64,000 nt of DNA from contig JAFLKN010000008.1 of NCBI GenBank assembly GCA_019163175.1, positions 1 to 64,000 on the forward strand, given 5' to 3'. Positions 1-64,000 of this stretch are shown in pieces (the first letter of the stretch is position 1; every line of letters starts with the position of its first letter). Origin of the DNA: Prolixibacteraceae bacterium. Its GTDB lineage: Bacteria > Bacteroidota > Bacteroidia > Bacteroidales > Prolixibacteraceae. A program made the translations under genes and the position numbers. The notes beneath the pieces were generated by a model, which was not told the origin of the DNA, ran no database searches, and worked only from the letters and a program-made list of their open reading frames with translations.

Positions 1-1417
1 TAAAGCCAAATTCTTCCTGATGCTGACGGGTCAAACGGACGCAAATTCCGCATTTGATGCACTTGGAAGGTTCGTAAACTATGCCTTCGTGATGAATAAA
101 TTTCTCCACATGAAAGCGTTCCTCACTCTGAAAGCGCTTCTGAACAGCATGATACCGGTCAGATAATTCGCGTAACACACACGACTCCGGATTACGGCAA
201 TCGCAGTGCATACAGCGTTTGGCTTCCCGAATGGCAGCTTCTTTGGTGAATCCCGAATGATCTGCCTTTTGACGCGTTGCTGTTTCCGAATCCTTTTTGT
301 ATTGAATAAACTCTGCTTCGGCCAATCTTCCGAATTTGGAATTGAACCGCTCCGGATATCCTGAAACTTTATCAGTTTTGAAATAATTATCGATGACAGT
401 TGCTACCTCTTTTCCCTGACCAACTGAACGAACTGCGAGTTTCGATGTACGAACCGAATGACCAATGGCAAAAACATTTGAAACAGAAGTTGAATGACTT
501 GTCTTTTCAACAATAATTCCCGCCTTAGTAACCTTAAGTCCGAATGCTGAACTTCCTTCCGGAACGGTTCCTGATGATACTACAACTGCATCAAACTCAT
601 TCTGTAATTCAGCAAACCGACTATTCTCAATCGGTTCATTCAAACGGATTTGAACACCAGTCGCCATAATTTGAGCAATCTCCTGTTCAACAATTTCCGT
701 TGGTAAAATTTCCTGATCAATCTGAAGCAATTCGCCGCCAGCCTTGTTATTCTTTTCGAAGACAACAGCCTGATGACCTTTAATCTGCAAATAATAAGCG
801 GCAGCTAATCCGGCAGGACCGGCACCAATAATAGCAACCTTTTTGCCTGAAAGTTCCGCCAATTGCGGCTGATAAGGACTCTCCCTTTTCAAATCTTCAT
901 CTCCCACAAATCGTTTCAGCAGACAAATCGAAACCGCTTCGTCCACCTGTTTGCGACGACAGCCTGCCTCACATGGTGCCGGACAAATTCGCCCTAAAAT
1001 AGATGGCAAAGCAATATCGCGTTTTACTACTTCCAGCGCTTTGGCAAAATCGCCTTTGGCAATCAGGCGATTCATCAGCGGAATATTCATGTGTGCCGGG
1101 CACACCAACTGGCAGGGCGCTTCACAATCGCCCACATGTTCGCTCAAAAGCAGTTCCAATGCAGCTTTCCGCGACTCGATGGTTTCCTCATCGCTGGTGA
1201 TGATGTTTTGTCCTTCAAAAACCGGAGTAGAACATGAAGCGAAAAAACGTCCGTTCTTGGCATCTTTCACCAGACAGATCATGCACGAGGAGAAATGCTC
1301 TGTTCCATCCAAATAGCACATGGTTGGAATTTCAATACCAACAGATTGAGCGGCTTTCCAGACTGAAGTGCCAGAGGGAATTTCGACGGAGCGATTATCT
1401 ATAGTTAATTTTATCAT
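1..1417 (-). CDS. NuoG/GltD-like NAD(P)/FAD-dependent Fe-S oxidoreductase subunit (N-terminal 2Fe-2S ferredoxin, GltD-type Fe-S and FAD domains, C-terminal Fe-S); C-terminus outside window
   Basis: Own reverse-strand translation from ATG at 1417 (MIKLTIDNRSVEIPSGTSVWKAAQSVGIEIPTMCYLDGTEHFSSCMICLVKD...CQLVCPAHMNIP...ICPAPCEAGCRR...VAIIGAGPAGLAAAYYL...CIKCGICV) stays open to position 1. Absent from the ORF track because it has no stop in the window. Confidence 0.88.
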   Translation of the reverse strand, partial: MIKLTIDNRSVEIPSGTSVWKAAQSVGIEIPTMCYLDGTEHFSSCMICLVKDAKNGRFFASCSTPVFEGQNIITSDEETIESRKAALELLLSEHVGDCEAPCQLVCPAHMNIPLMNRLIAKGDFAKALEVVKRDIALPSILGRICPAPCEAGCRRKQVDEAVSICLLKRFVGDEDLKRESPYQPQLAELSGKKVAIIGAGPAGLAAAYYLQIKGHQAVVFEKNNKAGGELLQIDQEILPTEIVEQEIAQIMATGVQIRLNEPIENSRFAELQNEFDAVVVSSGTVPEGSSAFGLKVTKAGIIVEKTSHSTSVSNVFAIGHSVRTSKLAVRSVGQGKEVATVIDNYFKTDKVSGYPERFNSKFGRLAEAEFIQYKKDSETATRQKADHSGFTKEAAIREAKRCMHCDCRNPESCVLRELSDRYHAVQKRFQSEERFHVEKFIHHEGIVYEPSKCIKCGICVRLTRQHQEEFGF

Positions 1418-1434
1418 TTTCTTTTGTATTCTTC

Positions 1435-1469
1435 TATCCCTGACAGGGTTTAGAACCCTGTCAGGGATA
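1435..1469. repeat. Long perfect palindrome (REP-like hairpin), 16-bp arms, 3-nt loop
   Basis: TATCCCTGACAGGGTT-TAG-AACCCTGTCAGGGATA read directly. Confidence 0.85.
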
Positions 1470-1697
1470 ATTATATATGAACTTTACTATTTGCGGCGCA
1501 TACAGCGTTTTCTTTTCAATTTTGATTACTGGATGCGCCTTGTGTTCTATACTATTTCTACCCACAGGTTTACACCCGCGGTCATTAACATTTGACTCCT
1601 TCGGAGTAACAAAATTCAAATCATCCAATACTAAATAACCAATTTTCAATATCCAAAAACCTTCGCGACCGATGCACAGACGCACGATCGTGCGTCT

Positions 1698-4055
1698 CTA
1701 CACAATCTCCACCGCATCAACCGGGCAAACCTGCTTGCAGGCATCGCATTTGATGCAAAGGTCGGTGATGACTTCGTGCTTTTCGTGCGGCTTGAACAGA
1801 ATCGCTTCGGTTGGGCATTTCTGCGCACACTTGGTACAGCCGATGCACAAATCGTTGATCTGGTATTTAATCAGGCTTTGACATTTTCCCGACGGACATT
1901 TGCCGTTGATGTGTGCAATATATTCTTCTCTGAAATATCTCAAAGTGGATAAAATCGGGTTTGGCGCCGATTTTCCCAGACCGCACAAACTTCCCTTTTT
2001 GGTCCAGCTTGCCAGGTATTCCAGTTCGTCCAAATCTTTTTCGGAGCCTTTTCCTGTAGTAATTTTAGTCAGAATATCGAGCATTCGTTTGGTTCCAACG
2101 CGACAGAAGGTACATTTTCCGCAGGATTCATTCTGGGTAAAAGACAAGAAATAGCGGGCAATATCCACCATACAATCGTCTTCATCCAAAACCACCAATC
2201 CGCCCGAGCCCATCATGGCGCCAACTTCAAGCAGAGATTCGTAGTCTATTGAAGTATCGTACAATTGAGCAGGAACGCAACCTCCGGAAGGTCCTCCAAT
2301 CTGAACAGCCTTAAATTTTTTCCCATTCTGAACGCCACCACCAATTTCTTCCACGATCTGGCGAACTGTGATTCCCATCGGAACTTCGATCAGTCCACCA
2401 CGATTCACTTTTCCGGCCAAAGCAAAAACTTTAGTGCCCCGGCTGGTTCCGCGCCCGATTTTAGCAAACTTGTCCGATCCTTCGCGAATGATGTACGAAA
2501 CCTGTGCAAAAGTCTCGGTATTGTTGATCAGCGTAGGTTGTTTCCACAAGCCGCTCACTGCAGGAAACGGCGGACGAATCCTTGGAAATCCACGTTCACC
2601 TTCGATGGAAGCCATCATGGCCGACTCCTCGCCGCAGACAAAAGCTCCGGCACCTTCATAAATGATCATATCGAATGAGAATCCACTTCCCAAGATATTT
2701 TCGCCGAGGTAATTCTTTTCGCGGCAATAAATCAGCGCCTGACGGATGCGTTTCACCGCCAGCGGATATTCGGCACGGATATATAAAAATCCCTGTGTTG
2801 CACCAACCGCTTTGGCCGCAATGACAGCTCCCTCAATCACGCGGTATGGGTACGATTCGAGCAGCATCCGGTCCATAAAAGCGCCCGGATCGCCTTCGTC
2901 GCCATTCACAATCAGGTATTTTACATCCGATTTATTCTCGGCCACCAGACTCCATTTCAAGCCGGTTGGGAAACCGGCTCCTCCCCTTCCACGTAGTCCG
3001 CTATCGTTGACAATTTGTACAATTTCTTCGGGCGTCAATTCGGTCAGACAGGTTTTCATGGCAACAAAACCTTCGTGAGCTTTGTATTCCTCGATGTCGA
3101 GCGGATTGATAATTCCGCGATATTGGGTTGCGATCGGAATCTGGCGATCCAGAAAATCGGATACCTGCTTTTCGCGGGCATCAATTGAATATTGCTTCAC
3201 GCCATCCCAAACGGTGTCAGTTTGTACGCTCTCGAAGAACTTGTAAACGCTGTTTTTCAGCATACTGAAAGTACCCAACGGTTTAAAGTGAGTCGCAATG
3301 ATACCGGCAATATCTTCGGGTTTTACCTTCGCATACAAGGTTGATTTTTCATTCTTCGGAAACACCTCAACCAATGGAACCTGGTGACACATGCCCACAC
3401 AGCCCACATTTTTCAGGCTGATTTTGATACCGGTGTCTGCAATCGTTTCTTCCACAGCTTTTTTAACGTCCTCGCTTCCGGAAGCCACACAGCAAGAACC
3501 AAGTCCAATGCGGATTTCTCCCTGAATTTCCTGCCCGTCTACATTGCGGAACAAGCCTTTTTTTGCTCCTGAAATTCCGGCATGTTTCTCGAAATCGGCC
3601 AACACATTGCCAACTTTATCTGAAGCCACATGGCCATAGGTAATCTCATCAATCTGAACCACAGGCGCCAGAGTACAGCAACCAAGGCACGACACTTTTT
3701 CGATGGTATATTTTCGCGAAGCATCGGTTTCTTCGTGTCCGGTGAGGTTGAAATGGCGACGGAAAGCGTCGTAAACCTGACCAGCACCTTTTACATGGCA
3801 GGCCGTTCCGACACACACTTTGATGATGTGTTCGCCAACGGGCTGCATCCTGAATTGCGAATAAAACGAAGCCACCCCAACAATCTGTTCAGGAGTGATT
3901 TCGGTTTTTTCGCAAACGTATTTCAGGGCTTCCTCCGGAAGATAATTGTAGGTATTTTGAATCGCCTGTAAAATCGGAATGACGGATTTACCCTCCACAC
4001 CTTTCTCAGCGATGATCTGATCTATGGTTTGTTGTATGTTTGTTTCGTTGTTCAC
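1698..4055 (-). CDS. NuoE-NuoF fusion: NADH-binding flavoprotein subunit of a hydrogenase/formate-dehydrogenase-type complex, with C-terminal 2x[4Fe-4S] ferredoxin
   Basis: 785 aa: NuoE-like N-terminus (CVGTACHVKGAGQV...CLGCCTLAPVVQI), second thioredoxin-like 2Fe-2S (GSCCVASG...CVGMCHQVPLVEV), NuoF core (GLRGRGGAGFPTGLKW, NGDEGDPGAFMDR, ESCGKCTFCRVGTKR), ferredoxin CIGCTKCAQKCP / CIKCDACKQVCP. Confidence 0.93.
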   Translation of the reverse strand: MNNETNIQQTIDQIIAEKGVEGKSVIPILQAIQNTYNYLPEEALKYVCEKTEITPEQIVGVASFYSQFRMQPVGEHIIKVCVGTACHVKGAGQVYDAFRRHFNLTGHEETDASRKYTIEKVSCLGCCTLAPVVQIDEITYGHVASDKVGNVLADFEKHAGISGAKKGLFRNVDGQEIQGEIRIGLGSCCVASGSEDVKKAVEETIADTGIKISLKNVGCVGMCHQVPLVEVFPKNEKSTLYAKVKPEDIAGIIATHFKPLGTFSMLKNSVYKFFESVQTDTVWDGVKQYSIDAREKQVSDFLDRQIPIATQYRGIINPLDIEEYKAHEGFVAMKTCLTELTPEEIVQIVNDSGLRGRGGAGFPTGLKWSLVAENKSDVKYLIVNGDEGDPGAFMDRMLLESYPYRVIEGAVIAAKAVGATQGFLYIRAEYPLAVKRIRQALIYCREKNYLGENILGSGFSFDMIIYEGAGAFVCGEESAMMASIEGERGFPRIRPPFPAVSGLWKQPTLINNTETFAQVSYIIREGSDKFAKIGRGTSRGTKVFALAGKVNRGGLIEVPMGITVRQIVEEIGGGVQNGKKFKAVQIGGPSGGCVPAQLYDTSIDYESLLEVGAMMGSGGLVVLDEDDCMVDIARYFLSFTQNESCGKCTFCRVGTKRMLDILTKITTGKGSEKDLDELEYLASWTKKGSLCGLGKSAPNPILSTLRYFREEYIAHINGKCPSGKCQSLIKYQINDLCIGCTKCAQKCPTEAILFKPHEKHEVITDLCIKCDACKQVCPVDAVEIV

Positions 4056-4072
4056 CTTATAATTTTGATCAC

Positions 4073-4260
4073 GCCCCTTCGGGGCTGTTTTTATTGTTCC
4101 TTATTTTATTCGATGGGCTTCACCCATTGCTATTAGATTTAGCCCTTTCAGGGTTAGTTCACGCATCATAATTCCAGCCCCGAAGGGGTTCTATCTTATA
4201 ACGCAGGGTGAAGCCCTGTGCTAATGCAGTACCACTATCCCTTAAAGCCCTGAAGGGGCG
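4073..4260. repeat. Array of REP-like palindromes in both orientations, downstream of the transposase
   Basis: GCCCCTTCGGGGC, ATGGGCTTCACCCAT, AGCCCTTTCAGGGTT, AGCCCCGAAGGGGTT, GCAGGGTGAAGCCCTGTGC and AGCCCTGAAGGGGCG within 190 bp. Confidence 0.8.
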
Positions 4261-4266
4261 GAATAT

Positions 4267-4719
4267 TTAGTCCCATACATACCGCTCATCATATTCAACT
4301 TTATACTTCTTTAAGAATGCTCTATATTCATTCTGAAATGTCTTTTTCCCATGGTGTTCTTTCTGGTTTGAAATGTAATCAATTACAATTTCAACTTCGC
4401 TCGGATTTACTGAAAACGCCCCATATCCATCTTGCCAATAGAAATTAGAATATGCTTCTCCTTTGGTTTTTATCCATTTTGAGGAATGAGATTTTAATTC
4501 TTCCATCAGCTTGACCAATGCTATTTTCTTGGATAACATGCACAGGATATGAATATGATCAGTATGTCCACCTACCTTAATGGGTTGACACTCCAGATTT
4601 TTACAAATTCCACCCAAATAATTATGAAGTTCGTTTTCAATTACATGATCAATCAACGATTCCCTGTGTTTGGTACTAAACACGATATGGAGATAATTGG
4701 CTACGAGCGATTGTCCCAT
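4267..4719 (-). mobile_element. tnpA: IS200/IS605-type HUH (Y1) transposase, possibly RAYT-like; no tnpB
   Basis: 150 aa with HUH motif HTDHIHIL and YISNQKEHHGKKTFQNEY C-terminal motif; flanked by palindromic repeats. Confidence 0.9.
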
Positions 4720-4740
4720 GTCTATAAATATTGCGCCACT

Positions 4741-4812
4741 GCGGGGCTTTGTTTTGTTATTTATTTATTCGATGGGCTGCACCCATCGCTAACGGATTAT
4801 GCCCTTTAAATG
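4741..4812. repeat. Second copy of the REP-like unit, same orientation as 4081-4155
   Basis: ATTCGATGGGCTGCACCCATCGCTAACGGATTATGCCCTTTAAATG vs ATTCGATGGGCTTCACCCATTGCTATTAGATTTAGCCCTTTCAGGG. Confidence 0.7.
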
Positions 4813-4822
4813 CCTAGAACTA

Positions 4823-6676
4823 TTAATTGCCCAGGCAGTACAAATTATTCATGCCTCGCAAATACACCTTTCCATCCGAAAATACAGGCGAGCAAACTGC
4901 TTTTTCACCCAATTCAGATGTCCCGATTAATTGATAATCTTTGGTTGCTTTTACAATATGCGTTTTGCCCGACATATCGGTGATGTAAACCTTTCCATCG
5001 GCATAAATTGGCGATGAATAAAAGGCATCACCATATTCCTGATCCCATAGTTTCTCACCGGTTTTAGCATCAATGCAGGCAAAAACACCGTAAGTTGTAG
5101 CAATAAAAACCAAACCGTTTATTGCTAAAGGGCTCGAAACTTCAGGCAAAAATTCGTCGGCTTCCCAGACAATTTCAGGAGTAGCACCTATTTTTATCCC
5201 GACCAGTTTCGCGTATTCGTTGGCCGCAAACACCATTCCGTCGGCATATCCGGCTGACGGGCCAACTTCTCCGGAAAGACAAGCAATGTTCCAAAGTTCC
5301 TTTCCGGTTTGAGGATCATACCCATTTACATTCGGATTGGTGGTCAGGATGACTTCTGTGCGGCTTCCGGTATTGACTAAAATCGGCGACGACCAGGATA
5401 TTTTTGAACTACGGGCAGTTTCCCATGCCGTAGTTCCGGTTTGCGTGTCCAAAGCCATTAATTTTCCTGAGCGGTTTGTATCGAATTGAATCAGCAACTT
5501 GTCTTTGTAAACGATCAGCGACGAACCATGTCCGTAATGATTATCAGGAACGCCCAAATTGCGCGCCCACAAACGTTTCCCGCTCATGTCCAAAGCAATT
5601 ACGTCGCCAGTGGCAAAAATGGCAAATACGGCACGACCATCAGTAGCCATGGTTGGGGCAGCCAAGCCAGTGTCGGCAGTAACTTTAGGCATGCCCGACG
5701 GCGACCCTTGTATATTGTCGGCTGCAGCTTCCCAAAGCAATTTTCCGGAGTTTTTATCGTAGCAATAAACCATGCGCGCTTGAGCATCGGCGCCAGTAAC
5801 AAACAACAGATCTCCCCAGATTATCGGTGAACTAAAACCTGACTTGGGCACTTTCACTTTCCAGACTACATTTTTACCTCCGGCACCATTCCAGTCGGTT
5901 GGTGTATTTTTTTGTGATGCAACTCCAATTCCTTCAGCGCCACGGAAAAACGGATAGTTTGCTTTCAACTCAGACTGAGTAGGTAAACCTGAAGGTTTTG
6001 GCGCAACATCTATGATAGCTGTTCCCGAAGTAGTTTCCGAGGGATTAGCCGGAGCGACAACTTCAGTAGTTACATTCTCAGTGGTGACCAGAGCAGCAGA
6101 CTGCGCAGTTTGTTCCACAGGAGCAGAAGCAAGCTCTGTACTTGCAACCTGAACTGTAGATGGATCTTCTACGGCAACAATATTTTCGTTCACCATGTAT
6201 TCTTTGAGCGAATTGGAAGATAAAAATCCGGAGACCAAAGCCAGCACAACTAATCCGGAACCAACATAAATAACCCACTTTTGAGCTACCAGTTTATCCA
6301 GCCCGGCAACCTCGTTAGCTTTGTCGATTTCATTCAGCTTCGATTTGGCCGACAATACAAAGCGAATAGCCAGTATTGAAATAATGATTCCGAGAAACAT
6401 GAGATAGCTGCCCGTACGAATTTGCCACTGACTTGTAAAATACGCTTTTCTGGCCATCAGGTCGAAAGCACGGATTTCAGCTTTCAGGGTTTCATCGCCC
6501 GGACTTTCACTCAGCCGTTTGACCAAAGCCGGAATGGTTTTGTTGTCAATCGGTTTATTCAATTTGGTCTGCACAAAGTTGGCAATTAGCAAAACAGCCA
6601 TGATCAGGGCGAATCCTGCTGCTATCCAGGCAATGCGTTGTGCCAGTTTAATTTTATCGTTTTTTGAGATGCTCAT
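4823..6676 (-). CDS. Membrane-anchored PQQ-like beta-propeller (BamB/quinoprotein-like) protein
   Basis: ORF 4823..6751; start moved to MSISKNDKIKL (6676). N-terminal TM helices, then repeated propeller blades (GKLLWEAAADN, GTTAWETARSS, GKELWNIACL, GEKLWDQEYG). No CxxCH. Confidence 0.85.
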   Translation of the reverse strand: MSISKNDKIKLAQRIAWIAAGFALIMAVLLIANFVQTKLNKPIDNKTIPALVKRLSESPGDETLKAEIRAFDLMARKAYFTSQWQIRTGSYLMFLGIIISILAIRFVLSAKSKLNEIDKANEVAGLDKLVAQKWVIYVGSGLVVLALVSGFLSSNSLKEYMVNENIVAVEDPSTVQVASTELASAPVEQTAQSAALVTTENVTTEVVAPANPSETTSGTAIIDVAPKPSGLPTQSELKANYPFFRGAEGIGVASQKNTPTDWNGAGGKNVVWKVKVPKSGFSSPIIWGDLLFVTGADAQARMVYCYDKNSGKLLWEAAADNIQGSPSGMPKVTADTGLAAPTMATDGRAVFAIFATGDVIALDMSGKRLWARNLGVPDNHYGHGSSLIVYKDKLLIQFDTNRSGKLMALDTQTGTTAWETARSSKISWSSPILVNTGSRTEVILTTNPNVNGYDPQTGKELWNIACLSGEVGPSAGYADGMVFAANEYAKLVGIKIGATPEIVWEADEFLPEVSSPLAINGLVFIATTYGVFACIDAKTGEKLWDQEYGDAFYSSPIYADGKVYITDMSGKTHIVKATKDYQLIGTSELGEKAVCSPVFSDGKVYLRGMNNLYCLGN

Positions 6677-6727
6677 TATATTTTGAAAATAGATTTTAGT
6701 TGTACTATTCTTATCAACTATCATGTT

Positions 6728-6848
6728 ATTCCGTCCGAAACTTGTTCTCATCTTTTCTCAACAATTTCCCGCGGACGAGTCTTCATGTTTTCATTTTTCC
6801 CGGGGCTTCACCCCGGGTTACCAATATTTCGCTCCTAACGGAGCAAAA
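6728..6848. repeat. Composite intergenic repeat, copy A: TATTCCGTCCGAAA...GCGGACG plus CCCGGGGCTTCACCCCGGG-TTACCAATATTTC-GCTCCTAACGGAGC
   Basis: Same modular order and spacing as 9085-9205. Confidence 0.75.
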
Positions 6849-6903
6849 AACATATTCTTACAAGCCTCAATCTGGAACTTGAAACCTGAAACTTGAAACT
6901 CTT

Positions 6904-8184
6904 TTACTCTTTCTTCACCGGGCAATAATCCATGCAGCGTGCACAGCTCAAGCAATTGGTTTTGTTTGGTTCCCAGTCGATACGTCTCCTGAAAGTTGAT
7001 AAATTAATCAGGCTTGTTCCGATGACCAATCCCATGAAACCGCCCAGCAACCAACCACCCAAATAGAACTGACGACGAATGGCATCGGCTTCCTGCACCA
7101 ATTGTTCTGTCGATTTTCCGGAGCTCATAAAGGTGCGGACATCAATATTTTTAGCGTCATTCTTTACTTCAGGATGTTCCACAATTTGCTCAGCCAGATA
7201 AACAGTCTGATTAAATCTGGACAACGGAACATGCATCATCGAACCGGCAAATCCGCCAATACCAATCCACAAAGGTAAAAGCACAAAATAAGTCATCAGC
7301 CGATTGACATTGCTGCGACGTTTTCCGGTTTCAGCAACAGGTTCGTCGATTGCACCAAACGGGCACGAATTGGAACACAATTTACATTGGATACATGCTG
7401 CCGGTGTGATGGTCATGTGGCGTGATGAAAACTTCGACATCCAACCCAGCAAAACGCCATACGGACAGAAGAACCGACAATACGGACGAGCAACAAACAC
7501 GCCAACTGCCAGAAATAAGATTCCAAGAATTAACATGTTGTATGGCGCATCGAACCGAAACAAACCAACAAACGGATCGTACCGGCAAATGATGAATTCA
7601 GATTTGGTGGCCACATACAAAACGGCCAACCCGAGGTATAAATACGGAATTAAACCCAGCACTTTCTGAATCCATTTAGGCAATTCGATGGGTCTCAAAA
7701 CCACAATATCCTGAATGGCTCCAAGCGGGCAGGCTCCTGCACAGAAGGTTCTTCCGAAGAAAAGTGAAAAAACAAGTGGCAACAGGAAAAACAATAAGGC
7801 AGTAAGCGGAATGGCGTAAGTTGGATCGACAATTCCCAAAACTACATTTTGAATAGAACCGATAGAACAGATGCAACCTTCGCGGTAAAAACCGAAATAC
7901 AACAGGGAAAATACCGAAGTCCAGAAAACACCTTTCCGGGAACGCTTTTTTAGCACAAACCAGGTAACTACCGATAGAACAACCAGTAAAATCAACACAT
8001 CCAGGTATTCCAGAAATATCATCCGGGGCGAGGCTGCGGTGGTTTGAGGCTGCATATAACCCGAATCAAATTCAGGTTTTGGGAACCGCTGTTTGGCATC
8101 GGCAGCAAAAGTCTGAATCGCTCCGAAAAGCAGTATCGAAATCAGTAGAAAATATCTTTTAAGTTGGCTCATATTTAGTTTCAA
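6904..8184 (-). CDS. Polytopic 4Fe-4S binding protein, NapH/NosR-like
   Basis: 426 aa; several TM segments; FCAGACPLGAIQD, YCRFFCPYGVLLGW, CIQCKLCSNSCPFGAID, CLSCARCMDYCP. Confidence 0.88.
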   Translation of the reverse strand: MKLNMSQLKRYFLLISILLFGAIQTFAADAKQRFPKPEFDSGYMQPQTTAASPRMIFLEYLDVLILLVVLSVVTWFVLKKRSRKGVFWTSVFSLLYFGFYREGCICSIGSIQNVVLGIVDPTYAIPLTALLFFLLPLVFSLFFGRTFCAGACPLGAIQDIVVLRPIELPKWIQKVLGLIPYLYLGLAVLYVATKSEFIICRYDPFVGLFRFDAPYNMLILGILFLAVGVFVARPYCRFFCPYGVLLGWMSKFSSRHMTITPAACIQCKLCSNSCPFGAIDEPVAETGKRRSNVNRLMTYFVLLPLWIGIGGFAGSMMHVPLSRFNQTVYLAEQIVEHPEVKNDAKNIDVRTFMSSGKSTEQLVQEADAIRRQFYLGGWLLGGFMGLVIGTSLINLSTFRRRIDWEPNKTNCLSCARCMDYCPVKKE

Positions 8185-8248
8185 GTTTCAAATTCGTGGG
8201 TTCAACAGCTGACTTTCTCTGACAACTGCGACTGTGACTGCCCACTCT

Positions 8249-8854
8249 TTATCCCTTTTTCAAATTATCCTTACTACTTCCGCCTTTGGTAAACCCACCT
8301 TTTATCAGATAAGGCGTATCTGCAGGAACACGTTGAAAAGCATCCGCTGGACAAACCCTCGCGATGGAACAATCGTTGCAGTTTTTGCACAAATCGTGAC
8401 GCACTTGCAAATGCAGCGAACCGTTTCCGAAAGAAGTACAACCGGCAACACATTTGGCACAACCGATGCACAAATCTTCATCGATGACATATTCGAAATA
8501 TGGTTCTTCAATATACTGGCGTTTGATTGCCGCTGTCGGGCAAAGCTGATTCTCAGCGGCTGTAGTCCGGGCATTGGCATCGGGTTTCAAATAGCCCCCA
8601 CATAAATCGCAATAACCACACAAATCGTAGGCATGTACACATTTTACAGCAGATGGTGTCATCACACATTCATCGGCACAACGACCACACTGCACACATT
8701 TAAACGGATCGAGCTGCCACACCAGATCCTTCGAAGTCGATTTCAGGAGCGAAACACCAGCTACACCACCAAGCGAAACAGCAAGTGCCATCTGCATTCC
8801 GCTTCGCAGAAACCGACGTCGTTCGATGCTTTTGGGTTCTTTCTTATCGCTCAT
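8249..8854 (-). CDS. Tat-exported multi-[4Fe-4S] ferredoxin, NapG-like
   Basis: 201 aa; Tat motif ERRRFLRSGMQMALAVSLGG; CVQCGRCADEC, CGYCDLCGG, CIGCAKCVAGC, CKNCNDCSIARVCP. Confidence 0.87.
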   Translation of the reverse strand: MSDKKEPKSIERRRFLRSGMQMALAVSLGGVAGVSLLKSTSKDLVWQLDPFKCVQCGRCADECVMTPSAVKCVHAYDLCGYCDLCGGYLKPDANARTTAAENQLCPTAAIKRQYIEEPYFEYVIDEDLCIGCAKCVAGCTSFGNGSLHLQVRHDLCKNCNDCSIARVCPADAFQRVPADTPYLIKGGFTKGGSSKDNLKKG

Positions 8855-9074
8855 CTTCCTTGTATTTTTTAGCCTTATCCAGCGAACAAGCTGTTAGTTT
8901 CTGGCATTTTTTGCAAAATTGATTATCGGCACAACCCTCCAACTGAACACGGTTTTCGGCAAGCAGATAAGCCGAACCGCCGATCATAGCCGACAGAAAA
9001 GTAAGCTGTGCTGCTTTTCTGAAAAAGTCTCTCCGGTTGGTTTTATTATCATTCATTTTCATCTTTCTTTTCAA
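8844..9074 (-). CDS. Small Tat-signal Cys-rich protein of unknown function
   Basis: 76 aa; NRRDFFRKAAQL twin-arginine motif; mature part has GCADNQFCKKCQKLTACS; overlaps the start of the NapG-like gene by 11 bp. Confidence 0.75.
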   Translation of the reverse strand: MKRKMKMNDNKTNRRDFFRKAAQLTFLSAMIGGSAYLLAENRVQLEGCADNQFCKKCQKLTACSLDKAKKYKEDER

Positions 9075-9084
9075 GGTTTTATCT

Positions 9085-9205
9085 ATTCCGTCCGAAATAT
9101 GGAATCGCCATTTTTAAAATTGTCACGCGGACGGGTTTTCGTTTCCTCCTAATTCCCCGGGGTTGAAACCCCGGGCTACCAATATTTCGCCCCGATGGGG
9201 TGATA
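9085..9205. repeat. Composite intergenic repeat, copy B: TATTCCGTCCGAAA...GCGGACG plus CCCGGGGTTGAAACCCCGGG-CTACCAATATTTCG-CCCCGATGGGG
   Basis: Direct comparison with copy A at 6728-6848. Confidence 0.75.
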
Positions 9206-9249
9206 AGATTCAATCAGGGTTCAAGTCTCCTTTCGTTTTTCCTTTTCCT

Positions 9250-10215
9250 CTATTCCTTTTTCTTTTCAAAAATACGTACCTGTTGCTTGGTGAAATCAAG
9301 GGCAATTACCCGGTGTTGCTTGTCGACTGCAATATCAGGTGCCAGTGATCCACTGAATGCATCGGGAGGAGCCACAACTCCAATGAATTGCCCGTGCTGA
9401 TCGTACAATTTAATCCGAGGCATTCCTTTTTCGCTAGTGATGAATGAATTATCTTCCAGAATTGCAAAATGCGCAGGATTACAGCAACCGCTAAATCCTT
9501 CAATTTTGAAACTGGTTAGGCCCCATGATGTCCGCAGCGAGCCATCCTCATTATAATTTTCGAATACATGACGACCTGTATTTGCTGCCCATAAAAAGCC
9601 ATTATCGTCAATCGCCACATCGAAATACGGACTTGGGATCACAAATCCGGATATCCCTTTTTGGTCATTCTGCTCTCCAATTTTCTGAACAATTTGACCA
9701 TTGGTATTGCACTGATAGACAATCCGATTTCCGGCATCGGCCACGTAAATATTTTCGCCGGAAACAGCCAGCGAAGTGAATAATGCCCGGTCACCAAAAG
9801 AATTCCAGCGTTTAACCAGTGTGCCATTTTGATCATACATCACAACATAATCGCTTATCCCGATCCAAATCTGGCGATTTTCATCAATAGCCACGCAGGA
9901 CACGGTGTCAATCAATTGTTTACTGAAGATTTGCTTCCCTGAATAATCGAATTTCAGCAAATGATTGTCGGTAGCTACTACAATTGTAGAATCTGATACT
10001 GCAACTCCAGCCCAATCGTGAACTTTAACCGGGAAATGAGTCTTTTCGAAATACAGAATCTTCGTGGAATCTACTTTTCGATATTCATCGATATTATATT
10101 CATATGGATTTTCGATGTTTTTACCGGCTTTCTTTCCAATAAAATCCTTGCCAATAATGACGACAATGGCCACAGCCAAAACGATCAGCACAATATTTAC
10201 CAGTTTCCGGTTCAT
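9250..10215 (-). CDS. Membrane-anchored NHL-repeat beta-propeller protein
   Basis: ORF 9250..10239, start moved to MNRKLVNIVLIVLAVAIVVII (10215); NHL-type repeats (YVADAGNRIVYQ, LWAANTGRHVFENY, SEKGMPRIKLYDQHGQFIGVV). Confidence 0.8.
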   Translation of the reverse strand: MNRKLVNIVLIVLAVAIVVIIGKDFIGKKAGKNIENPYEYNIDEYRKVDSTKILYFEKTHFPVKVHDWAGVAVSDSTIVVATDNHLLKFDYSGKQIFSKQLIDTVSCVAIDENRQIWIGISDYVVMYDQNGTLVKRWNSFGDRALFTSLAVSGENIYVADAGNRIVYQCNTNGQIVQKIGEQNDQKGISGFVIPSPYFDVAIDDNGFLWAANTGRHVFENYNEDGSLRTSWGLTSFKIEGFSGCCNPAHFAILEDNSFITSEKGMPRIKLYDQHGQFIGVVAPPDAFSGSLAPDIAVDKQHRVIALDFTKQQVRIFEKKKE

Positions 10216-10220
10216 AGCTT

Positions 10221-11639
10221 TTAATTTACTTTCACACAATACATCTTTTTCGCATCACGCAACATTAAAAATCCATCGGCCAATGCCATTGGACCCCAGG
10301 CGTCTTCACCATCAAACAGCTTTTTCTGTGCTATCTGAATGTACTTTTTTGTGTCGGGTTTAATCATAGTCAGCGTACCGTCGTCGCTCAGCACAAATAG
10401 TTTATTATCAGCAATCAGGTATGGGCCAAGTCCAAAACGGCCATCCTTTCCTGAAGTCCAGATTACCTTAGTGACATCCGCCGGATCGACGCAAATCAAC
10501 TGATTGCGCAATGGGCCGGCGTCTTTGGGTTCAATGGCGAGCATCTTTCCGTCCCAAATTACAGGAGTTTGCTGTTCGCAAGCCATCCCTTCCTTCGGGA
10601 GGTATTGTTTCAAAACCTCAACTTTATATTCTGCTCCTGAAGGAGTTACCTGAATCATCATACTTCCGGCGCCATAACCAGCCGTTAGAAACACTTTTCC
10701 ATCCGGAAAACAAACCGGTGCCGGAGCCACAACCGCATGATTCCAGGCTGTTGATTGCCAAAGAATTTTACCTTCGTCGGCACCTTCGGCAGAAACGGCC
10801 AGAACGGCTCCAACCGCGCTGTACACATACATTTTCTTGCCATTCAGTGTCCAAGGCATAATCGATGAATGCGACATTTTAATTCCGCCCGGATTAGGCG
10901 TTTCCCACAAAACTTTGCCTGTAGCCATATCAACCGCAATCATTACTGAAGTTCCACCCGGAGCCAAAATTGCTTTATTACCATCGATCATCGGGCATTG
11001 ACCAGTAAACCACAAAGGCACTTCGGTCTGATATTTCAGAACCATGTCGAGACCCCAAACTAAGTCGCCGCTTTCGCGCTTTACACACATCACATGACAA
11101 CGTGGGCCTATCGTGAGAATGTATTCCGGATTAATGGCCGGAACCGTGCGCGACATTCCATGATTTCGTTTGACACTCAATTTATAGGATCGTCTCCAAA
11201 GCTCTTTGCCATCTTCGAGTGAAAAACATCGCAGGGCATCTTCGCGTTTGACCTCGTCATAATCCATCACATATACTTTTCCTTCGTAAATGGCTGGCCC
11301 GGCATGACCTTCACCCAGCTCAACCGACCATTTAATTTCAGGATCGTTGCCTGCCCAACTGTTTTTTAGGGGGCCGGTATTCTTTACAATATTGTCGTAA
11401 TCAGCACCACGGAAACGAGTCCATGTTCCTTTTAAGCTGGAAGTTGTAGTTCCGAAGGATTCGAATTTTTCGCCAATATTAACCACCTGAACAGAAGCAG
11501 AATCAGCACCCCCGCGGTTATCCGCTCCTGGAATACTTTCAGCAAACTGGCTGGTTGGGTCTTTCATCAGCCACCAGAAAAAGAGGAGCAACAAAATTGC
11601 ACCGATGCCCAACAAGATATATTTGATGTTCTTTTCCAA
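10221..11639 (-). CDS. Membrane-anchored PQQ-like beta-propeller protein
   Basis: 472 aa; N-terminal TM (YILLGIGAILLLLFFWWL), blades GKELWRRSYKLS, GKVLWETPNPG, GKILWQSTAW. Confidence 0.85.
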   Translation of the reverse strand: MEKNIKYILLGIGAILLLLFFWWLMKDPTSQFAESIPGADNRGGADSASVQVVNIGEKFESFGTTTSSLKGTWTRFRGADYDNIVKNTGPLKNSWAGNDPEIKWSVELGEGHAGPAIYEGKVYVMDYDEVKREDALRCFSLEDGKELWRRSYKLSVKRNHGMSRTVPAINPEYILTIGPRCHVMCVKRESGDLVWGLDMVLKYQTEVPLWFTGQCPMIDGNKAILAPGGTSVMIAVDMATGKVLWETPNPGGIKMSHSSIMPWTLNGKKMYVYSAVGAVLAVSAEGADEGKILWQSTAWNHAVVAPAPVCFPDGKVFLTAGYGAGSMMIQVTPSGAEYKVEVLKQYLPKEGMACEQQTPVIWDGKMLAIEPKDAGPLRNQLICVDPADVTKVIWTSGKDGRFGLGPYLIADNKLFVLSDDGTLTMIKPDTKKYIQIAQKKLFDGEDAWGPMALADGFLMLRDAKKMYCVKVN

Positions 11640-11719
11640 GATTTCTCTTTTTATTTTTAGTACAATGTTCGTTCACTAAAGTTAACAGCAAAAAATATTA
11701 CTTCGATCAACGCTAAAAA

Positions 11720-12964
11720 CTAATTTTTAAGCTTGTAAACCATTAAACTTTCGCCATGACGGACAAACAGCTTACCATTATAAATTGAAGGATGCGCCCA
11801 ATGAGGTCCTGAACCTTTTTGTATTTTGAGGGAGCTAACCAATTCAAATTTTTCCGGATTCGGTTTTACCAACCCAATATTTCCGGATTTATCTTCGTAA
11901 CAATAAAGCATTCCGTCGGCTGAAATGATAGAGCCTTTAGTGAACCACTTGGTTTCCCAATTGGTTTTGCCTGTCTCCCAGTTAACAGAAGCCCAGTTCC
12001 CATTGGCATTGTCAATCATAGTTGAAGCATAAATATTTCCATCAATCAACACCAATCCTCCAATATGGGTATCAAGAATATCGCTTTGCCATTTCAGCTG
12101 AATTGAACGGCCATCTTCGGCGAGACTAAACATGGAACCTTTCTGTTCGTTGCCATAAGTTACAAATAGTTTTCCGTTGCTATACAAAGAAATATTGGCT
12201 GACTCACCTTTCCCTTTGTGATCACCGTGGTATTGACTCAGATTGTAAGTCCATAAAATTTGCCCATTACTCACATCAACACCAACAAGATCTTCAGAAG
12301 TTTGAACAAGTACAATCCGAAGTCCGCTTCGTTCGATAAGAGATGCTGAAGCATAGGCTTTCTCTCCACCTACACTTTTTGATTTCCATATTAACTCGCC
12401 ATTTTGTTTATTCAAAGCAACCAGTGTTGTTTCGTCGCCACCGGTTACATACAAAACCTTGTTATCAGCCAGCAATGCCGACTCCACTACACCAAACCAC
12501 ATGTGCTTTCCACTGAATTCAATGTGTGGATTTTTCGACCAAACAATAGCCCCATTTGTGGCATTCATGCAAACCAGATCGCCAGTACCGCCAACAAGGT
12601 AAATCCTATTGTTTTCGATGGTTGGTGTACAACGTGAGCCAGGGTAAGTTTTATTCCATGCCTTGCTGTAATCCTTTTTCCAGACTAAGTTTCCCTTGAG
12701 ATCAATTGCTGAAATAAAATTTACACTATCGTGTGTGCCTGTCACATAAATAACATCGTGATAAAGAACTGGTGATGAATAACCTTCACCAAGTCCATCA
12801 ACTTCAAGTATAATTTTAGGACCATTTTCAGGCCATACAGTCAAAAGACCCTTTTCTGGATAAATACCTGAACGATTTAGGCCCCGCCACTCAACCAAAT
12901 CCTGAGAAAACAGGTTACCTGAAAGAAGAACTGTAAGCAACAAGCTTATGAATAATCTCATCAT
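11720..12964 (-). CDS. Exported PQQ-like beta-propeller protein (paralogue 1 of 3)
   Basis: 414 aa; signal peptide; VEWRGLNRSGIYPE, GLGEGYSSPV, HWAHPSIYNGKLFVRHGESLMVYKL. Confidence 0.85.
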   Translation of the reverse strand: MMRLFISLLLTVLLSGNLFSQDLVEWRGLNRSGIYPEKGLLTVWPENGPKIILEVDGLGEGYSSPVLYHDVIYVTGTHDSVNFISAIDLKGNLVWKKDYSKAWNKTYPGSRCTPTIENNRIYLVGGTGDLVCMNATNGAIVWSKNPHIEFSGKHMWFGVVESALLADNKVLYVTGGDETTLVALNKQNGELIWKSKSVGGEKAYASASLIERSGLRIVLVQTSEDLVGVDVSNGQILWTYNLSQYHGDHKGKGESANISLYSNGKLFVTYGNEQKGSMFSLAEDGRSIQLKWQSDILDTHIGGLVLIDGNIYASTMIDNANGNWASVNWETGKTNWETKWFTKGSIISADGMLYCYEDKSGNIGLVKPNPEKFELVSSLKIQKGSGPHWAHPSIYNGKLFVRHGESLMVYKLKN

Positions 12965-12980
12965 CGAATTACTGTATTAA

Positions 12981-14219
12981 CTATGCTTTGATAGTATAGA
13001 CAAACAAAACATCGCCGTGACGTAAATACAGCTTGCCGTTTGCAATAAATGGATGCGACCAGAACGGACCATTTCCTCCCTGCAATTTGAAAGAACTGAC
13101 CATGTCAAAACTATTTTGATCGGGTTTCACCAAAGCTACAGTTCCTGTTTTTTCTTCCAGAATATAAAACAAGCCATCAGCATAAACCAGCGCACCTTTT
13201 GTAAGCCATTCCGTTTCGTATTTTATATCTCCTGAATTCCAATCCATGCAAACCCACTTGCCTTTGCTGTTGCTTTGCCAGTTTGAACCGTAAATGTTAC
13301 CATCCAATTCAATCAAACCGTGGTGATGGTTGTCCAGAGTCATATTGCTCCATTTTTCGGTGGCCGATTTTCCGTCTTCGCTCATGGTTACCATCACATT
13401 CCGGTAATCGTAACCCATCGAAATAAAAATATCACGTCCTTTAACAACAGGTGTGTTAGCCCATATCAAACCTGGCTGATCCCATTTGGCACCATCCCAG
13501 TATTTGAAAGTCCAAACAACTTTCCCGGTAACCGGTTCGAGGGCTATCAGATTGGTTCCGGTTGCAGCTAAAATATATCTGAATTGATTGTACTCGTATA
13601 TGATTGGCGATACATAGCAACGTGGGCCACCAACCGATTCGCTTTGCCAAACCAGTTTTCCGGTCATTTTATCGAAAGCGACGACCGAAGTTTTTGCTCC
13701 GCCTGGAGTACAAATCACTTTATCGTCCACAATCAGCGGCGATTCTGAAACTCCCCAAATGTGCCAGTCAGCACTAAAATCTTTATCAACATTCACTTTC
13801 CAACGAATAGCACCATCCGAAACATTCAGACAAACCAGTTCGCCTGTTCCACTGATAATGTAAACACGATCGTCTTCGATAGTAGGAGTGCTGCGTGTAT
13901 CGGGAAATGATTTCACCCATGAACGGCCATAAGCCACTTTCCATTTGATCTGACCTTCGGGAGTGATACACGAAAGGTAATCGAGCGTATCAATCATTCC
14001 TGTTGCAAAAATAAACTTATCAGTTGCCACTACCGAAGAATATCCTTTGCCTATTCCTTCAACTTTCAATAGTAATTCAGGACCGGCATCCGGCCATTTC
14101 TTTAGTAATCCGGTATCGGTAAATTTACCATCGCGGTTCGCACCGCGCCATTGTGACGGTTGTGCTGCAACGATTAAAACAAGTAAGAAGAATGTAATTG
14201 ATAGATTTATCTGTTTCAT
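12981..14219 (-). CDS. Exported PQQ-like beta-propeller protein (paralogue 2 of 3)
   Basis: 412 aa; signal peptide; SQWRGANRDGKF, GIGKGYSSVV, FWSHPFIANGKLYLRHGDVLFVYTI. Confidence 0.85.
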   Translation of the reverse strand: MKQINLSITFFLLVLIVAAQPSQWRGANRDGKFTDTGLLKKWPDAGPELLLKVEGIGKGYSSVVATDKFIFATGMIDTLDYLSCITPEGQIKWKVAYGRSWVKSFPDTRSTPTIEDDRVYIISGTGELVCLNVSDGAIRWKVNVDKDFSADWHIWGVSESPLIVDDKVICTPGGAKTSVVAFDKMTGKLVWQSESVGGPRCYVSPIIYEYNQFRYILAATGTNLIALEPVTGKVVWTFKYWDGAKWDQPGLIWANTPVVKGRDIFISMGYDYRNVMVTMSEDGKSATEKWSNMTLDNHHHGLIELDGNIYGSNWQSNSKGKWVCMDWNSGDIKYETEWLTKGALVYADGLFYILEEKTGTVALVKPDQNSFDMVSSFKLQGGNGPFWSHPFIANGKLYLRHGDVLFVYTIKA

Positions 14220-14278
14220 ATTTTAGTTGGTTGTTTTTTCAAATCCTTCAGGTATTATTTTCTGAAAGCTTGTTGATT

Positions 14279-14860
14279 CTATTTACTAATTTCCAGAGCC
14301 TTTAATAGGTTTTCAGTTGTAATTACAGTGGCAAATTCGTCCATTAGACTGGCAATTGCAGTTTCATGAATAATTTCGGCTGAATATAGTTGTCCTTTTG
14401 TGCCTTTCTTGCAAAAAGTTGCAGTTGCATCTTCAACCAAGAAAGTATCAAATCCAAAATTTCCTGCCATTCTAGTGGTGGTCGAAACGCAATGATCGGT
14501 GGTTAAACCTATAATTACAAGTTTTGTGATATTCGTGAATTCAAGTCTCTCTTTCAGATCAGTTCCTATAAAAGCACTGTTTACATTTTTTTTGATAATG
14601 ACTTCCCCTTCAATTGGCTCTACAATGTCCTTAAACTCATTTCCGGGTTGACCTTCGGCAAGTCTCGAATTTGGATTTGAAGAGCAATGTTTCGCATGAA
14701 AGACCGGTAATCCCATTTTTCGCCAAAATGCCAGCAATTTACCGGCATTCTGTTCAGCTTCAGGATTATTTCTATCACCGCCCCAATAGTTTATGTCATC
14801 GAAACCCTTTTGGATATCAATGAGAATGAGTGCCGGATTATCATTTACTGAAATGCTCAT
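14279..14860 (-). CDS. Isochorismatase-family cysteine hydrolase
   Basis: ORF 14279..14893, start moved to MSISVNDNPALILIDIQKGF; KLVIIGLTTDHCVSTTTRMAGNFGFDTFLVEDA is the family signature. Confidence 0.9.
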   Translation of the reverse strand: MSISVNDNPALILIDIQKGFDDINYWGGDRNNPEAEQNAGKLLAFWRKMGLPVFHAKHCSSNPNSRLAEGQPGNEFKDIVEPIEGEVIIKKNVNSAFIGTDLKERLEFTNITKLVIIGLTTDHCVSTTTRMAGNFGFDTFLVEDATATFCKKGTKGQLYSAEIIHETAIASLMDEFATVITTENLLKALEISK

Positions 14861-14870
14861 TTTCAATTTT

Positions 14871-16085
14871 TTATTGCGAAATTTTATAGGCAATCAATGT
14901 ATTTCCGTGACGCACATAAAGCACACCCTTATCGATTACCGGATGTGCCCAATGTTGTTCTGAACCAAGAGTTACTTTTGTTTTGCTGATTACTTTTAAT
15001 CCTGAAGGGAAAGCATTTGCCATAAATAAATCTCCCTTTTCAGAATAGCCAATCAAGGTTTTATTTGCAGCAATAGTTACACCTTTGGCAACTTCGGTAG
15101 ACGAATATTCCTGTTTACCTGTATTCCAGTTTATACATTGCCAGCTACGGCCATTATCGCCCGAGCCATACATAAAACCGTCAATCAAAACAGCACCACC
15201 CATGCGGCTATCGAAGCTTTTGATGTCCCATTCCTTAGTTACCGAGCTTCCATCAGCACTCAGTTTAAGCTTTTCTCCCCCCTGGCCATATCCGCTGAAA
15301 ACAAATAAGCCACCATCACTGTATATTGGGGTGTTGGGATGAACTGCCCACTGATTTGGATGTTCGAAACTCCAAAGTAATTTTCCACTTGTGGCATCTA
15401 TTCCCAAAACATGGCCAGCAGTATGAGTTACCAACAGCTGACGAGCAGGTAATTTGATCAGAATTGGAGAGCAATAAGCTGATAATTCACCTAATCCGGG
15501 ACAATTCCAGATGGTCTCTCCGGTTAAACGATTCAATGCCATTACATTATTGGTTTTTCCACCGGGAGTACAAAATAGCTTATCACCATCAATCAGCAAA
15601 GATTCGGTATATCCCCATGTAATGTTGATTCCATCCATTTGTGTCAGAAAATCCTTTTCCCAAACAGGTTTTCCGGTTTTCAGATCGAGGCAGGTTAGTT
15701 TTCCATGACCTGTTATTAGATAAGCCAGATCGCCAACAATTGTCGGGGTTGAGCGCGTTCCCGGGAAACTTGCATCAAACTCTTTTCCATAAGTAAACTG
15801 CTGAAGTTGTTTGCCATTCTGATCAAGCACAAATAATACGGCTTGTCCATCAACCATCCCGTTGATGTATATTCTATCGTTGGCAAATGCAGGTGACGAA
15901 AAGCCTTGTCCCAATTTATCAAAGGTCCAAATAACAAGAGGGCCTTCGGCTGGCCATTCTGGCAAAAGTTTATCAACGTTGTAAATTCCGGTAGAATTGG
16001 CTCCACGCCATTTGGTTGCTTCCTGTGCATTAGACTCAAGGAAAAGGCAGGCAAATAAAATTACAAATACAGATAATAGTTTCAT
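14871..16085 (-). CDS. Exported PQQ-like beta-propeller protein (paralogue 3 of 3)
   Basis: 404 aa; signal peptide; TKWRGANSTGIYN, KLGQGFSSPA, HWAHPVIDKGVLYVRHGNTLIAYKI. Confidence 0.85.
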   Translation of the reverse strand: MKLLSVFVILFACLFLESNAQEATKWRGANSTGIYNVDKLLPEWPAEGPLVIWTFDKLGQGFSSPAFANDRIYINGMVDGQAVLFVLDQNGKQLQQFTYGKEFDASFPGTRSTPTIVGDLAYLITGHGKLTCLDLKTGKPVWEKDFLTQMDGINITWGYTESLLIDGDKLFCTPGGKTNNVMALNRLTGETIWNCPGLGELSAYCSPILIKLPARQLLVTHTAGHVLGIDATSGKLLWSFEHPNQWAVHPNTPIYSDGGLFVFSGYGQGGEKLKLSADGSSVTKEWDIKSFDSRMGGAVLIDGFMYGSGDNGRSWQCINWNTGKQEYSSTEVAKGVTIAANKTLIGYSEKGDLFMANAFPSGLKVISKTKVTLGSEQHWAHPVIDKGVLYVRHGNTLIAYKISQ

Positions 16086-16138
16086 AGGTTCAGCTTAAAA
16101 TGATTTTCGTAAAAGTATTAAGGATCGATCAGTAATAC

Positions 16139-16164
16139 AACACGATACAATATTTAATCGTGTT
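16139..16164. promoter_or_regulatory. Perfect 8-bp inverted repeat upstream of the propeller cluster (candidate operator)
   Basis: AACACGAT-ACAATATTTA-ATCGTGTT; minus-strand TAAATTTG (TAnnTTTG -7 type) at 16186-16193. Confidence 0.45.
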
Positions 16165-16339
16165 CTAAATAATAAGATTCATTAACAAATTTACAACTAA
16201 CAGGTCAAGCGTATTCTGCTGATTAACTGACATTTGAATAGTCAATTTTTTATGATCCAATTTTTGACTTAAAAAAAATTAAAAACTATCTGGTTATTCA
16301 AGTGAAATATGATCAAAAGAAAAGGTGAGGTTAAGGCAT

Positions 16340-16374
16340 AAAAAAAAACAGGTGCGAATCAATCACGTACCTGT
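16340..16374 (-). terminator. Rho-independent terminator downstream of the response regulator
   Basis: Minus strand: ACAGGTACG-...-CGCACCTGT followed by T10. Confidence 0.75.
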
Positions 16375-16416
16375 CAATTTCATTAAAACAAGGGCGTCTT
16401 TTGTATCAAAACGACT

Positions 16417-16803
16417 TTAATACGAACGGCTGAACAATTCAAGTAATAAATTATCCTGCAAAGGTTTCTCCAAAAAATTGTCCATGCCAGCTTCTAGGCA
16501 TGTCTCCCTTTTGTCCGAAATATCATTGGCCGTTAGGGCGACAATAAAAGCGCGATGCGTTGATTCTATTCCCTTCTCAAAAGCGCGAATCTGGCATGTA
16601 GCTTCAATACCGTCCATAACAGGCATTTGCATGTCCATTAAAATTAAATCATATAATTTCTGCTGATACATTGCAACCGCTTCCTGTCCATTTGATGCTA
16701 TGTCGCATTGTACACCCATATGCTTGAATGTCAACATTGTTATTCGCTGGTTAATTTTATTATCCTCTGCGAGTAAAATTTTTAAATTCGGATTTATTGC
16801 CAT
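16417..16803 (-). CDS. Stand-alone CheY-like response regulator receiver protein
   Basis: 128 aa; LLAEDNKINQRI, LILMDMQMPVMDGIEA, FIVALTAN, FLEKPL. Confidence 0.9.
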   Translation of the reverse strand: MAINPNLKILLAEDNKINQRITMLTFKHMGVQCDIASNGQEAVAMYQQKLYDLILMDMQMPVMDGIEATCQIRAFEKGIESTHRAFIVALTANDISDKRETCLEAGMDNFLEKPLQDNLLLELFSRSY

Positions 16804-16928
16804 AATTAATTCTTCAAAAAACTAGTAAGCAGATTTTATGCTTGAATACTAAATTACAAATATACATACGAAGCTAAAAAAGGATGCTTTTGGGGAATTT
16901 TTATGATAAAAATTTTGAATAGATCTTT

Positions 16929-17486
16929 TTAAGCTGGGATTCCGCTAATGTCGGGATATAATTTTCTCAAATCCTTAATAAAAGCCATCAGGAAAGAGGA
17001 ATAGATGTTCATACTTTCACTTAAAACCTGATGATACTTGTGAACAAAGTTGGATAAATCCTCATCAGTATAAATTAACTGAAGTTCATCTAAAAATTCC
17101 CAACGCTTTTGTTCAAACCAGTGTTCGTCTCGAAGCATTCGCCGGTCGCCATATTTATTGAAATAATATAAATAAAGTTTCTTTGAACCCTTTACCGACA
17201 AATCTGACTTAAGTTTGGAAAGAGCTCCAGAATAAGCACGCAACAAGTACCAGTAACGGTTTAAATTATCCGAATACTCAACCAAATATTTCAAATTGGA
17301 TATGGATTTATAAAAAAGGTCCACATGTCCATCGTTCAGATAGGATACAAGTAAATCTAATTCGAGCGGAGTGTAATAGAAAAAATCAGAAAAAAAATCA
17401 GTTGACAACTTTGTTCCCTGTTTTTTATCTACTTCATTCATAAACGAAGCCTCGAAATAATCCTTGAATGGCCTGGCAATATTCAT
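16929..17486 (-). CDS. Hypothetical protein
   Basis: 185-aa ORF, single promoter-sized flanks, no family recognised. Confidence 0.6.
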   Translation of the reverse strand: MNIARPFKDYFEASFMNEVDKKQGTKLSTDFFSDFFYYTPLELDLLVSYLNDGHVDLFYKSISNLKYLVEYSDNLNRYWYLLRAYSGALSKLKSDLSVKGSKKLYLYYFNKYGDRRMLRDEHWFEQKRWEFLDELQLIYTDEDLSNFVHKYHQVLSESMNIYSSFLMAFIKDLRKLYPDISGIPA

Positions 17487-17660
17487 TTATTTTAATTCTT
17501 TATCAAATTCAGATCAAAAGAAATAAAAAAAATAAGCATTCTGAGCGCTAATTTCTAAACCTAGTAAATGAACTATCAATCGACTGTTATGACTGATCAA
17601 AACCTATAGTGGAAATTCGTTTTTACAAAATTAGCGATCAAACAAGCTAATAGAAAAACG

Positions 17661-18656
17661 CTATAATCCAGCATAGATAAGCATTCCTATACCTACAAAA
17701 AACAGAATAAACATAGTCGCTAAAAGTCCGGAGGTTCCTTTTGAACCCTTAAACTCTTTCCAGATAAAAACACCCCACATAGCAGCTACCAAAGTTGCGC
17801 CCTGTCCCAACCCATACGAAATTGCGAAGCCTGCTTTTCCTGCTGCTATTATGCTGAAGGTCATTCCTACACACCAGATCATTCCGCCCAGAATACCAGT
17901 GAAGTGTTCTTTCAGGCTTCCTGCAAAATATTGGGAATAGGTAACCGGAACTCCCTCGAAAGGCTTTTTCATCAGGAGGGTATTGAAAACGAAGTTACTG
18001 ATCAGAATCCCGACAGAAAAGATAAATACAGCCGTATATGGTGTTAGCAATCCGGGTTCTGGAGTTTCGAAATTTGTGACCATTGAACTGGCCACAAACC
18101 GATAGAAAAGGGCCATCATAATTCCACCAACCACAGACAATACAATGCCTTTAGTTGGAACTTTCTGCGACTGCGAAGATTTCTTTTTGTAAGCTACAGC
18201 ATCGAGTACAATTGCAAGGGTAATCACGATTACCCCAGTAAATAACCAGATTGCATTTCCCTGTGGATTGGCCATGTAATTAACTAAAACTCCCAAGACC
18301 AAAGCAATCCCGATTCCGACAGGAAAAGCAACAGACATCCCGGCTATTGAAATGGCAGCTGCAACCAAAATATTGGCGGCATTAAAAATAATTCCACCAA
18401 GTAAGGCATTACCAATATTGCTCATTTCTGCCTGACTAAGGTCAGCCAAAAAGCCACGTCCCTGTTCTCCTGTACTTCCCAAAGTCAAAGAAAAAATAAG
18501 AGACATCAGGAGAATGCCAATCACATAATCCCAGTAGAACAGTTCGAAACGCCATGACTTTTGAGCTAATTTTTGGGTATTGGCCCACGAACCCCAACAC
18601 AACATGGTTACGAAACAAAGAATAACGGCTAATGAATAGGAACTTACGATATACAT
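17661..18656 (-). CDS. GRP/EamA-type sugar (ribose/nucleoside-linked) transporter
   Basis: 331 aa, ~10 TM; AVILCFVTMLCWGSWANTQKL; next to nucleoside hydrolase and ribokinase. Confidence 0.8.
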   Translation of the reverse strand: MYIVSSYSLAVILCFVTMLCWGSWANTQKLAQKSWRFELFYWDYVIGILLMSLIFSLTLGSTGEQGRGFLADLSQAEMSNIGNALLGGIIFNAANILVAAAISIAGMSVAFPVGIGIALVLGVLVNYMANPQGNAIWLFTGVIVITLAIVLDAVAYKKKSSQSQKVPTKGIVLSVVGGIMMALFYRFVASSMVTNFETPEPGLLTPYTAVFIFSVGILISNFVFNTLLMKKPFEGVPVTYSQYFAGSLKEHFTGILGGMIWCVGMTFSIIAAGKAGFAISYGLGQGATLVAAMWGVFIWKEFKGSKGTSGLLATMFILFFVGIGMLIYAGL

Positions 18657-18689
18657 GGCTATAGTTTAATGGTTAATTGTCGATGTTTG

Positions 18690-19682
18690 TTATTTTGGTT
18701 CGTAAAGCATTAAATCGTCCAAAATATCGGCGATTTTCTGATATGGATATTTGTGAACGAGGAAAGAATGATTCGAATTTTTATCCGGATTCCAGATATT
18801 CGAACCATTTGCGTTGCAAACAAAAGTTCCGTTTCCAATCACATAAAAATAGTTTTCAGGATTTCGAACTGCACACAAAACAGCCGTGTGATCCCACGAA
18901 TTTCGATTTGAAGTTTTTTTGCCTTCGTAGTTCGACAAACAATATTCGTAAGCCCACTGAACCGGACTACCTTTTGTCCCCTGAGTAGCTACTTTGCTGC
19001 CTGTCATTATCTTGACTCCGATTTCAAAGCCACTAAAAAGAATTGCAGTCGGCCAATTTTGAAATACATATTCCGAAGCTTTCGGATGTTGATTCACATT
19101 AAATTCATTTCCTTCCAGAAATCCACCAGCCATAGCAACCCATTTTTTCACCTTTTTTGCCACGAGTTCTTTCCCTGAAAGCTTACTGAATTGATCAGGC
19201 CCAGATTTTAAAAGGGGTTCAAGGTTGGAAAGAAAGCCAACAGTTACAATTACCACACTCCCATCGGGCTGCGAGGAAAGCACTTTCCTGTATACTTCAG
19301 TAGCTGAAGGATAATCTTTGTTGGTTTTTAGTTTGGGGAGATATTTAACTGTCAATGAATCGTTCCAATGATTTGGGCAGGAGAATTTTGGCGCATCAGA
19401 TCCTGGAACGCCAATAGGAATATTTGGTTTCTGAAAATAACGGTTAAAAACTTCTAAAGTCGGAGCAATGTATGGATAACCATCACTGGCCATAGTTGCC
19501 AAAATTTCACATTCTCCCTTGGCCGCCAAAGCGTGAAGAATTGTAATCGCACCAACATCGTCAAAATCGGGCCCCATGTCGGTATCAAAAATGATTTTAA
19601 CCGGTGATTTCTGAGCCGAAGTAGTTTGATGAAAACCAAACAACAGATTAAGTGTAATTATGAGAAAAAATGAATGTTTCAT
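18690..19682 (-). CDS. Exported nucleoside hydrolase (IUNH family)
   Basis: 330 aa; signal peptide then KIIFDTDMGPDFDDVGAI. Confidence 0.88.
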   Translation of the reverse strand: MKHSFFLIITLNLLFGFHQTTSAQKSPVKIIFDTDMGPDFDDVGAITILHALAAKGECEILATMASDGYPYIAPTLEVFNRYFQKPNIPIGVPGSDAPKFSCPNHWNDSLTVKYLPKLKTNKDYPSATEVYRKVLSSQPDGSVVIVTVGFLSNLEPLLKSGPDQFSKLSGKELVAKKVKKWVAMAGGFLEGNEFNVNQHPKASEYVFQNWPTAILFSGFEIGVKIMTGSKVATQGTKGSPVQWAYEYCLSNYEGKKTSNRNSWDHTAVLCAVRNPENYFYVIGNGTFVCNANGSNIWNPDKNSNHSFLVHKYPYQKIADILDDLMLYEPK

Positions 19683-19689
19683 GTGTCAA

Positions 19690-19775
19690 CAATTAAGTCA
19701 TTAGGTTGTCATTAATAGTCATTTAGTTGTCTTTGTGGGTCCTCAATTGGCATTAAATGACAACTAATGACGCAA
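19690..19775. repeat. Intergenic imperfect direct/inverted repeats of GTCATT(T)AGTTGTC
   Basis: GTCATTAGGTTGTC, GTCATTTAGTTGTC and the inverse GACAACTAATGAC. Confidence 0.55.
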
Positions 19776-19778
19776 AGC

Positions 19779-21377
19779 TTATTTCTGAAATGAAAACTTA
19801 TAATTGTCACTAATTTTATCACCGGTTTTAAAGACAATAGCTTCATTGACATAGACTTTTGCGCCCTCTGATTCAGGTCTTTTTTCTCCTTTCACCACTA
19901 GCTTTATTGTATGTTTTCCCTCAGGGAGATTGGTTATGTGGTATATACTCATGTTATCGTGTTGCTGTTTCGAAAAGTAGAAATAACAGTCGATGGTTCG
20001 TTTCAACTCACCATCCACATAAACATCGGCTTTTCCACCATCTTTAAACCAGTTTCCGACAATTGAAACGCCGGTTCCTTCAAAGGTAAAACTAATCTCA
20101 TCGCCGGCAGTGCTGCTAAATTTCGATTTATTGTTGCCAAAAGTCTCCCATTTCCCCTTTATCTCCCAGCCTTCATTAGCAAAAACACTTACTTTTTTAT
20201 CAAATACCAACTTTGGGAAAGCCACCTCAAGCGCAAAAGGCTGAGGTTGCTGAACTTTAATTTTCAGATCACCGGAAGTCGATTCTCCACCATTCTCCAC
20301 AGCCAATTTCTGTGCATATTCCAATGTCTTATCCACCGCTTTGTTAAAAGAATAATCGGTATTTATAAATATGGAATCGCCCATTGCTTTTACTGCATTC
20401 TGCCAGGCAACATCCAAGCCGTTCAATCCTTTGATCACGCCCAAAACAGCCATTGCATTCGACGGATTACAGTCTGAATCCTGTCCGCAGCGGGTAGAAA
20501 CTTCCATGGTTTTAACCGGATCGCCCTCACCATAAAGCAGCCCCATAACGATGTAGGCACCATTCAATTTAGCATCAATATTAAAAGTGTCACCGGCTCC
20601 GCAAATCTGAACTTTCCCCCATTTAGCTTCCAACTCGGCCCATGCAGCACGCCAATCCGACGGATATTGTTGCTGAAGTAGTTTAACATCCTGTACCGCT
20701 TTGGCATAATCACTTTCAGCAGGAATCGAGAGCAGCGCCTTATCGATGATCTTAGGAATGTCATTTTCAAAATAGGCTTCAGCATACAAAGCAGCAACAA
20801 AAACACCACCGTAAACTCCATCTCCGTAATTCATGATGTGGCCAATCTTATCGGCAATTTTATTTGCAGTTTGTGGCATTCCGGGGCACATAAACCCAAT
20901 ATAATCAGCTTCGATCTGAAAATCAATATCATCAGTATGAAGGTTATAATCCGGATGACCCGATTGCGGAGGAAAGATGCTATCGAAATAGTTTTTGCGG
21001 GCCTGAACGTTGGCATGCCACAAATGATAACCCGCTTTGGCAAACAGCTCCTGAAATTTTTTAGCCGGTGCATCCATCCCGTAACGATCCATCGTCATCA
21101 GGAATGTTAGCTGAACGTAAATATCATCCTGCCAGATAGAGCCTTTCACATCCGAAGGAACCCATTTGATCGAATCTTCAAAGGTTTTACCTTGTGCCTT
21201 GAACTCAGTTGGAGCGCCATAAGTAACGCCAATCATTTTTCCGGCCCAGCCACCAGCAATTTTATCTTTCAGTGTTTCCTGCGAAATAGTTCGAAAATCA
21301 GCAGCTGGCTTGGGAGAACACGACACAATGACCAGTGCAATTGCTGGCAAAATCAGGTTTAATAAATACTTTTTCAT
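19779..21377 (-). CDS. Lipoprotein ADP-ribosylglycohydrolase-family protein with C-terminal beta-sandwich-like domain
   Basis: 532 aa; lipobox (LALVIVSCS-like, IALVIVSC); KIAGGWAGKMIGVTYGAPTEF and RCGQDSDCNPSNAMAVLG signatures; C-terminal FTFEGTGVSIVGNWFKDGGKADVYVDGE. Confidence 0.87.
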   Translation of the reverse strand: MKKYLLNLILPAIALVIVSCSPKPAADFRTISQETLKDKIAGGWAGKMIGVTYGAPTEFKAQGKTFEDSIKWVPSDVKGSIWQDDIYVQLTFLMTMDRYGMDAPAKKFQELFAKAGYHLWHANVQARKNYFDSIFPPQSGHPDYNLHTDDIDFQIEADYIGFMCPGMPQTANKIADKIGHIMNYGDGVYGGVFVAALYAEAYFENDIPKIIDKALLSIPAESDYAKAVQDVKLLQQQYPSDWRAAWAELEAKWGKVQICGAGDTFNIDAKLNGAYIVMGLLYGEGDPVKTMEVSTRCGQDSDCNPSNAMAVLGVIKGLNGLDVAWQNAVKAMGDSIFINTDYSFNKAVDKTLEYAQKLAVENGGESTSGDLKIKVQQPQPFALEVAFPKLVFDKKVSVFANEGWEIKGKWETFGNNKSKFSSTAGDEISFTFEGTGVSIVGNWFKDGGKADVYVDGELKRTIDCYFYFSKQQHDNMSIYHITNLPEGKHTIKLVVKGEKRPESEGAKVYVNEAIVFKTGDKISDNYKFSFQK

Positions 21378-21392
21378 GGTCTGTTTATTCGT

Positions 21393-22301
21393 TTAGTTTG
21401 AAATTTCTTTTCGGTATGGCACCGAGGATTGCGCTCCAATACGGGTTGCCGAAATGGATGCAGCCTTATTGGCAAAGGCAATCGATTCCTGAATAGTTTT
21501 TCCTTCGGAAAGGGCAACAGCTAATGCGCCGCTAAAAGTATCCCCAGCTGCAGTAGTGTCAACTGCCACAACTTTTGGAGCCTTAATTATTTCAGATTTG
21601 CCGCCATCCAATAAAAATGCTCCGGCAGCTCCCATAGTGATGATCACCAATTCAACTCCCTTTTCATGCAAGCATGTTGCAGCTTTCAACGCTGATTGTT
21701 CATCATTCACTTTAATTCCTGTCAAAAGTTCGGCTTCAGTTTCGTTGGGTGTAATTAAATATAGGTTTTGGAGTAATTTAACCGAAAGTTCGGCGGCTGG
21801 TGCGGGATTCAGAATCACCTTTTTCTGCTTCTGAGCTGCAATCTGTGCAATATATTCCACAGTTGGAACCGGAATTTCAAGCTGCATCAACACAAATTCC
21901 GATTCATTCAATTCTGTTAGCGCTTTATCAAAATCGTTCGGACTAAGCGTTCCGTTTGAGCCAGATGCAACCACAATCGAGTTTTCGCCCTTCTGATCAA
22001 CTGTAATCAAGGCTACTCCACTCGGATTTTCTGGATCGACAGCCACAAAATCGACATTGATTCCTTCGTTTTCGAGTTGCTGAATGGCCTGTTTACCAAA
22101 AATATCGTCGCCAATTTTGCCAACAAAAGTAACCAGCCCACCCAAACGAGCCGCGGCTACAGCCTGATTAGCGCCCTTACCACCCGCATTCATTAAAAAA
22201 CGTCCACCTAAAATGGTTTCGCCTGGTGCTGGAAAATGATGAGTTTTGATAACCATGTCGGTATTCGAACTGCCGACAACAAGTATTTTTTTCGGATTCA
22301 T
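21393..22301 (-). CDS. rbsK: Ribokinase
   Basis: 302 aa; GGKGANQAVAAARLGG and DTTAAGDTFSGALAVALSEG (PfkB family). Confidence 0.93.
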   Translation of the reverse strand: MNPKKILVVGSSNTDMVIKTHHFPAPGETILGGRFLMNAGGKGANQAVAAARLGGLVTFVGKIGDDIFGKQAIQQLENEGINVDFVAVDPENPSGVALITVDQKGENSIVVASGSNGTLSPNDFDKALTELNESEFVLMQLEIPVPTVEYIAQIAAQKQKKVILNPAPAAELSVKLLQNLYLITPNETEAELLTGIKVNDEQSALKAATCLHEKGVELVIITMGAAGAFLLDGGKSEIIKAPKVVAVDTTAAGDTFSGALAVALSEGKTIQESIAFANKAASISATRIGAQSSVPYRKEISN

Positions 22302-22430
22302 AGGAAGGTTAAGTTAGTGAACCAAATTTAACAGTTCTTTATTAAATTGATACCACTAACCTGTAATTTAAACCTTCATTCAACTGATTCAGGCAAAAAA
22401 CAAGAAAACACTAAAAATTACCAATTATTT

Positions 22431-23093
22431 TTAAGAAAGTAAGGACTTGATAATTTCTACCCAAAGCAAATAACCATCGCCCAAAAGATGAAGGCCGTCG
22501 TTGGAATATTTCGGGTTCATTTTTTCACTGTCGGTCAGTTTAAAACGTCTATACAAGTCAACGAACCCAACATTTTCTTTTATGCACCAATCTTTTAACT
22601 GAACATTTACCCAAATAACTTCCGCAGTTTTATTGGTATGACCTTTAAACAAGCCAAACATATCGCTCACCGGAAGAATACTTTGAATATAGACTTTTGT
22701 CTTGGGCGAATCCTTCCGGACCCTGTTGGCAATTTTGCAAATATTGCTGAAAACTGTGTCTTTTGAAACTCCACGTGAAAGATCGTTAATCCCGATCAGC
22801 AAAAACACTTTGGCAGGTTTCGAGCGGGTTACTTCACTCAACCTGAACAATACTCCTTCGGTTGTATCGCCACTGATACCACGATTTTTAACTCTGGGAT
22901 TTCCCAATAACTCGCACCACTCTCCCCCATCGGTAATGCTATTACCTAAAAAGATGATTTCGCCTTTGGTATCGGGCAATTTTTCAAACAAGGTTAAGCG
23001 CTGGTTGTAGTAAGTTCCAAACTTGTTGTCCTGACCAATTGAAATCAATGAGCAAAAAACAAATGCCAAAACAAAAAGGAAAGAAGTTTTCAT
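22431..23093 (-). CDS. Exported SGNH/GDSL-family hydrolase
   Basis: 220 aa; signal peptide; IIFLGNSITDGGEW, NRGISGDTTEGVL, LIGINDLSRG, DGLHLLGDGY. Confidence 0.9.
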   Translation of the reverse strand: MKTSFLFVLAFVFCSLISIGQDNKFGTYYNQRLTLFEKLPDTKGEIIFLGNSITDGGEWCELLGNPRVKNRGISGDTTEGVLFRLSEVTRSKPAKVFLLIGINDLSRGVSKDTVFSNICKIANRVRKDSPKTKVYIQSILPVSDMFGLFKGHTNKTAEVIWVNVQLKDWCIKENVGFVDLYRRFKLTDSEKMNPKYSNDGLHLLGDGYLLWVEIIKSLLS

Positions 23094-23132
23094 AAGTTGG
23101 TAATTTAAAAACTTAAAGATAACTTTTCGATA

Positions 23133-24380
23133 TTAATCTACTTGCCGGTCAGCAAATTTTGGCTTAAGGGTAATCAGCAAAAGGGCAATAGCCAAGGCAA
23201 CCGGAATGGCCAGCATCGCCAAATCTCGTCCCAAATTTCCTGAATCGGTTGATTTACCTAACAGATTGGTAATAAATGCACCAGCAAAAACGCCGGTCAT
23301 GTTCATCAATCCGTAGCCGGCAGCGCGGTGTTTGGGTGAAACAAATTGGCAAAGAATTGGCATATTGTTCGCATCGAACATGCCAAATCCAACACCAAAC
23401 AAAACGGCGCCACCAACAACCGTAAACAACGATTGTCCAAATCCCAGAAACAGCAACGAAGGCAAGGTCAGTGAAAGGCCGATTGCACCAGTGTAGATTC
23501 GTCCCCGAAGGTTTCGCATCACCCAGCGGTCAGCTAAAATTCCTCCTGAAATAACTCCAATAAACGACGAAACCGCTATGGTAATGGTTGCCATTGGTCC
23601 TGCCTTCGCCATTTCGATGCCTAAACTTCCGGAGAAAAGTGTTGGTAACCAGTTTTTAGTAGCCCAGCCGGGAAAACTTGGTGCTGCAAAATAAAATAGA
23701 ATGACCCAAAAACTTACTGTTCCCAACAGCATTCCAAGGCTGTTTTTAATCGAAGCAATTCCTCCGAGATTAGGTTTAGCAGGTGTTTCAGTTTGGTAGA
23801 CCGTTTTATTTTCTCTAAGGAATAAAATCAAAACAAAACTGTACATTATTCCGGCCAATCCGAAATAATGAAAGGCTTGCTGCCACGAAAAACTATCGGC
23901 CACCGTGGCACCAAATCCGCCCAAAGCCTGCCCCATGTAAAGTCCGGTCATGTGAATTCCGATGGCCAGCGAACGGGTTGGTCCGCGGTGATAATCGGCA
24001 ATAAGCGATAATGCAGCAGGAATATAAAGGGCTTCGCTTACTCCCATCAAAGCCCGCAAAGCATACAAATGATCGAAGTCGTGAACCAGCCCCATCGATA
24101 AAGTTACTGCCGACCAGACAGCAAGACTGCCCACAATCAGCCATTTGCGGTTCACCCGGTCAGCAATCAAGCCTGAAACCGGACTCATTAGTGCATAAAT
24201 CCAAAGAAAAACAGCCATAAGCCGCCCAAAATTCTCAGCAGTTTCCAGCTCTTTAATGTCGGCCATCATCGAAACTTTCATGGTCGAAAGCATCTGCCGA
24301 TCCATGTAATTTAGCAGGGCGACCATCCACAACAAGGCGACAACCAGCCAGGGATACCATTTTTTCTGTTGGATTTGCAT
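23133..24380 (-). CDS. MFS transporter (NanT-like by context)
   Basis: ORF 23133..24473, start moved to MQIQQKKWYPWLVVALLWMVALLNYMDRQML (24380), which removes overlap with the next gene. Confidence 0.9.
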   Translation of the reverse strand: MQIQQKKWYPWLVVALLWMVALLNYMDRQMLSTMKVSMMADIKELETAENFGRLMAVFLWIYALMSPVSGLIADRVNRKWLIVGSLAVWSAVTLSMGLVHDFDHLYALRALMGVSEALYIPAALSLIADYHRGPTRSLAIGIHMTGLYMGQALGGFGATVADSFSWQQAFHYFGLAGIMYSFVLILFLRENKTVYQTETPAKPNLGGIASIKNSLGMLLGTVSFWVILFYFAAPSFPGWATKNWLPTLFSGSLGIEMAKAGPMATITIAVSSFIGVISGGILADRWVMRNLRGRIYTGAIGLSLTLPSLLFLGFGQSLFTVVGGAVLFGVGFGMFDANNMPILCQFVSPKHRAAGYGLMNMTGVFAGAFITNLLGKSTDSGNLGRDLAMLAIPVALAIALLLITLKPKFADRQVD

Positions 24381-24406
24381 GAGTTTAATTGGTTTGATGA
24401 TTTGTT

Positions 24407-25573
24407 TTACAATTTCTCCAGTGTTTTCCAAATCTGGAATAACCCTCGTGGAACATGGAAACAGCCTTTCCATTTTCCGCCTTTTAAAGGAAGCAATACT
24501 TCGCCTCGACGGTTAAGGTAACCAAACCATTCGTCGTATTCCGGATCGGCAAAATGCGACCATGTATAATCGTGAACTTTTTCGAACCATTCCAGGCATT
24601 CCGGATTTCCGGTCAACGAATAGCCTTTAATTAAACTGATCAATGTTTCAACATGTACCCACCAAAGTTTCTGGTCCCATTCCAACTGTTGCGGCGGATA
24701 ACCTTTAATGTCGAGAAAATAAAAGATGCCGCCAAATTGTTCGTCCCAGCCGTATTTCAGGGTTCGGAGCATAATTTCAACGGCCTTTTCGGTCAACTCT
24801 GGGCGCTTTAGCCTGACAGACAAATCCATGATAAACCACATGGCCTCAATGGTGTGTCCCGGATTCAGCAAACGTCCTTCAAACGAATCGGAAAAACTTC
24901 CGTCGGGATTAACATTTTCCATGATCATCCCGGTTTTGTGATCGTAGAAAACCTCCAAAACCTCATTAATGCATGTGTTTATGGTTTCCTCAACCAGTTC
25001 TTTCGGGAGCAAATGCTCAATTTCGAGCGACAGGTTACACAAAATCATGGGTAAAGAAAAGCCTTTCAGCGGGCGGGTTTCCAGAACCGCTTTGCTAAAC
25101 CGTCCTTTTGGATTGGTGCTTCTCTTCAGAATGTTATCGAAACTTTTCTTGGCGATTGCAGCATATTCTTCTTTTCCAGTCGCCTGATACAACTGGCCAA
25201 AAGCCATGGTGGCAAAGCAATCCGAGAAAATATTGTAAGGTTCAATCAGCGGTTTTCCTTCGCGGGTGAGCGAAAAATACCAGTTCAGTTCACCATCGTG
25301 ACCGAATTTTTGAAGAAACTCTGCGCCGTGCAAAGCCATTTCAAGCCATTCAGGCCGTTGCTCTACTTTGTTGTAAAGTGTTGCAAACATCCAGACTTCG
25401 CGTCCCTGTAACCAAATAAATTTATCGGTATCGAATACATTTCCCTGTCGGTCGAGGCAAGTAAAATATCCGCCAAACTGCTCGTCTTTTGAATGTTTTT
25501 CCCAGAAAGGAACCACTTTTTTGAGCAACTCGTTTTTATATTGTTCTGCTAATTTTTTAAAATCTTTTTCCAT
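24407..25573 (-). CDS. N-acylglucosamine 2-epimerase (AGE family)
   Basis: 388 aa; GGYFTCLDRQGNVFDTDKFIWLQGREVWMFATLYN, NPGHTIEAMWFIMD, WDQKLWWVHVETL. Confidence 0.93.
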   Translation of the reverse strand: MEKDFKKLAEQYKNELLKKVVPFWEKHSKDEQFGGYFTCLDRQGNVFDTDKFIWLQGREVWMFATLYNKVEQRPEWLEMALHGAEFLQKFGHDGELNWYFSLTREGKPLIEPYNIFSDCFATMAFGQLYQATGKEEYAAIAKKSFDNILKRSTNPKGRFSKAVLETRPLKGFSLPMILCNLSLEIEHLLPKELVEETINTCINEVLEVFYDHKTGMIMENVNPDGSFSDSFEGRLLNPGHTIEAMWFIMDLSVRLKRPELTEKAVEIMLRTLKYGWDEQFGGIFYFLDIKGYPPQQLEWDQKLWWVHVETLISLIKGYSLTGNPECLEWFEKVHDYTWSHFADPEYDEWFGYLNRRGEVLLPLKGGKWKGCFHVPRGLFQIWKTLEKL

Positions 25574-25578
25574 TGTTT

Positions 25579-26802
25579 TTACTTTTCAAACTGAATATCA
25601 AAACCTATCACTTTCGAGGTACGGATTCCCGGTCGAACTTCTCCTGAAGGAATTACGATTGTTCCATTCCATGAAAAAGCGGTAGTGGTCACTGGCGACT
25701 CTCCTATTATTTGGTCAATCTTTTCCCAACTTTTCAAAAGTGTATTGAAAGCCAGTATGTCTTTTGAAAATCCTGGATGATTGGTTAACATGGCATCCTT
25801 TTCATTCCAAAGCTTTTGTTTTTCTTCTCCTGAGACTTTTTCAAGAGCAGCATTCATTCGTTCTGTCCGGTTAAAGAAAATACCCGGATCGCCGCCAAAC
25901 AATACAATGTGATGTGAACCTACAGCAATACCTGTTCCTGCTGAAAATCCAAGAGGTTTTCCATCTGAAATAATATCACTTTCGAGGCTCCATTTCTGGA
26001 TAGAAGGCGTGTACTTCCAGACGCTGCTCAAAAAAGTGGAAACTTCGGAAGTTTTGTTCCGGCCACCAAGCACATAAATACAGGCTTCGGTGCTGTCGTT
26101 CTGACTCACGACTACAGCGTGCGAAAGCGCTACCGGAAGCTCAGGTAAAATCCGCCATCCCTTTTCCGGCTGATTCAGATCGAATGAATAAAAGGCAGAG
26201 GTTGCACCTTCCGAAGTCAGTCCTCCGGCCACAAAAATTGTAGAATCAATTCGGGCTGCACCGGCAGACGAGGTTGCAACAGGCAGTCCTGCCAAACTCT
26301 TCCGTTTGACATTTCCATCCCGAAAGGAGAATAGGAAAACATCGTTTACCGGGCTATCAAAATCTTCGCCGCCAATGCTTATCAAGCCTTGTTCTACGGT
26401 GACACAAGCCGGATAGGCCATTGCAAAAGGCAATCTTTCGGAAGACTGTTTCCACAAATAGTTGCCTGACTCAGTTTTCTCCATCAGGAAAATTTCATCG
26501 TGGTATTTCTTTTTACCACCTTTCCAGGGCAACTCATTTTCGAAATTGGCGCCACCGGCCACCAATGCAAAGTTGCCATGCGCTCCGGCTATTGGTCCGG
26601 CCAAACCGGGCTGAACAGAATCACCTAAAGCAGGCATCAAAGCCGGAAACTCTACGTTTTTCAGAATTAGTTTTTCCGGAGAAGTTGAAACACAAGCATT
26701 TTGAGAAACAGCAACCATTGCGAATAAGATGAGCAACAAATTAGATTTTCGAGAAAAACTGCTGCATATCGAGGGACTTGACATCTTCTGCGAATTTTTC
26801 AT
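25579..26802 (-). CDS. Cyclically permuted mutarotase / Kelch-type NanM-like protein
   Basis: ORF to 26859; start tentative (MKNSQKM at 26802, still overlapping nanA). Kelch-type repeats FVAGGLTSEGATSAFYSFD, YVLGGRNKTSEVSTFLSSVWKY. Confidence 0.82.
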   Translation of the reverse strand: MKNSQKMSSPSICSSFSRKSNLLLILFAMVAVSQNACVSTSPEKLILKNVEFPALMPALGDSVQPGLAGPIAGAHGNFALVAGGANFENELPWKGGKKKYHDEIFLMEKTESGNYLWKQSSERLPFAMAYPACVTVEQGLISIGGEDFDSPVNDVFLFSFRDGNVKRKSLAGLPVATSSAGAARIDSTIFVAGGLTSEGATSAFYSFDLNQPEKGWRILPELPVALSHAVVVSQNDSTEACIYVLGGRNKTSEVSTFLSSVWKYTPSIQKWSLESDIISDGKPLGFSAGTGIAVGSHHIVLFGGDPGIFFNRTERMNAALEKVSGEEKQKLWNEKDAMLTNHPGFSKDILAFNTLLKSWEKIDQIIGESPVTTTAFSWNGTIVIPSGEVRPGIRTSKVIGFDIQFEK

Positions 26803-27658
26803 AGTTTTCGACCCACATATTTTTAACCGGTAAACGGAATTGTCCCATATCGAGACCAATGTATTTCATGTACGCTTTTCCGGTTGCAATTCCACCGTAC
26901 TTACCGAGCAACCGAATCATATCAATGGATTGTTGCTGCAATACACGGGCAGTAGCCAAATCGCCTTTATCAAAAGCCTCAATCAGCTGATAATAAAGCG
27001 GAGCAGCGTAATTAAAAGTACTTCCAACTGCACTGCGTGATCCAAGGACCAGCGCTGAAAGCATGTTCTCATCACGACCCCACATCATTTCAAATTTACC
27101 ATCCATAAAATGAATACAGCTTAGGAAATCCATAAAATCTTCGTGCGTGAATTTGATCCCGACCAGATTAGGAATGATTGGTGCAGCTTCCTGCAGAAAA
27201 TCGTACATACTCAAATAACAACCACTCAAAACCGGAATGTGATAAAAATAAACCGGAGTTTGTGGAACAGCTTCGGCTACCAAAGCACAAAATTCAGCCA
27301 ATTGTTTTGCCCCTGCAGGTTTAAAATAGTAAGGGGCCAGCAAAGCAATGGCATCTACTCCATTTTCGGCTGAATGCTGCGCATTTTCAATACATTCCTT
27401 GTAAGAAGTTCCACCAACCAGACTAATAACCTTAACTGTTTTTTCCGCTTTCGAACAGGCAGTCCATGCTTCTACCGTTTTCATTTTTTCCTTTTGTGTC
27501 AGCGAAACGCCTTCACCGGTTGAGCCGTTGATAAATGCTCCAACCACTTTATTTTTTTTCAGAAAATCGTAATAACCACTAATCTGATCATATAATACTT
27601 CCCCTTTTGCATCCATTGGTGTAAAGGGTGCTGCAATTAATCCTTCAAACTTGTTCAT
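26741..27658 (-). CDS. nanA: N-acetylneuraminate lyase
   Basis: Start moved to MNKFEGLIAAPFTPMD (27658); GSTGEGVSLTQKEK, PVYFYHIP, Schiff-base Lys context LVGIKFTHEDF. Confidence 0.93.
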   Translation of the reverse strand: MNKFEGLIAAPFTPMDAKGEVLYDQISGYYDFLKKNKVVGAFINGSTGEGVSLTQKEKMKTVEAWTACSKAEKTVKVISLVGGTSYKECIENAQHSAENGVDAIALLAPYYFKPAGAKQLAEFCALVAEAVPQTPVYFYHIPVLSGCYLSMYDFLQEAAPIIPNLVGIKFTHEDFMDFLSCIHFMDGKFEMMWGRDENMLSALVLGSRSAVGSTFNYAAPLYYQLIEAFDKGDLATARVLQQQSIDMIRLLGKYGGIATGKAYMKYIGLDMGQFRLPVKNMWVENYEKFAEDVKSLDMQQFFSKI

Positions 27659-27677
27659 AGTGCAAATATTTAATTCG

Positions 27678-29636
27678 TTAATTTTCAATTTTATCATAGT
27701 ATTTTAATCCATCTACTTCCCGAAAGTTTGTTCCATCCGGTTTTACCGGAATGAAGGTGAACATCCACTTCCACGAGCTACCTCCATGCGGTACTTTAAG
27801 CAAAACTTCGTTCCATCCTTTTTTTAATAAAATACTGGTTGGCGCACGGAAAAAATAGTTTTCATCAGTAAACGGAATTTCTTCTGATTTTACTTCCAAA
27901 CCTGGATTTTTCCAAACAGGCGGTGAAACGATCTTGTGGTTTACCCAAACTTTCGGATTCGTTGTATGCCATTGTCCTTGCTGGGGAAATGGTCCGCCAC
28001 GCCGGCCACCCGAGCGCGACCAATCGTGAAATCCAACCCAGCAGCTAACTTCCTGATCGATAGGTGACCAAATGTTGGTTGATGCATAAACGGTTCCCTG
28101 TTTTTCCGTAAAATAAGATGGGAATCCGAAGAAATGCCGGATGTGTATAGTTCCTCCGTAAAAATCTTTGCTGGATATATTCTTCTTTTGTTTCCCGGTT
28201 TCTGACTTCAGAAAATCCAAACTTTCCACTTCATTAAATGGTCCGTGCAGTTTCCAGGCTATCTGAGTTTGTTTGACGTAGGGAAAAGGTTTTCCCTGAA
28301 AATAGAGATCACGGTGACGAACCAAACGGTTTTCAAAATCCTGAAACTCCTGAAACAATAAATTATTAGGTGATGGCAATTTAGCCAGATAATCTTCTCC
28401 AAAATCAACCAACTGACCTTTCCACGAAGTTTCACTGTAAGTCAGCATTCCGGGATAAACTGGATTCTGTCGGATAATATCGTATTCGTCATTCACCTTA
28501 TTGTCGTTCCAGCAACAAAGAATACCGCCTAACCGTAAGGAATCACCTTTCGGAGCATTACAAATCCGGTCAAAATAAAGCTGAGCAACTCCGGATAACG
28601 GATCCAAATGATTGAGGTAATTAAGCCGCGAATCAATATAGCGGTGACCTTCATTGGGCTTTCCGTTTGAGGACCAAAGTTGTGTGATGGAAGTTTTATC
28701 CGAATCGATTTGCTGTCCGGGTCGCCAAACAATCACTTCGCGGCCATTTTTCTTCACTTGGGCAACTACCGCATCCAGCAATCCGGTTGCCGGGCGCTCA
28801 TATGAGTGCCAAACCTCATCGGTTCCCAAATGAATGTAGGGCATTTTATCTTTTGAAACCAAGTTGCAGAGTTCGTCGATCAAATCAAGCAAAATAGGCT
28901 GTACCCGAGGATCACTCATCGAATCGAGCGCAAATGCCCTGCGAAATGCCTCGCAATGTCCGGGAATATCGAATTCAGGAATCAATGTGATGTATCGTTC
29001 GCTGCAATAATTGATGAGTTCCAGAAAATCTTCCTGCGAATAATACTTTCCGGGCCAGCGGGTATTTGATGAAGCCGAAGATAGCTGCGGATACTTTTTG
29101 CTTTCCAATCGCCACCCGGGATTGTCGGTGACATGAAAATGGAAAGTATTAAACTTGTATGCAGCCATCACATCAATCTGCTCTTTCAACATCGCTAACG
29201 ATTGAAAATTTCGGCCAACATCCTGCATAAATCCGCGGATTTGGAAAGCAGGCCAATCGGTTATCTCACAACCAGCAACAAACTGCTTCCCGTTTTCGGT
29301 AAAAGTTAATTGTTTGATTGTCTGTTGCCCGCGAAAAATCCCTTTTGAAGTTTTAGCCTGAAGTATGACTGAATCAGCATCTACTTTCAGAATATAGGCT
29401 TCATCCTGATTGATGAAAACTTCAGGAAGATTAGCTACAATTCGCTGAATTATAAGCGATTCGTTACCTTCAATTTTAAAATTCTGTTTGTTCCAAACAA
29501 CTTTTTGTGGCATCGGAATTAAAGCCGGAACATCAACACTTTTCGTTTGACCATGAAGATTCTGTAACAAAAAAAAGAAAAAACCCGCCACCACGGTAAG
29601 TTTCCAAAGTTTGAATGTGATGCTCCGGCTTTTCAT
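27678..29636 (-). CDS. Exported GH20 beta-N-acetylhexosaminidase
   Basis: 652 aa; signal peptide; RGFMQDVGRNF, FNTFHFHVTDNPGWRLE, catalytic YIHLGTDEVW. Confidence 0.92.
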   Translation of the reverse strand: MKSRSITFKLWKLTVVAGFFFFLLQNLHGQTKSVDVPALIPMPQKVVWNKQNFKIEGNESLIIQRIVANLPEVFINQDEAYILKVDADSVILQAKTSKGIFRGQQTIKQLTFTENGKQFVAGCEITDWPAFQIRGFMQDVGRNFQSLAMLKEQIDVMAAYKFNTFHFHVTDNPGWRLESKKYPQLSSASSNTRWPGKYYSQEDFLELINYCSERYITLIPEFDIPGHCEAFRRAFALDSMSDPRVQPILLDLIDELCNLVSKDKMPYIHLGTDEVWHSYERPATGLLDAVVAQVKKNGREVIVWRPGQQIDSDKTSITQLWSSNGKPNEGHRYIDSRLNYLNHLDPLSGVAQLYFDRICNAPKGDSLRLGGILCCWNDNKVNDEYDIIRQNPVYPGMLTYSETSWKGQLVDFGEDYLAKLPSPNNLLFQEFQDFENRLVRHRDLYFQGKPFPYVKQTQIAWKLHGPFNEVESLDFLKSETGKQKKNISSKDFYGGTIHIRHFFGFPSYFTEKQGTVYASTNIWSPIDQEVSCWVGFHDWSRSGGRRGGPFPQQGQWHTTNPKVWVNHKIVSPPVWKNPGLEVKSEEIPFTDENYFFRAPTSILLKKGWNEVLLKVPHGGSSWKWMFTFIPVKPDGTNFREVDGLKYYDKIEN

Positions 29637-29639
29637 TTC

Positions 29640-31316
29640 TTATTTTTTAATCAATTTTCCGAGCAAATCGGTTACCGGAATTTTCTGAAAATAAAGCTCT
29701 TTCATCCCCTCGTATAGAATTCCGATGGTTTTGCTATCTACCATGCTCATGCACGAATAGCCATAACCGGTTGCCGAATTCAATTCAACCTGATAAGTTT
29801 CAGGCCAGGTTAAACCGCCATCTAAACTGGCTTTTATGGTCATGTGGCTGCGTTCGGTTTTACTGTCGGGATTGGAGAAAAACAGCACTTGTTGCATTTT
29901 TCCATTAATCTCTAAATCGGTACTAATAATACTTGCCATACAGTTTGGTTCCTGTAATACCGAATTAGACGATTTGTGAACAGTCCAAGTTTTTCCCAGA
30001 TCAGCTGTTGTAGCCACTGCCCTACCATTGGTTTCGCCTTTGTCAGTGCGGTTTCGGTCGTCGCGCATGTTCAGCATCAGGCTACCATCAGCCAGTTCAA
30101 CAACCTGCGCTTCGGTAGTATTAGATTTGGCTCCAGTACCAATTTGCCATGTTTTTCCCTGATTATTGCTGTACACAATAGTTGAATGAGCTGCATATTG
30201 CCCTCCATCAAGGGATTTTGTTCCCAGATCAGCTTTAAACTGTGCAGGGAAAACCAAAGTTCCGTCGGTCATGGTAATTCCGCGACCTGGCCCTTGCAAA
30301 AGCAACTGCCATGCGGGATCTTTAATTTGTGAGGTTATGTTGATGGGTTGCGACCAGGTCGCTCCATCGTCGGCACTTTTTACCAAAATGAACTGACCTG
30401 TTTCTTCAGGTTTCATTCCGGGTTTCGAAGCCCACCACAGCATATCTTTTTCTGTAGCGCCACTCATCCAAAGGGCAGCTACCCAAATTGTATTGGTTTT
30501 GGTGTCGTAAAGTACGCATGGGTCTCCAATTCCATTCAATCGCTGCAAACGACCTCCATATTCCCCCATATCCATAATCACTTTCATAGGTTGCCAAGTC
30601 TGGCCACCATCCGTACTGCGGCTCATACCAATGTCAATATCTTCCTGAAGGTCTTTGCTGTTGTTGTAACGGTTGTCATAAACGGCAATCAGTGTCCCTT
30701 TGTTGGTAGTAATTAATCCGGGAATCCGGTAGGTATCGATTTTGTCCTGTCCTTGTGCACGAAGCACCATTTTGGGACGAAAGGTGAATTTATAGGAAGG
30801 AGCCACTGTAACCGGCTCATGATTACTGAAAGACAATTTCACATTTTCAACCCGAAAACGAGTGAGTAAATCAGGATTCGCATTCATTCCGATGTCGAAT
30901 TTCAGGAAGTGAACTCCTAAACCCAAATGGCGGGTTCCGGTAATTGAGGTTTTTGTCTCCGGATTTTTCGAAATTCCAAACAAAGCATTGGTATCTGAAC
31001 CTTTTGCAACTCCGGAATATTTAGCTGAAATGGATGCCACTCCCGAAAGTTGGCTGTCGTCAGTAAATAAAATATCGATATCATTCAAAATCAGCGGTTC
31101 TTGGCCTGTAGAAATGCTCAATCTCAATTCAAACATACCCGAATTTTCAATATCTGCTTTAAGTGGCAAACGAGTTAAGTTTAATTCGGAATTGATTGTT
31201 GCTGAGTTTAGAGCAGGCAAATCACTTTTTTTGCAGTGCTGATTTGTTGTAAACATCAAAAGGAAAAGTAGAATCTGAAGACTGGACATAGCCGTGTTTT
31301 TAAGGTGCATAAACAA
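29640..31316 (-). CDS. Exo-alpha-sialidase (GH33)
   Basis: 558 aa; YRIP motif (DTYRIPGL) and multiple Asp boxes (STDGGQTW, SADDGATW, SNNQGKTW, ASLDGGLTW). Confidence 0.94.
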   Translation of the reverse strand: MFMHLKNTAMSSLQILLFLLMFTTNQHCKKSDLPALNSATINSELNLTRLPLKADIENSGMFELRLSISTGQEPLILNDIDILFTDDSQLSGVASISAKYSGVAKGSDTNALFGISKNPETKTSITGTRHLGLGVHFLKFDIGMNANPDLLTRFRVENVKLSFSNHEPVTVAPSYKFTFRPKMVLRAQGQDKIDTYRIPGLITTNKGTLIAVYDNRYNNSKDLQEDIDIGMSRSTDGGQTWQPMKVIMDMGEYGGRLQRLNGIGDPCVLYDTKTNTIWVAALWMSGATEKDMLWWASKPGMKPEETGQFILVKSADDGATWSQPINITSQIKDPAWQLLLQGPGRGITMTDGTLVFPAQFKADLGTKSLDGGQYAAHSTIVYSNNQGKTWQIGTGAKSNTTEAQVVELADGSLMLNMRDDRNRTDKGETNGRAVATTADLGKTWTVHKSSNSVLQEPNCMASIISTDLEINGKMQQVLFFSNPDSKTERSHMTIKASLDGGLTWPETYQVELNSATGYGYSCMSMVDSKTIGILYEGMKELYFQKIPVTDLLGKLIKK

Positions 31317-31385
31317 ATCCGGATTCAGAATTCAGCATGTGAAATCTGAGTTGTTAAATATAAGTGATTTGAAAGGAATAATGAA

Positions 31386-31411
31386 GTAAGAGCCTGTTTC
31401 CAGGCCCTTAC
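31386..31411 (-). promoter_or_regulatory. GNRA-capped mRNA hairpin in the susD-sialidase intergenic gap (candidate processing/attenuation element)
   Basis: Minus strand GTAAGGGCCTG-GAAA-CAGGCTCTTAC: 11-bp stem with one G-U and a GAAA loop. Confidence 0.65.
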
Positions 31412-31460
31412 TTTTCACCCTTTTAACTAAATTCTGTTAACTAAAATCGCGAAAGAACAT

Positions 31461-33026
31461 TTAATTTGCTGGTTTGGCCGTTGCATAACCTGGTGTTTGA
31501 TTTACCAGTGGGTCATTGGTCCAGATAGCTTTTTCGATTGGCCATAAAATCATGTGCGATTTGGTGGCTTTGTCCAAAACACCGTATCTATGATTGGTAC
31601 TTTTGAACACCAACGGATCGGAGCCATACTTCATTCTGCGTAAATCATACCACGATTTACCTTCATAAACAAACTCTTTCATACGTTCAGAATAGATTGC
31701 CAATTCGTTTTTGTCTTTGGTTGAATTGACAAAAGGAGCAGGATCCACACCCGGGGCAAATGCACGGTCACGAATTTGCTTGATGTAGCCTGAAGGATCG
31801 CCTCCTTCAGCATTCGCAATTTCAGCAAGCATCAGCACCCTGTCGGCTTCGCGGTAAATTGGCCAATCGCTTGTAAAATAACGTTTGTTAGCACTAATCG
31901 TTCCAAGGAATTTAACCAGTGCGGTGTTTCTTACATCAATTTTGTAAGGAGTTTTGGTTACTTTATAATAATCATAGAAAGTAACATCTCTTCTCTTATC
32001 AGCTACATTATACGATTTAAACAACTCGAAAGTATAACCATAGCGCTGGATGATCTGCTGTGAATTTGGAGCTGCAATCACCAAAGGATCAACAAGTAGC
32101 GAACCACTTGCCAGTGAATCTTTGTAGTGCAAGTTATCGAAATTAAATGTTGAATACGTGTATGCGGCAACTCCACCCATTTCGGCTTCACCAACCAGGT
32201 AGCGAATATTCAAAATAATTTCGGCATTGTCTTTTTGGTTATAAGCGAATACATTGGTAAAGGTTGTCTGCAGTGTACTTCCAGTAATAGAATTCAATGC
32301 TGATTTTGCTTCGGCTAAATCGGCAGTTGTGCCATATACTTTTGCTGACCATAAATAAACATCACCTTTCAGCATCAAACTAGCTTTAGGGCTCCACTGG
32401 CTTTTGCCTGCCGGATTGGCCAAAGTACCAAATGCTGTTACCGATTTGGTGATATCTGCCTTAATTGCTGCCAAAGTTTCAGCTTCGGTTGCTCTGGCTT
32501 TGCGCAAAAGTACCGGGTCGGTGTTTCCGTTCAATACTTCGGGTTCAAGTCGAAGAGGCACACCTCCGTATGTGCGAAGCAAGTGGAAATAATAAAAAGC
32601 TCTCAATCCATAAGCCTGTCCTAAAAGGTAGTTCTTTTTTTCGGCCGTCAGGAATGTTACTGCCTCTGTCTTTTGGATAAAAAGATTCAATTGTAAAATC
32701 GGACCGTAAAATCCGGCCCAAGAAGTAATCCCTGCTGAATTTTCATCAATGCGCTGCTCAATAATCTGCAATTCATTCAATGATGTATTCTGGCGATCGA
32801 CATTGCTGTAAATACCTGAACGCATTTCCCCTAACCGAACAAACATATACTGATTGTCTCTGAGTTGCTTGTGGATACCCACCATAAAGTTGGTAACCTG
32901 TGATTCGTTCTGCCAGAAATTCCCATCTCCGAAATAATCTACCGGAGCAAGATCAAGTGTATCCTGACACGAGGCGACAGTAAATGTTATAAGTATCGCC
33001 AGTATTAAATATTTTATGTTTTTCAT
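31461..33026 (-). CDS. SusD/RagB-family outer-membrane glycan-binding lipoprotein
   Basis: 521 aa; lipoprotein signal FTVASCQDTLDL; C-terminal YEGKSWYDLRRM and adjacency to SusC. Confidence 0.95.
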   Translation of the reverse strand: MKNIKYLILAILITFTVASCQDTLDLAPVDYFGDGNFWQNESQVTNFMVGIHKQLRDNQYMFVRLGEMRSGIYSNVDRQNTSLNELQIIEQRIDENSAGITSWAGFYGPILQLNLFIQKTEAVTFLTAEKKNYLLGQAYGLRAFYYFHLLRTYGGVPLRLEPEVLNGNTDPVLLRKARATEAETLAAIKADITKSVTAFGTLANPAGKSQWSPKASLMLKGDVYLWSAKVYGTTADLAEAKSALNSITGSTLQTTFTNVFAYNQKDNAEIILNIRYLVGEAEMGGVAAYTYSTFNFDNLHYKDSLASGSLLVDPLVIAAPNSQQIIQRYGYTFELFKSYNVADKRRDVTFYDYYKVTKTPYKIDVRNTALVKFLGTISANKRYFTSDWPIYREADRVLMLAEIANAEGGDPSGYIKQIRDRAFAPGVDPAPFVNSTKDKNELAIYSERMKEFVYEGKSWYDLRRMKYGSDPLVFKSTNHRYGVLDKATKSHMILWPIEKAIWTNDPLVNQTPGYATAKPAN

Positions 33027-33059
33027 AATCCTCTATTTAGATAATATTGTAGTTCCTAA

Positions 33060-36000
33060 TTAAAAAGTAATATCAGCACCAAGGATCAATTGTGTTGGTA
33101 TGATGTATGCACCATTTTGATTTCCGGTACGTTCAGGGAAATTCAGCATTTTATTGGTTAAATACCCCAGATTTTGACCAGTAGCTGTTAACACCAGACC
33201 ACCAATTTTAGCTTTTTTCAATAATGCTGTTGGAACACTGTAACTTAATGATACTTCGCGGAATGAAAGGTAATCAGATTTCTTCCAGAACATGCTGCTT
33301 GGTCTGTCGTAGTTTTTGGTATTCAACTGATCGGCCCATTGATATCTTGGAAGAGATGCATTAGGGTTATCAACAGTCCAGGTATCGTATACAGCTGTTG
33401 TTGGGGCGAATTCTCCCTGAGCACAACTCAATGCCCACAAATGCATTAAATCCTGTTGAATATGTCCGATTCCAAAATCGACACGGGCAACGAATGTAAA
33501 CCGCTTGTAGCTTAAGGTTGATGTAAAACCTCCGGTTAATCTAGGAATTTCACGTCCAAGTTTAACCATGTCTCTGGTATCAATGGTATCGTTTTGGTCA
33601 ACGTCTTTCCACATAACATCTCCCATTTGGGTAGGAATCCAGCCTCCAGCTAAATTCAGGCCTTTTGCTGTCATAATTCTCTGACTGGCAACCCGTTTAC
33701 CGGCACTGGCATTGTACCAAACTTGCCCTGCAGCAAGGTCAACCTTGTTGTAATTAGCTAAATCATCGGCATTCCGGATAAGGCCTTCACTAACAAATCC
33801 ATACACGCTTCCCCATTCCTGTCCTTCCTGCAAACCACCAACCCAAACGGTTTTCTTTGTTGCCGGATCGTAAATTTGCTGACCACCTTGCCGGTTGTTT
33901 TCGTTACCATTGAATGGAAGTGTAAGAACTGTATTTTTATTCCAGGAAGCGTTTCCGCTAACCTGCCATTTGAAATCCTTTTTCTGAATAATTTTTCCGG
34001 TAACCTCAATCTCGAAACCAGTATTCTTCATGCTACCGTTATTGGTACGAACACTTGAAACACCCGCTGAAGTAGGCAATAAAACACTCGCAATTTTGTC
34101 GGTAGTTATTCTGTTGTAAAAAGCCATCGAGGTATAAATCCGGTTTTCAAAGAAACCCATATCGGCGCCAACTTCAACGGTATTGGTCTTCTCCCATTTC
34201 AGGTTAGGATTTGCAATACCACTTTGTAAAAATCCGATGGTTCCATTGTAAGCAGTTTGTGAACCATACGAACCTTGCAATTCATAGGTGCCAATTCCAC
34301 CTACGTTACCATTTTTACCCCAACTGGTTCTCATTTTCAGATAGGAAAGCCAATTTTGTGACGACTTCATAAAATCTTCTTTAGTAACTAACCATCCGGC
34401 TGACACAGCAGGAAATACGCCATATTGATTGTCACCGATTAATCGTGAATAGCCATCTCTTCTTACTGTAAATGCAACGAGATATTTTTCGTCATAGTCG
34501 TAATTCAAACGACCAAACTGAGAAAGAATTCTTTCTCTGGAGTGCCATGAATCAGTGGACCGGGTTTGTTGTTCAGCGTTATTCAGTGTCAGTCCAAGGT
34601 CTCTGAAATCTTCAGTTGGTGCACCTGAACCTGAAGCTGATACTCCATAGTTATATGAATCGTAATATTCAAAACCCGCCATGGCTGCAATACTATTCTT
34701 TTCAAGGAATTTAGTTTGATAATTCGCGATGGCATTATAAGTTTGACGAACAGTGCGGTCAAAATATGCTGAGGTTGATCTTGTTCTGTTCCAGCCTGTG
34801 TTTACATTGGTCAGACTCATCACTCCAGTGCGAAAATCTTTATTGAAAGCTTCAATAAACGATTCATCATACATTACAATCCCCGTTGCTTTCACATATA
34901 AGCCTTTTGTTATATCAATCTTAAAAGCCTGATTCATGGTGAATTTATCGGATTGATTACCCCTGAAATATTTATCGACATTATACGCCGGATTACCGTC
35001 GCTATTGTCGCGGCCAAGAAGCAACTCTCCTTTTGCATTGGTACCACGCATGGTTGGAGGAGCTGAAAGCATACGCGCCCAATAGTTTGTTTCGCCATTT
35101 TGCAGCGATTGATCTTTCCAAGTAGCCTTTGCATACTGAATGCCGCTTTCGGAGGTTAACCAATCCTTAATCTTGTAGTCGCCGTTAAATGCGAAATTGA
35201 GTCTTTTGTAAAAAGTTTCAAGCGATAAACCACCTTCATCGTAATAACCCAGATTCGCGAAATATTTGCCACGATCATTGCCACCGCTAAAACCGATGTT
35301 ATAATCCTGAGTCTGTGCTGTTTTATTTAATCCATAATCGCCATAATTGAAATCTTTATAAATCAAATCGTATAGGGTTCCATTTGGATCGTAATTTCCG
35401 TTGGCTGCCGTTTTAATCGGGTCTTTCATTTGTTTCCAACCTGGCTGACTTAATAATTCCTGATTGTTGGCATCCAGCCGCATTACACTCCAGATTGCTC
35501 TTGAATCGTAATTTCCATCGATAATATTGCCTGAGGCATCTTTATAAACGTTTCCAGTTCCTCTTGGACCTGCTCCTGCCAAATTACTGGCAGCTAATGT
35601 TCCATTTTTAATGGCTTGTTCTGCTCCAAGACGTGCCCATTTAATGTAGTTTTCGGCATCAACAAAATCATAAGGAGTATTCAGGTAATTCGTACCATGT
35701 TTCACCTTAACTGTAACAGTCGCAACACCAGCTTTACCTTTCTTTGAAGTAATGAGAACTACACCATTGCTTGCCCTTGCTCCATAAATGGCAGTTGCCG
35801 AAGCATCCTTCAAAACTTCCATACTTTCAATTTCTTCAGGATTGATGTCGCTTAATGAACCGCGGATTTGTCCATCCATGATGATAAGTGGGCTACCAGA
35901 ACCATCAAAATTGGTACCTCCTCTTAACACAAGTGCTGGCACTGCACCTGGTCTTCCCGTTGCAGTTACCACTCTCAATCCGGAGACCGTACCAGCCAAA

Positions 36001-36434
36001 GCCTGTGCAGGATTGGAACGCATACCTGTTTCCAGTAACTTCATATCGACTTTTGCGATCGAAGAAGTTATTTTACTTCGGGTTTGAGTACCATAACCTA
36101 CAACAACCACTTCGTCAATGGCCTGAACTGAAGTTTGCAAAACAAAATTTATTACAGACATGCTTCCAATTTTTTGTGATACAGAAGCATATCCTACCAT
36201 AGAAACAGAAATCTCATCTTTTCCTTCAGGAACAATAAGTGTGTAATTTCCGTCAAAATCAGTGATCGTTCCAACAGTTGTCCCCGTCACAACTAAAGTA
36301 ACTCCGGGGAGTGTTGAACCATCAGCAACATCAGTAACAGTACCTTTCACTGTCTTTTGTGCAGAAACCTGGCCAAAAGACATCAGAAACAAAAATGCCA
36401 TCCAAAGCGACAGCTGTACGAGAATTTTATTCAT
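33060..36434 (-). CDS. SusC/RagA-family TonB-dependent outer-membrane transporter
   Basis: 1124 aa; signal peptide, carboxypeptidase-like domain (GTVTDVADGSTLPGVTLVVTGT), plug IDEVVVVGYGTQ, C-terminal LILGADITF. Confidence 0.97.
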   Translation of the reverse strand: MNKILVQLSLWMAFLFLMSFGQVSAQKTVKGTVTDVADGSTLPGVTLVVTGTTVGTITDFDGNYTLIVPEGKDEISVSMVGYASVSQKIGSMSVINFVLQTSVQAIDEVVVVGYGTQTRSKITSSIAKVDMKLLETGMRSNPAQALAGTVSGLRVVTATGRPGAVPALVLRGGTNFDGSGSPLIIMDGQIRGSLSDINPEEIESMEVLKDASATAIYGARASNGVVLITSKKGKAGVATVTVKVKHGTNYLNTPYDFVDAENYIKWARLGAEQAIKNGTLAASNLAGAGPRGTGNVYKDASGNIIDGNYDSRAIWSVMRLDANNQELLSQPGWKQMKDPIKTAANGNYDPNGTLYDLIYKDFNYGDYGLNKTAQTQDYNIGFSGGNDRGKYFANLGYYDEGGLSLETFYKRLNFAFNGDYKIKDWLTSESGIQYAKATWKDQSLQNGETNYWARMLSAPPTMRGTNAKGELLLGRDNSDGNPAYNVDKYFRGNQSDKFTMNQAFKIDITKGLYVKATGIVMYDESFIEAFNKDFRTGVMSLTNVNTGWNRTRSTSAYFDRTVRQTYNAIANYQTKFLEKNSIAAMAGFEYYDSYNYGVSASGSGAPTEDFRDLGLTLNNAEQQTRSTDSWHSRERILSQFGRLNYDYDEKYLVAFTVRRDGYSRLIGDNQYGVFPAVSAGWLVTKEDFMKSSQNWLSYLKMRTSWGKNGNVGGIGTYELQGSYGSQTAYNGTIGFLQSGIANPNLKWEKTNTVEVGADMGFFENRIYTSMAFYNRITTDKIASVLLPTSAGVSSVRTNNGSMKNTGFEIEVTGKIIQKKDFKWQVSGNASWNKNTVLTLPFNGNENNRQGGQQIYDPATKKTVWVGGLQEGQEWGSVYGFVSEGLIRNADDLANYNKVDLAAGQVWYNASAGKRVASQRIMTAKGLNLAGGWIPTQMGDVMWKDVDQNDTIDTRDMVKLGREIPRLTGGFTSTLSYKRFTFVARVDFGIGHIQQDLMHLWALSCAQGEFAPTTAVYDTWTVDNPNASLPRYQWADQLNTKNYDRPSSMFWKKSDYLSFREVSLSYSVPTALLKKAKIGGLVLTATGQNLGYLTNKMLNFPERTGNQNGAYIIPTQLILGADITF

Positions 36435-36469
36435 AATAGTTTAATTAAATATTGAAAACCTAAATTGCC

Positions 36470-36484
36470 TTATGTCCTACATAA
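36470..36484. promoter_or_regulatory. GntR/FadR-type operator at the susC promoter
   Basis: TTATGT-CCT-ACATAA perfect palindrome, just downstream of the minus-strand -7 box. Confidence 0.75.
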
Positions 36485-36489
36485 CACAA

Positions 36490-36520
36490 CAAAGATAAAT
36501 ATTGAATTTACTCCTCCAAA
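36490..36520 (-). promoter_or_regulatory. Bacteroidota-type promoter of the sialic-acid operon
   Basis: Minus strand TTTG (36517-36520) - N19 - TATCTTTG (36490-36497), matching TTTG-N19-21-TAnnTTTG. Confidence 0.75.
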
Positions 36521-36730
36521 TTTTTTTTGCATTTTTTTTAATGATTTTTAACATGAAACTCTGATACACAAACTATCCGGGATATTCACATAATCAAAAA
36601 ATCAATATTTTCCGCAACTGAATTCAGTTTTGAAAATTCAAGGATGTGAGAAATTATTGATTTCTTAGGGAAATATTTCATGTAGATAATTTTTAGGAAA
36701 GCTGGCGAACAGAAAGTTTTACTTTTTATA

Positions 36731-36761
36731 TTCGCTTTTAATTTAGAAAGCATTATATTTG
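36731..36761 (+). promoter_or_regulatory. Bacteroidota-type promoter of the divergent regulator
   Basis: TTCG (36731-36734) - N19 - TATATTTG (36754-36761). Confidence 0.65.
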
Positions 36762-36763
36762 TC

Positions 36764-36778
36764 TTATGTATTACATAT
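36764..36778. promoter_or_regulatory. GntR/FadR-type operator at the regulator promoter
   Basis: Core TATGT-ATT-ACATA perfect palindrome (36765-36777), same half-sites as 36470-36484. Confidence 0.7.
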
Positions 36779-36826
36779 ACACATTTTATTATTCACTTAC
36801 ATTTTTACTCCCTATTCTTATCTGCC

Positions 36827-37555
36827 ATGAAAACAGATAAATTAAACAGCGGTTTACAGGCTATAGATACCCGCAGCCTGGTTGATAAAGTTGAAATGAA
36901 CCTTATCGAATTTTTCTCAAGCAAAGAATTACAACCTGGCGATTCTATTCCCAAAGAGTTGGAGTTAGCTGAGATTATGGGTGTAAGCCGAACGGTCATC
37001 CGTGAGTCATTAACACGGCTAAAAACAATGGGACTGATTGAATCAAAAAAGCATAAAGGGGCTGTAATCAAAAGTCCGGATCTGTCTTCGATATTGCAAA
37101 AATCCATGATTCCTACCATATTGGATGAAGGAACTTTGAAAGATATTTTCGAGATGCGACTGGTAATTGAAGTTGGAATGGCCGATTTGGTTGTAACCCG
37201 TGCCACTGACGAAGATATTGAAGAGTTATTCTCGATTGTAAAAAATGAAACCGATCTAACGGAAAATACACTGTTCGATGTTGATTACGAGATACTTTTT
37301 CACAGCAGACTGTATGAAATCACTGGCAATCAAACGCTCAAAGGGTTCCAGCGTATGCTTTTGCCTGTGTTCAGTTATGTGTATACCAGTGGATTAATAA
37401 ATAAGAAAATCGCCGACAAAAAATATGTTTCTCACAAGGAACTCGTTGAAGTATTGCGGTTGCGCGATGCTGACAAATTTAGAACAGCTATGCGTCAACA
37501 TTTGGAAAACCACTTTAAACGACTACTTGCATTAGAAAATGAACCAAAAAACTAA
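36827..37555 (+). CDS. FadR-subfamily GntR transcriptional regulator (NanR-like by context)
   Basis: 242 aa; wHTH LQPGDSIPKELELAEIMGVSRTVIRESLTRLKTMGLIESKKHKGAVI plus FCD domain. Confidence 0.92.
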   Translation: MKTDKLNSGLQAIDTRSLVDKVEMNLIEFFSSKELQPGDSIPKELELAEIMGVSRTVIRESLTRLKTMGLIESKKHKGAVIKSPDLSSILQKSMIPTILDEGTLKDIFEMRLVIEVGMADLVVTRATDEDIEELFSIVKNETDLTENTLFDVDYEILFHSRLYEITGNQTLKGFQRMLLPVFSYVYTSGLINKKIADKKYVSHKELVEVLRLRDADKFRTAMRQHLENHFKRLLALENEPKN

Positions 37556-37574
37556 GTTTGGTAATTATTATTTG

Positions 37575-38159
37575 TCAGAAATACCTCGGCACCTGTGATT
37601 TGTATGTTCGGTATTCGTCGCCAAATTCATTATTAAGGAATCTTTCTTCCCCCAAAATAATAAAATGGTGCACAATCATTCCATAAAGCATCACGACCAA
37701 CAGAAGAATGCTAGGAAGAAATAAGAATGTGGCCGTATTCATAAAAAAGAAACTGGCGTACATAGGGTTTCGGCTAATAGCATAAATACCGCTTGTGCGA
37801 AGTGCATGTTGACCTGTCGGCAGTCCAATATTGGTAATCAAACCCATTGAAAGATAGGCCGGAACGATAATCAGATTCGCCGGAACCAGAAAAATAGCTA
37901 ATAAAAGTTTTTGGACATCAGGAGTAAAATCCTGAATTAAAAAAGGTACACTATTTCTGTATTCAGGAAAAACAGCAATTACTGCAAACAAGGCCCAAAC
38001 TCCAAACAACAGAAACTTTCCGGTATAAAATAAAACTGGTTGAATAGTTGGTTTACCCATAGCCCGTTTGCCACTCTTAGCCAAAAAAGCTCCAAGCACA
38101 AATGTTGCCAAAATAGGCATACTAATTAAAATGGCTAACGTGTAATCAATCCAGTTCAT
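37575..38159 (-). CDS. Isoprenylcysteine carboxylmethyltransferase-family membrane protein
   Basis: 194 aa; multi-TM; GIYAISRNPMYASFFFMN and GEERFLNNEFGDEYRTYKSQVPRYF. Confidence 0.82.
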   Translation of the reverse strand: MNWIDYTLAILISMPILATFVLGAFLAKSGKRAMGKPTIQPVLFYTGKFLLFGVWALFAVIAVFPEYRNSVPFLIQDFTPDVQKLLLAIFLVPANLIIVPAYLSMGLITNIGLPTGQHALRTSGIYAISRNPMYASFFFMNTATFLFLPSILLLVVMLYGMIVHHFIILGEERFLNNEFGDEYRTYKSQVPRYF

Positions 38160-39478
38160 TTCGCATTTCCTTTAAACTGATAGCCCAAATCGGTTACAAT
38201 CCGCTCAATTTCTGCAAGGTTTATTTTCGGCCCCCTCACTTTTACCTGAGCTGTATTTTTATCGGCAATCACTTCGTCAATGCCATCAATCTTCGAAAGA
38301 TTCCGGTTAATGCTGGCCTCACAATGTGAGCATGTCATTCCCTCAACACTTATGGTCTGAAAAGTTTCTCTATTCATTTTCTTCTGCTTTTTAATTCGTT
38401 CAATAAAATATCCAGCTAAAATTGAAGTAATTAAGACGATGGATGAGCTTATTCCAATCCATTGAGGTAACATTTCATGATTCATACCATCACCATGATT
38501 ATGATTCATTTTGCTCAGAATAAAATCAGCAGGAATTAACCAATTGGTAAGCATTCCGAAGAAAATAGCCCCACCTATAATTGACCCCAAATAGATAAAA
38601 AGTGATTTCTTGCCCATTGTTTTAGCCAATACAGTTATTGTGGCTACATTGGTTGCCGGACCGGCCATCATAAAAACTAAAGCTGCTCCCGGTGAAACAC
38701 CTTTCATTAAAAGCACTGCAGCAATAGGTATTGAGCCAGTTGCACAAATATACAGCGGCACTGAAGCAGCTAAAACAATAAGTATTTCGAAAATACCATA
38801 TCCTTTAAACATGCTGAAAAATCCCTCAGGCAAAACAACTGACAACAAAGCTGCTGCCATAAAACCAATGATTAACCACTTAGCAATATCCTGAAGCAAT
38901 TCAATAAAAGCATAATCAGCTGCCCGAATCAACGAATGCATTTCTTTTTTCGGGGGAGTATGGCAACCACAGGAATCATCATTGCAAGCAGGAGCAGCTT
39001 TTACTGTCTTTTTTACATCGAGTTTAAGTCCGGCAAACATCTGATTAGCTACAGGCTTTGGCTTTTCTTTTATAAGCCAATTAGTCAATACTCCACCTAG
39101 AATTCCGGTACTAAATGCAACTATTGGACGTATTATTGCGAACGGCCAACCTAACATTGCATAGGTTGCAAAAATTGAGTCGATGCCGGTTTGCGGTGTC
39201 GAAATCAGAAATGAATTGGTAGCACCTTTTGAAGCCCCGTTTTTGTAAAATGAAATACCTGTAGGAATTACTCCACAGGAACAAAGTGGCAATGGAACAC
39301 CTAATAAAGAAGCATTTATAGCAGATTTTAGATTCTGCTTACCTAAATATTTATCGATATGCTCCTGAGGAAAATATACTTTCAGCAAGCCTGCAAATAC
39401 CAATCCAAAGAGCAGCCAGGGTGCCATTTCATTAAACAAATAAATTAATTCGGAAAAATAATCTGTCACAAAATCCAT
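38156..39478 (-). CDS. SO_0444-type Cu/Zn efflux permease with fused C-terminal HMA domain
   Basis: 440 aa; permease motifs PLPLCSCGVIPTGISFYKNGASKGATNSFLISTPQTG; Cys/His loop APACNDDSCGCH; HMA VEGMTCSHCEASI. Confidence 0.9.
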   Translation of the reverse strand: MDFVTDYFSELIYLFNEMAPWLLFGLVFAGLLKVYFPQEHIDKYLGKQNLKSAINASLLGVPLPLCSCGVIPTGISFYKNGASKGATNSFLISTPQTGIDSIFATYAMLGWPFAIIRPIVAFSTGILGGVLTNWLIKEKPKPVANQMFAGLKLDVKKTVKAAPACNDDSCGCHTPPKKEMHSLIRAADYAFIELLQDIAKWLIIGFMAAALLSVVLPEGFFSMFKGYGIFEILIVLAASVPLYICATGSIPIAAVLLMKGVSPGAALVFMMAGPATNVATITVLAKTMGKKSLFIYLGSIIGGAIFFGMLTNWLIPADFILSKMNHNHGDGMNHEMLPQWIGISSSIVLITSILAGYFIERIKKQKKMNRETFQTISVEGMTCSHCEASINRNLSKIDGIDEVIADKNTAQVKVRGPKINLAEIERIVTDLGYQFKGNAK

Positions 39479-39502
39479 AATCTCCCCTCCTACTTAATTC
39501 AT

Positions 39503-39535
39503 ATACAGTATGTGTTCTGTATAGCAACAAAGGTA
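39503..39535 (-). promoter_or_regulatory. Inverted repeat next to a -7 box upstream of the metal permease
   Basis: ATACAG-N8-CTGTAT (39503-39522) and minus-strand TACCTTTG (39528-39535). Confidence 0.5.
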
Positions 39536-39586
39536 ACACAAATAAATACATGCAGCTATCTGGATATGTTAACTTTTAAATCGCAA

Positions 39587-40585
39587 TTATCTTCGCCTAA
39601 ACAACTCAAACATGGCCTCACCCTTGCTATTTGGCAGTTCAAAACCAAGTAACTCGGCAATCGTTGCCGGTAAATCAATTTGTTGTCGGTTAGTTTCTAC
39701 AACTTTCCCTTTTGCAAAATCTGGTCCACAAGCAAAGAATTCGATATGCCGGCACCCCTCACAACCATCTCCATGACCAGCAAAACCATTGGCAATGTTA
39801 TCAGAATGACGACCATGATCACTAGTCAAAAACAAAGTTGTCGTATTTTTGTAGGTAGAATCGCTTTGAAGGAATTTCCATAAACGAAAAACATACTCAT
39901 CTGTCTTCCTGATTCCATTGACATAATCAACCCAAATTCCGGCATGAGAGGAATAATCCGGGTCTCGGAAATTGATCAGGACCAAATTCGGATGATGCTG
40001 CTTTAGTATTTCGATGGTTGTTTTTAATGTCAGACTATCTTCACGGTAACCACTTCCAAGTCCACCTCCTTCAATGCCACAATTTACAGAAGGAATATAT
40101 TTTCCGCACCAGTATGGATTCTTGCAATTACCCAACACCGCAAGTTTATCTTTACTTGTAATAATCCACGACTTTGTTTGTTCATTTCCATAAACCTGAT
40201 TCCAATATTGAAAAAAAGAAGGATTTTCTGGAAGTTCAGCTCCGGTATTGTCTAATGACTGGTTAATTCCGGTGGTAATACTGGTGTGGCCTGCCGAGGT
40301 ATATGTATCACCCAAATTATAGAATTTGGTGTTGATAACACCTTCTTTTGCGAGGTCGTTTGCCAAGAGGGGAATAAACCGATGAGTAGAATCGCCAAGT
40401 CCCTCGGTATATCGCAGACCATCAACAATAACTACGATTACATTTTTTGTTTGGTAACTGCGCTCTACTTTCTTTGACTTAAAATTGCTGTATTCATAAT
40501 CCTTGGTGCAGGAACCTAAAATTCCAGTAAGTAGCACCAACATCAGGGAGACCTTCAAATTGAGTATGGAATGTCTGAATATCAT
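39587..40585 (-). CDS. Alkaline phosphatase/phosphodiesterase-superfamily lipoprotein
   Basis: 332 aa; lipobox LTGILGSC; NVIVVIVDGLRY, TSAGHTSITTG, FLTSDHGRH. Confidence 0.87.
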   Translation of the reverse strand: MIFRHSILNLKVSLMLVLLTGILGSCTKDYEYSNFKSKKVERSYQTKNVIVVIVDGLRYTEGLGDSTHRFIPLLANDLAKEGVINTKFYNLGDTYTSAGHTSITTGINQSLDNTGAELPENPSFFQYWNQVYGNEQTKSWIITSKDKLAVLGNCKNPYWCGKYIPSVNCGIEGGGLGSGYREDSLTLKTTIEILKQHHPNLVLINFRDPDYSSHAGIWVDYVNGIRKTDEYVFRLWKFLQSDSTYKNTTTLFLTSDHGRHSDNIANGFAGHGDGCEGCRHIEFFACGPDFAKGKVVETNRQQIDLPATIAELLGFELPNSKGEAMFELFRRR

Positions 40586-40712
40586 GAATAAGCAATTAAC
40601 AATTTGGCAGTGAGCATTTTTAACTACAAATTTATTTGGAGGAGCAAATTTATCGCCCGGTAAAAGTAAGGATTTTGATCACGTTCAGCCTTTAGATGAT
40701 AACGATTTGCTT

Positions 40713-40745
40713 AAAACAAAAGAGGCCACCCTTTCAGGTAGCCTC
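40713..40745 (-). terminator. Rho-independent terminator downstream of the TPR gene
   Basis: Minus strand GAGGCTACC-TGAAAG-GGTGGCCTC-TTTTGTTTT. Confidence 0.8.
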
Positions 40746-40766
40746 CAGATATCTCATAAAAAGTTA

Positions 40767-41423
40767 TTATCCTTTAATGGTTTGTTCACAGGCAGCTTTC
40801 AATTGCTTTGCTGTTGCGTTATTCGGATCATAACCCAAAGCTTTTTCAATAATTGGCAGAGCCTTTTTGAATTCTTCCTTTGCTTTTCCCTCAGCATCTT
40901 TATATTGAGGATCAGTAGTTTTATACTTTGCAGCAGCGACATCAGCAGCAGCAGTTTTCAAAATAGTAGCACCAGCGGTATAAAACACATTAGCTTCTTT
41001 CACATAAACCGAAGCAAGCATACCTTTAATTTTATCATCGTTTGGAGATAAAACCAGCGCTTCTTCAAGGGTTTTTAAATACTCAGCATCCTTTTTCAAA
41101 GCCTTGTATGTATTTGCTTTATAAAGAATTGCAGTTGATTTTTTGTAATTCAGGGCTATTGATTCATCCAACAGTTTGATTGCTTTATCAAACGACTTGG
41201 TCTGATATGCACATACCGCCATATTGTATACCATGGCAGTATCTTTAGGATCGGTACCCCATTTACCCAATGCCTGTTCGTAAAGTTGAAGAGCCTTTGA
41301 ATAATCTTTGGTACGAAGAGCCTCATTTCCTTCATTCTTTAAATCAATTGCAGTCTTCTCGTCTTGTGCAAATCCAACAGCAATACTAAAAAATAACACA
41401 ATAGCTAAAAAAAATCGTTTCAT
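40767..41423 (-). CDS. Exported TPR-repeat protein
   Basis: 218 aa; signal peptide; TPR pattern NEGNEALRTKDYSKALQLYEQAL. Confidence 0.85.
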   Translation of the reverse strand: MKRFFLAIVLFFSIAVGFAQDEKTAIDLKNEGNEALRTKDYSKALQLYEQALGKWGTDPKDTAMVYNMAVCAYQTKSFDKAIKLLDESIALNYKKSTAILYKANTYKALKKDAEYLKTLEEALVLSPNDDKIKGMLASVYVKEANVFYTAGATILKTAAADVAAAKYKTTDPQYKDAEGKAKEEFKKALPIIEKALGYDPNNATAKQLKAACEQTIKG

Positions 41424-41580
41424 ACAGTTATCATTTTTTTAAAGGTTTTACTAATTTTTTATTTCATTATAATTTTATGGGAGTCCAAAAATAACAATTA
41501 ACAACAAAAAACCTAAGAATTAGTTAACACAAAAACCCATTTTTTTCTTTTCAAAAATAGTGCCGAAGAATATATCCCGT

Positions 41581-41853
41581 TTAAGGGTTAAACATGTCGG
41601 GGGTAAAATAGCCTAAAATGTTTTTTGCCATTTGCAAACCGGTTTTTGCCTCCTGATTATGTGGCTCTATTTCCAGGACGGTGGCGTAATCATTCATTGC
41701 ATTGCCCCATTTCTGCATTTTATAATAGATCCTTCCTCTTAGATTTATGGACTGAATATCAGTACCGTTTTTTGAAATAAGGTCATTAAGAATTTCCAAA
41801 GATTTGTCGAATTCATTTTTCTCGAAGAGTTTAACAGCTTCTTGTAGTCCCAT
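41581..41853 (-). CDS. Small TPR-repeat protein
   Basis: 90 aa; VKLFEKNEFDKSLEILNDLISKNG, RGRIYYKMQKWGNAMNDYATVLEIEP. Confidence 0.75.
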   Translation of the reverse strand: MGLQEAVKLFEKNEFDKSLEILNDLISKNGTDIQSINLRGRIYYKMQKWGNAMNDYATVLEIEPHNQEAKTGLQMAKNILGYFTPDMFNP

Positions 41854-41893
41854 TGCTTATTTATTTAGATCATTCAATACCCACGACACCTTT

Positions 41894-44062
41894 TTAATCA
41901 GCCCTCGAAACTGCAACAACACCATTGATGCTTTTTAGTTTATTCATCAAAAAATCAAGATGATCTAGTCCGTTCACAAAAACGCGTAACGTACCATCGA
42001 AGGCACCATTGTTCGAGTCAATGTTAATAGACCGCATCTGCACACCAATATCTTTAGAAATAACATGCGAAATTTGACCAACAATGCCTAACTCATCGGT
42101 TCCGGAGATACGTATGGTTGCCTGAAATGAGGATTTTTTCTTGGTATCCTGCCATCTCGCTTTGATCACCCGATAAGGATATCTTTCGATCATTTGAGGC
42201 GAATTGGGACAACTCGTACGGTGAATCTTTATTCCCTCTGTGATAGTGACAAACCCGAAAATATCGTCGCCAAAAATAGGGTTACAGCAGGGAGCCAACT
42301 TATAAATCACATTTTTAAGGTTGTTGTCAATCACCAGATAATCGTCGCCCCCTGAAAATTCCAATTCCTGAACTTTGTCTTTGGGCAACATTTCTGTTAT
42401 CAATTGCTTAGCCGATTCTTCTTTCTTTTCAACAAGCAAATCTTTAATCTCCAGAGTATCAATTTTCCCTGTCGAAATGTTGTAATATAAATCCTGAGCC
42501 AGCTTAAATTTATAGTGTTTCAGGAGTTTGCGGATACTGTCGTCGTTGTATTCAATCTTCCAGTTTTTAATCTTCCGGAGTAAAATTTCCTTTCCGTTTT
42601 CGGCTTCGCGCTTAACTTCTTCATTTAAACTGGCTTTAATCCGGTTCTTGGCTTTGCTGGTTACCACAAAATCGAGCCAGTCCATTTTGGGTCGCTGATG
42701 ATTGGCGGTGTCAACCGAAATCTGATCGCCGTTCTGAAGTTTATGCCTCAGGGTAACATTCTTCCCGTTGACTTTTCCGCCCACACAACGATCGCCAACT
42801 CCGGAATGAACCTCATAGGCAAAATCGAGCAAAGTTGCTCCTGCTGCCAGCTTTCTCAAATCGCCTTTCGGCGTAAAAACAAATATTTCATCGGCGTACA
42901 CATTCATTTTGAAATCGTCGATAAAATCGACCATATTCAGCTCCGGATTTTCCAGAATTTCGCGCACATTAGCCAACCAATTTTCCATTTCCGAAGTGCC
43001 CGAACCCCCTTTGTACTTCCAGTGTGCAGCCAAACCTTTTTCGGCAATTTCATCCATCCGTCTGGTTCTGATCTGAATTTCGACCCACTTGCCGTGCGGC
43101 CCCAATACAGTTGCATGGAGTGACTCGTAGCCATTTGATTTCGGAATGGTGATCCAATCGCGCATTCGTTTCGGGTTCGACTGATACTCTTCAGTAACTA
43201 TAGAATAAACCTGCCAGCAATCCGATTTTTCATTAGCAAGTTCCGAATTCAGAATAACCCGAATCGCAAACAAATCCATTACTTCATCGAACTCAACTTT
43301 CTGGGTTTGCATTTTACGCCAGATGGAATTGATCGACTTGGTTCGTGCTTTCATATCGAAAGAAAACCCACGGGCATTCAGTTTTTCCTCAATAGGTTTC
43401 ACAAATTCGGCTACAAAATTGGCACGCTCGCGGTCAGTTTCCTTTAACCTAAGCGCAACAGCCTTGTATGCTTCCGGATTCTGATACTTCAGGCACAAAT
43501 CGAGTAATTCGGAATTGATGTAGTATAAACCTAAGCGATGTGCCAGTGGAGCATACAGAAATGACGTCTCAACAGATATTTTTGTGCGAACAGTTTCCGG
43601 CTGAGTATCCAGATTCCGCATTACCTGAAGGCGATCGGCAATTTTTACCAGAATTACACGCACATCACCAGCCATTGCCAACATCAGTTTACGGTAATTT
43701 TCCGAATGCAGCTCGACGGTATCGGTTCCCATAGCATTAATTTTCGCCATTCCTTCAAGAATCGAAGTAACCGAACGTCCAAACCTGGGTTCGACTAATT
43801 TAGTGGTCGATTCCTGGTAATATACATTGTGCAATAAGGCCGCAATTACAGAATCAACTCCTAAACCAACTTCCTGAACGACAACTTTGGCTACCTCAAT
43901 GGAGTGAACAACAATGTTCTCGCCAGACTCCCAGCATTTTTCACCAAAAACTTCACAGGTCATCGAAAAAGCATCCTGAATTTTATGGTGTTCTTTCTCT
44001 GGAATGCTGGTTTTACACAGCTCAAAAAAATCTAAAAAAGCTTTTTCAATTGCTTCATTCAT
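41894..44062 (-). CDS. RelA/SpoT-family (p)ppGpp synthetase with degenerate hydrolase domain
   Basis: Start moved to MNEAIEKAFLDFF (44062). Synthetase motifs IPKSNGYESLHATVLGPHGKWVEIQIRTRRMDEIAEKGLAAHWKYK; TGS and ACT domains. HD motif altered (ALLHNVYYQE). Confidence 0.93.
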   Translation of the reverse strand: MNEAIEKAFLDFFELCKTSIPEKEHHKIQDAFSMTCEVFGEKCWESGENIVVHSIEVAKVVVQEVGLGVDSVIAALLHNVYYQESTTKLVEPRFGRSVTSILEGMAKINAMGTDTVELHSENYRKLMLAMAGDVRVILVKIADRLQVMRNLDTQPETVRTKISVETSFLYAPLAHRLGLYYINSELLDLCLKYQNPEAYKAVALRLKETDRERANFVAEFVKPIEEKLNARGFSFDMKARTKSINSIWRKMQTQKVEFDEVMDLFAIRVILNSELANEKSDCWQVYSIVTEEYQSNPKRMRDWITIPKSNGYESLHATVLGPHGKWVEIQIRTRRMDEIAEKGLAAHWKYKGGSGTSEMENWLANVREILENPELNMVDFIDDFKMNVYADEIFVFTPKGDLRKLAAGATLLDFAYEVHSGVGDRCVGGKVNGKNVTLRHKLQNGDQISVDTANHQRPKMDWLDFVVTSKAKNRIKASLNEEVKREAENGKEILLRKIKNWKIEYNDDSIRKLLKHYKFKLAQDLYYNISTGKIDTLEIKDLLVEKKEESAKQLITEMLPKDKVQELEFSGGDDYLVIDNNLKNVIYKLAPCCNPIFGDDIFGFVTITEGIKIHRTSCPNSPQMIERYPYRVIKARWQDTKKKSSFQATIRISGTDELGIVGQISHVISKDIGVQMRSINIDSNNGAFDGTLRVFVNGLDHLDFLMNKLKSINGVVAVSRAD

Positions 44063-44099
44063 GACTTCCACTTTTTTGAATTTGGAATGCTTATCTAAC

Positions 44100-44128
44100 A
44101 AAAAAGGCTACCTCACGGCAGCCTTTTA
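44100..44128 (-). terminator. Rho-independent terminator of the ferritin gene
   Basis: Minus strand AAAAGGCTGCC-GTGA-GGTAGCCTTTTTT. Confidence 0.8.
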
Positions 44129-44150
44129 CAAAAATATTTTTTGAAAAAAT

Positions 44151-44663
44151 TTAAACTGCCGCATTCGGATCAACAAACACTCGCTGGCCCAATTCACGAT
44201 CCATCATAAAAATACCATTACCTTGTCCATTGATGAGTTTAAGTGTTTGAAGAATTTTTTCCACATTGGCTTCTTCCTCAACCTGCTCGTCAATAAACCA
44301 CTTCAGGAAACTTTGTGCTGCATGGTCACTGGCTTTAATTGACACATCAATCAGGTTATTAATTAACGAGGTCACATGATTTTCGTGAACCAATGTTTTT
44401 TCATACACATCCACAATTCCGTCAAAATCAACCGGAACCTGATCAATTGCTTTCAGAATTACTCGTCCACCACGCTCGGTAACGTAATTGAAAAATTTAA
44501 TGGCATGTGCTGATTCTTCCTGGTATTGTATTTTCATCCAATGTGCAAAACCTGAAAGTCCCATATTTTCAAAATATGCCGACATGGATAGGTACAAATA
44601 TGCCGAATAGGTTTCAGCATTAATCTGCTCATTCAATGCGTCTAATACTTCTTTCTTTATCAT
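44151..44663 (-). CDS. Ferritin
   Basis: 170 aa; LNEQINAETYSAYLYLSMSAYFE, HWMKIQYQEESAHAIKFFNYV, EQVEEEANVEKIL. Confidence 0.95.
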   Translation of the reverse strand: MIKKEVLDALNEQINAETYSAYLYLSMSAYFENMGLSGFAHWMKIQYQEESAHAIKFFNYVTERGGRVILKAIDQVPVDFDGIVDVYEKTLVHENHVTSLINNLIDVSIKASDHAAQSFLKWFIDEQVEEEANVEKILQTLKLINGQGNGIFMMDRELGQRVFVDPNAAV

Positions 44664-44775
44664 AGCTGTTGGTATTTCAATTTTTACTAAAAATACAAAA
44701 TTTTAAATTGCAGAATACTCTTTTGCCTGAAATGAATATTTAAACCTTAGAATTTAAAGCCCAAACATCTAATAA

Positions 44776-45420
44776 TCAATCCTTAAAATCGAGATTAAAT
44801 TTTTGTTTTAGCGTAAATAAAAGTGGATTTTTCTGCATCATCATTTGCATTTTTTCCGAATCAGAGAAGATCATCCGTTCAGATTCTATCTTTTCGAGCC
44901 GGGTTGTTAGTTCAATACCCGAATTTTTTAGTTCATTTCTTAACCACGACACCAGTTCGGGTTTCACCAGCCGCACTTCTTCTTCCTGTATCGAATTTCC
45001 AATCTTAAGTAAAAGTTTGTTACCTTCAGTCAGTTCAGGAATGTTCGAAAGTGTCGATTTGAGATTGGGCCGATCGGTTAATTGATCCAGAAATTCGGTC
45101 CATTTCAAAGCCAATTGTTCGGCAGTAAATGGTTCTAAAAAATCTCCGTACTCGGTATAAGCCGTTTTTTGTTCTTCAGCCTGAATACTTTTCTCCTGAA
45201 CATTACCAGCCAATGCATCTTTTATTGATGGAGTAAATGAACTTCCCAATTTCCGGATCACTTTAACTCCTGAAGCTTTCTCAATAGGCTCAAGCTTTGG
45301 AATTGAAGCGCTGGCCGTATGCGTTACATCCGCTGGTATAACCGCAGATGCTTGCGATACCGTTTGTTCTGAGAGATTAAAGATGGGAAGGAGTGATTCG
45401 TCCTCGTTATCGTCAGCTAT
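44776..45420 (-). CDS. dnaX: DnaX tau C-terminal extension, readable only in the -1 frame after the A10 run
   Basis: Own translation of 45420->44776 is uninterrupted: IADDNEDESLLPIFNLSEQTVSQASAVIPADVTHTASASIPKLEPIEKASGVKVIRKLGSSFTPSIKD...NPLLFTLKQKFNLDFKD. Confidence 0.8.
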   Translation of the reverse strand: MADDNEDESLLPIFNLSEQTVSQASAVIPADVTHTASASIPKLEPIEKASGVKVIRKLGSSFTPSIKDALAGNVQEKSIQAEEQKTAYTEYGDFLEPFTAEQLALKWTEFLDQLTDRPNLKSTLSNIPELTEGNKLLLKIGNSIQEEEVRLVKPELVSWLRNELKNSGIELTTRLEKIESERMIFSDSEKMQMMMQKNPLLFTLKQKFNLDFKD

Positions 45421-46520
45421 TTTTTTTTTAAGGTAAGCTGTGCAATTTTGATTACGGCCAATTCTACGAGCAGCCTTTTATTCTGACTAGCCTTGTACTG
45501 AAGGTCGCATTCGTTTGCAATCTGCAAAGCTCCAATAAGGAAATCACTTTCGCAGCGGGTAGCCTGAACTTTGTATTTCTCCTTGATTTCGCCACCAACT
45601 TCGAGCAGTTGAATGGTAACCGGATCTTTGCAAACCATAACATCGCGGAAATGAGAACTCAAACCAGTAATAAAATGGTGTCCGTCGAAACCATGATCTA
45701 GAATTTCATTGAAAAGCAGTAAACTTCCGGAGATATCGTTTTTCAGGAACAGATCGACACATCGGAAATAATAATCGTAGTCGAGCACATTTAGGTTCGA
45801 AATGACGTCTTTGTAGGTAATGTTTCGGCCCGAAAAACTTACGATCTGGTCGAAGATTGACAAGGCATCGCGCATGGCACCATCGGCCTTTTGAGCGATC
45901 ACATTTAAAGCTTCGCTCTCAACCACAACGCTTTCGCTTTTGGCTACATGCAACAAATGACTGGAAATATCACTGATCTTGATCCTGTTAAAATCAAATA
46001 TCTGGCAACGCGACAGAATAGTTGGGATAATTTTATGTTTTTCGGTAGTGGCCAAAATAAATATGGCATGCCGAGGTGGTTCTTCAAGCGTTTTCAGAAA
46101 TGCATTAAAAGCAGCCTGCGAAAGCATGTGAACCTCATCGATAATGTATAAGCTATAGTTACCGATTTGCGGTGGAATCCTTACCTGATCAGTCAGGTTG
46201 CGAATATCGTCAACCGAATTGTTCGAGGCTGCATCCAATTCATGAATATTGTACGAACGGTTCCCGTTAAAAGCCAGGCAAGACTCGCACTGGTTGCAAG
46301 GTTCAACATCAGCAGTCTGATTTTGGCAATTTATAGTTTTGGCAAAAATACGTGCGCAGGTAGTTTTTCCAACTCCACGTGGCCCACAAAACAAATAAGC
46401 ATGCGCAAGCTGGCTGTTTTTAATCGCATTTTTAAGCGTCGAAGTAATTGAGGCTTGCCCCACAACGGTCTGAAACGTATCGGGTCTGTATTTTCGTGCT
46501 GAAACAATAAAATTCTCCAT
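45417..46520 (-). CDS. dnaX: DNA polymerase III gamma subunit (short product of dnaX)
   Basis: Start moved to MENFIVSARKYRPDTFQTVVGQ (46520); AYLFCGPRGVGKTTCARIFAK, CNQCESCLAF zinc motif, YIIDEVHMLS; ends TLKKK-TAG on A10. Confidence 0.93.
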   Translation of the reverse strand: MENFIVSARKYRPDTFQTVVGQASITSTLKNAIKNSQLAHAYLFCGPRGVGKTTCARIFAKTINCQNQTADVEPCNQCESCLAFNGNRSYNIHELDAASNNSVDDIRNLTDQVRIPPQIGNYSLYIIDEVHMLSQAAFNAFLKTLEEPPRHAIFILATTEKHKIIPTILSRCQIFDFNRIKISDISSHLLHVAKSESVVVESEALNVIAQKADGAMRDALSIFDQIVSFSGRNITYKDVISNLNVLDYDYYFRCVDLFLKNDISGSLLLFNEILDHGFDGHHFITGLSSHFRDVMVCKDPVTIQLLEVGGEIKEKYKVQATRCESDFLIGALQIANECDLQYKASQNKRLLVELAVIKIAQLTLKKK

Positions 46521-46653
46521 AAAACCTGCTGAATTGAACGACCAAATATACAAATTCTGGTCTAACGGCAAATTGAAACTTATTAACAGAAGCCGCATAA
46601 AACTTTTAACATCCTGAATTGTTTCATTTTCAGTTCACACAAAAACAGAAAAA

Positions 46654-47190
46654 ATGAAAAAACTCACATTAATTTTTAGTCTTATTTTAATTTCCTCAAT
46701 AGCCTTCAGTCAAAAATCGTTTTACGACTTTAAAGTAAAAGATATCGAGGGTGGAGATTTTAATCTTTCAAGCCTGAAAGGAAAAAAAGTTCTGGTTGTT
46801 AACACTGCCTCAAAATGCGGTCTTACGCCACAGTACAAGCAGCTGGAAGAGTTGTTTGAAAAATTTGGCGGCGATAAATTTACCATTATCGGATTTCCGG
46901 CCAACAATTTCATGAAACAGGAACCCGGAACAGACAGCGAAATAGCTGAATTCTGCGAAAAAAATTACGGAGTTAAGTTTCAAATGATGTCGAAAATTTC
47001 GGTAAAAGGCGACGACATGCACCCGCTGTACAAATGGCTGACAAGCAAAAGTGAAAATGGGGTGTTGGATTCTGAAGTGAAATGGAATTTTCAGAAATAC
47101 CTGATTGATGAAAACGGGAAACTGGTCGATATGGTCGAACCCAAAGTAAAACCTGACGATGAAAAGATTTTAAGTTGGATAAAAAAATAG
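46654..47190 (+). CDS. Glutathione peroxidase-family protein, exported
   Basis: 178 aa; signal peptide; VLVVNTASKCGLTPQYKQLEELFEKF, FPANNFMKQEPG, WNFQKYLID. Confidence 0.93.
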   Translation: MKKLTLIFSLILISSIAFSQKSFYDFKVKDIEGGDFNLSSLKGKKVLVVNTASKCGLTPQYKQLEELFEKFGGDKFTIIGFPANNFMKQEPGTDSEIAEFCEKNYGVKFQMMSKISVKGDDMHPLYKWLTSKSENGVLDSEVKWNFQKYLIDENGKLVDMVEPKVKPDDEKILSWIKK

Positions 47191-47216
47191 ACTTTCAGAT
47201 TGGTAGATTGAAATTG

Positions 47217-47247
47217 AAAGCGGTTTTCGAAAGAGAATCGCTTTTTT
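47217..47247 (+). terminator. Rho-independent terminator of the glutathione peroxidase gene
   Basis: AAAGCGGTTTTC-GAAA-GAGAATCGCTTTTTT with G-U pairs. Confidence 0.75.
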
Positions 47248-47516
47248 GTTTTGTTCTGAAACTTTAAACCCATTCCTGGCTCTCAAGCCGGTCTTCTATT
47301 TCTTTTTTCCATTGAGCTGAAATAACCACACAACTCAGTGCGAACAAAAATGAGCTGTGCATTAACTGTAATTCCTTACAGTCAAAATAATGATTGATTT
47401 CCTATATTATTCGCGAAGAATTTTTTATCAGTGGATGAAAAAAGTAGTTTTGAGCAATCAACTGGACTTCTTCGTCAATGACAAGGTATAGTTGTAATTC
47501 AGATCATGAAATTAGT

Positions 47517-50192
47517 TTATTGAATTGTACAAATATCTGAAATTTTAGTAGGTATTTTTATTGTAAATCGTGCACCACCATTCTCGCGATTTTCTGCAAT
47601 AATGGTTCCCTTATGGGCTTCAACAATCCCTTTTACAATAGAAAGTCCTAATCCCGTTCCACCGGCTACAGCCAATTCGCCCCGATAAAATTTATTAAAT
47701 ACCATAGGCAAGTCAGTAGCCAAAAATCCTGTGCCTCGGTCCATCACCTGAATGATAAGAAAACCATTGTCGTAAAAGAACTTGATACGAATATTGCTCC
47801 CTTCCGGGGCATGTTGTGTTGCATTCAACAAAAGGTTATGAAGAACCTGCTCCATTAATCCAAAATCGAGTTGAACCAATGGCATATCATCGGGCAACAC
47901 ACAATGCAGGCCAAAGGGTTTTAATTCGGATGAAAGTGCCGGCGTTACCTTGTTGATCAAATCATGCAAATCGCACCAGTCAATACGCGGCGTAAGTCTG
48001 CCTGAATCAAGCCTAGACATATTCAATAAATTTTCAATCAGCCGGTTAAGCCGGAGAGCAGCCGTATTTATTTCCTGATAAAGTACGGTCCTTGTTTCAG
48101 GCAAATATTCCTGTGCAATTAAAGTGTCGGATGCGCCCATTATAGTAGCCACCGGAATACGAAGTTCGTGCGAGATGGAATTAAAGAGTGTTTTGTAAAG
48201 CTTATCCGAAGCGTTCAGTACAAAAGCATTTTGCGCAACCAACCGTAAAAATTCGCGTTCAATCTTACCCGAAATTTGGGGCAAAAAGCCCTCCCAAAAC
48301 TGTTCTTCACCTTGCGTAAAAACTTTTGGATGTTTAACTGCAATTACCCCCATATTGTCGCTATTTCCTTTTAACGGATAAAAAGTATAATTGCCGGCCG
48401 GAAGTGTATCAGAATATTTACCGGCTTTTGCTGAATGCCTGAAAGTCCAATCTGCTACGCTCAATTCGCTTTCGGTAAAAACAAGTGCTGTATTATGCCT
48501 GATCTGCGCTTCCAGTTGATTGGCCTCATTCTTCAGAAAAATAGCGCTTCCCATGTTGAAATATTTCTGAATATCGCGCACTGCAAGAGCCAAAACATCT
48601 TCAATGCCAGAGGTAGTTGAAAGCTCTTTGGCCAGTTGATAAAGTGCATGAGTTCGTTCTTCCCGAATTCTGATTTTCCTTTCCTGCCGGCGCACCCGCG
48701 AGGTCAAAACTCCATTCAGCAAAGCAATAATAAAAAACATCCCCAGCATCAACATATCTTCAGGTCGTTCTACATGTAGGGTGTAAGAAGGCGGAATAAA
48801 GAAAAAATCCCATATCAGTGAGCTAAGTGTTGCGGCCAGTAAAATGGGACCAGTACCGAGAAAAAATGCGAGAATAGAAACTACAAACAACAAACCAAAT
48901 GAAACAACCTGGTAGCCTACAAAATCTTTGATCAGGAAGAAAATTACAGATGTAGTGGTAACAAGGAGTATGGATGCAAAATATTGGTTTAGGCTGGAGG
49001 TAAACGAAGGCAGCGACGCCTTTTTCCTAAATTTATCCTCGCTTTGGGTATCTGAACCAAGAATGTAAACATCAATATTTCCACTATACCTGATCAGGCG
49101 ATTGACAAAATTACCTAAGCGAAATAATGTAAGCAGATTCCTTTCGCGAGGTTTGCCAATGATGATATGTGTGATATTTTCCTTTTGGGCAAAATCAACA
49201 ATTGCCTTAACGAGATCCAGATTGGTAACTATTCTGAACTGAATGCCCAATTGTTTGGCCAGACTAATATTTTTATCCAGAAAGTCGCGTTCCTTCTCGG
49301 TTAATTCGTGCGAAGTTTCAACATAAATTGCCTGTAAACTTCCGCCCATCGTATCAGCCAAATTCTTAGACCACCTCAACAAACGTGATGACTGAGGTGT
49401 GTAACTTACAGCTACGAGCAGTCGAACACCCGATTTCCATGGACCTTTTATTCGTTTGATCTGCATATAATCATGCAACTGCCGGTCGACACGATCGGCC
49501 ACTACACGCAAAGCCATTTCGCGCAAGGCTGTAATATTTCCTTTCCTAAAGAAATTAAGAACAGCCTCTTTTGAGCGGTCAGGAGTATAAACTTTTCCTT
49601 CCGAAAGCCGTTGAAGCAGCTCATCGGGAGTCAGGTCAACCAATTCAATGTCATCAGCACTTTCAAAAACATCATCAGGAAGAGTTTCCCGTACAACGAT
49701 TCCGGTAATCTGAGCAACAATCTGGGAGCGGCTTTCCAGATGTTGTACGTTTACTGTTGTATAAACGTGAATGCCATGATCCAGAATTTCCTGAACATCC
49801 TGGTAACGTTTATTGTGACGGCTTCCGGGGGCATTGGTATGCGCCAGCTCATCTACAAGCACAATCTGCGGTTTTCGGGCGATGATGCTATCCAGATCCA
49901 TTTCTTCGAGAATCGCCGATTTATAGCTATATCGGTTTCGTGGAATCAACTCAATTCCCTCACACAATTCGGCAGTCTCTTTCCGGCTATGAGTTTCCAC
50001 ATAACCAATTACCATATCGGCACCTTTCTGTTTCTCAATTTGAGCTGCCTTTAACATGGAATAGGTTTTACCCACTCCAGCACACATCCCAAAGAATATT
50101 TTTAGTTTTCCCCGCTTACTCTTTTCTTCGTCTTCTTTCAGCGAAGCCAATAAATCGTCAGGGTTGGGTCGGTTATCTTCGAAAATATCCAT
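47517..50192 (-). CDS. kdpD: Sensor histidine kinase KdpD
   Basis: 891 aa; KIFFGMCAGVGKTYSML, LVDELAHTNAPGSRHNKRYQDV, USP domain, four TM, ISHELRIPVATIMGASD, HATPase GTGLGLSIVKGIVEAHKG. Confidence 0.96.
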   Translation of the reverse strand: MDIFEDNRPNPDDLLASLKEDEEKSKRGKLKIFFGMCAGVGKTYSMLKAAQIEKQKGADMVIGYVETHSRKETAELCEGIELIPRNRYSYKSAILEEMDLDSIIARKPQIVLVDELAHTNAPGSRHNKRYQDVQEILDHGIHVYTTVNVQHLESRSQIVAQITGIVVRETLPDDVFESADDIELVDLTPDELLQRLSEGKVYTPDRSKEAVLNFFRKGNITALREMALRVVADRVDRQLHDYMQIKRIKGPWKSGVRLLVAVSYTPQSSRLLRWSKNLADTMGGSLQAIYVETSHELTEKERDFLDKNISLAKQLGIQFRIVTNLDLVKAIVDFAQKENITHIIIGKPRERNLLTLFRLGNFVNRLIRYSGNIDVYILGSDTQSEDKFRKKASLPSFTSSLNQYFASILLVTTTSVIFFLIKDFVGYQVVSFGLLFVVSILAFFLGTGPILLAATLSSLIWDFFFIPPSYTLHVERPEDMLMLGMFFIIALLNGVLTSRVRRQERKIRIREERTHALYQLAKELSTTSGIEDVLALAVRDIQKYFNMGSAIFLKNEANQLEAQIRHNTALVFTESELSVADWTFRHSAKAGKYSDTLPAGNYTFYPLKGNSDNMGVIAVKHPKVFTQGEEQFWEGFLPQISGKIEREFLRLVAQNAFVLNASDKLYKTLFNSISHELRIPVATIMGASDTLIAQEYLPETRTVLYQEINTAALRLNRLIENLLNMSRLDSGRLTPRIDWCDLHDLINKVTPALSSELKPFGLHCVLPDDMPLVQLDFGLMEQVLHNLLLNATQHAPEGSNIRIKFFYDNGFLIIQVMDRGTGFLATDLPMVFNKFYRGELAVAGGTGLGLSIVKGIVEAHKGTIIAENRENGGARFTIKIPTKISDICTIQ

Positions 50193-50198
50193 GTCCTT

Positions 50199-50774
50199 TT
50201 AATAAATCCTATCTAATTTCAAATTTAATAATAATACGTTCACCCTTTCTTTTCCAAACAAACCAAATTGGGGTGATTCGCTCATAGTATTTACCAATTC
50301 TGTTAACTGAACCTTTTGAATTTCATTTAGGTTTCTAAATTTAGAAATTCGCTCCACCTGCACCATAGCTGCCCTTGGTGAGATGTGCGGATCAAGGCCA
50401 CTTGCCGAAGCAAAAACCATTTCAGATGGAATCGTTTCAGAAGCATGAAGTTGATTGAATTCGGCAAATTGAGCAGCGCGTTCGTCAACCAATTGTTTGA
50501 GTTTTTGGCTGGTCGGCCCAAGATTTGAACCGCCTGATGGCAATGCCCCGTAATCGGGTGCCGATGGTCTTGAGGAAAAATAGATAATACTGTCAAACTT
50601 CTGTCCTATCAGCTCGCTGCCAATTACTTTATTTCCCTGAATAATCAGGCTACCATTGGCCTTCTTAGGAAATGCGATCTGGGCAATTCCGGTAATTAGC
50701 AACGGATACGCCAATCCGAGCAAAAGGGTAAACAGGACAAACATTTTTATTGCAATCCGTATCTGTGTTTTCAT
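50199..50774 (-). CDS. kdpC: K+-transporting ATPase subunit C
   Basis: 191 aa; LLGLAYPLLITGIAQIAFPKKANGSLI, SGLDPHISPRAAMVQVERI. Confidence 0.95.
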   Translation of the reverse strand: MKTQIRIAIKMFVLFTLLLGLAYPLLITGIAQIAFPKKANGSLIIQGNKVIGSELIGQKFDSIIYFSSRPSAPDYGALPSGGSNLGPTSQKLKQLVDERAAQFAEFNQLHASETIPSEMVFASASGLDPHISPRAAMVQVERISKFRNLNEIQKVQLTELVNTMSESPQFGLFGKERVNVLLLNLKLDRIY

Positions 50775-50775
50775 C

Positions 50776-50982
50776 TTAATAGATTTTTCTTTTTGATTTG
50801 TTCTTCATCATCACTTTCAATTCACTGATCACATGATCCAATTCCATTAATTTCCCTGATGAAATCAGCATCAAATCTTTGATATCGTCTTCTTTAAACC
50901 TGATAAAACAGGACAATTCCCTTTTTTTTCGGTTCGAGAGTCTTTCTATCAATTCTCTTAATTCGAATTCCATTTCAGGCAA
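50776..50982 (-). CDS. Small hypothetical protein between kdpB and kdpC
   Basis: 68-aa charged ORF; abuts kdpC (50774) and overlaps the kdpB stop (50975). Confidence 0.6.
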
Positions 50983-53059
50983 ATAAATTGATGACTACAT
51001 CTATAATTTTAATCCCTACAAAAGGTGCAATGATTCCTCCCAAACCATAAATCAGCAAATTCTGCATCAGTGCATTATTGGCCGACATGGGTTTGTAGCG
51101 AACACCTTTCAGGGCAAGGGGAACAAGAAGTATGATTACCAACGCATTAAAAATTACTGCACTCAAAATAGCGCTTTCTGAAGAACCCAGGTGCATAACA
51201 TTTAAAGCCGACAGCGGGCCAATTCCATCTTTACCTGCATAAAGCGAAATAGCAATGGCAGGGATGATGGCAAAATATTTGGCTACATCGTTGGCAATGC
51301 TGAAAGTTGTTAATGCGCCACGGGTCATCAGCAATTGCTTGCCTACCTCAACCACTTCAATCAGTTTAGTTGGATTGCTGTCCAAATCGACCATATTTCC
51401 TGCTTCCCGTGCAGCCTGAGTTCCTGAATTCATGGCAATGCCAATGTCTGCCTGAGCTAACGCCGGTGCATCGTTGGTTCCATCGCCAATCATTCCCACT
51501 AAGTGACCATTTGCCTGTTCCTCACGGATACGGCGGAGTTTATCTTCGGGAGTAGCTTCGGCCATAAAATCGTCGACACCGGCTTCGGCGGCAATGGCGG
51601 CAGCAGTTAATGCATTATCTCCGGTAATCATCACAGTGCGGATTCCCATGGTTCGCAACTGGGCAAACCGCTGTTTGATACCACCCTTTACAATGTCCTT
51701 TAACTGAATGATACCCAAAACCTGATTGTCTTCGGCCACTACCAAAGGAGTTGCCCCCATCCGGGCAAGCTCGGCAACTTTTTCCTCCATCTTTTTTGGA
51801 AAAAATCCATTGCTGTTTTGTACAAACGAGCGAATAGCTTCAGCTGAACCTTTCCGAATTTGCCTTACTGTTCCCTTAACATCAGTTAAATCTACCCCAC
51901 TCATTTTGGTCTGTGCCGTAAATGGAATAAAAACCGCATTCCGTTGGTGAATATCGTGCCCCCTCCAGCCAAATTTTGCTTTGGCCAGCACAACTATTGA
52001 TCGTCCTTCCGGGGTTTCATCAGATAAGGAAGCAAGCTGCGCAGCATGTGCCATATCAGCTATCCGAACACCATCGGAAGGAAAAAATTCGGTTGCCATG
52101 CGGTTGCCGAGTGTGATAGTTCCTGTTTTATCGAGTAAAAGTACATCCACATCACCGGCAGCCTCAACGGCACGCCCACTTGTGGCAATTACATTGCGTT
52201 GCAAAAGCCTGTCCATGCCGCTGATCCCGATGGCACTCAGCAATCCGCCAATCGTGGTAGGAATAAGGCAAACCAGCAAAGCAATTAAAACAGGTATTGT
52301 AAGGTTTTGCGATGAGGGCAATCCGGAAGCTGTTAAACTGTAGCCGAAGTATGCGGGAAGCGTAACTACTGCCAGCAAAAAAATAATCGATAATCCTGAA
52401 AGAAGTATGGACAAAGCTATTTCATTGGGTGTTTTTTGCCTTTTCGCACCTTCAACCAGGGCAATCATCCGGTCAATAAATGTGTCGCCCGGTTCGGACG
52501 TAATTTTGATGAGAATCCGGTCGCTTATTACTTTCGTGCCTCCGGTAACTGCAGAACGGTCGCCACCACTCTCGCGGATTACCGGGGCTGATTCGCCGGT
52601 AATGGCCGATTCGTCAACACTGGCAATACCTTCAACAACTTCGCCATCCGATGGAATAACATCTCCGGCTTCACAAATCACCACATCGCCCTTTCGCAAT
52701 TCAAGAGCCGAAACTGTTTCTTCCCTGTTGCCAACCAACCGCCTGGCTAAAGTCTGAGTCCTGTTCTTACGAAGGCTTTCTGCCTGTGCTTTGCCCCTTC
52801 CTTCGGCAATAGCTTCCGAAAAATTGGCAAACAGTACAGTAAACCATAACCAGATGGCAATCTGAAAATTAAACGATGAAAAGTTTCCTGAGAAAAGTCC
52901 GCTTATAACTGTAAGGGTCGTCAGTACCGATCCTATCCCAACCATAAAAATGACTGGATTTTTGATCAGTGTCAGTGGATTTAGCTTGATAAAACTAGCT
53001 ATTGCAGCCTGAACCAACAGTTTTTGGTTGAATAGGCTTGTATTTTGTTTAGTGCTCAT
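50975..53059 (-). CDS. kdpB: K+-transporting P-type ATPase subunit B
   Basis: 694 aa; [11 protein letters not shown] phosphorylation site, [26 protein letters not shown]. Confidence 0.97.
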
Positions 53060-53071
53060 TTCGAATAAAAA

Positions 53072-54763
53072 TTAAAAGGTAATTCCCTTGTTCATCAGCA
53101 GGTGTTCAATGATTGGTCCGAACGACAACGCCGGGAAAAAGGTCAGTCCGCCAACAATCAGGATAGTTGCAATCAACAGACCAGCAAAAAGCCAATTGTC
53201 GGTATGAAACGTACCTGCTGAAGCTGGTGTAATTTTCTTTCCGGCCATGTTTCCTGCTATAGCCAGAACAGGAATGATTACTCCAAAACGGCCAATCAGC
53301 ATACCCAAACCAAGTGTCAGATTATAAAATGTGGTGTTGGCATTTAAACCGGCAAAGGCACTACCGTTATTTCCAGCAGCCGAACTGTAGGCATAAAATA
53401 TTTCAGAAAAACCGTGAGGTCCGGCATTGTTCAGGCTCGAAACTCCGGCATTGGTGACCGAAGCCAAAGCAGTAAACAAGAGGATAACCATACTGGGAGC
53501 CAATACAGCCAAAATAGCCATCTGAACCTCGAAGGCTTCAACCCTTTTTCCAAGGTATTCAGGAGAACGGCCCACCATCAGCCCGGCAATAAATACGGTC
53601 AGGATAACAAAAATGATCATGCCGTATAATCCTGCACCAACACCTCCAAAAATTACTTCACCCAAAACAATATTGATCATTGCAACCATTCCCGAAAGCG
53701 GTGAAAGGCTATCGTGCATGGCATTGACCGAGCCATTGGATGCCGCCGTGGTTGAGGTTGACCAAAGCACACTGTTGGTAATTCCGAAACGTGTTTCTTT
53801 ACCCTCCATCGAACTCAATTGTCCAAAAACCGGATTGGTTGCATACTCGGCGTATAGTGAAATACCCAGTCCAACCAAAAGTAGAATTAGCATCACAGAA
53901 AAAATCGTCCAGCCCTGTCGAACTGAGCCGACCATTTTCCCGTAGGTATATGTCAGAGCGGCCGGAACAAGCAGGATTGCCAGCATTTCAAGGAAATTGC
54001 TGAATGGCGTTGGGTTTTCGAATGGATGAGCACTGTTGGCATTGAAAAATCCACCTCCGTTAGTGCCCAGTTGTTTAATGGCAATTTGCGAAGCTGCCGG
54101 TCCCATCGGAATAACTTGTTCAGCGCCTTGAAGTGTCTGGGCTGTTTCGTAGATATTTAGATTCTGGACAACTCCCTGCCCTACCAAAACAATTGAGAAA
54201 ACAATTGAAAGCGGCAACAGTACATACAAAGTTGAGCGGGTAAGATCGACCCAAAAGTTCCCCAAAGTTGCTGATGAACGACGGGAAATTCCTTTAATTA
54301 GTACCAGCAGCACAGCGATTCCGGTGGCAGCACTTACAAAATTCTGAACCGTTAAACCAATCATTTGCACGAAATAGCTCAGAGTAGTTTCACCGGAATA
54401 GCCCTGCCAGTTGGTGTTGGTCATAAAACTAATGGCTGTGTTTAGCGCCGAATGCCAGCTCACATTACTTAACTGAGCCGGATTTAATGGCAAAACCGAC
54501 TGGATAAGTTGAAGCGAAAAAACCATAACCAAACCCAGGGCATTAAAAATTAACAAACTGAATGTATAGGTTTTCCAATTGGTTTCTTCATCAGGATTAA
54601 CAGAGGCTACCTTATAAATGAGTTTTTCGGACCATCCAAAAACTGGTAGTAACAGGTGTTTCTCTCCTGAAAAAACTTTGCTCATGTAATTGCCTAACAA
54701 TGGAGTTAACCCAATCAGAAAGGCAAAAAACAAAATAACCTGAAGTACTTCTAAATTTTCCAT
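53072..54763 (-). CDS. kdpA: K+-transporting ATPase subunit A
   Basis: 563 aa; NTNWQGYSGE, QLGTNGGGFFNANSAHPFENPTP. Confidence 0.97.
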   Translation of the reverse strand: MENLEVLQVILFFAFLIGLTPLLGNYMSKVFSGEKHLLLPVFGWSEKLIYKVASVNPDEETNWKTYTFSLLIFNALGLVMVFSLQLIQSVLPLNPAQLSNVSWHSALNTAISFMTNTNWQGYSGETTLSYFVQMIGLTVQNFVSAATGIAVLLVLIKGISRRSSATLGNFWVDLTRSTLYVLLPLSIVFSIVLVGQGVVQNLNIYETAQTLQGAEQVIPMGPAASQIAIKQLGTNGGGFFNANSAHPFENPTPFSNFLEMLAILLVPAALTYTYGKMVGSVRQGWTIFSVMLILLLVGLGISLYAEYATNPVFGQLSSMEGKETRFGITNSVLWSTSTTAASNGSVNAMHDSLSPLSGMVAMINIVLGEVIFGGVGAGLYGMIIFVILTVFIAGLMVGRSPEYLGKRVEAFEVQMAILAVLAPSMVILLFTALASVTNAGVSSLNNAGPHGFSEIFYAYSSAAGNNGSAFAGLNANTTFYNLTLGLGMLIGRFGVIIPVLAIAGNMAGKKITPASAGTFHTDNWLFAGLLIATILIVGGLTFFPALSFGPIIEHLLMNKGITF

Positions 54764-54775
54764 AGCTTAAGAATT

Positions 54776-54934
54776 TTAGAAGTTCTCAGGTTTGATCAAC
54801 GAGTACATCAGGTAGGCCAGTAAAACAAAGGCAATGAAAGCGCCCAAAGTATACCAGTTCGAGCTATTCATTGGTACAGGTGCAGGCACGGCCGCTAATG
54901 ACATCATCCCTACAGTAAAAATCATCGTCTTCAT
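54776..54934 (-). CDS. kdpF: KdpF-like small membrane subunit
   Basis: Below the ORF-track cutoff. Own translation: MKTMIFTVGMMSLAAVPAPVPMNSSNWYTLGAFIAFVLLAYLMYSLIKPENF*, one TM with the typical KdpF ending, immediately upstream of kdpA. Confidence 0.8.
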   Translation of the reverse strand: MKTMIFTVGMMSLAAVPAPVPMNSSNWYTLGAFIAFVLLAYLMYSLIKPENF

Positions 54935-55148
54935 ATCGTTTCGTTTTTATACGATACAAATTTGCATCTGATTCTGTAAGGGTTTTATAAAGATTGAATT
55001 GTGGGTTATAACATTTTTATAAAGAAAATCTGAGATTTCAATGCACAGAAACACCGATAAACTGAAATTTCAGAATTTTAAAGTGAAAGAAATCTTCACC
55101 AGAGCTAAAAGGTTGAGTTTTGACTTTTGCCCAAATGGAAGTAAACGC

Positions 55149-56339
55149 CTATTCTACATATAAAACCAATCCCTTCAGATATTCGCCCTCTGGGTGGTAA
55201 ATATCCACCGGATGATCTGCCGGTTGAACCAGTTGACCCAGAATCCGGACTTTCCGGCCGGAAATGGCAGCTGCTGAAAAAACCGCTTCGCGAAATTTAT
55301 CTTTGGTAACAACCTGTGAACAGCTGAATGTAAACAGAATTCCGCCCGGAGCAATTTGCTGAAAAGCTTTCAGGTTAAGGCGTTTGTATCCTTTTAAAGC
55401 CTGAGGCAGAGCGCCTCGGTGCTTGGCGAAAGCTGGTGGATCAAGAATAATCAAATCGTATTTATCTTTATTCTGATCCATATAATCAAAACAATCGGCC
55501 ACGAAAGCTTCGTGACGCGTATCTTCCGGAAAATTAAGCTTTACGTTTCCATTGGTAAGCTCAATGGCTTTGGCCGATGAATCGACCGAATGAACCAATT
55601 TGGCACCACCGCGCATGGCATAAAACGAAAATCCACCTGAATAGCAAAACATGTTCAGCACGCTACGGCCATTTGAATATTCCTGAACCAGCCTGCGGTT
55701 TTCACGCTGATCAACAAAAAAGCCGGTTTTCTGGCCTTCAACCCAATCAACGTTAAATCGGTTTCCGTATTCCTGAACTTCAAAAACCTCTGACTTTCCT
55801 AGCAGATACTCGTCTTTTGCTTCCAGTCCGGCTTTGAAAGGCACGGTTTTTTCACTTTTATCGTAAACAGCAACCAATCGGTCGCCCATTACTTCTTTCA
55901 GCGCTTTGGCAATGGTGTCGCGAATCAGGAACATTCCGGCGGAATGCGCCTGCATCACAGCAGTACCATTGTAAAAATCAACAATCAGGCCTGGCAAACC
56001 ATCGCCTTCGCCATGAACCAAACGGTAAACATTAGTTTGTTCATTATCGACCAAACCAAGTTTTTTGCGCACATCCAAAGCTCTATCAAGTTTACCTTTC
56101 CAAAAATCGAAATCAGGATTTATCTTTTCGAACGAAAAAATGCGAACTGCTATTGAGCCTATCTGAACATGCCCCATGGCTAAAAATTCGTTTTTGTTGG
56201 AAACGACTTCTACCACATCACCTTCTTCGACCCGACCAACAATTTCTTTGATTGCCCCTGAAAATACCCAGGGATGAAAACGTTCAAGCGACTGCTCTTT
56301 TCCGGATTTCAGGATAACCCGGCTGTATGTATTTGTCAT
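55149..56339 (-). CDS. rlmI: Class I SAM-dependent 23S rRNA methyltransferase RlmI-like
   Basis: Start moved to MTNTYSRVILK (56339); PUA-like N-terminus, DWVEGQKTGFFVDQRENR, VLNMFCYSGGFSFYA, LIILDPPAFAKHR. Confidence 0.9.
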   Translation of the reverse strand: MTNTYSRVILKSGKEQSLERFHPWVFSGAIKEIVGRVEEGDVVEVVSNKNEFLAMGHVQIGSIAVRIFSFEKINPDFDFWKGKLDRALDVRKKLGLVDNEQTNVYRLVHGEGDGLPGLIVDFYNGTAVMQAHSAGMFLIRDTIAKALKEVMGDRLVAVYDKSEKTVPFKAGLEAKDEYLLGKSEVFEVQEYGNRFNVDWVEGQKTGFFVDQRENRRLVQEYSNGRSVLNMFCYSGGFSFYAMRGGAKLVHSVDSSAKAIELTNGNVKLNFPEDTRHEAFVADCFDYMDQNKDKYDLIILDPPAFAKHRGALPQALKGYKRLNLKAFQQIAPGGILFTFSCSQVVTKDKFREAVFSAAAISGRKVRILGQLVQPADHPVDIYHPEGEYLKGLVLYVE

Positions 56340-56340
56340 T

Positions 56341-56913
56341 TTATTGCTGACTGAGAGATTCAAAAATACGGTGAGAAATCCAGGCATCGGTTGCGGCATA
56401 AATCTGCTGGGCTTCGGTTAAGTCTGGTGCTTCCCAGTTGGTAACGCGCTGCGATTTGGAAATGCGGTAACCTAACACAATGGCTGATAGTTTTTTCAGG
56501 CTAAAATCCTGAATACCAAAATCTTTAACGTGTTCCTGAAGTTCGATAAATCCTCCCGGATTAAAGTTATTCAGCTTTTGCAGACCTTTAATATCATCGC
56601 GGATAGCAACTCCAATTTTTTGAATTTCAGGATTTTCGAGAATACTTTTTAAACCGTTGGGTAGACCAATTTTGTTCAGTCGGAATAAAAAAGCACGGTC
56701 TTCGGTCGCCAACTGGAGCAAAGCAACTTCGTAAACCACTCCTTTTTTGAAAGCTGGCTTAGTTTCGGTGTCAAAACCCAACATCGATTGTTTCGACAGG
56801 TATTCGATTGAAGCCTGGTAATCTTCTTTCGATTCCACAAGGGTAATATTCCCTTCGAACTGAATAAGAGGCAATTCGGCTAATTCTTCCTTATCAATAC
56901 TTTCTCTGTACAT
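56341..56913 (-). CDS. 3'-5' exonuclease (RNase D/WRN-like)
   Basis: 190 aa; MLGFDTETKPAFKKG, KIGVAIRDDIKGL, YAATDAWISHRIF. Confidence 0.9.
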   Translation of the reverse strand: MYRESIDKEELAELPLIQFEGNITLVESKEDYQASIEYLSKQSMLGFDTETKPAFKKGVVYEVALLQLATEDRAFLFRLNKIGLPNGLKSILENPEIQKIGVAIRDDIKGLQKLNNFNPGGFIELQEHVKDFGIQDFSLKKLSAIVLGYRISKSQRVTNWEAPDLTEAQQIYAATDAWISHRIFESLSQQ

Positions 56914-56919
56914 GTGTAT

Positions 56920-57579
56920 TTATTCTCCATTCGGATAAGAAAACCGGTCGTTCAACCAATCGGGTTTCCGATTAATATTTTTCGATTCTTTATTTTGTTT
57001 TTTTGCAGAAGTTGTGTCTTCATCAGAAAAACTTTCTGCATAAATCAGATTATGCACTGCACGCAAACAATTAACCAATTTCTGACCCCAGAATTGCGCA
57101 AAACTGCGCTGACTCTCTGAAAGTGCAAGTGCCATAACTTCGTCATCCAAAGTCCGGAACGACATTACCAAATCTTTCATGTCCTGGTAAACATCGGCAA
57201 CATTTTCTGAAATACTGGCGGTTAAGGCCGATTCACTAAATTGCATTCCCGACAAAAAAACTTCCTGATAATCGTCACCTGCACCGGTATGCCGAAGCAC
57301 TTTTTGCTGAATCAGATTGTAATCGACTTCGGTTACATATTTTTCGAGTTCATCCTCGGTTTCCAAGTCAAAAACTGGCAATAAACTGGCTTTCAGGTAT
57401 AATAGTGGCAGGATTTTTTGCAATCGACCCAGAAAATCGGAAGACTCCATTTCTTCTGATCGTTCCACAAAACTGCAAAATTCGTTGGCTACGGTAATTA
57501 ATTCAATCACATTTTTCGAATAGACCAGACTGTTCAATCCTTCTTCATTCATGCAAAGCGTACTAAAAATATGCGACAA
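56920..57579 (-). CDS. DUF5063-type hypothetical protein
   Basis: 219 aa; tentative family recognition from sequence style and position next to the exonuclease. Confidence 0.6.
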   Translation of the reverse strand: MSHIFSTLCMNEEGLNSLVYSKNVIELITVANEFCSFVERSEEMESSDFLGRLQKILPLLYLKASLLPVFDLETEDELEKYVTEVDYNLIQQKVLRHTGAGDDYQEVFLSGMQFSESALTASISENVADVYQDMKDLVMSFRTLDDEVMALALSESQRSFAQFWGQKLVNCLRAVHNLIYAESFSDEDTTSAKKQNKESKNINRKPDWLNDRFSYPNGE

Positions 57580-57750
57580 AAGTATAAAGAATTTTTATTC
57601 AGAAGGTTTAAGGCAAAATTTAATGACACCGAATGAGATAAATCAGGTCACAGTAGTCATTTGTAGTCATTCATTTGCCATTGATTGCATTTAATTGTTG
57701 AATCATTGAATTTTCAAATCTTCAAATTGGCAAATTATCAAATTGCCTAA

Positions 57751-59652
57751 TCATTTTCGCCATTCCATGCGGTTATCGACCCGGTAAACGATCTTTTCGT
57801 TTTCGAGCAGCCAGCGAACTACTCTTACCGCATTCTCAGGCTTCCCATCAATCCGAGCTAACAATTCTTCATAAAAGCAAGGCTCAAACAAAAGCTTTTT
57901 AATTTGTTCGCTGATCGTATCAAACTCGTATTTACTTACATTCAACTCGTTGCGCTCCATGCACACATCACATTTTCCACAGCGCACCGACTCAGTCTCG
58001 CCAAAATACTGAAGAAGCAACTGGCTTCTGCATTTGTGACCCGACGAAGCATAATGAATCATCGCATCAATCCTCTGCATGTAATCACGCTTGCGATCGG
58101 TGTAATTTTCTTTGGTAATCTTCAAGCGATCCACATCAATGCGCTCTTTGGTGAAAATTATAAACGGAGTTTTCTTCTGTGGAATGTAGTCAATAACTTT
58201 CTGTGCCCGAAGCTTGCATAAAAAATCGTAAACCAACTCTGGCGAAACATTAGCACGTTGAGACATCAACTGTTCATCTACAGCTACATAATTGGTAAAC
58301 AGTCCGGTGTACGAACGCAGCAGCAATTTAATGAACCCGTCGAGCTCAGCATTGGCCACCTGAAACTTGTACAAATCGTCACGGTCAACCTGGAAATACA
58401 CCTTTGACGGATTGTCCAGCTCATCGGTCAATTCCAGATAACCTTCGCGCTGCAATATTTTCAGGCTGTTGTAAACAGTAGTTATCTGGAATGAGAAACT
58501 GGAAGCAAACGAAGCCATGCTAAACTCGAACGACTGATCTTTACCAAAACCAACCGCCAATTGGTAAAAATTGCAAATAGCTTCGTAAATCCGTTTGATC
58601 ACATCCGGCTCAGGAAAAGACTTATCCACATTTTTTTGTAGTCTGATTTTATCGCTATTATTATAGAGCAAAACCGACCATGCCGTTTTTCCATCGCGCC
58701 CTCCCCTTCCGGCTTCCTGAAAATAAGCCTCTACTGAATCCGGAGCTTCCAGATGAATCACAAACCGCACATCAGCTTTATCGATTCCCATTCCGAATGC
58801 ATTGGTCGAAACAATCACCCGGCATTTGCCAGTTTTCCATGCTTCCTGCTTGGCCGACCTGACTTTTGAGGTTAAACCAGCGTGATAATAATCCGCTGAC
58901 ACCTGATTTTTTTTCAGCAAATCACTTATTTCACGAGTTAATTTCCGGCTTTTCACATACACGATTCCGGTTCCCTTGGCTTTCTGCACCGCCTTCACCA
59001 AATAGTTTACCTTATCTTCTTCATTCCTGACCAAATAAACCAGATTACTCCGATAATAGCTGGTTCGCAATACATTTTTCTTCGGAAATTTAAGCTTTTC
59101 CTGAATGTCATCAACCACCTGAGGGGTGGCCGTTGCTGTAACCGCCAAAACCGGAACATTCGGCAACAAATCGCGCAACTCGGCAATCCGCAGGTATGAT
59201 GGACGAAAATCGTATCCCCACTGCGAAATACAATGCGCCTCATCCACAGCAATAAGGTTAACATCAAACTGCCCAATCCGCTCCCTGAAACGTTCAGTGG
59301 CAATACGTTCTGGCGAGAGGTATAAAAATTTATAATTGCCCCAGGCCGCATTATCCAAGGCTATCTTTATTTCCTGTGCGCTCATTCCCGAGTAAATAGC
59401 CAAGGCCTTAATTCCGCGCTGGTTCAGGTTCTCCACCTGATCTTTCATTAAAGCAATGAGCGGAGTAATTACCAGGCAAATGCCCGGTTTCGAAAGCGAA
59501 TACACCTGATAAATCACCGATTTTCCACCACCGGTAGGCATCAGTCCGAGCGTATCTTTGCCATGATCAACCGATCGGATGATCTCTTCCTGCAAAGGCC
59601 TGAAAGCTGCATAGCCCCAGTATTTGGTTAATATTTGTGTGAATTCGCTCAA
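57751..59652 (-). CDS. recQ: ATP-dependent DNA helicase RecQ
   Basis: 633 aa; LMPTGGGKSVIYQV, AVDEAHCISQWGYDFRPSY, FGMGIDKADVRFVIHLEAPDSVEAYFQEAGRGGRDGK, zinc motif CRSQLLLQYFGETESVRCGKCDVC. Confidence 0.95.
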   Translation of the reverse strand: MSEFTQILTKYWGYAAFRPLQEEIIRSVDHGKDTLGLMPTGGGKSVIYQVYSLSKPGICLVITPLIALMKDQVENLNQRGIKALAIYSGMSAQEIKIALDNAAWGNYKFLYLSPERIATERFRERIGQFDVNLIAVDEAHCISQWGYDFRPSYLRIAELRDLLPNVPVLAVTATATPQVVDDIQEKLKFPKKNVLRTSYYRSNLVYLVRNEEDKVNYLVKAVQKAKGTGIVYVKSRKLTREISDLLKKNQVSADYYHAGLTSKVRSAKQEAWKTGKCRVIVSTNAFGMGIDKADVRFVIHLEAPDSVEAYFQEAGRGGRDGKTAWSVLLYNNSDKIRLQKNVDKSFPEPDVIKRIYEAICNFYQLAVGFGKDQSFEFSMASFASSFSFQITTVYNSLKILQREGYLELTDELDNPSKVYFQVDRDDLYKFQVANAELDGFIKLLLRSYTGLFTNYVAVDEQLMSQRANVSPELVYDFLCKLRAQKVIDYIPQKKTPFIIFTKERIDVDRLKITKENYTDRKRDYMQRIDAMIHYASSGHKCRSQLLLQYFGETESVRCGKCDVCMERNELNVSKYEFDTISEQIKKLLFEPCFYEELLARIDGKPENAVRVVRWLLENEKIVYRVDNRMEWRK

Positions 59653-59784
59653 GTTCTACAATTGTATCTTTTCTCTGTGTAAATTATGGGTATTATGTGT
59701 TGATACTTTTCCTCTGCCTATACTTAACAAATTTTAATAAACATTAAAGTTTATAGGGTTGATAGCCCATAAAATATCAGGACA

Positions 59785-59811
59785 TTTGTACCTGTTTTTT
59801 TTGTAGTTTTG
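59785..59811 (+). promoter_or_regulatory. Possible guaB promoter
   Basis: TAGTTTTG (59804-59811) matches TAnnTTTG; TTTG at 59785-59788 has a short 15-nt spacer. Confidence 0.4.
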
Positions 59812-59843
59812 TTTTTCACAACCGAATATAAAAATACACATAA

Positions 59844-61316
59844 ATGTCGTTTTTCGCCGATAAAATTGTATCCGAAGGTTTAACTTTTGACGATGTATTG
59901 TTAATACCCTCTTATTCAGAAGTTTTACCGCGCGAGGTTGATCTGTCGTCCTGGTTTACCCGTAACATCAGGCTGAATACACCCATTGTTACAGCAGCCA
60001 TGGATACGGTAACCGACTCACGCATGGCCATTGCCATTGCCCGCGAAGGTGGAATTGGGGTGATTCATAAAAACATGAGCATTACTGAGCAGGCGAAGCA
60101 GGTAACCATTGTGAAGCGGGCTGAAAATGGGATGATTTACGATCCGGTTACCATTTCGAAAGAAAAAACCGTTCGCGATGCAATTGGGTTGATGAGAACC
60201 TACAAGATCGGCGGCATTCCGGTAATTGACGAACAAGGCCGCCTTGTTGGAATTGTTACCAACCGCGACCTTCGTTTCGAAAACGACATGAATAAACTGG
60301 TTTCGGAGGTAATGACCAAAGATAATCTGGTGACCACCGACGTATCCACCTCGCTCGAAATGGCCTCATCCATCCTTCAGAAATACAAAATCGAAAAACT
60401 TCCGGTTGTTGATAAAAACAACAAACTGATCGCTTTGGTCACTTATAAAGACATTACCAAAGCTAAAGACAAACCACTGGCCTCAAAAGACGAAAAAGGA
60501 CGGCTCCGGGTTGCTGCGGCAGTTGGAATTGCACGAGACACCATTGAGCGAGTTGACGAACTCGTTCGGGCTCAAGTTGATGCTATTGTGATCGACACCG
60601 CGCATGGCCATTCGATGTATGTATTGGAAATGCTAAAAAAAGCAAAAAATAAATATCCTGAAATTGATTTTGTAGCCGGAAATATCGCTACTCCCGAAGC
60701 AGCTTCTGATCTGGTCTTGGCAGGCGCCGATGCTGTTAAAGTTGGAATTGGTCCCGGCTCAATTTGTACTACCCGAATCATTGCAGGAGTTGGAATTCCT
60801 CAACTTTCGGCCATTTACAATGTAAGTAAGGCCATTAAAAAAAGTGGTGTTCCAGTTATTGCCGACGGCGGTATCCGTTATTCGGGCGATATTGTAAAAG
60901 CTATTGCTGCAGGCGCACATTCCATCATGGCAGGGTCGCTGTTTGCCGGAGTCGAAGAATCACCGGGAGATACCATTTTGTTTCAAGGCCGAAAATTTAA
61001 AACTTACCGGGGAATGGGTTCGGTAGAAGCCATGCAATCGGGTTCAAAAGACCGTTATTTTCAGGATGTGGAAGACGACATCAAGAAACTCGTACCGGAA
61101 GGAATCGTAGCGAGAGTTCCGTATAAAGGATCGCTTGATGAAGTACTTCACCAACTTACAGGAGGGATTCGTGCCGGAATGGGATACTGCGGTGCTAAAA
61201 ATATAGAAACGCTTCAACATGCCAAATTTACTCGCATTACAAACTCCGGAATACAGGAAAGTCATCCGCACGACGTGAGTATTACCAGTGAATCACCCAA
61301 TTACAGTTCCCGCTAA
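59844..61316 (+). CDS. guaB: IMP dehydrogenase
   Basis: 490 aa; two CBS domains; [20 protein letters not shown] catalytic loop. Confidence 0.98.
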
Positions 61317-61332
61317 ATTTATTCATTAACCG

Positions 61333-63324
61333 TTGTACCTCAATTTGTCCATGAAATTATATCCAGGCGTCAGCTTTACAAATCACATGAAACACGTAAC
61401 CCGTTCGATTGGTATTTCACTGATCATTCTTGCTTCACTGACTGTATCAGCTCAAAAGAAAAATGAGATAGTAGTCAAAATTGGTGACCAAAAAGTGAGT
61501 AAAGAAGAATTTATCGCCAATTACCAGAAAAACAACACCAATATTCTTGACGAAAAAGATCGTAAAACACCCACCGAATACCTCGATCTGTACATCAACT
61601 TTAAACTGAAAGTACTAGAAGCTCAAAAACTTGGCTACGACACAGTAAAAACATTTATCGAAGAATTGAAAGGTTACCGGCAGGAACTTGCAAAGCCTTA
61701 TTTAACTGACGTTTCGTACAACGAAGATATGGTTCAAACAGCATACCACCGCACCAAGTACGAAAGAAAAGCGAGTCATATTCTTATCCTTGTTAACCCT
61801 GAAACTCCACCATCGGATACACTTGTAGCATGGAATAAAATAGCTGACATTCGTAAGCAAATTATTGACGGAGCCGACTTTAATGAAATGGGGGCCAAAT
61901 ATTCTCAAGATCCATCGGCTGCACAAAACAAAGGATTGCTCGGTTATTTCAGCGCATTTCAAATGGTTTTCCCGTTCGAAGATATGACCTATAAAACACC
62001 TGTCGGCCAGGTTTCTGAAATTGTTCGTTCGCGCTTTGGATACCACATCATAAAAGTGCACGATGAAAGGCAAACACTGGGTGAAATGAAAGTCGCCCAC
62101 ATCATGAAAATGTTTCCGCAACAAGCCAGCGAAGCCACTATTGCACAATTAAAACTTTCGGCTGATAGTATTTGGGCAAAAGCTACCGGTGGAGCCGACT
62201 TTGCCGAATTAGCCAAAACTTTATCAGACGATAAACAATCGGCTGCCGAAGGTGGTATCCTGAATTGGTTCACACCAACCAATATGGTTCCGTCGTTTGC
62301 TGAGGCAGCTTTTGCACTCAAAAAAGATGGCGATATTTCACCGGTTATTCGCACGCCATACGGCTGGCACATTATTAAACGACTTGAACTTCGCACAACG
62401 CAACCCTTCGAGAAACTTCGTCCTGAACTGGAAGCCAAGATCAAACAAAATCCATCAATCAGCAAATATAGCGACGAAGCTTTTGACCGAAAATTACGGG
62501 CTGAGTACCAATTGAAAATTGATGAAACCAATTTCGGGAAACTGACAACTTCTGTTGGTGATACCATCAAAAGAAAAGCAATTAAAGATAATTTGCTGGT
62601 GAGCTTTGCCAATCAAACAATTACAGTTGGTCAATTTACTGAATTTCTTCAAAAACAAAATTTTTCACCAAACTCAGATAAGTTGGAAGCCGAATTGACT
62701 GACTTGCTCAACAAATTGATTAACCTGAAATTGCTCGAATACGAAAACACACAACTGGAGAAAAAACATCCTGACTTTGCCCGGGTTTACAACGAATATC
62801 ATGATGGCATTCTGCTGTTCAATATTTCGAAAGATAAAATATGGGATGTGGCCTCAACCGACTCGGCAAGGCTTCATAAATACTACAGCCAGACCAGTAA
62901 AAAATACTTCTGGAATGACCGGTTTAAAGGCTGGGTTATTGAATCAAAAAATATCGAAATCCGCTCCAGACTTGAAAAAATGCTGGATGAAAAAGAACTG
63001 AGTAAACAAGAATTGGAAGATATTTTCAATACAAAAACTGAAAATAACATTCAACTTAGAGACGTTGCTGTTGAGAAGGGCAATGACCCAATTGTAGATT
63101 ATTACATTTGGAGTGGCCCAAAACCCACAGGTTTTGATGAAACTACTACCTTTGTGCACGGAAAAATTGTTCAACACGAACAAAAAGAACTGAAAGATGC
63201 ATGGGGATTATATTCATCTGACCTTCAGGAACAAATTGAAAAAGAATGGATTGCGTCATTAAGAACAAAACACCCGATCGAAATAAATAAAAAAGTGCTC
63301 AAAAAAATACCTGCAGTTGAATGA
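61333..63324 (+). CDS. Exported SurA/PpiC-type peptidyl-prolyl isomerase with two parvulin domains
   Basis: 663 aa (start may be internal, MKHVTRSIG); ASHILI...GADFNEMGAKYSQDPSAAQNKGLLGYFSAFQMV and a second parvulin repeat GGILNWFTPTNMVPSFAEAAF. Confidence 0.92.
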   Translation: MYLNLSMKLYPGVSFTNHMKHVTRSIGISLIILASLTVSAQKKNEIVVKIGDQKVSKEEFIANYQKNNTNILDEKDRKTPTEYLDLYINFKLKVLEAQKLGYDTVKTFIEELKGYRQELAKPYLTDVSYNEDMVQTAYHRTKYERKASHILILVNPETPPSDTLVAWNKIADIRKQIIDGADFNEMGAKYSQDPSAAQNKGLLGYFSAFQMVFPFEDMTYKTPVGQVSEIVRSRFGYHIIKVHDERQTLGEMKVAHIMKMFPQQASEATIAQLKLSADSIWAKATGGADFAELAKTLSDDKQSAAEGGILNWFTPTNMVPSFAEAAFALKKDGDISPVIRTPYGWHIIKRLELRTTQPFEKLRPELEAKIKQNPSISKYSDEAFDRKLRAEYQLKIDETNFGKLTTSVGDTIKRKAIKDNLLVSFANQTITVGQFTEFLQKQNFSPNSDKLEAELTDLLNKLINLKLLEYENTQLEKKHPDFARVYNEYHDGILLFNISKDKIWDVASTDSARLHKYYSQTSKKYFWNDRFKGWVIESKNIEIRSRLEKMLDEKELSKQELEDIFNTKTENNIQLRDVAVEKGNDPIVDYYIWSGPKPTGFDETTTFVHGKIVQHEQKELKDAWGLYSSDLQEQIEKEWIASLRTKHPIEINKKVLKKIPAVE

Positions 63325-64000
63325 TAAAATATGGCATCTATATCGTTTTTCTAGCCACTCTCCTTTCGGCCTGCAGCTTGCTTTTCGACACCGGAGAACC
63401 CATCGCTAAGGTAGGCACCAAAGTTTTAACGATGCAGGAGTTATCAAAAAATGTTCCTGATTATCTGGATGCTACGGATAGCGCCCTATGGGCCGACGAC
63501 TATGTCAAAAAATGGGTTCAACGCGAACTGCTTCTGCTGAAAGCCGAAGAAAGTTTAAAAGGAAATGAGAAGGATGTAAGCGATGAATTGGAAGAGTACC
63601 GCAATTCGCTTATTGTTTTCAGGTATAAAAATGAGCTGATCAGGCAAAAGATGGATACTACTGTAAAGAATGCTGATATTCAGAAGTATTTTGGTGAACA
63701 TCGCGAAAGCTTTATTTTGAACAGAAACATTGTTAAAGCGATTTACATTAAGGTTCCGGTATCAGTATCAGATCCAAAAAATCTGAAGGAACTTTGTGCA
63801 AGCGATGATCCGGAAAAACAGGCCAGACTGAATGAATATTGCCTGAGTTACGCCAAAGCATACGACCGGTTTAACGATCAATGGGTAGCTGTGGATTTGG
63901 TTCTGAAAAATACGCCGGCCTTTATAGCAGATCAGGAGCATTTTTTGGAAAAAACCCGTTTCATTGAAAGTACTGACAGAGAATATTACTATATTATCTA
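63321..64000 (+). CDS. SurA/PPIase-related lipoprotein, 5' part
   Basis: ATGA overlap with the previous gene; MIKYGIYIVFLATLLSACSLLFDTGEPIAKVGTKVLTMQELSKNVPDYLD... remains open to the window end. Confidence 0.8.
   Translation, partial: MIKYGIYIVFLATLLSACSLLFDTGEPIAKVGTKVLTMQELSKNVPDYLDATDSALWADDYVKKWVQRELLLLKAEESLKGNEKDVSDELEEYRNSLIVFRYKNELIRQKMDTTVKNADIQKYFGEHRESFILNRNIVKAIYIKVPVSVSDPKNLKELCASDDPEKQARLNEYCLSYAKAYDRFNDQWVAVDLVLKNTPAFIADQEHFLEKTRFIESTDREYYYII

Follow-up and report, generated by a model that had tools for sequence, protein, structure and literature searches.

The window analysed here, a stretch of 64,000 nucleotides, forms the start of its contig (C9) within the 5.9-Mb genome of a Prolixibacteraceae bacterium (G000). 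A sequence-only reading of this DNA had described six consecutive same-strand genes between positions 4823 and 11639. All six were confirmed on the minus strand (Table 1), but the unit proved larger than claimed: gene maps of relatives showed that the six-gene stretch is only the central part of a larger conserved operon, which continues with BfuCB and BfuA at one side and with three secreted propellers at the other. The start of the NHL gene, which had been placed at 10239, is probably at 10215 (conserved Met9), and the ORF, which reads as 329 aa, reaches 10239. The miniprotein gene and the next gene, encoding the polyferredoxin, share 11 bases. The true start of PQQ642 may be internal; its relatives are mostly 570–650 aa long.

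Table 1. Genes of the conserved unit in the window
Feature	Position	Strand	Remarks
BfuA-like Fe-S protein	1..1417	-	Truncated at contig end (relatives about 520 aa); [2Fe-2S] at N-terminus, Fer4_20 clusters, FAD Rossmann fold lacking the NADPH domain, [4Fe-4S] at C-terminus
Fused BfuC-BfuB (NuoE-like + HydB/NuoF-like), 785 aa	1698..4055	-	NAD(H)/FMN and ferredoxin-side core (assigned by homology); all Bfu-specific ligands
PQQ642, 642 aa	4823..6751	-	Three N-terminal TM helices and BamB/PQQ-like propeller
NapH-like polytopic Fe-S protein, 426 aa	6904..8184	-	Two CX3CP, one CX2CX2CX3CP, extra C-terminal CX2CX2CX3CP
Tat-exported polyferredoxin, 201 aa	8249..8854	-	17 conserved Cys, enough for four [4Fe-4S]
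Tat miniprotein, 76 aa	8844..9074	-	Invariant C-x5-C-x2-C-x5-C
NHL propeller	9250..10215	-	N-terminal TM anchor; invariant GCCNP vicinal cysteines (C252-C253)
PQQ472, TM-anchored BamB-like propeller, 472 aa	10221..11639	-	Very strong conservation
PQ414, secreted BamB-like propeller	11720..12964	-	Member of conserved upstream set
PQ412, secreted BamB-like propeller	12981..14219	-	Member of conserved upstream set
PQ404, secreted BamB-like propeller	14871..16085	-	First gene of conserved set

Relatives of the locus were collected from GTDB genomes with the NapH-like protein as query, and the best 80 of the 197 relatives found were used. These best 80 belong nearly all to Bacteroidota, with two from Chlorobiota, and their carriers include Prolixibacteraceae (the closest), Labilibaculum, Saprospiraceae, Lewinellaceae and Cyclobacteriaceae. 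The common gene order begins with one to four secreted propellers, followed by PQQ472, NHL, the Tat Cys4 miniprotein, the Tat polyferredoxin, the NapH-like protein, PQQ642 with its three TM helices, the BfuC-BfuB fusion and BfuA; a further propeller of ~370 aa usually stands after BfuA (31 of 37 loci). When only loci with enough contig for the test were counted, the neighbours on the membrane and periplasmic side were conserved in 79/80 (NHL), 67/70 (PQQ472), 58/61 (secreted propeller) and 82/85 cases (PQQ642), and the cytoplasmic genes in 71/75 (BfuCB) and 59/66 cases (BfuA). Several misses of the polyferredoxin in the neighbour listing came from overlapping ORF starts. BLAST often overlooks the miniprotein, but of the 84 loci searched, 76 have a Cys4 ORF in the interval from NHL to polyferredoxin; no such ORF was found in the remaining eight, suggesting that the miniprotein is not essential everywhere. 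The same order in dozens of loci, together with the near-complete conservation of the cysteines described below, places the locus far beyond chance.

The sequence-only reading had proposed beforehand that its interpretation would fail if the families did not co-occur elsewhere. Besides the shared gene order, polyferredoxin and NHL were detected in the identical 26 genomes of an order-level sample of 148 (one or two per family) with zero discordant cases, a figure of the kind that relatedness inflates. In a phylum-wide sample of 398 genomes both occurred only in G000, the source genome itself. Short BfuA gave full-length matches in about 20 of the 26 genomes and shorter or fragmentary ones in several others of them. 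Outside the 26, the 148-genome sample contained no full-length short BfuA; the matches there were mainly ~1240-aa Stn/Nfn-like proteins aligning over residues ~2–284, or GltD-like proteins. Distances between the families correlate at 0.85–0.96, values uncorrected for the species tree. Absence of the locus is widespread within the same order. The cluster is conserved in anaerobic Bacteroidota, with relatives in many families, and no plasmid carriage of the locus was found.

On the cytoplasmic side, the product of 1698–4055 carries the Pfam domains PF01512 (NuoF FMN), PF10531 (SLBB), PF10589 (NuoF 4Fe-4S), a C-terminal Fer4 and PF01257 (NuoE), and in the PDB it comes closest to NfnB, StnB and the HydB subunits of bifurcating enzymes. 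According to Schut et al. (2022; PMC9304861), the mark of the Bfu family is an unvarying BfuBC core that holds FMN and six Fe-S clusters. Criteria for Bfu-specific FMN-pocket and cluster residues given there were applied to an alignment of 22 BfuB proteins from the locus, 22 other Bacteroidota Bfu proteins and four NuoF proteins of complex I. A392, M394, C593, C720 and C725, as well as eight C-terminal Cys (C737–C777), were present in all 22 locus proteins and in nearly all of the 22 other Bfu proteins, while the four NuoF sequences have T, K, I/L/F and almost only gaps at the Bfu-specific positions. In a maximum-likelihood tree, locus BfuB forms a single clade (n = 22, support 100/100, branch 0.59), which lies apart from other Bfu copies, some of them from the same genomes, and likewise from those of the hydrogenase and Nfn types. 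Judged by their sequences, with the BfuBC domains, the Bfu-specific ligands and an Fe-S BfuA encoded alongside, the products of 1698–4055 and 1–1417 are members of the Bfu (HydABC-type) electron-bifurcating family. Bifurcation by the locus BfuCB is suggested by the conserved ligands, and homology makes ferredoxin its probable partner. As these ligands are the sole ground for bifurcation, the same wiring might also act as a plain NADH- or ferredoxin-linked conduit, by which low-potential electrons are delivered to the periplasm or drained from there. We regard this as quite unlikely, because the tested FMN-pocket residues and the B- and C-cluster ligands are all kept, while non-bifurcating NuoF, by the criteria in PMC9304861, is without them.

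BfuA can be aligned to StnC and NfnA in its [2Fe-2S] and GltD-type part and retains the Fer2_4, Fer4_20 and C-terminal Fe-S domains, but about 150 residues corresponding to StnC 288–441, the NADPH domain, are missing (query 284 to 292 spans StnC 287 to 442), as is the NuoG-like C-terminus. In three lineages (L114, L116 and L117) the FAD domain is also gone, while the Fe-S ligand cysteines common to all complete sequences are retained. These FAD-less copies nest within the locus clade, which indicates that the loss of the FAD domain is secondary and that the flavin is dispensable. Since the NADPH domain and in places the FAD domain have been lost while the Fe-S ligands were kept, BfuA looks like an Fe-S wire and may well act as one; the lack of the NADPH domain also makes NADPH an unlikely third substrate. 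The NADPH-binding domain in BfuA that marks the Nfn-Bfu/Stn transhydrogenases is thus absent, and the H-cluster domain PF02906, which marks FeFe-Bfu, was sought in BfuA and not found. A role as hydrogenase accessory locus was rejected, as the gene downstream does not encode HydA: G000 carries a separate [FeFe]-hydrogenase HydA at another place, adjoining a HydB (G000:C29). The presence of this separate pair counts against the membrane-linked Bfu explanation favoured below. Among the closest described systems are Nfn-Bfu/Stn enzymes (StnABC of Sporomusa; NfnABC, PDB 9n5u; PMC10482914 and PMC9304861), which share with the locus the FMN and cluster ligands of the BfuCB core and the [2Fe-2S], GltD-type Fe-S and FAD fold at the start of BfuA. 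The locus differs from them in the domain losses just described and in its link with a membrane Fe-S protein and with carriers in the periplasm.

The NapH-like protein contains several TM segments by hydropathy, and the charge pattern in 80 sequences (best of 197) predicted a signal-like first segment followed by about seven more. According to the positive-inside prediction, CX3CP and the central and C-terminal CX2CX2CX3CP motifs are cytoplasmic, and C104/C106 and C200 are periplasmic, a predicted topology that would be the one needed for electron passage between BfuA and the periplasmic polyferredoxin. The cysteines of the protein are 97–100% conserved in the same 80 best relatives. Those of the other two carriers are similarly fixed, 16 of 17 in the polyferredoxin being invariant and one 99% conserved (n = 74) and all four in the miniprotein invariant (n = 45). 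Both the 201-aa and the 76-aa protein have twin-arginine motifs, and TatC was present in nine of nine genomes with the locus (the source genome and eight others). No CxxCH motif was found in the six proteins or in their 25–80 aligned relatives per family, in line with the sequence-only reading. The conserved Cys patterns across the families of the locus suit metal or redox centres better than a filling structural role.

The description of these proteins as NapH/NapG-like held as a resemblance but not as an identity. The NapH-like protein scored 45.3 bits with TIGR02163, where the cut-off is 213.05, and the product of 8249–8854 gave no match to the NapG/MauM model at E <= 0.001. With the NapGH, MauMN and NosR-PceC type systems (PMC8238504) the locus shares a polytopic CX3CP protein with cytoplasmic Fe-S motifs and a Tat polyferredoxin partner (NapG). 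It differs in the score below the curated NapH cut-off, the about eight predicted TM segments, the extra C-terminal Fe-S motif, the lack of an FMN-binding domain (none in or beside the NapH-like protein in Pfam scans of the locus) and the lack of a recognised terminal oxidoreductase. A role in Nap/Nos maturation was rejected, as the curated models were not reached and no reductase is encoded in the locus.

The sequence-only reading had pictured a quinol-fed NapGH relay. In a rival explanation of this kind, menaquinol would pass electrons via the NapH-like protein and the polyferredoxin to the periplasmic propellers, and BfuABC would be a co-regulated but separate soluble enzyme. NapH is a putative quinone-binding subunit in Nap (PMC8238504), and the locus protein resembles it and may use quinone in the same way; moreover, the Bfu genes are separate from the membrane genes or on other contigs in a few genomes (apart in G575, G515 and L124). 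This arrangement, together with the fact that a search for a fusion protein linking the cytoplasmic and membrane parts found none, suggests that the two parts may not form one complex. Nevertheless, we consider the menaquinol-fed relay unlikely. BfuA has neither an NADPH site nor any other recognisable substrate site and hence needs an electron partner, the Bfu genes come after the membrane module in most loci, and the conserved cytoplasmic Fe-S motif added at the C-terminus of the NapH-like protein also speaks against it. The relay is not the best picture since the BfuCB and BfuA genes, which that reading had missed, point to entry or exit of electrons inside the cell at NAD(H) and probably ferredoxin. 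Its broader proposal, of electron movement through the membrane in either direction between the cell and propeller-type partners in the periplasm, finds support in the conserved cysteines, the predicted topology, the conserved operon and the co-occurring families, which all agree.

By hydropathy, NHL and PQQ472 each have a single TM anchor, and PQQ642 has three N-terminal TM segments. C252-C253 of NHL is invariant (n = 66), and in PQQ472 Cys138, 215, 383 and 468 are invariant and Cys185 is 98% conserved (n = 64). Structures were predicted with pLDDT values of 89.5 for NHL and 88.8 for PQQ472. Fold searches with the NHL model returned generic NHL/TRIM and virginiamycin B lyase matches without a functional lead; the best match of the PQQ472 model was BamB, and tetrathionate hydrolase was also retrieved. 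Thiosulphate/tetrathionate chemistry was dismissed, as the tetrathionate hydrolase fold matches, at 13–15% identity, are its only basis and are insufficient. A PQQ enzyme was likewise rejected: the propellers stayed below the quinoprotein cut-offs (TIGR03075 at best 77 bits against 480), and pqqC was found in none of 28 genomes, a search in which the control genomes also gave zero matches. The locus propellers thus share the BamB-like fold with PQQ quinoproteins, BamB and tetrathionate hydrolase, but they reach no PQQ_DH family cut-off and match no known active site. None of the locus proteins could be recognised as the catalytic subunit for a third substrate, which counts against the explanation favoured below.

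The propellers could instead be chaperone-like BamB relatives rather than substrate enzymes, and the locus a periplasmic thiol-reducing or assembly/repair system, in which the vicinal cysteines of NHL or Cys pairs of the propellers are reduced. The invariant Cys-Cys of NHL and the BamB match of PQQ472 are compatible with this, and the glycosyltransferase and ABC ATPase/FtsX permease genes located 3′ of the operon in several families hint at envelope biogenesis. This explanation appears improbable to us, as a low-potential bifurcating core with ferredoxin would be superfluous for thiol reduction and the locus has no thioredoxin-fold or DsbD-like partner.

In our judgement, the locus is best explained, with a probability somewhat above even, by a membrane-linked Bfu enzyme that connects its third half-reaction with the periplasm by way of the membrane. 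The observed part of this explanation consists of the gene content, the conservation, the co-occurrence of families, the monophyly of BfuB, the sets of ligands, the lost domains, the twin-arginine motifs and TatC. Its full form, for which we would put the chances a little short of even, is a haem-free bifurcating (or confurcating) complex coupling NAD(H) and ferredoxin via BfuCB, the Fe-S-only BfuA and the NapH-like protein to the periplasmic polyferredoxin and to propellers that bind or convert a third substrate outside the cytoplasmic membrane. In the cytoplasm, the FMN of the fused BfuCB would be the site of electron exchange with NAD(H) and the C-terminal clusters of the fusion that of exchange with ferredoxin, and BfuA would be an Fe-S link in place of a hydrogenase or NADPH site. 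From there, electrons would be exchanged between BfuA and the NapH-like protein through its cytoplasmic Fe-S motifs and periplasmic cysteines, then between the latter and the Tat polyferredoxin and Tat Cys4 miniprotein. These periplasmic carriers would in turn communicate with the anchored propellers (NHL with its vicinal Cys, PQQ472 and PQQ642) and with the secreted ones, which may dock or process a candidate extracytoplasmic substrate. The presumed elements of this scheme are a physical link between BfuA and the NapH-like protein, the carrier order, bifurcation itself, direction and the substrate. The third substrates of Bfu enzymes named in PMC9304861 are H2, formate, NADPH and aldehydes, from which the potential of the third substrate would be expected to fall between those of ferredoxin and NADH, at roughly −400 mV.

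Membrane-bound Bfu enzymes have been predicted before. Like the locus, Mbh-Bfu and Nuo-Bfu as predicted by Schut et al. (2022; PMC9304861) join BfuABC to integral membrane subunits, and their third reaction is expected to take place at the membrane; their membrane parts are those of group 4 hydrogenase or complex I, whereas the locus has the NapH-like protein, the Tat polyferredoxin and the propellers. The same paper lists 17 BfuB clades without assigned function and third substrates whose sites of use are the cytoplasm or the membrane; its main text makes no mention of NapH, periplasm or propellers. The locus BfuB clade may already be numbered, without function, in the supplementary clade tables of that paper. 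In the literature searched, with most subscription journals outside its scope, we found no publication on a locus combining NapH, propellers and bifurcation, and no homologous locus whose function has been assigned; the sequence-only reading had named a find of the latter kind as one that would refute it. The combination of a Bfu core, a haem-free Fe-S membrane relay and periplasmic propellers appears to be undescribed, as we found no precedent for it. The locus represents a clear Bfu clade with a concrete set of partners and offers a testable role for periplasmic PQQ-like and NHL propellers that have had no function assigned to them; if the scheme is true, it would be the first case known to us of haem-free bifurcation chemistry linked to the periplasm. 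Cultured carriers exist in Labilibaculum, Mariniphaga, Sunxiuqinia, Mangrovibacterium and Gaoshiqia, which makes the question accessible to bench work.

PQQ642, the three-TM propeller gene, and BfuCB are separated by a transposase-like gene of 150 aa in the window's genome. The operon locus seems to be a recurrent target of such insertions, since comparable genes lie inside or adjoining the operon in four loci of relatives (L032, L073, L085, and L110). Only some of the close relatives (L034, L040, L066, and L070) also carry, at this site, the isochorismatase-family hydrolase gene that is found among the secreted propellers.

In other families, the region beyond the operon, 3′ of BfuA, often encodes a glycosyltransferase, an ABC ATPase, and a long FtsX-like permease, as in L114, L116, L118, L121, L122, and L126, but this set is not found there in the window's genus. 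The glycosyltransferase begins with a conserved GSGG.FYC.NC.RD-type start.

In L138, L144, and L145 (genomes G496, G046, and G575), NuoE- and HydB-like frames, joined by tblastn matches, adjoin Stn/Nfn-like BfuA genes of approximately 1240 aa. These loci are Nfn-Bfu in Bacteroidota, a system distinct from the window operon, with which it coexists in some genomes.

Elsewhere in the window lies a gene set for sialic-acid utilisation that appears to be complete; it comprises SusC/SusD, a BNR sialidase, GH20, a GDSL esterase, a NanA-like DHDPS, a NanM-like epimerase, a GlcNAc 2-epimerase, an MFS transporter, a PfkB kinase, and a GntR regulator.

Further features of the window
Feature	Position (nt)	Basis or content
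Transposase-like gene	4267-4719	PHROG transposase match
Isochorismatase-family hydrolase	14279-14893	Flanked by two secreted propellers
Small salvage-like set	17661-21377	Ureide-permease family transporter, nucleoside hydrolase, ADP-ribosylglycohydrolase, mutually adjacent
Apparent sialic-acid utilisation locus	21393-37555	Gene content
ArsP-family permease	38156-39478	Heavy-metal-associated domain at C-terminal end
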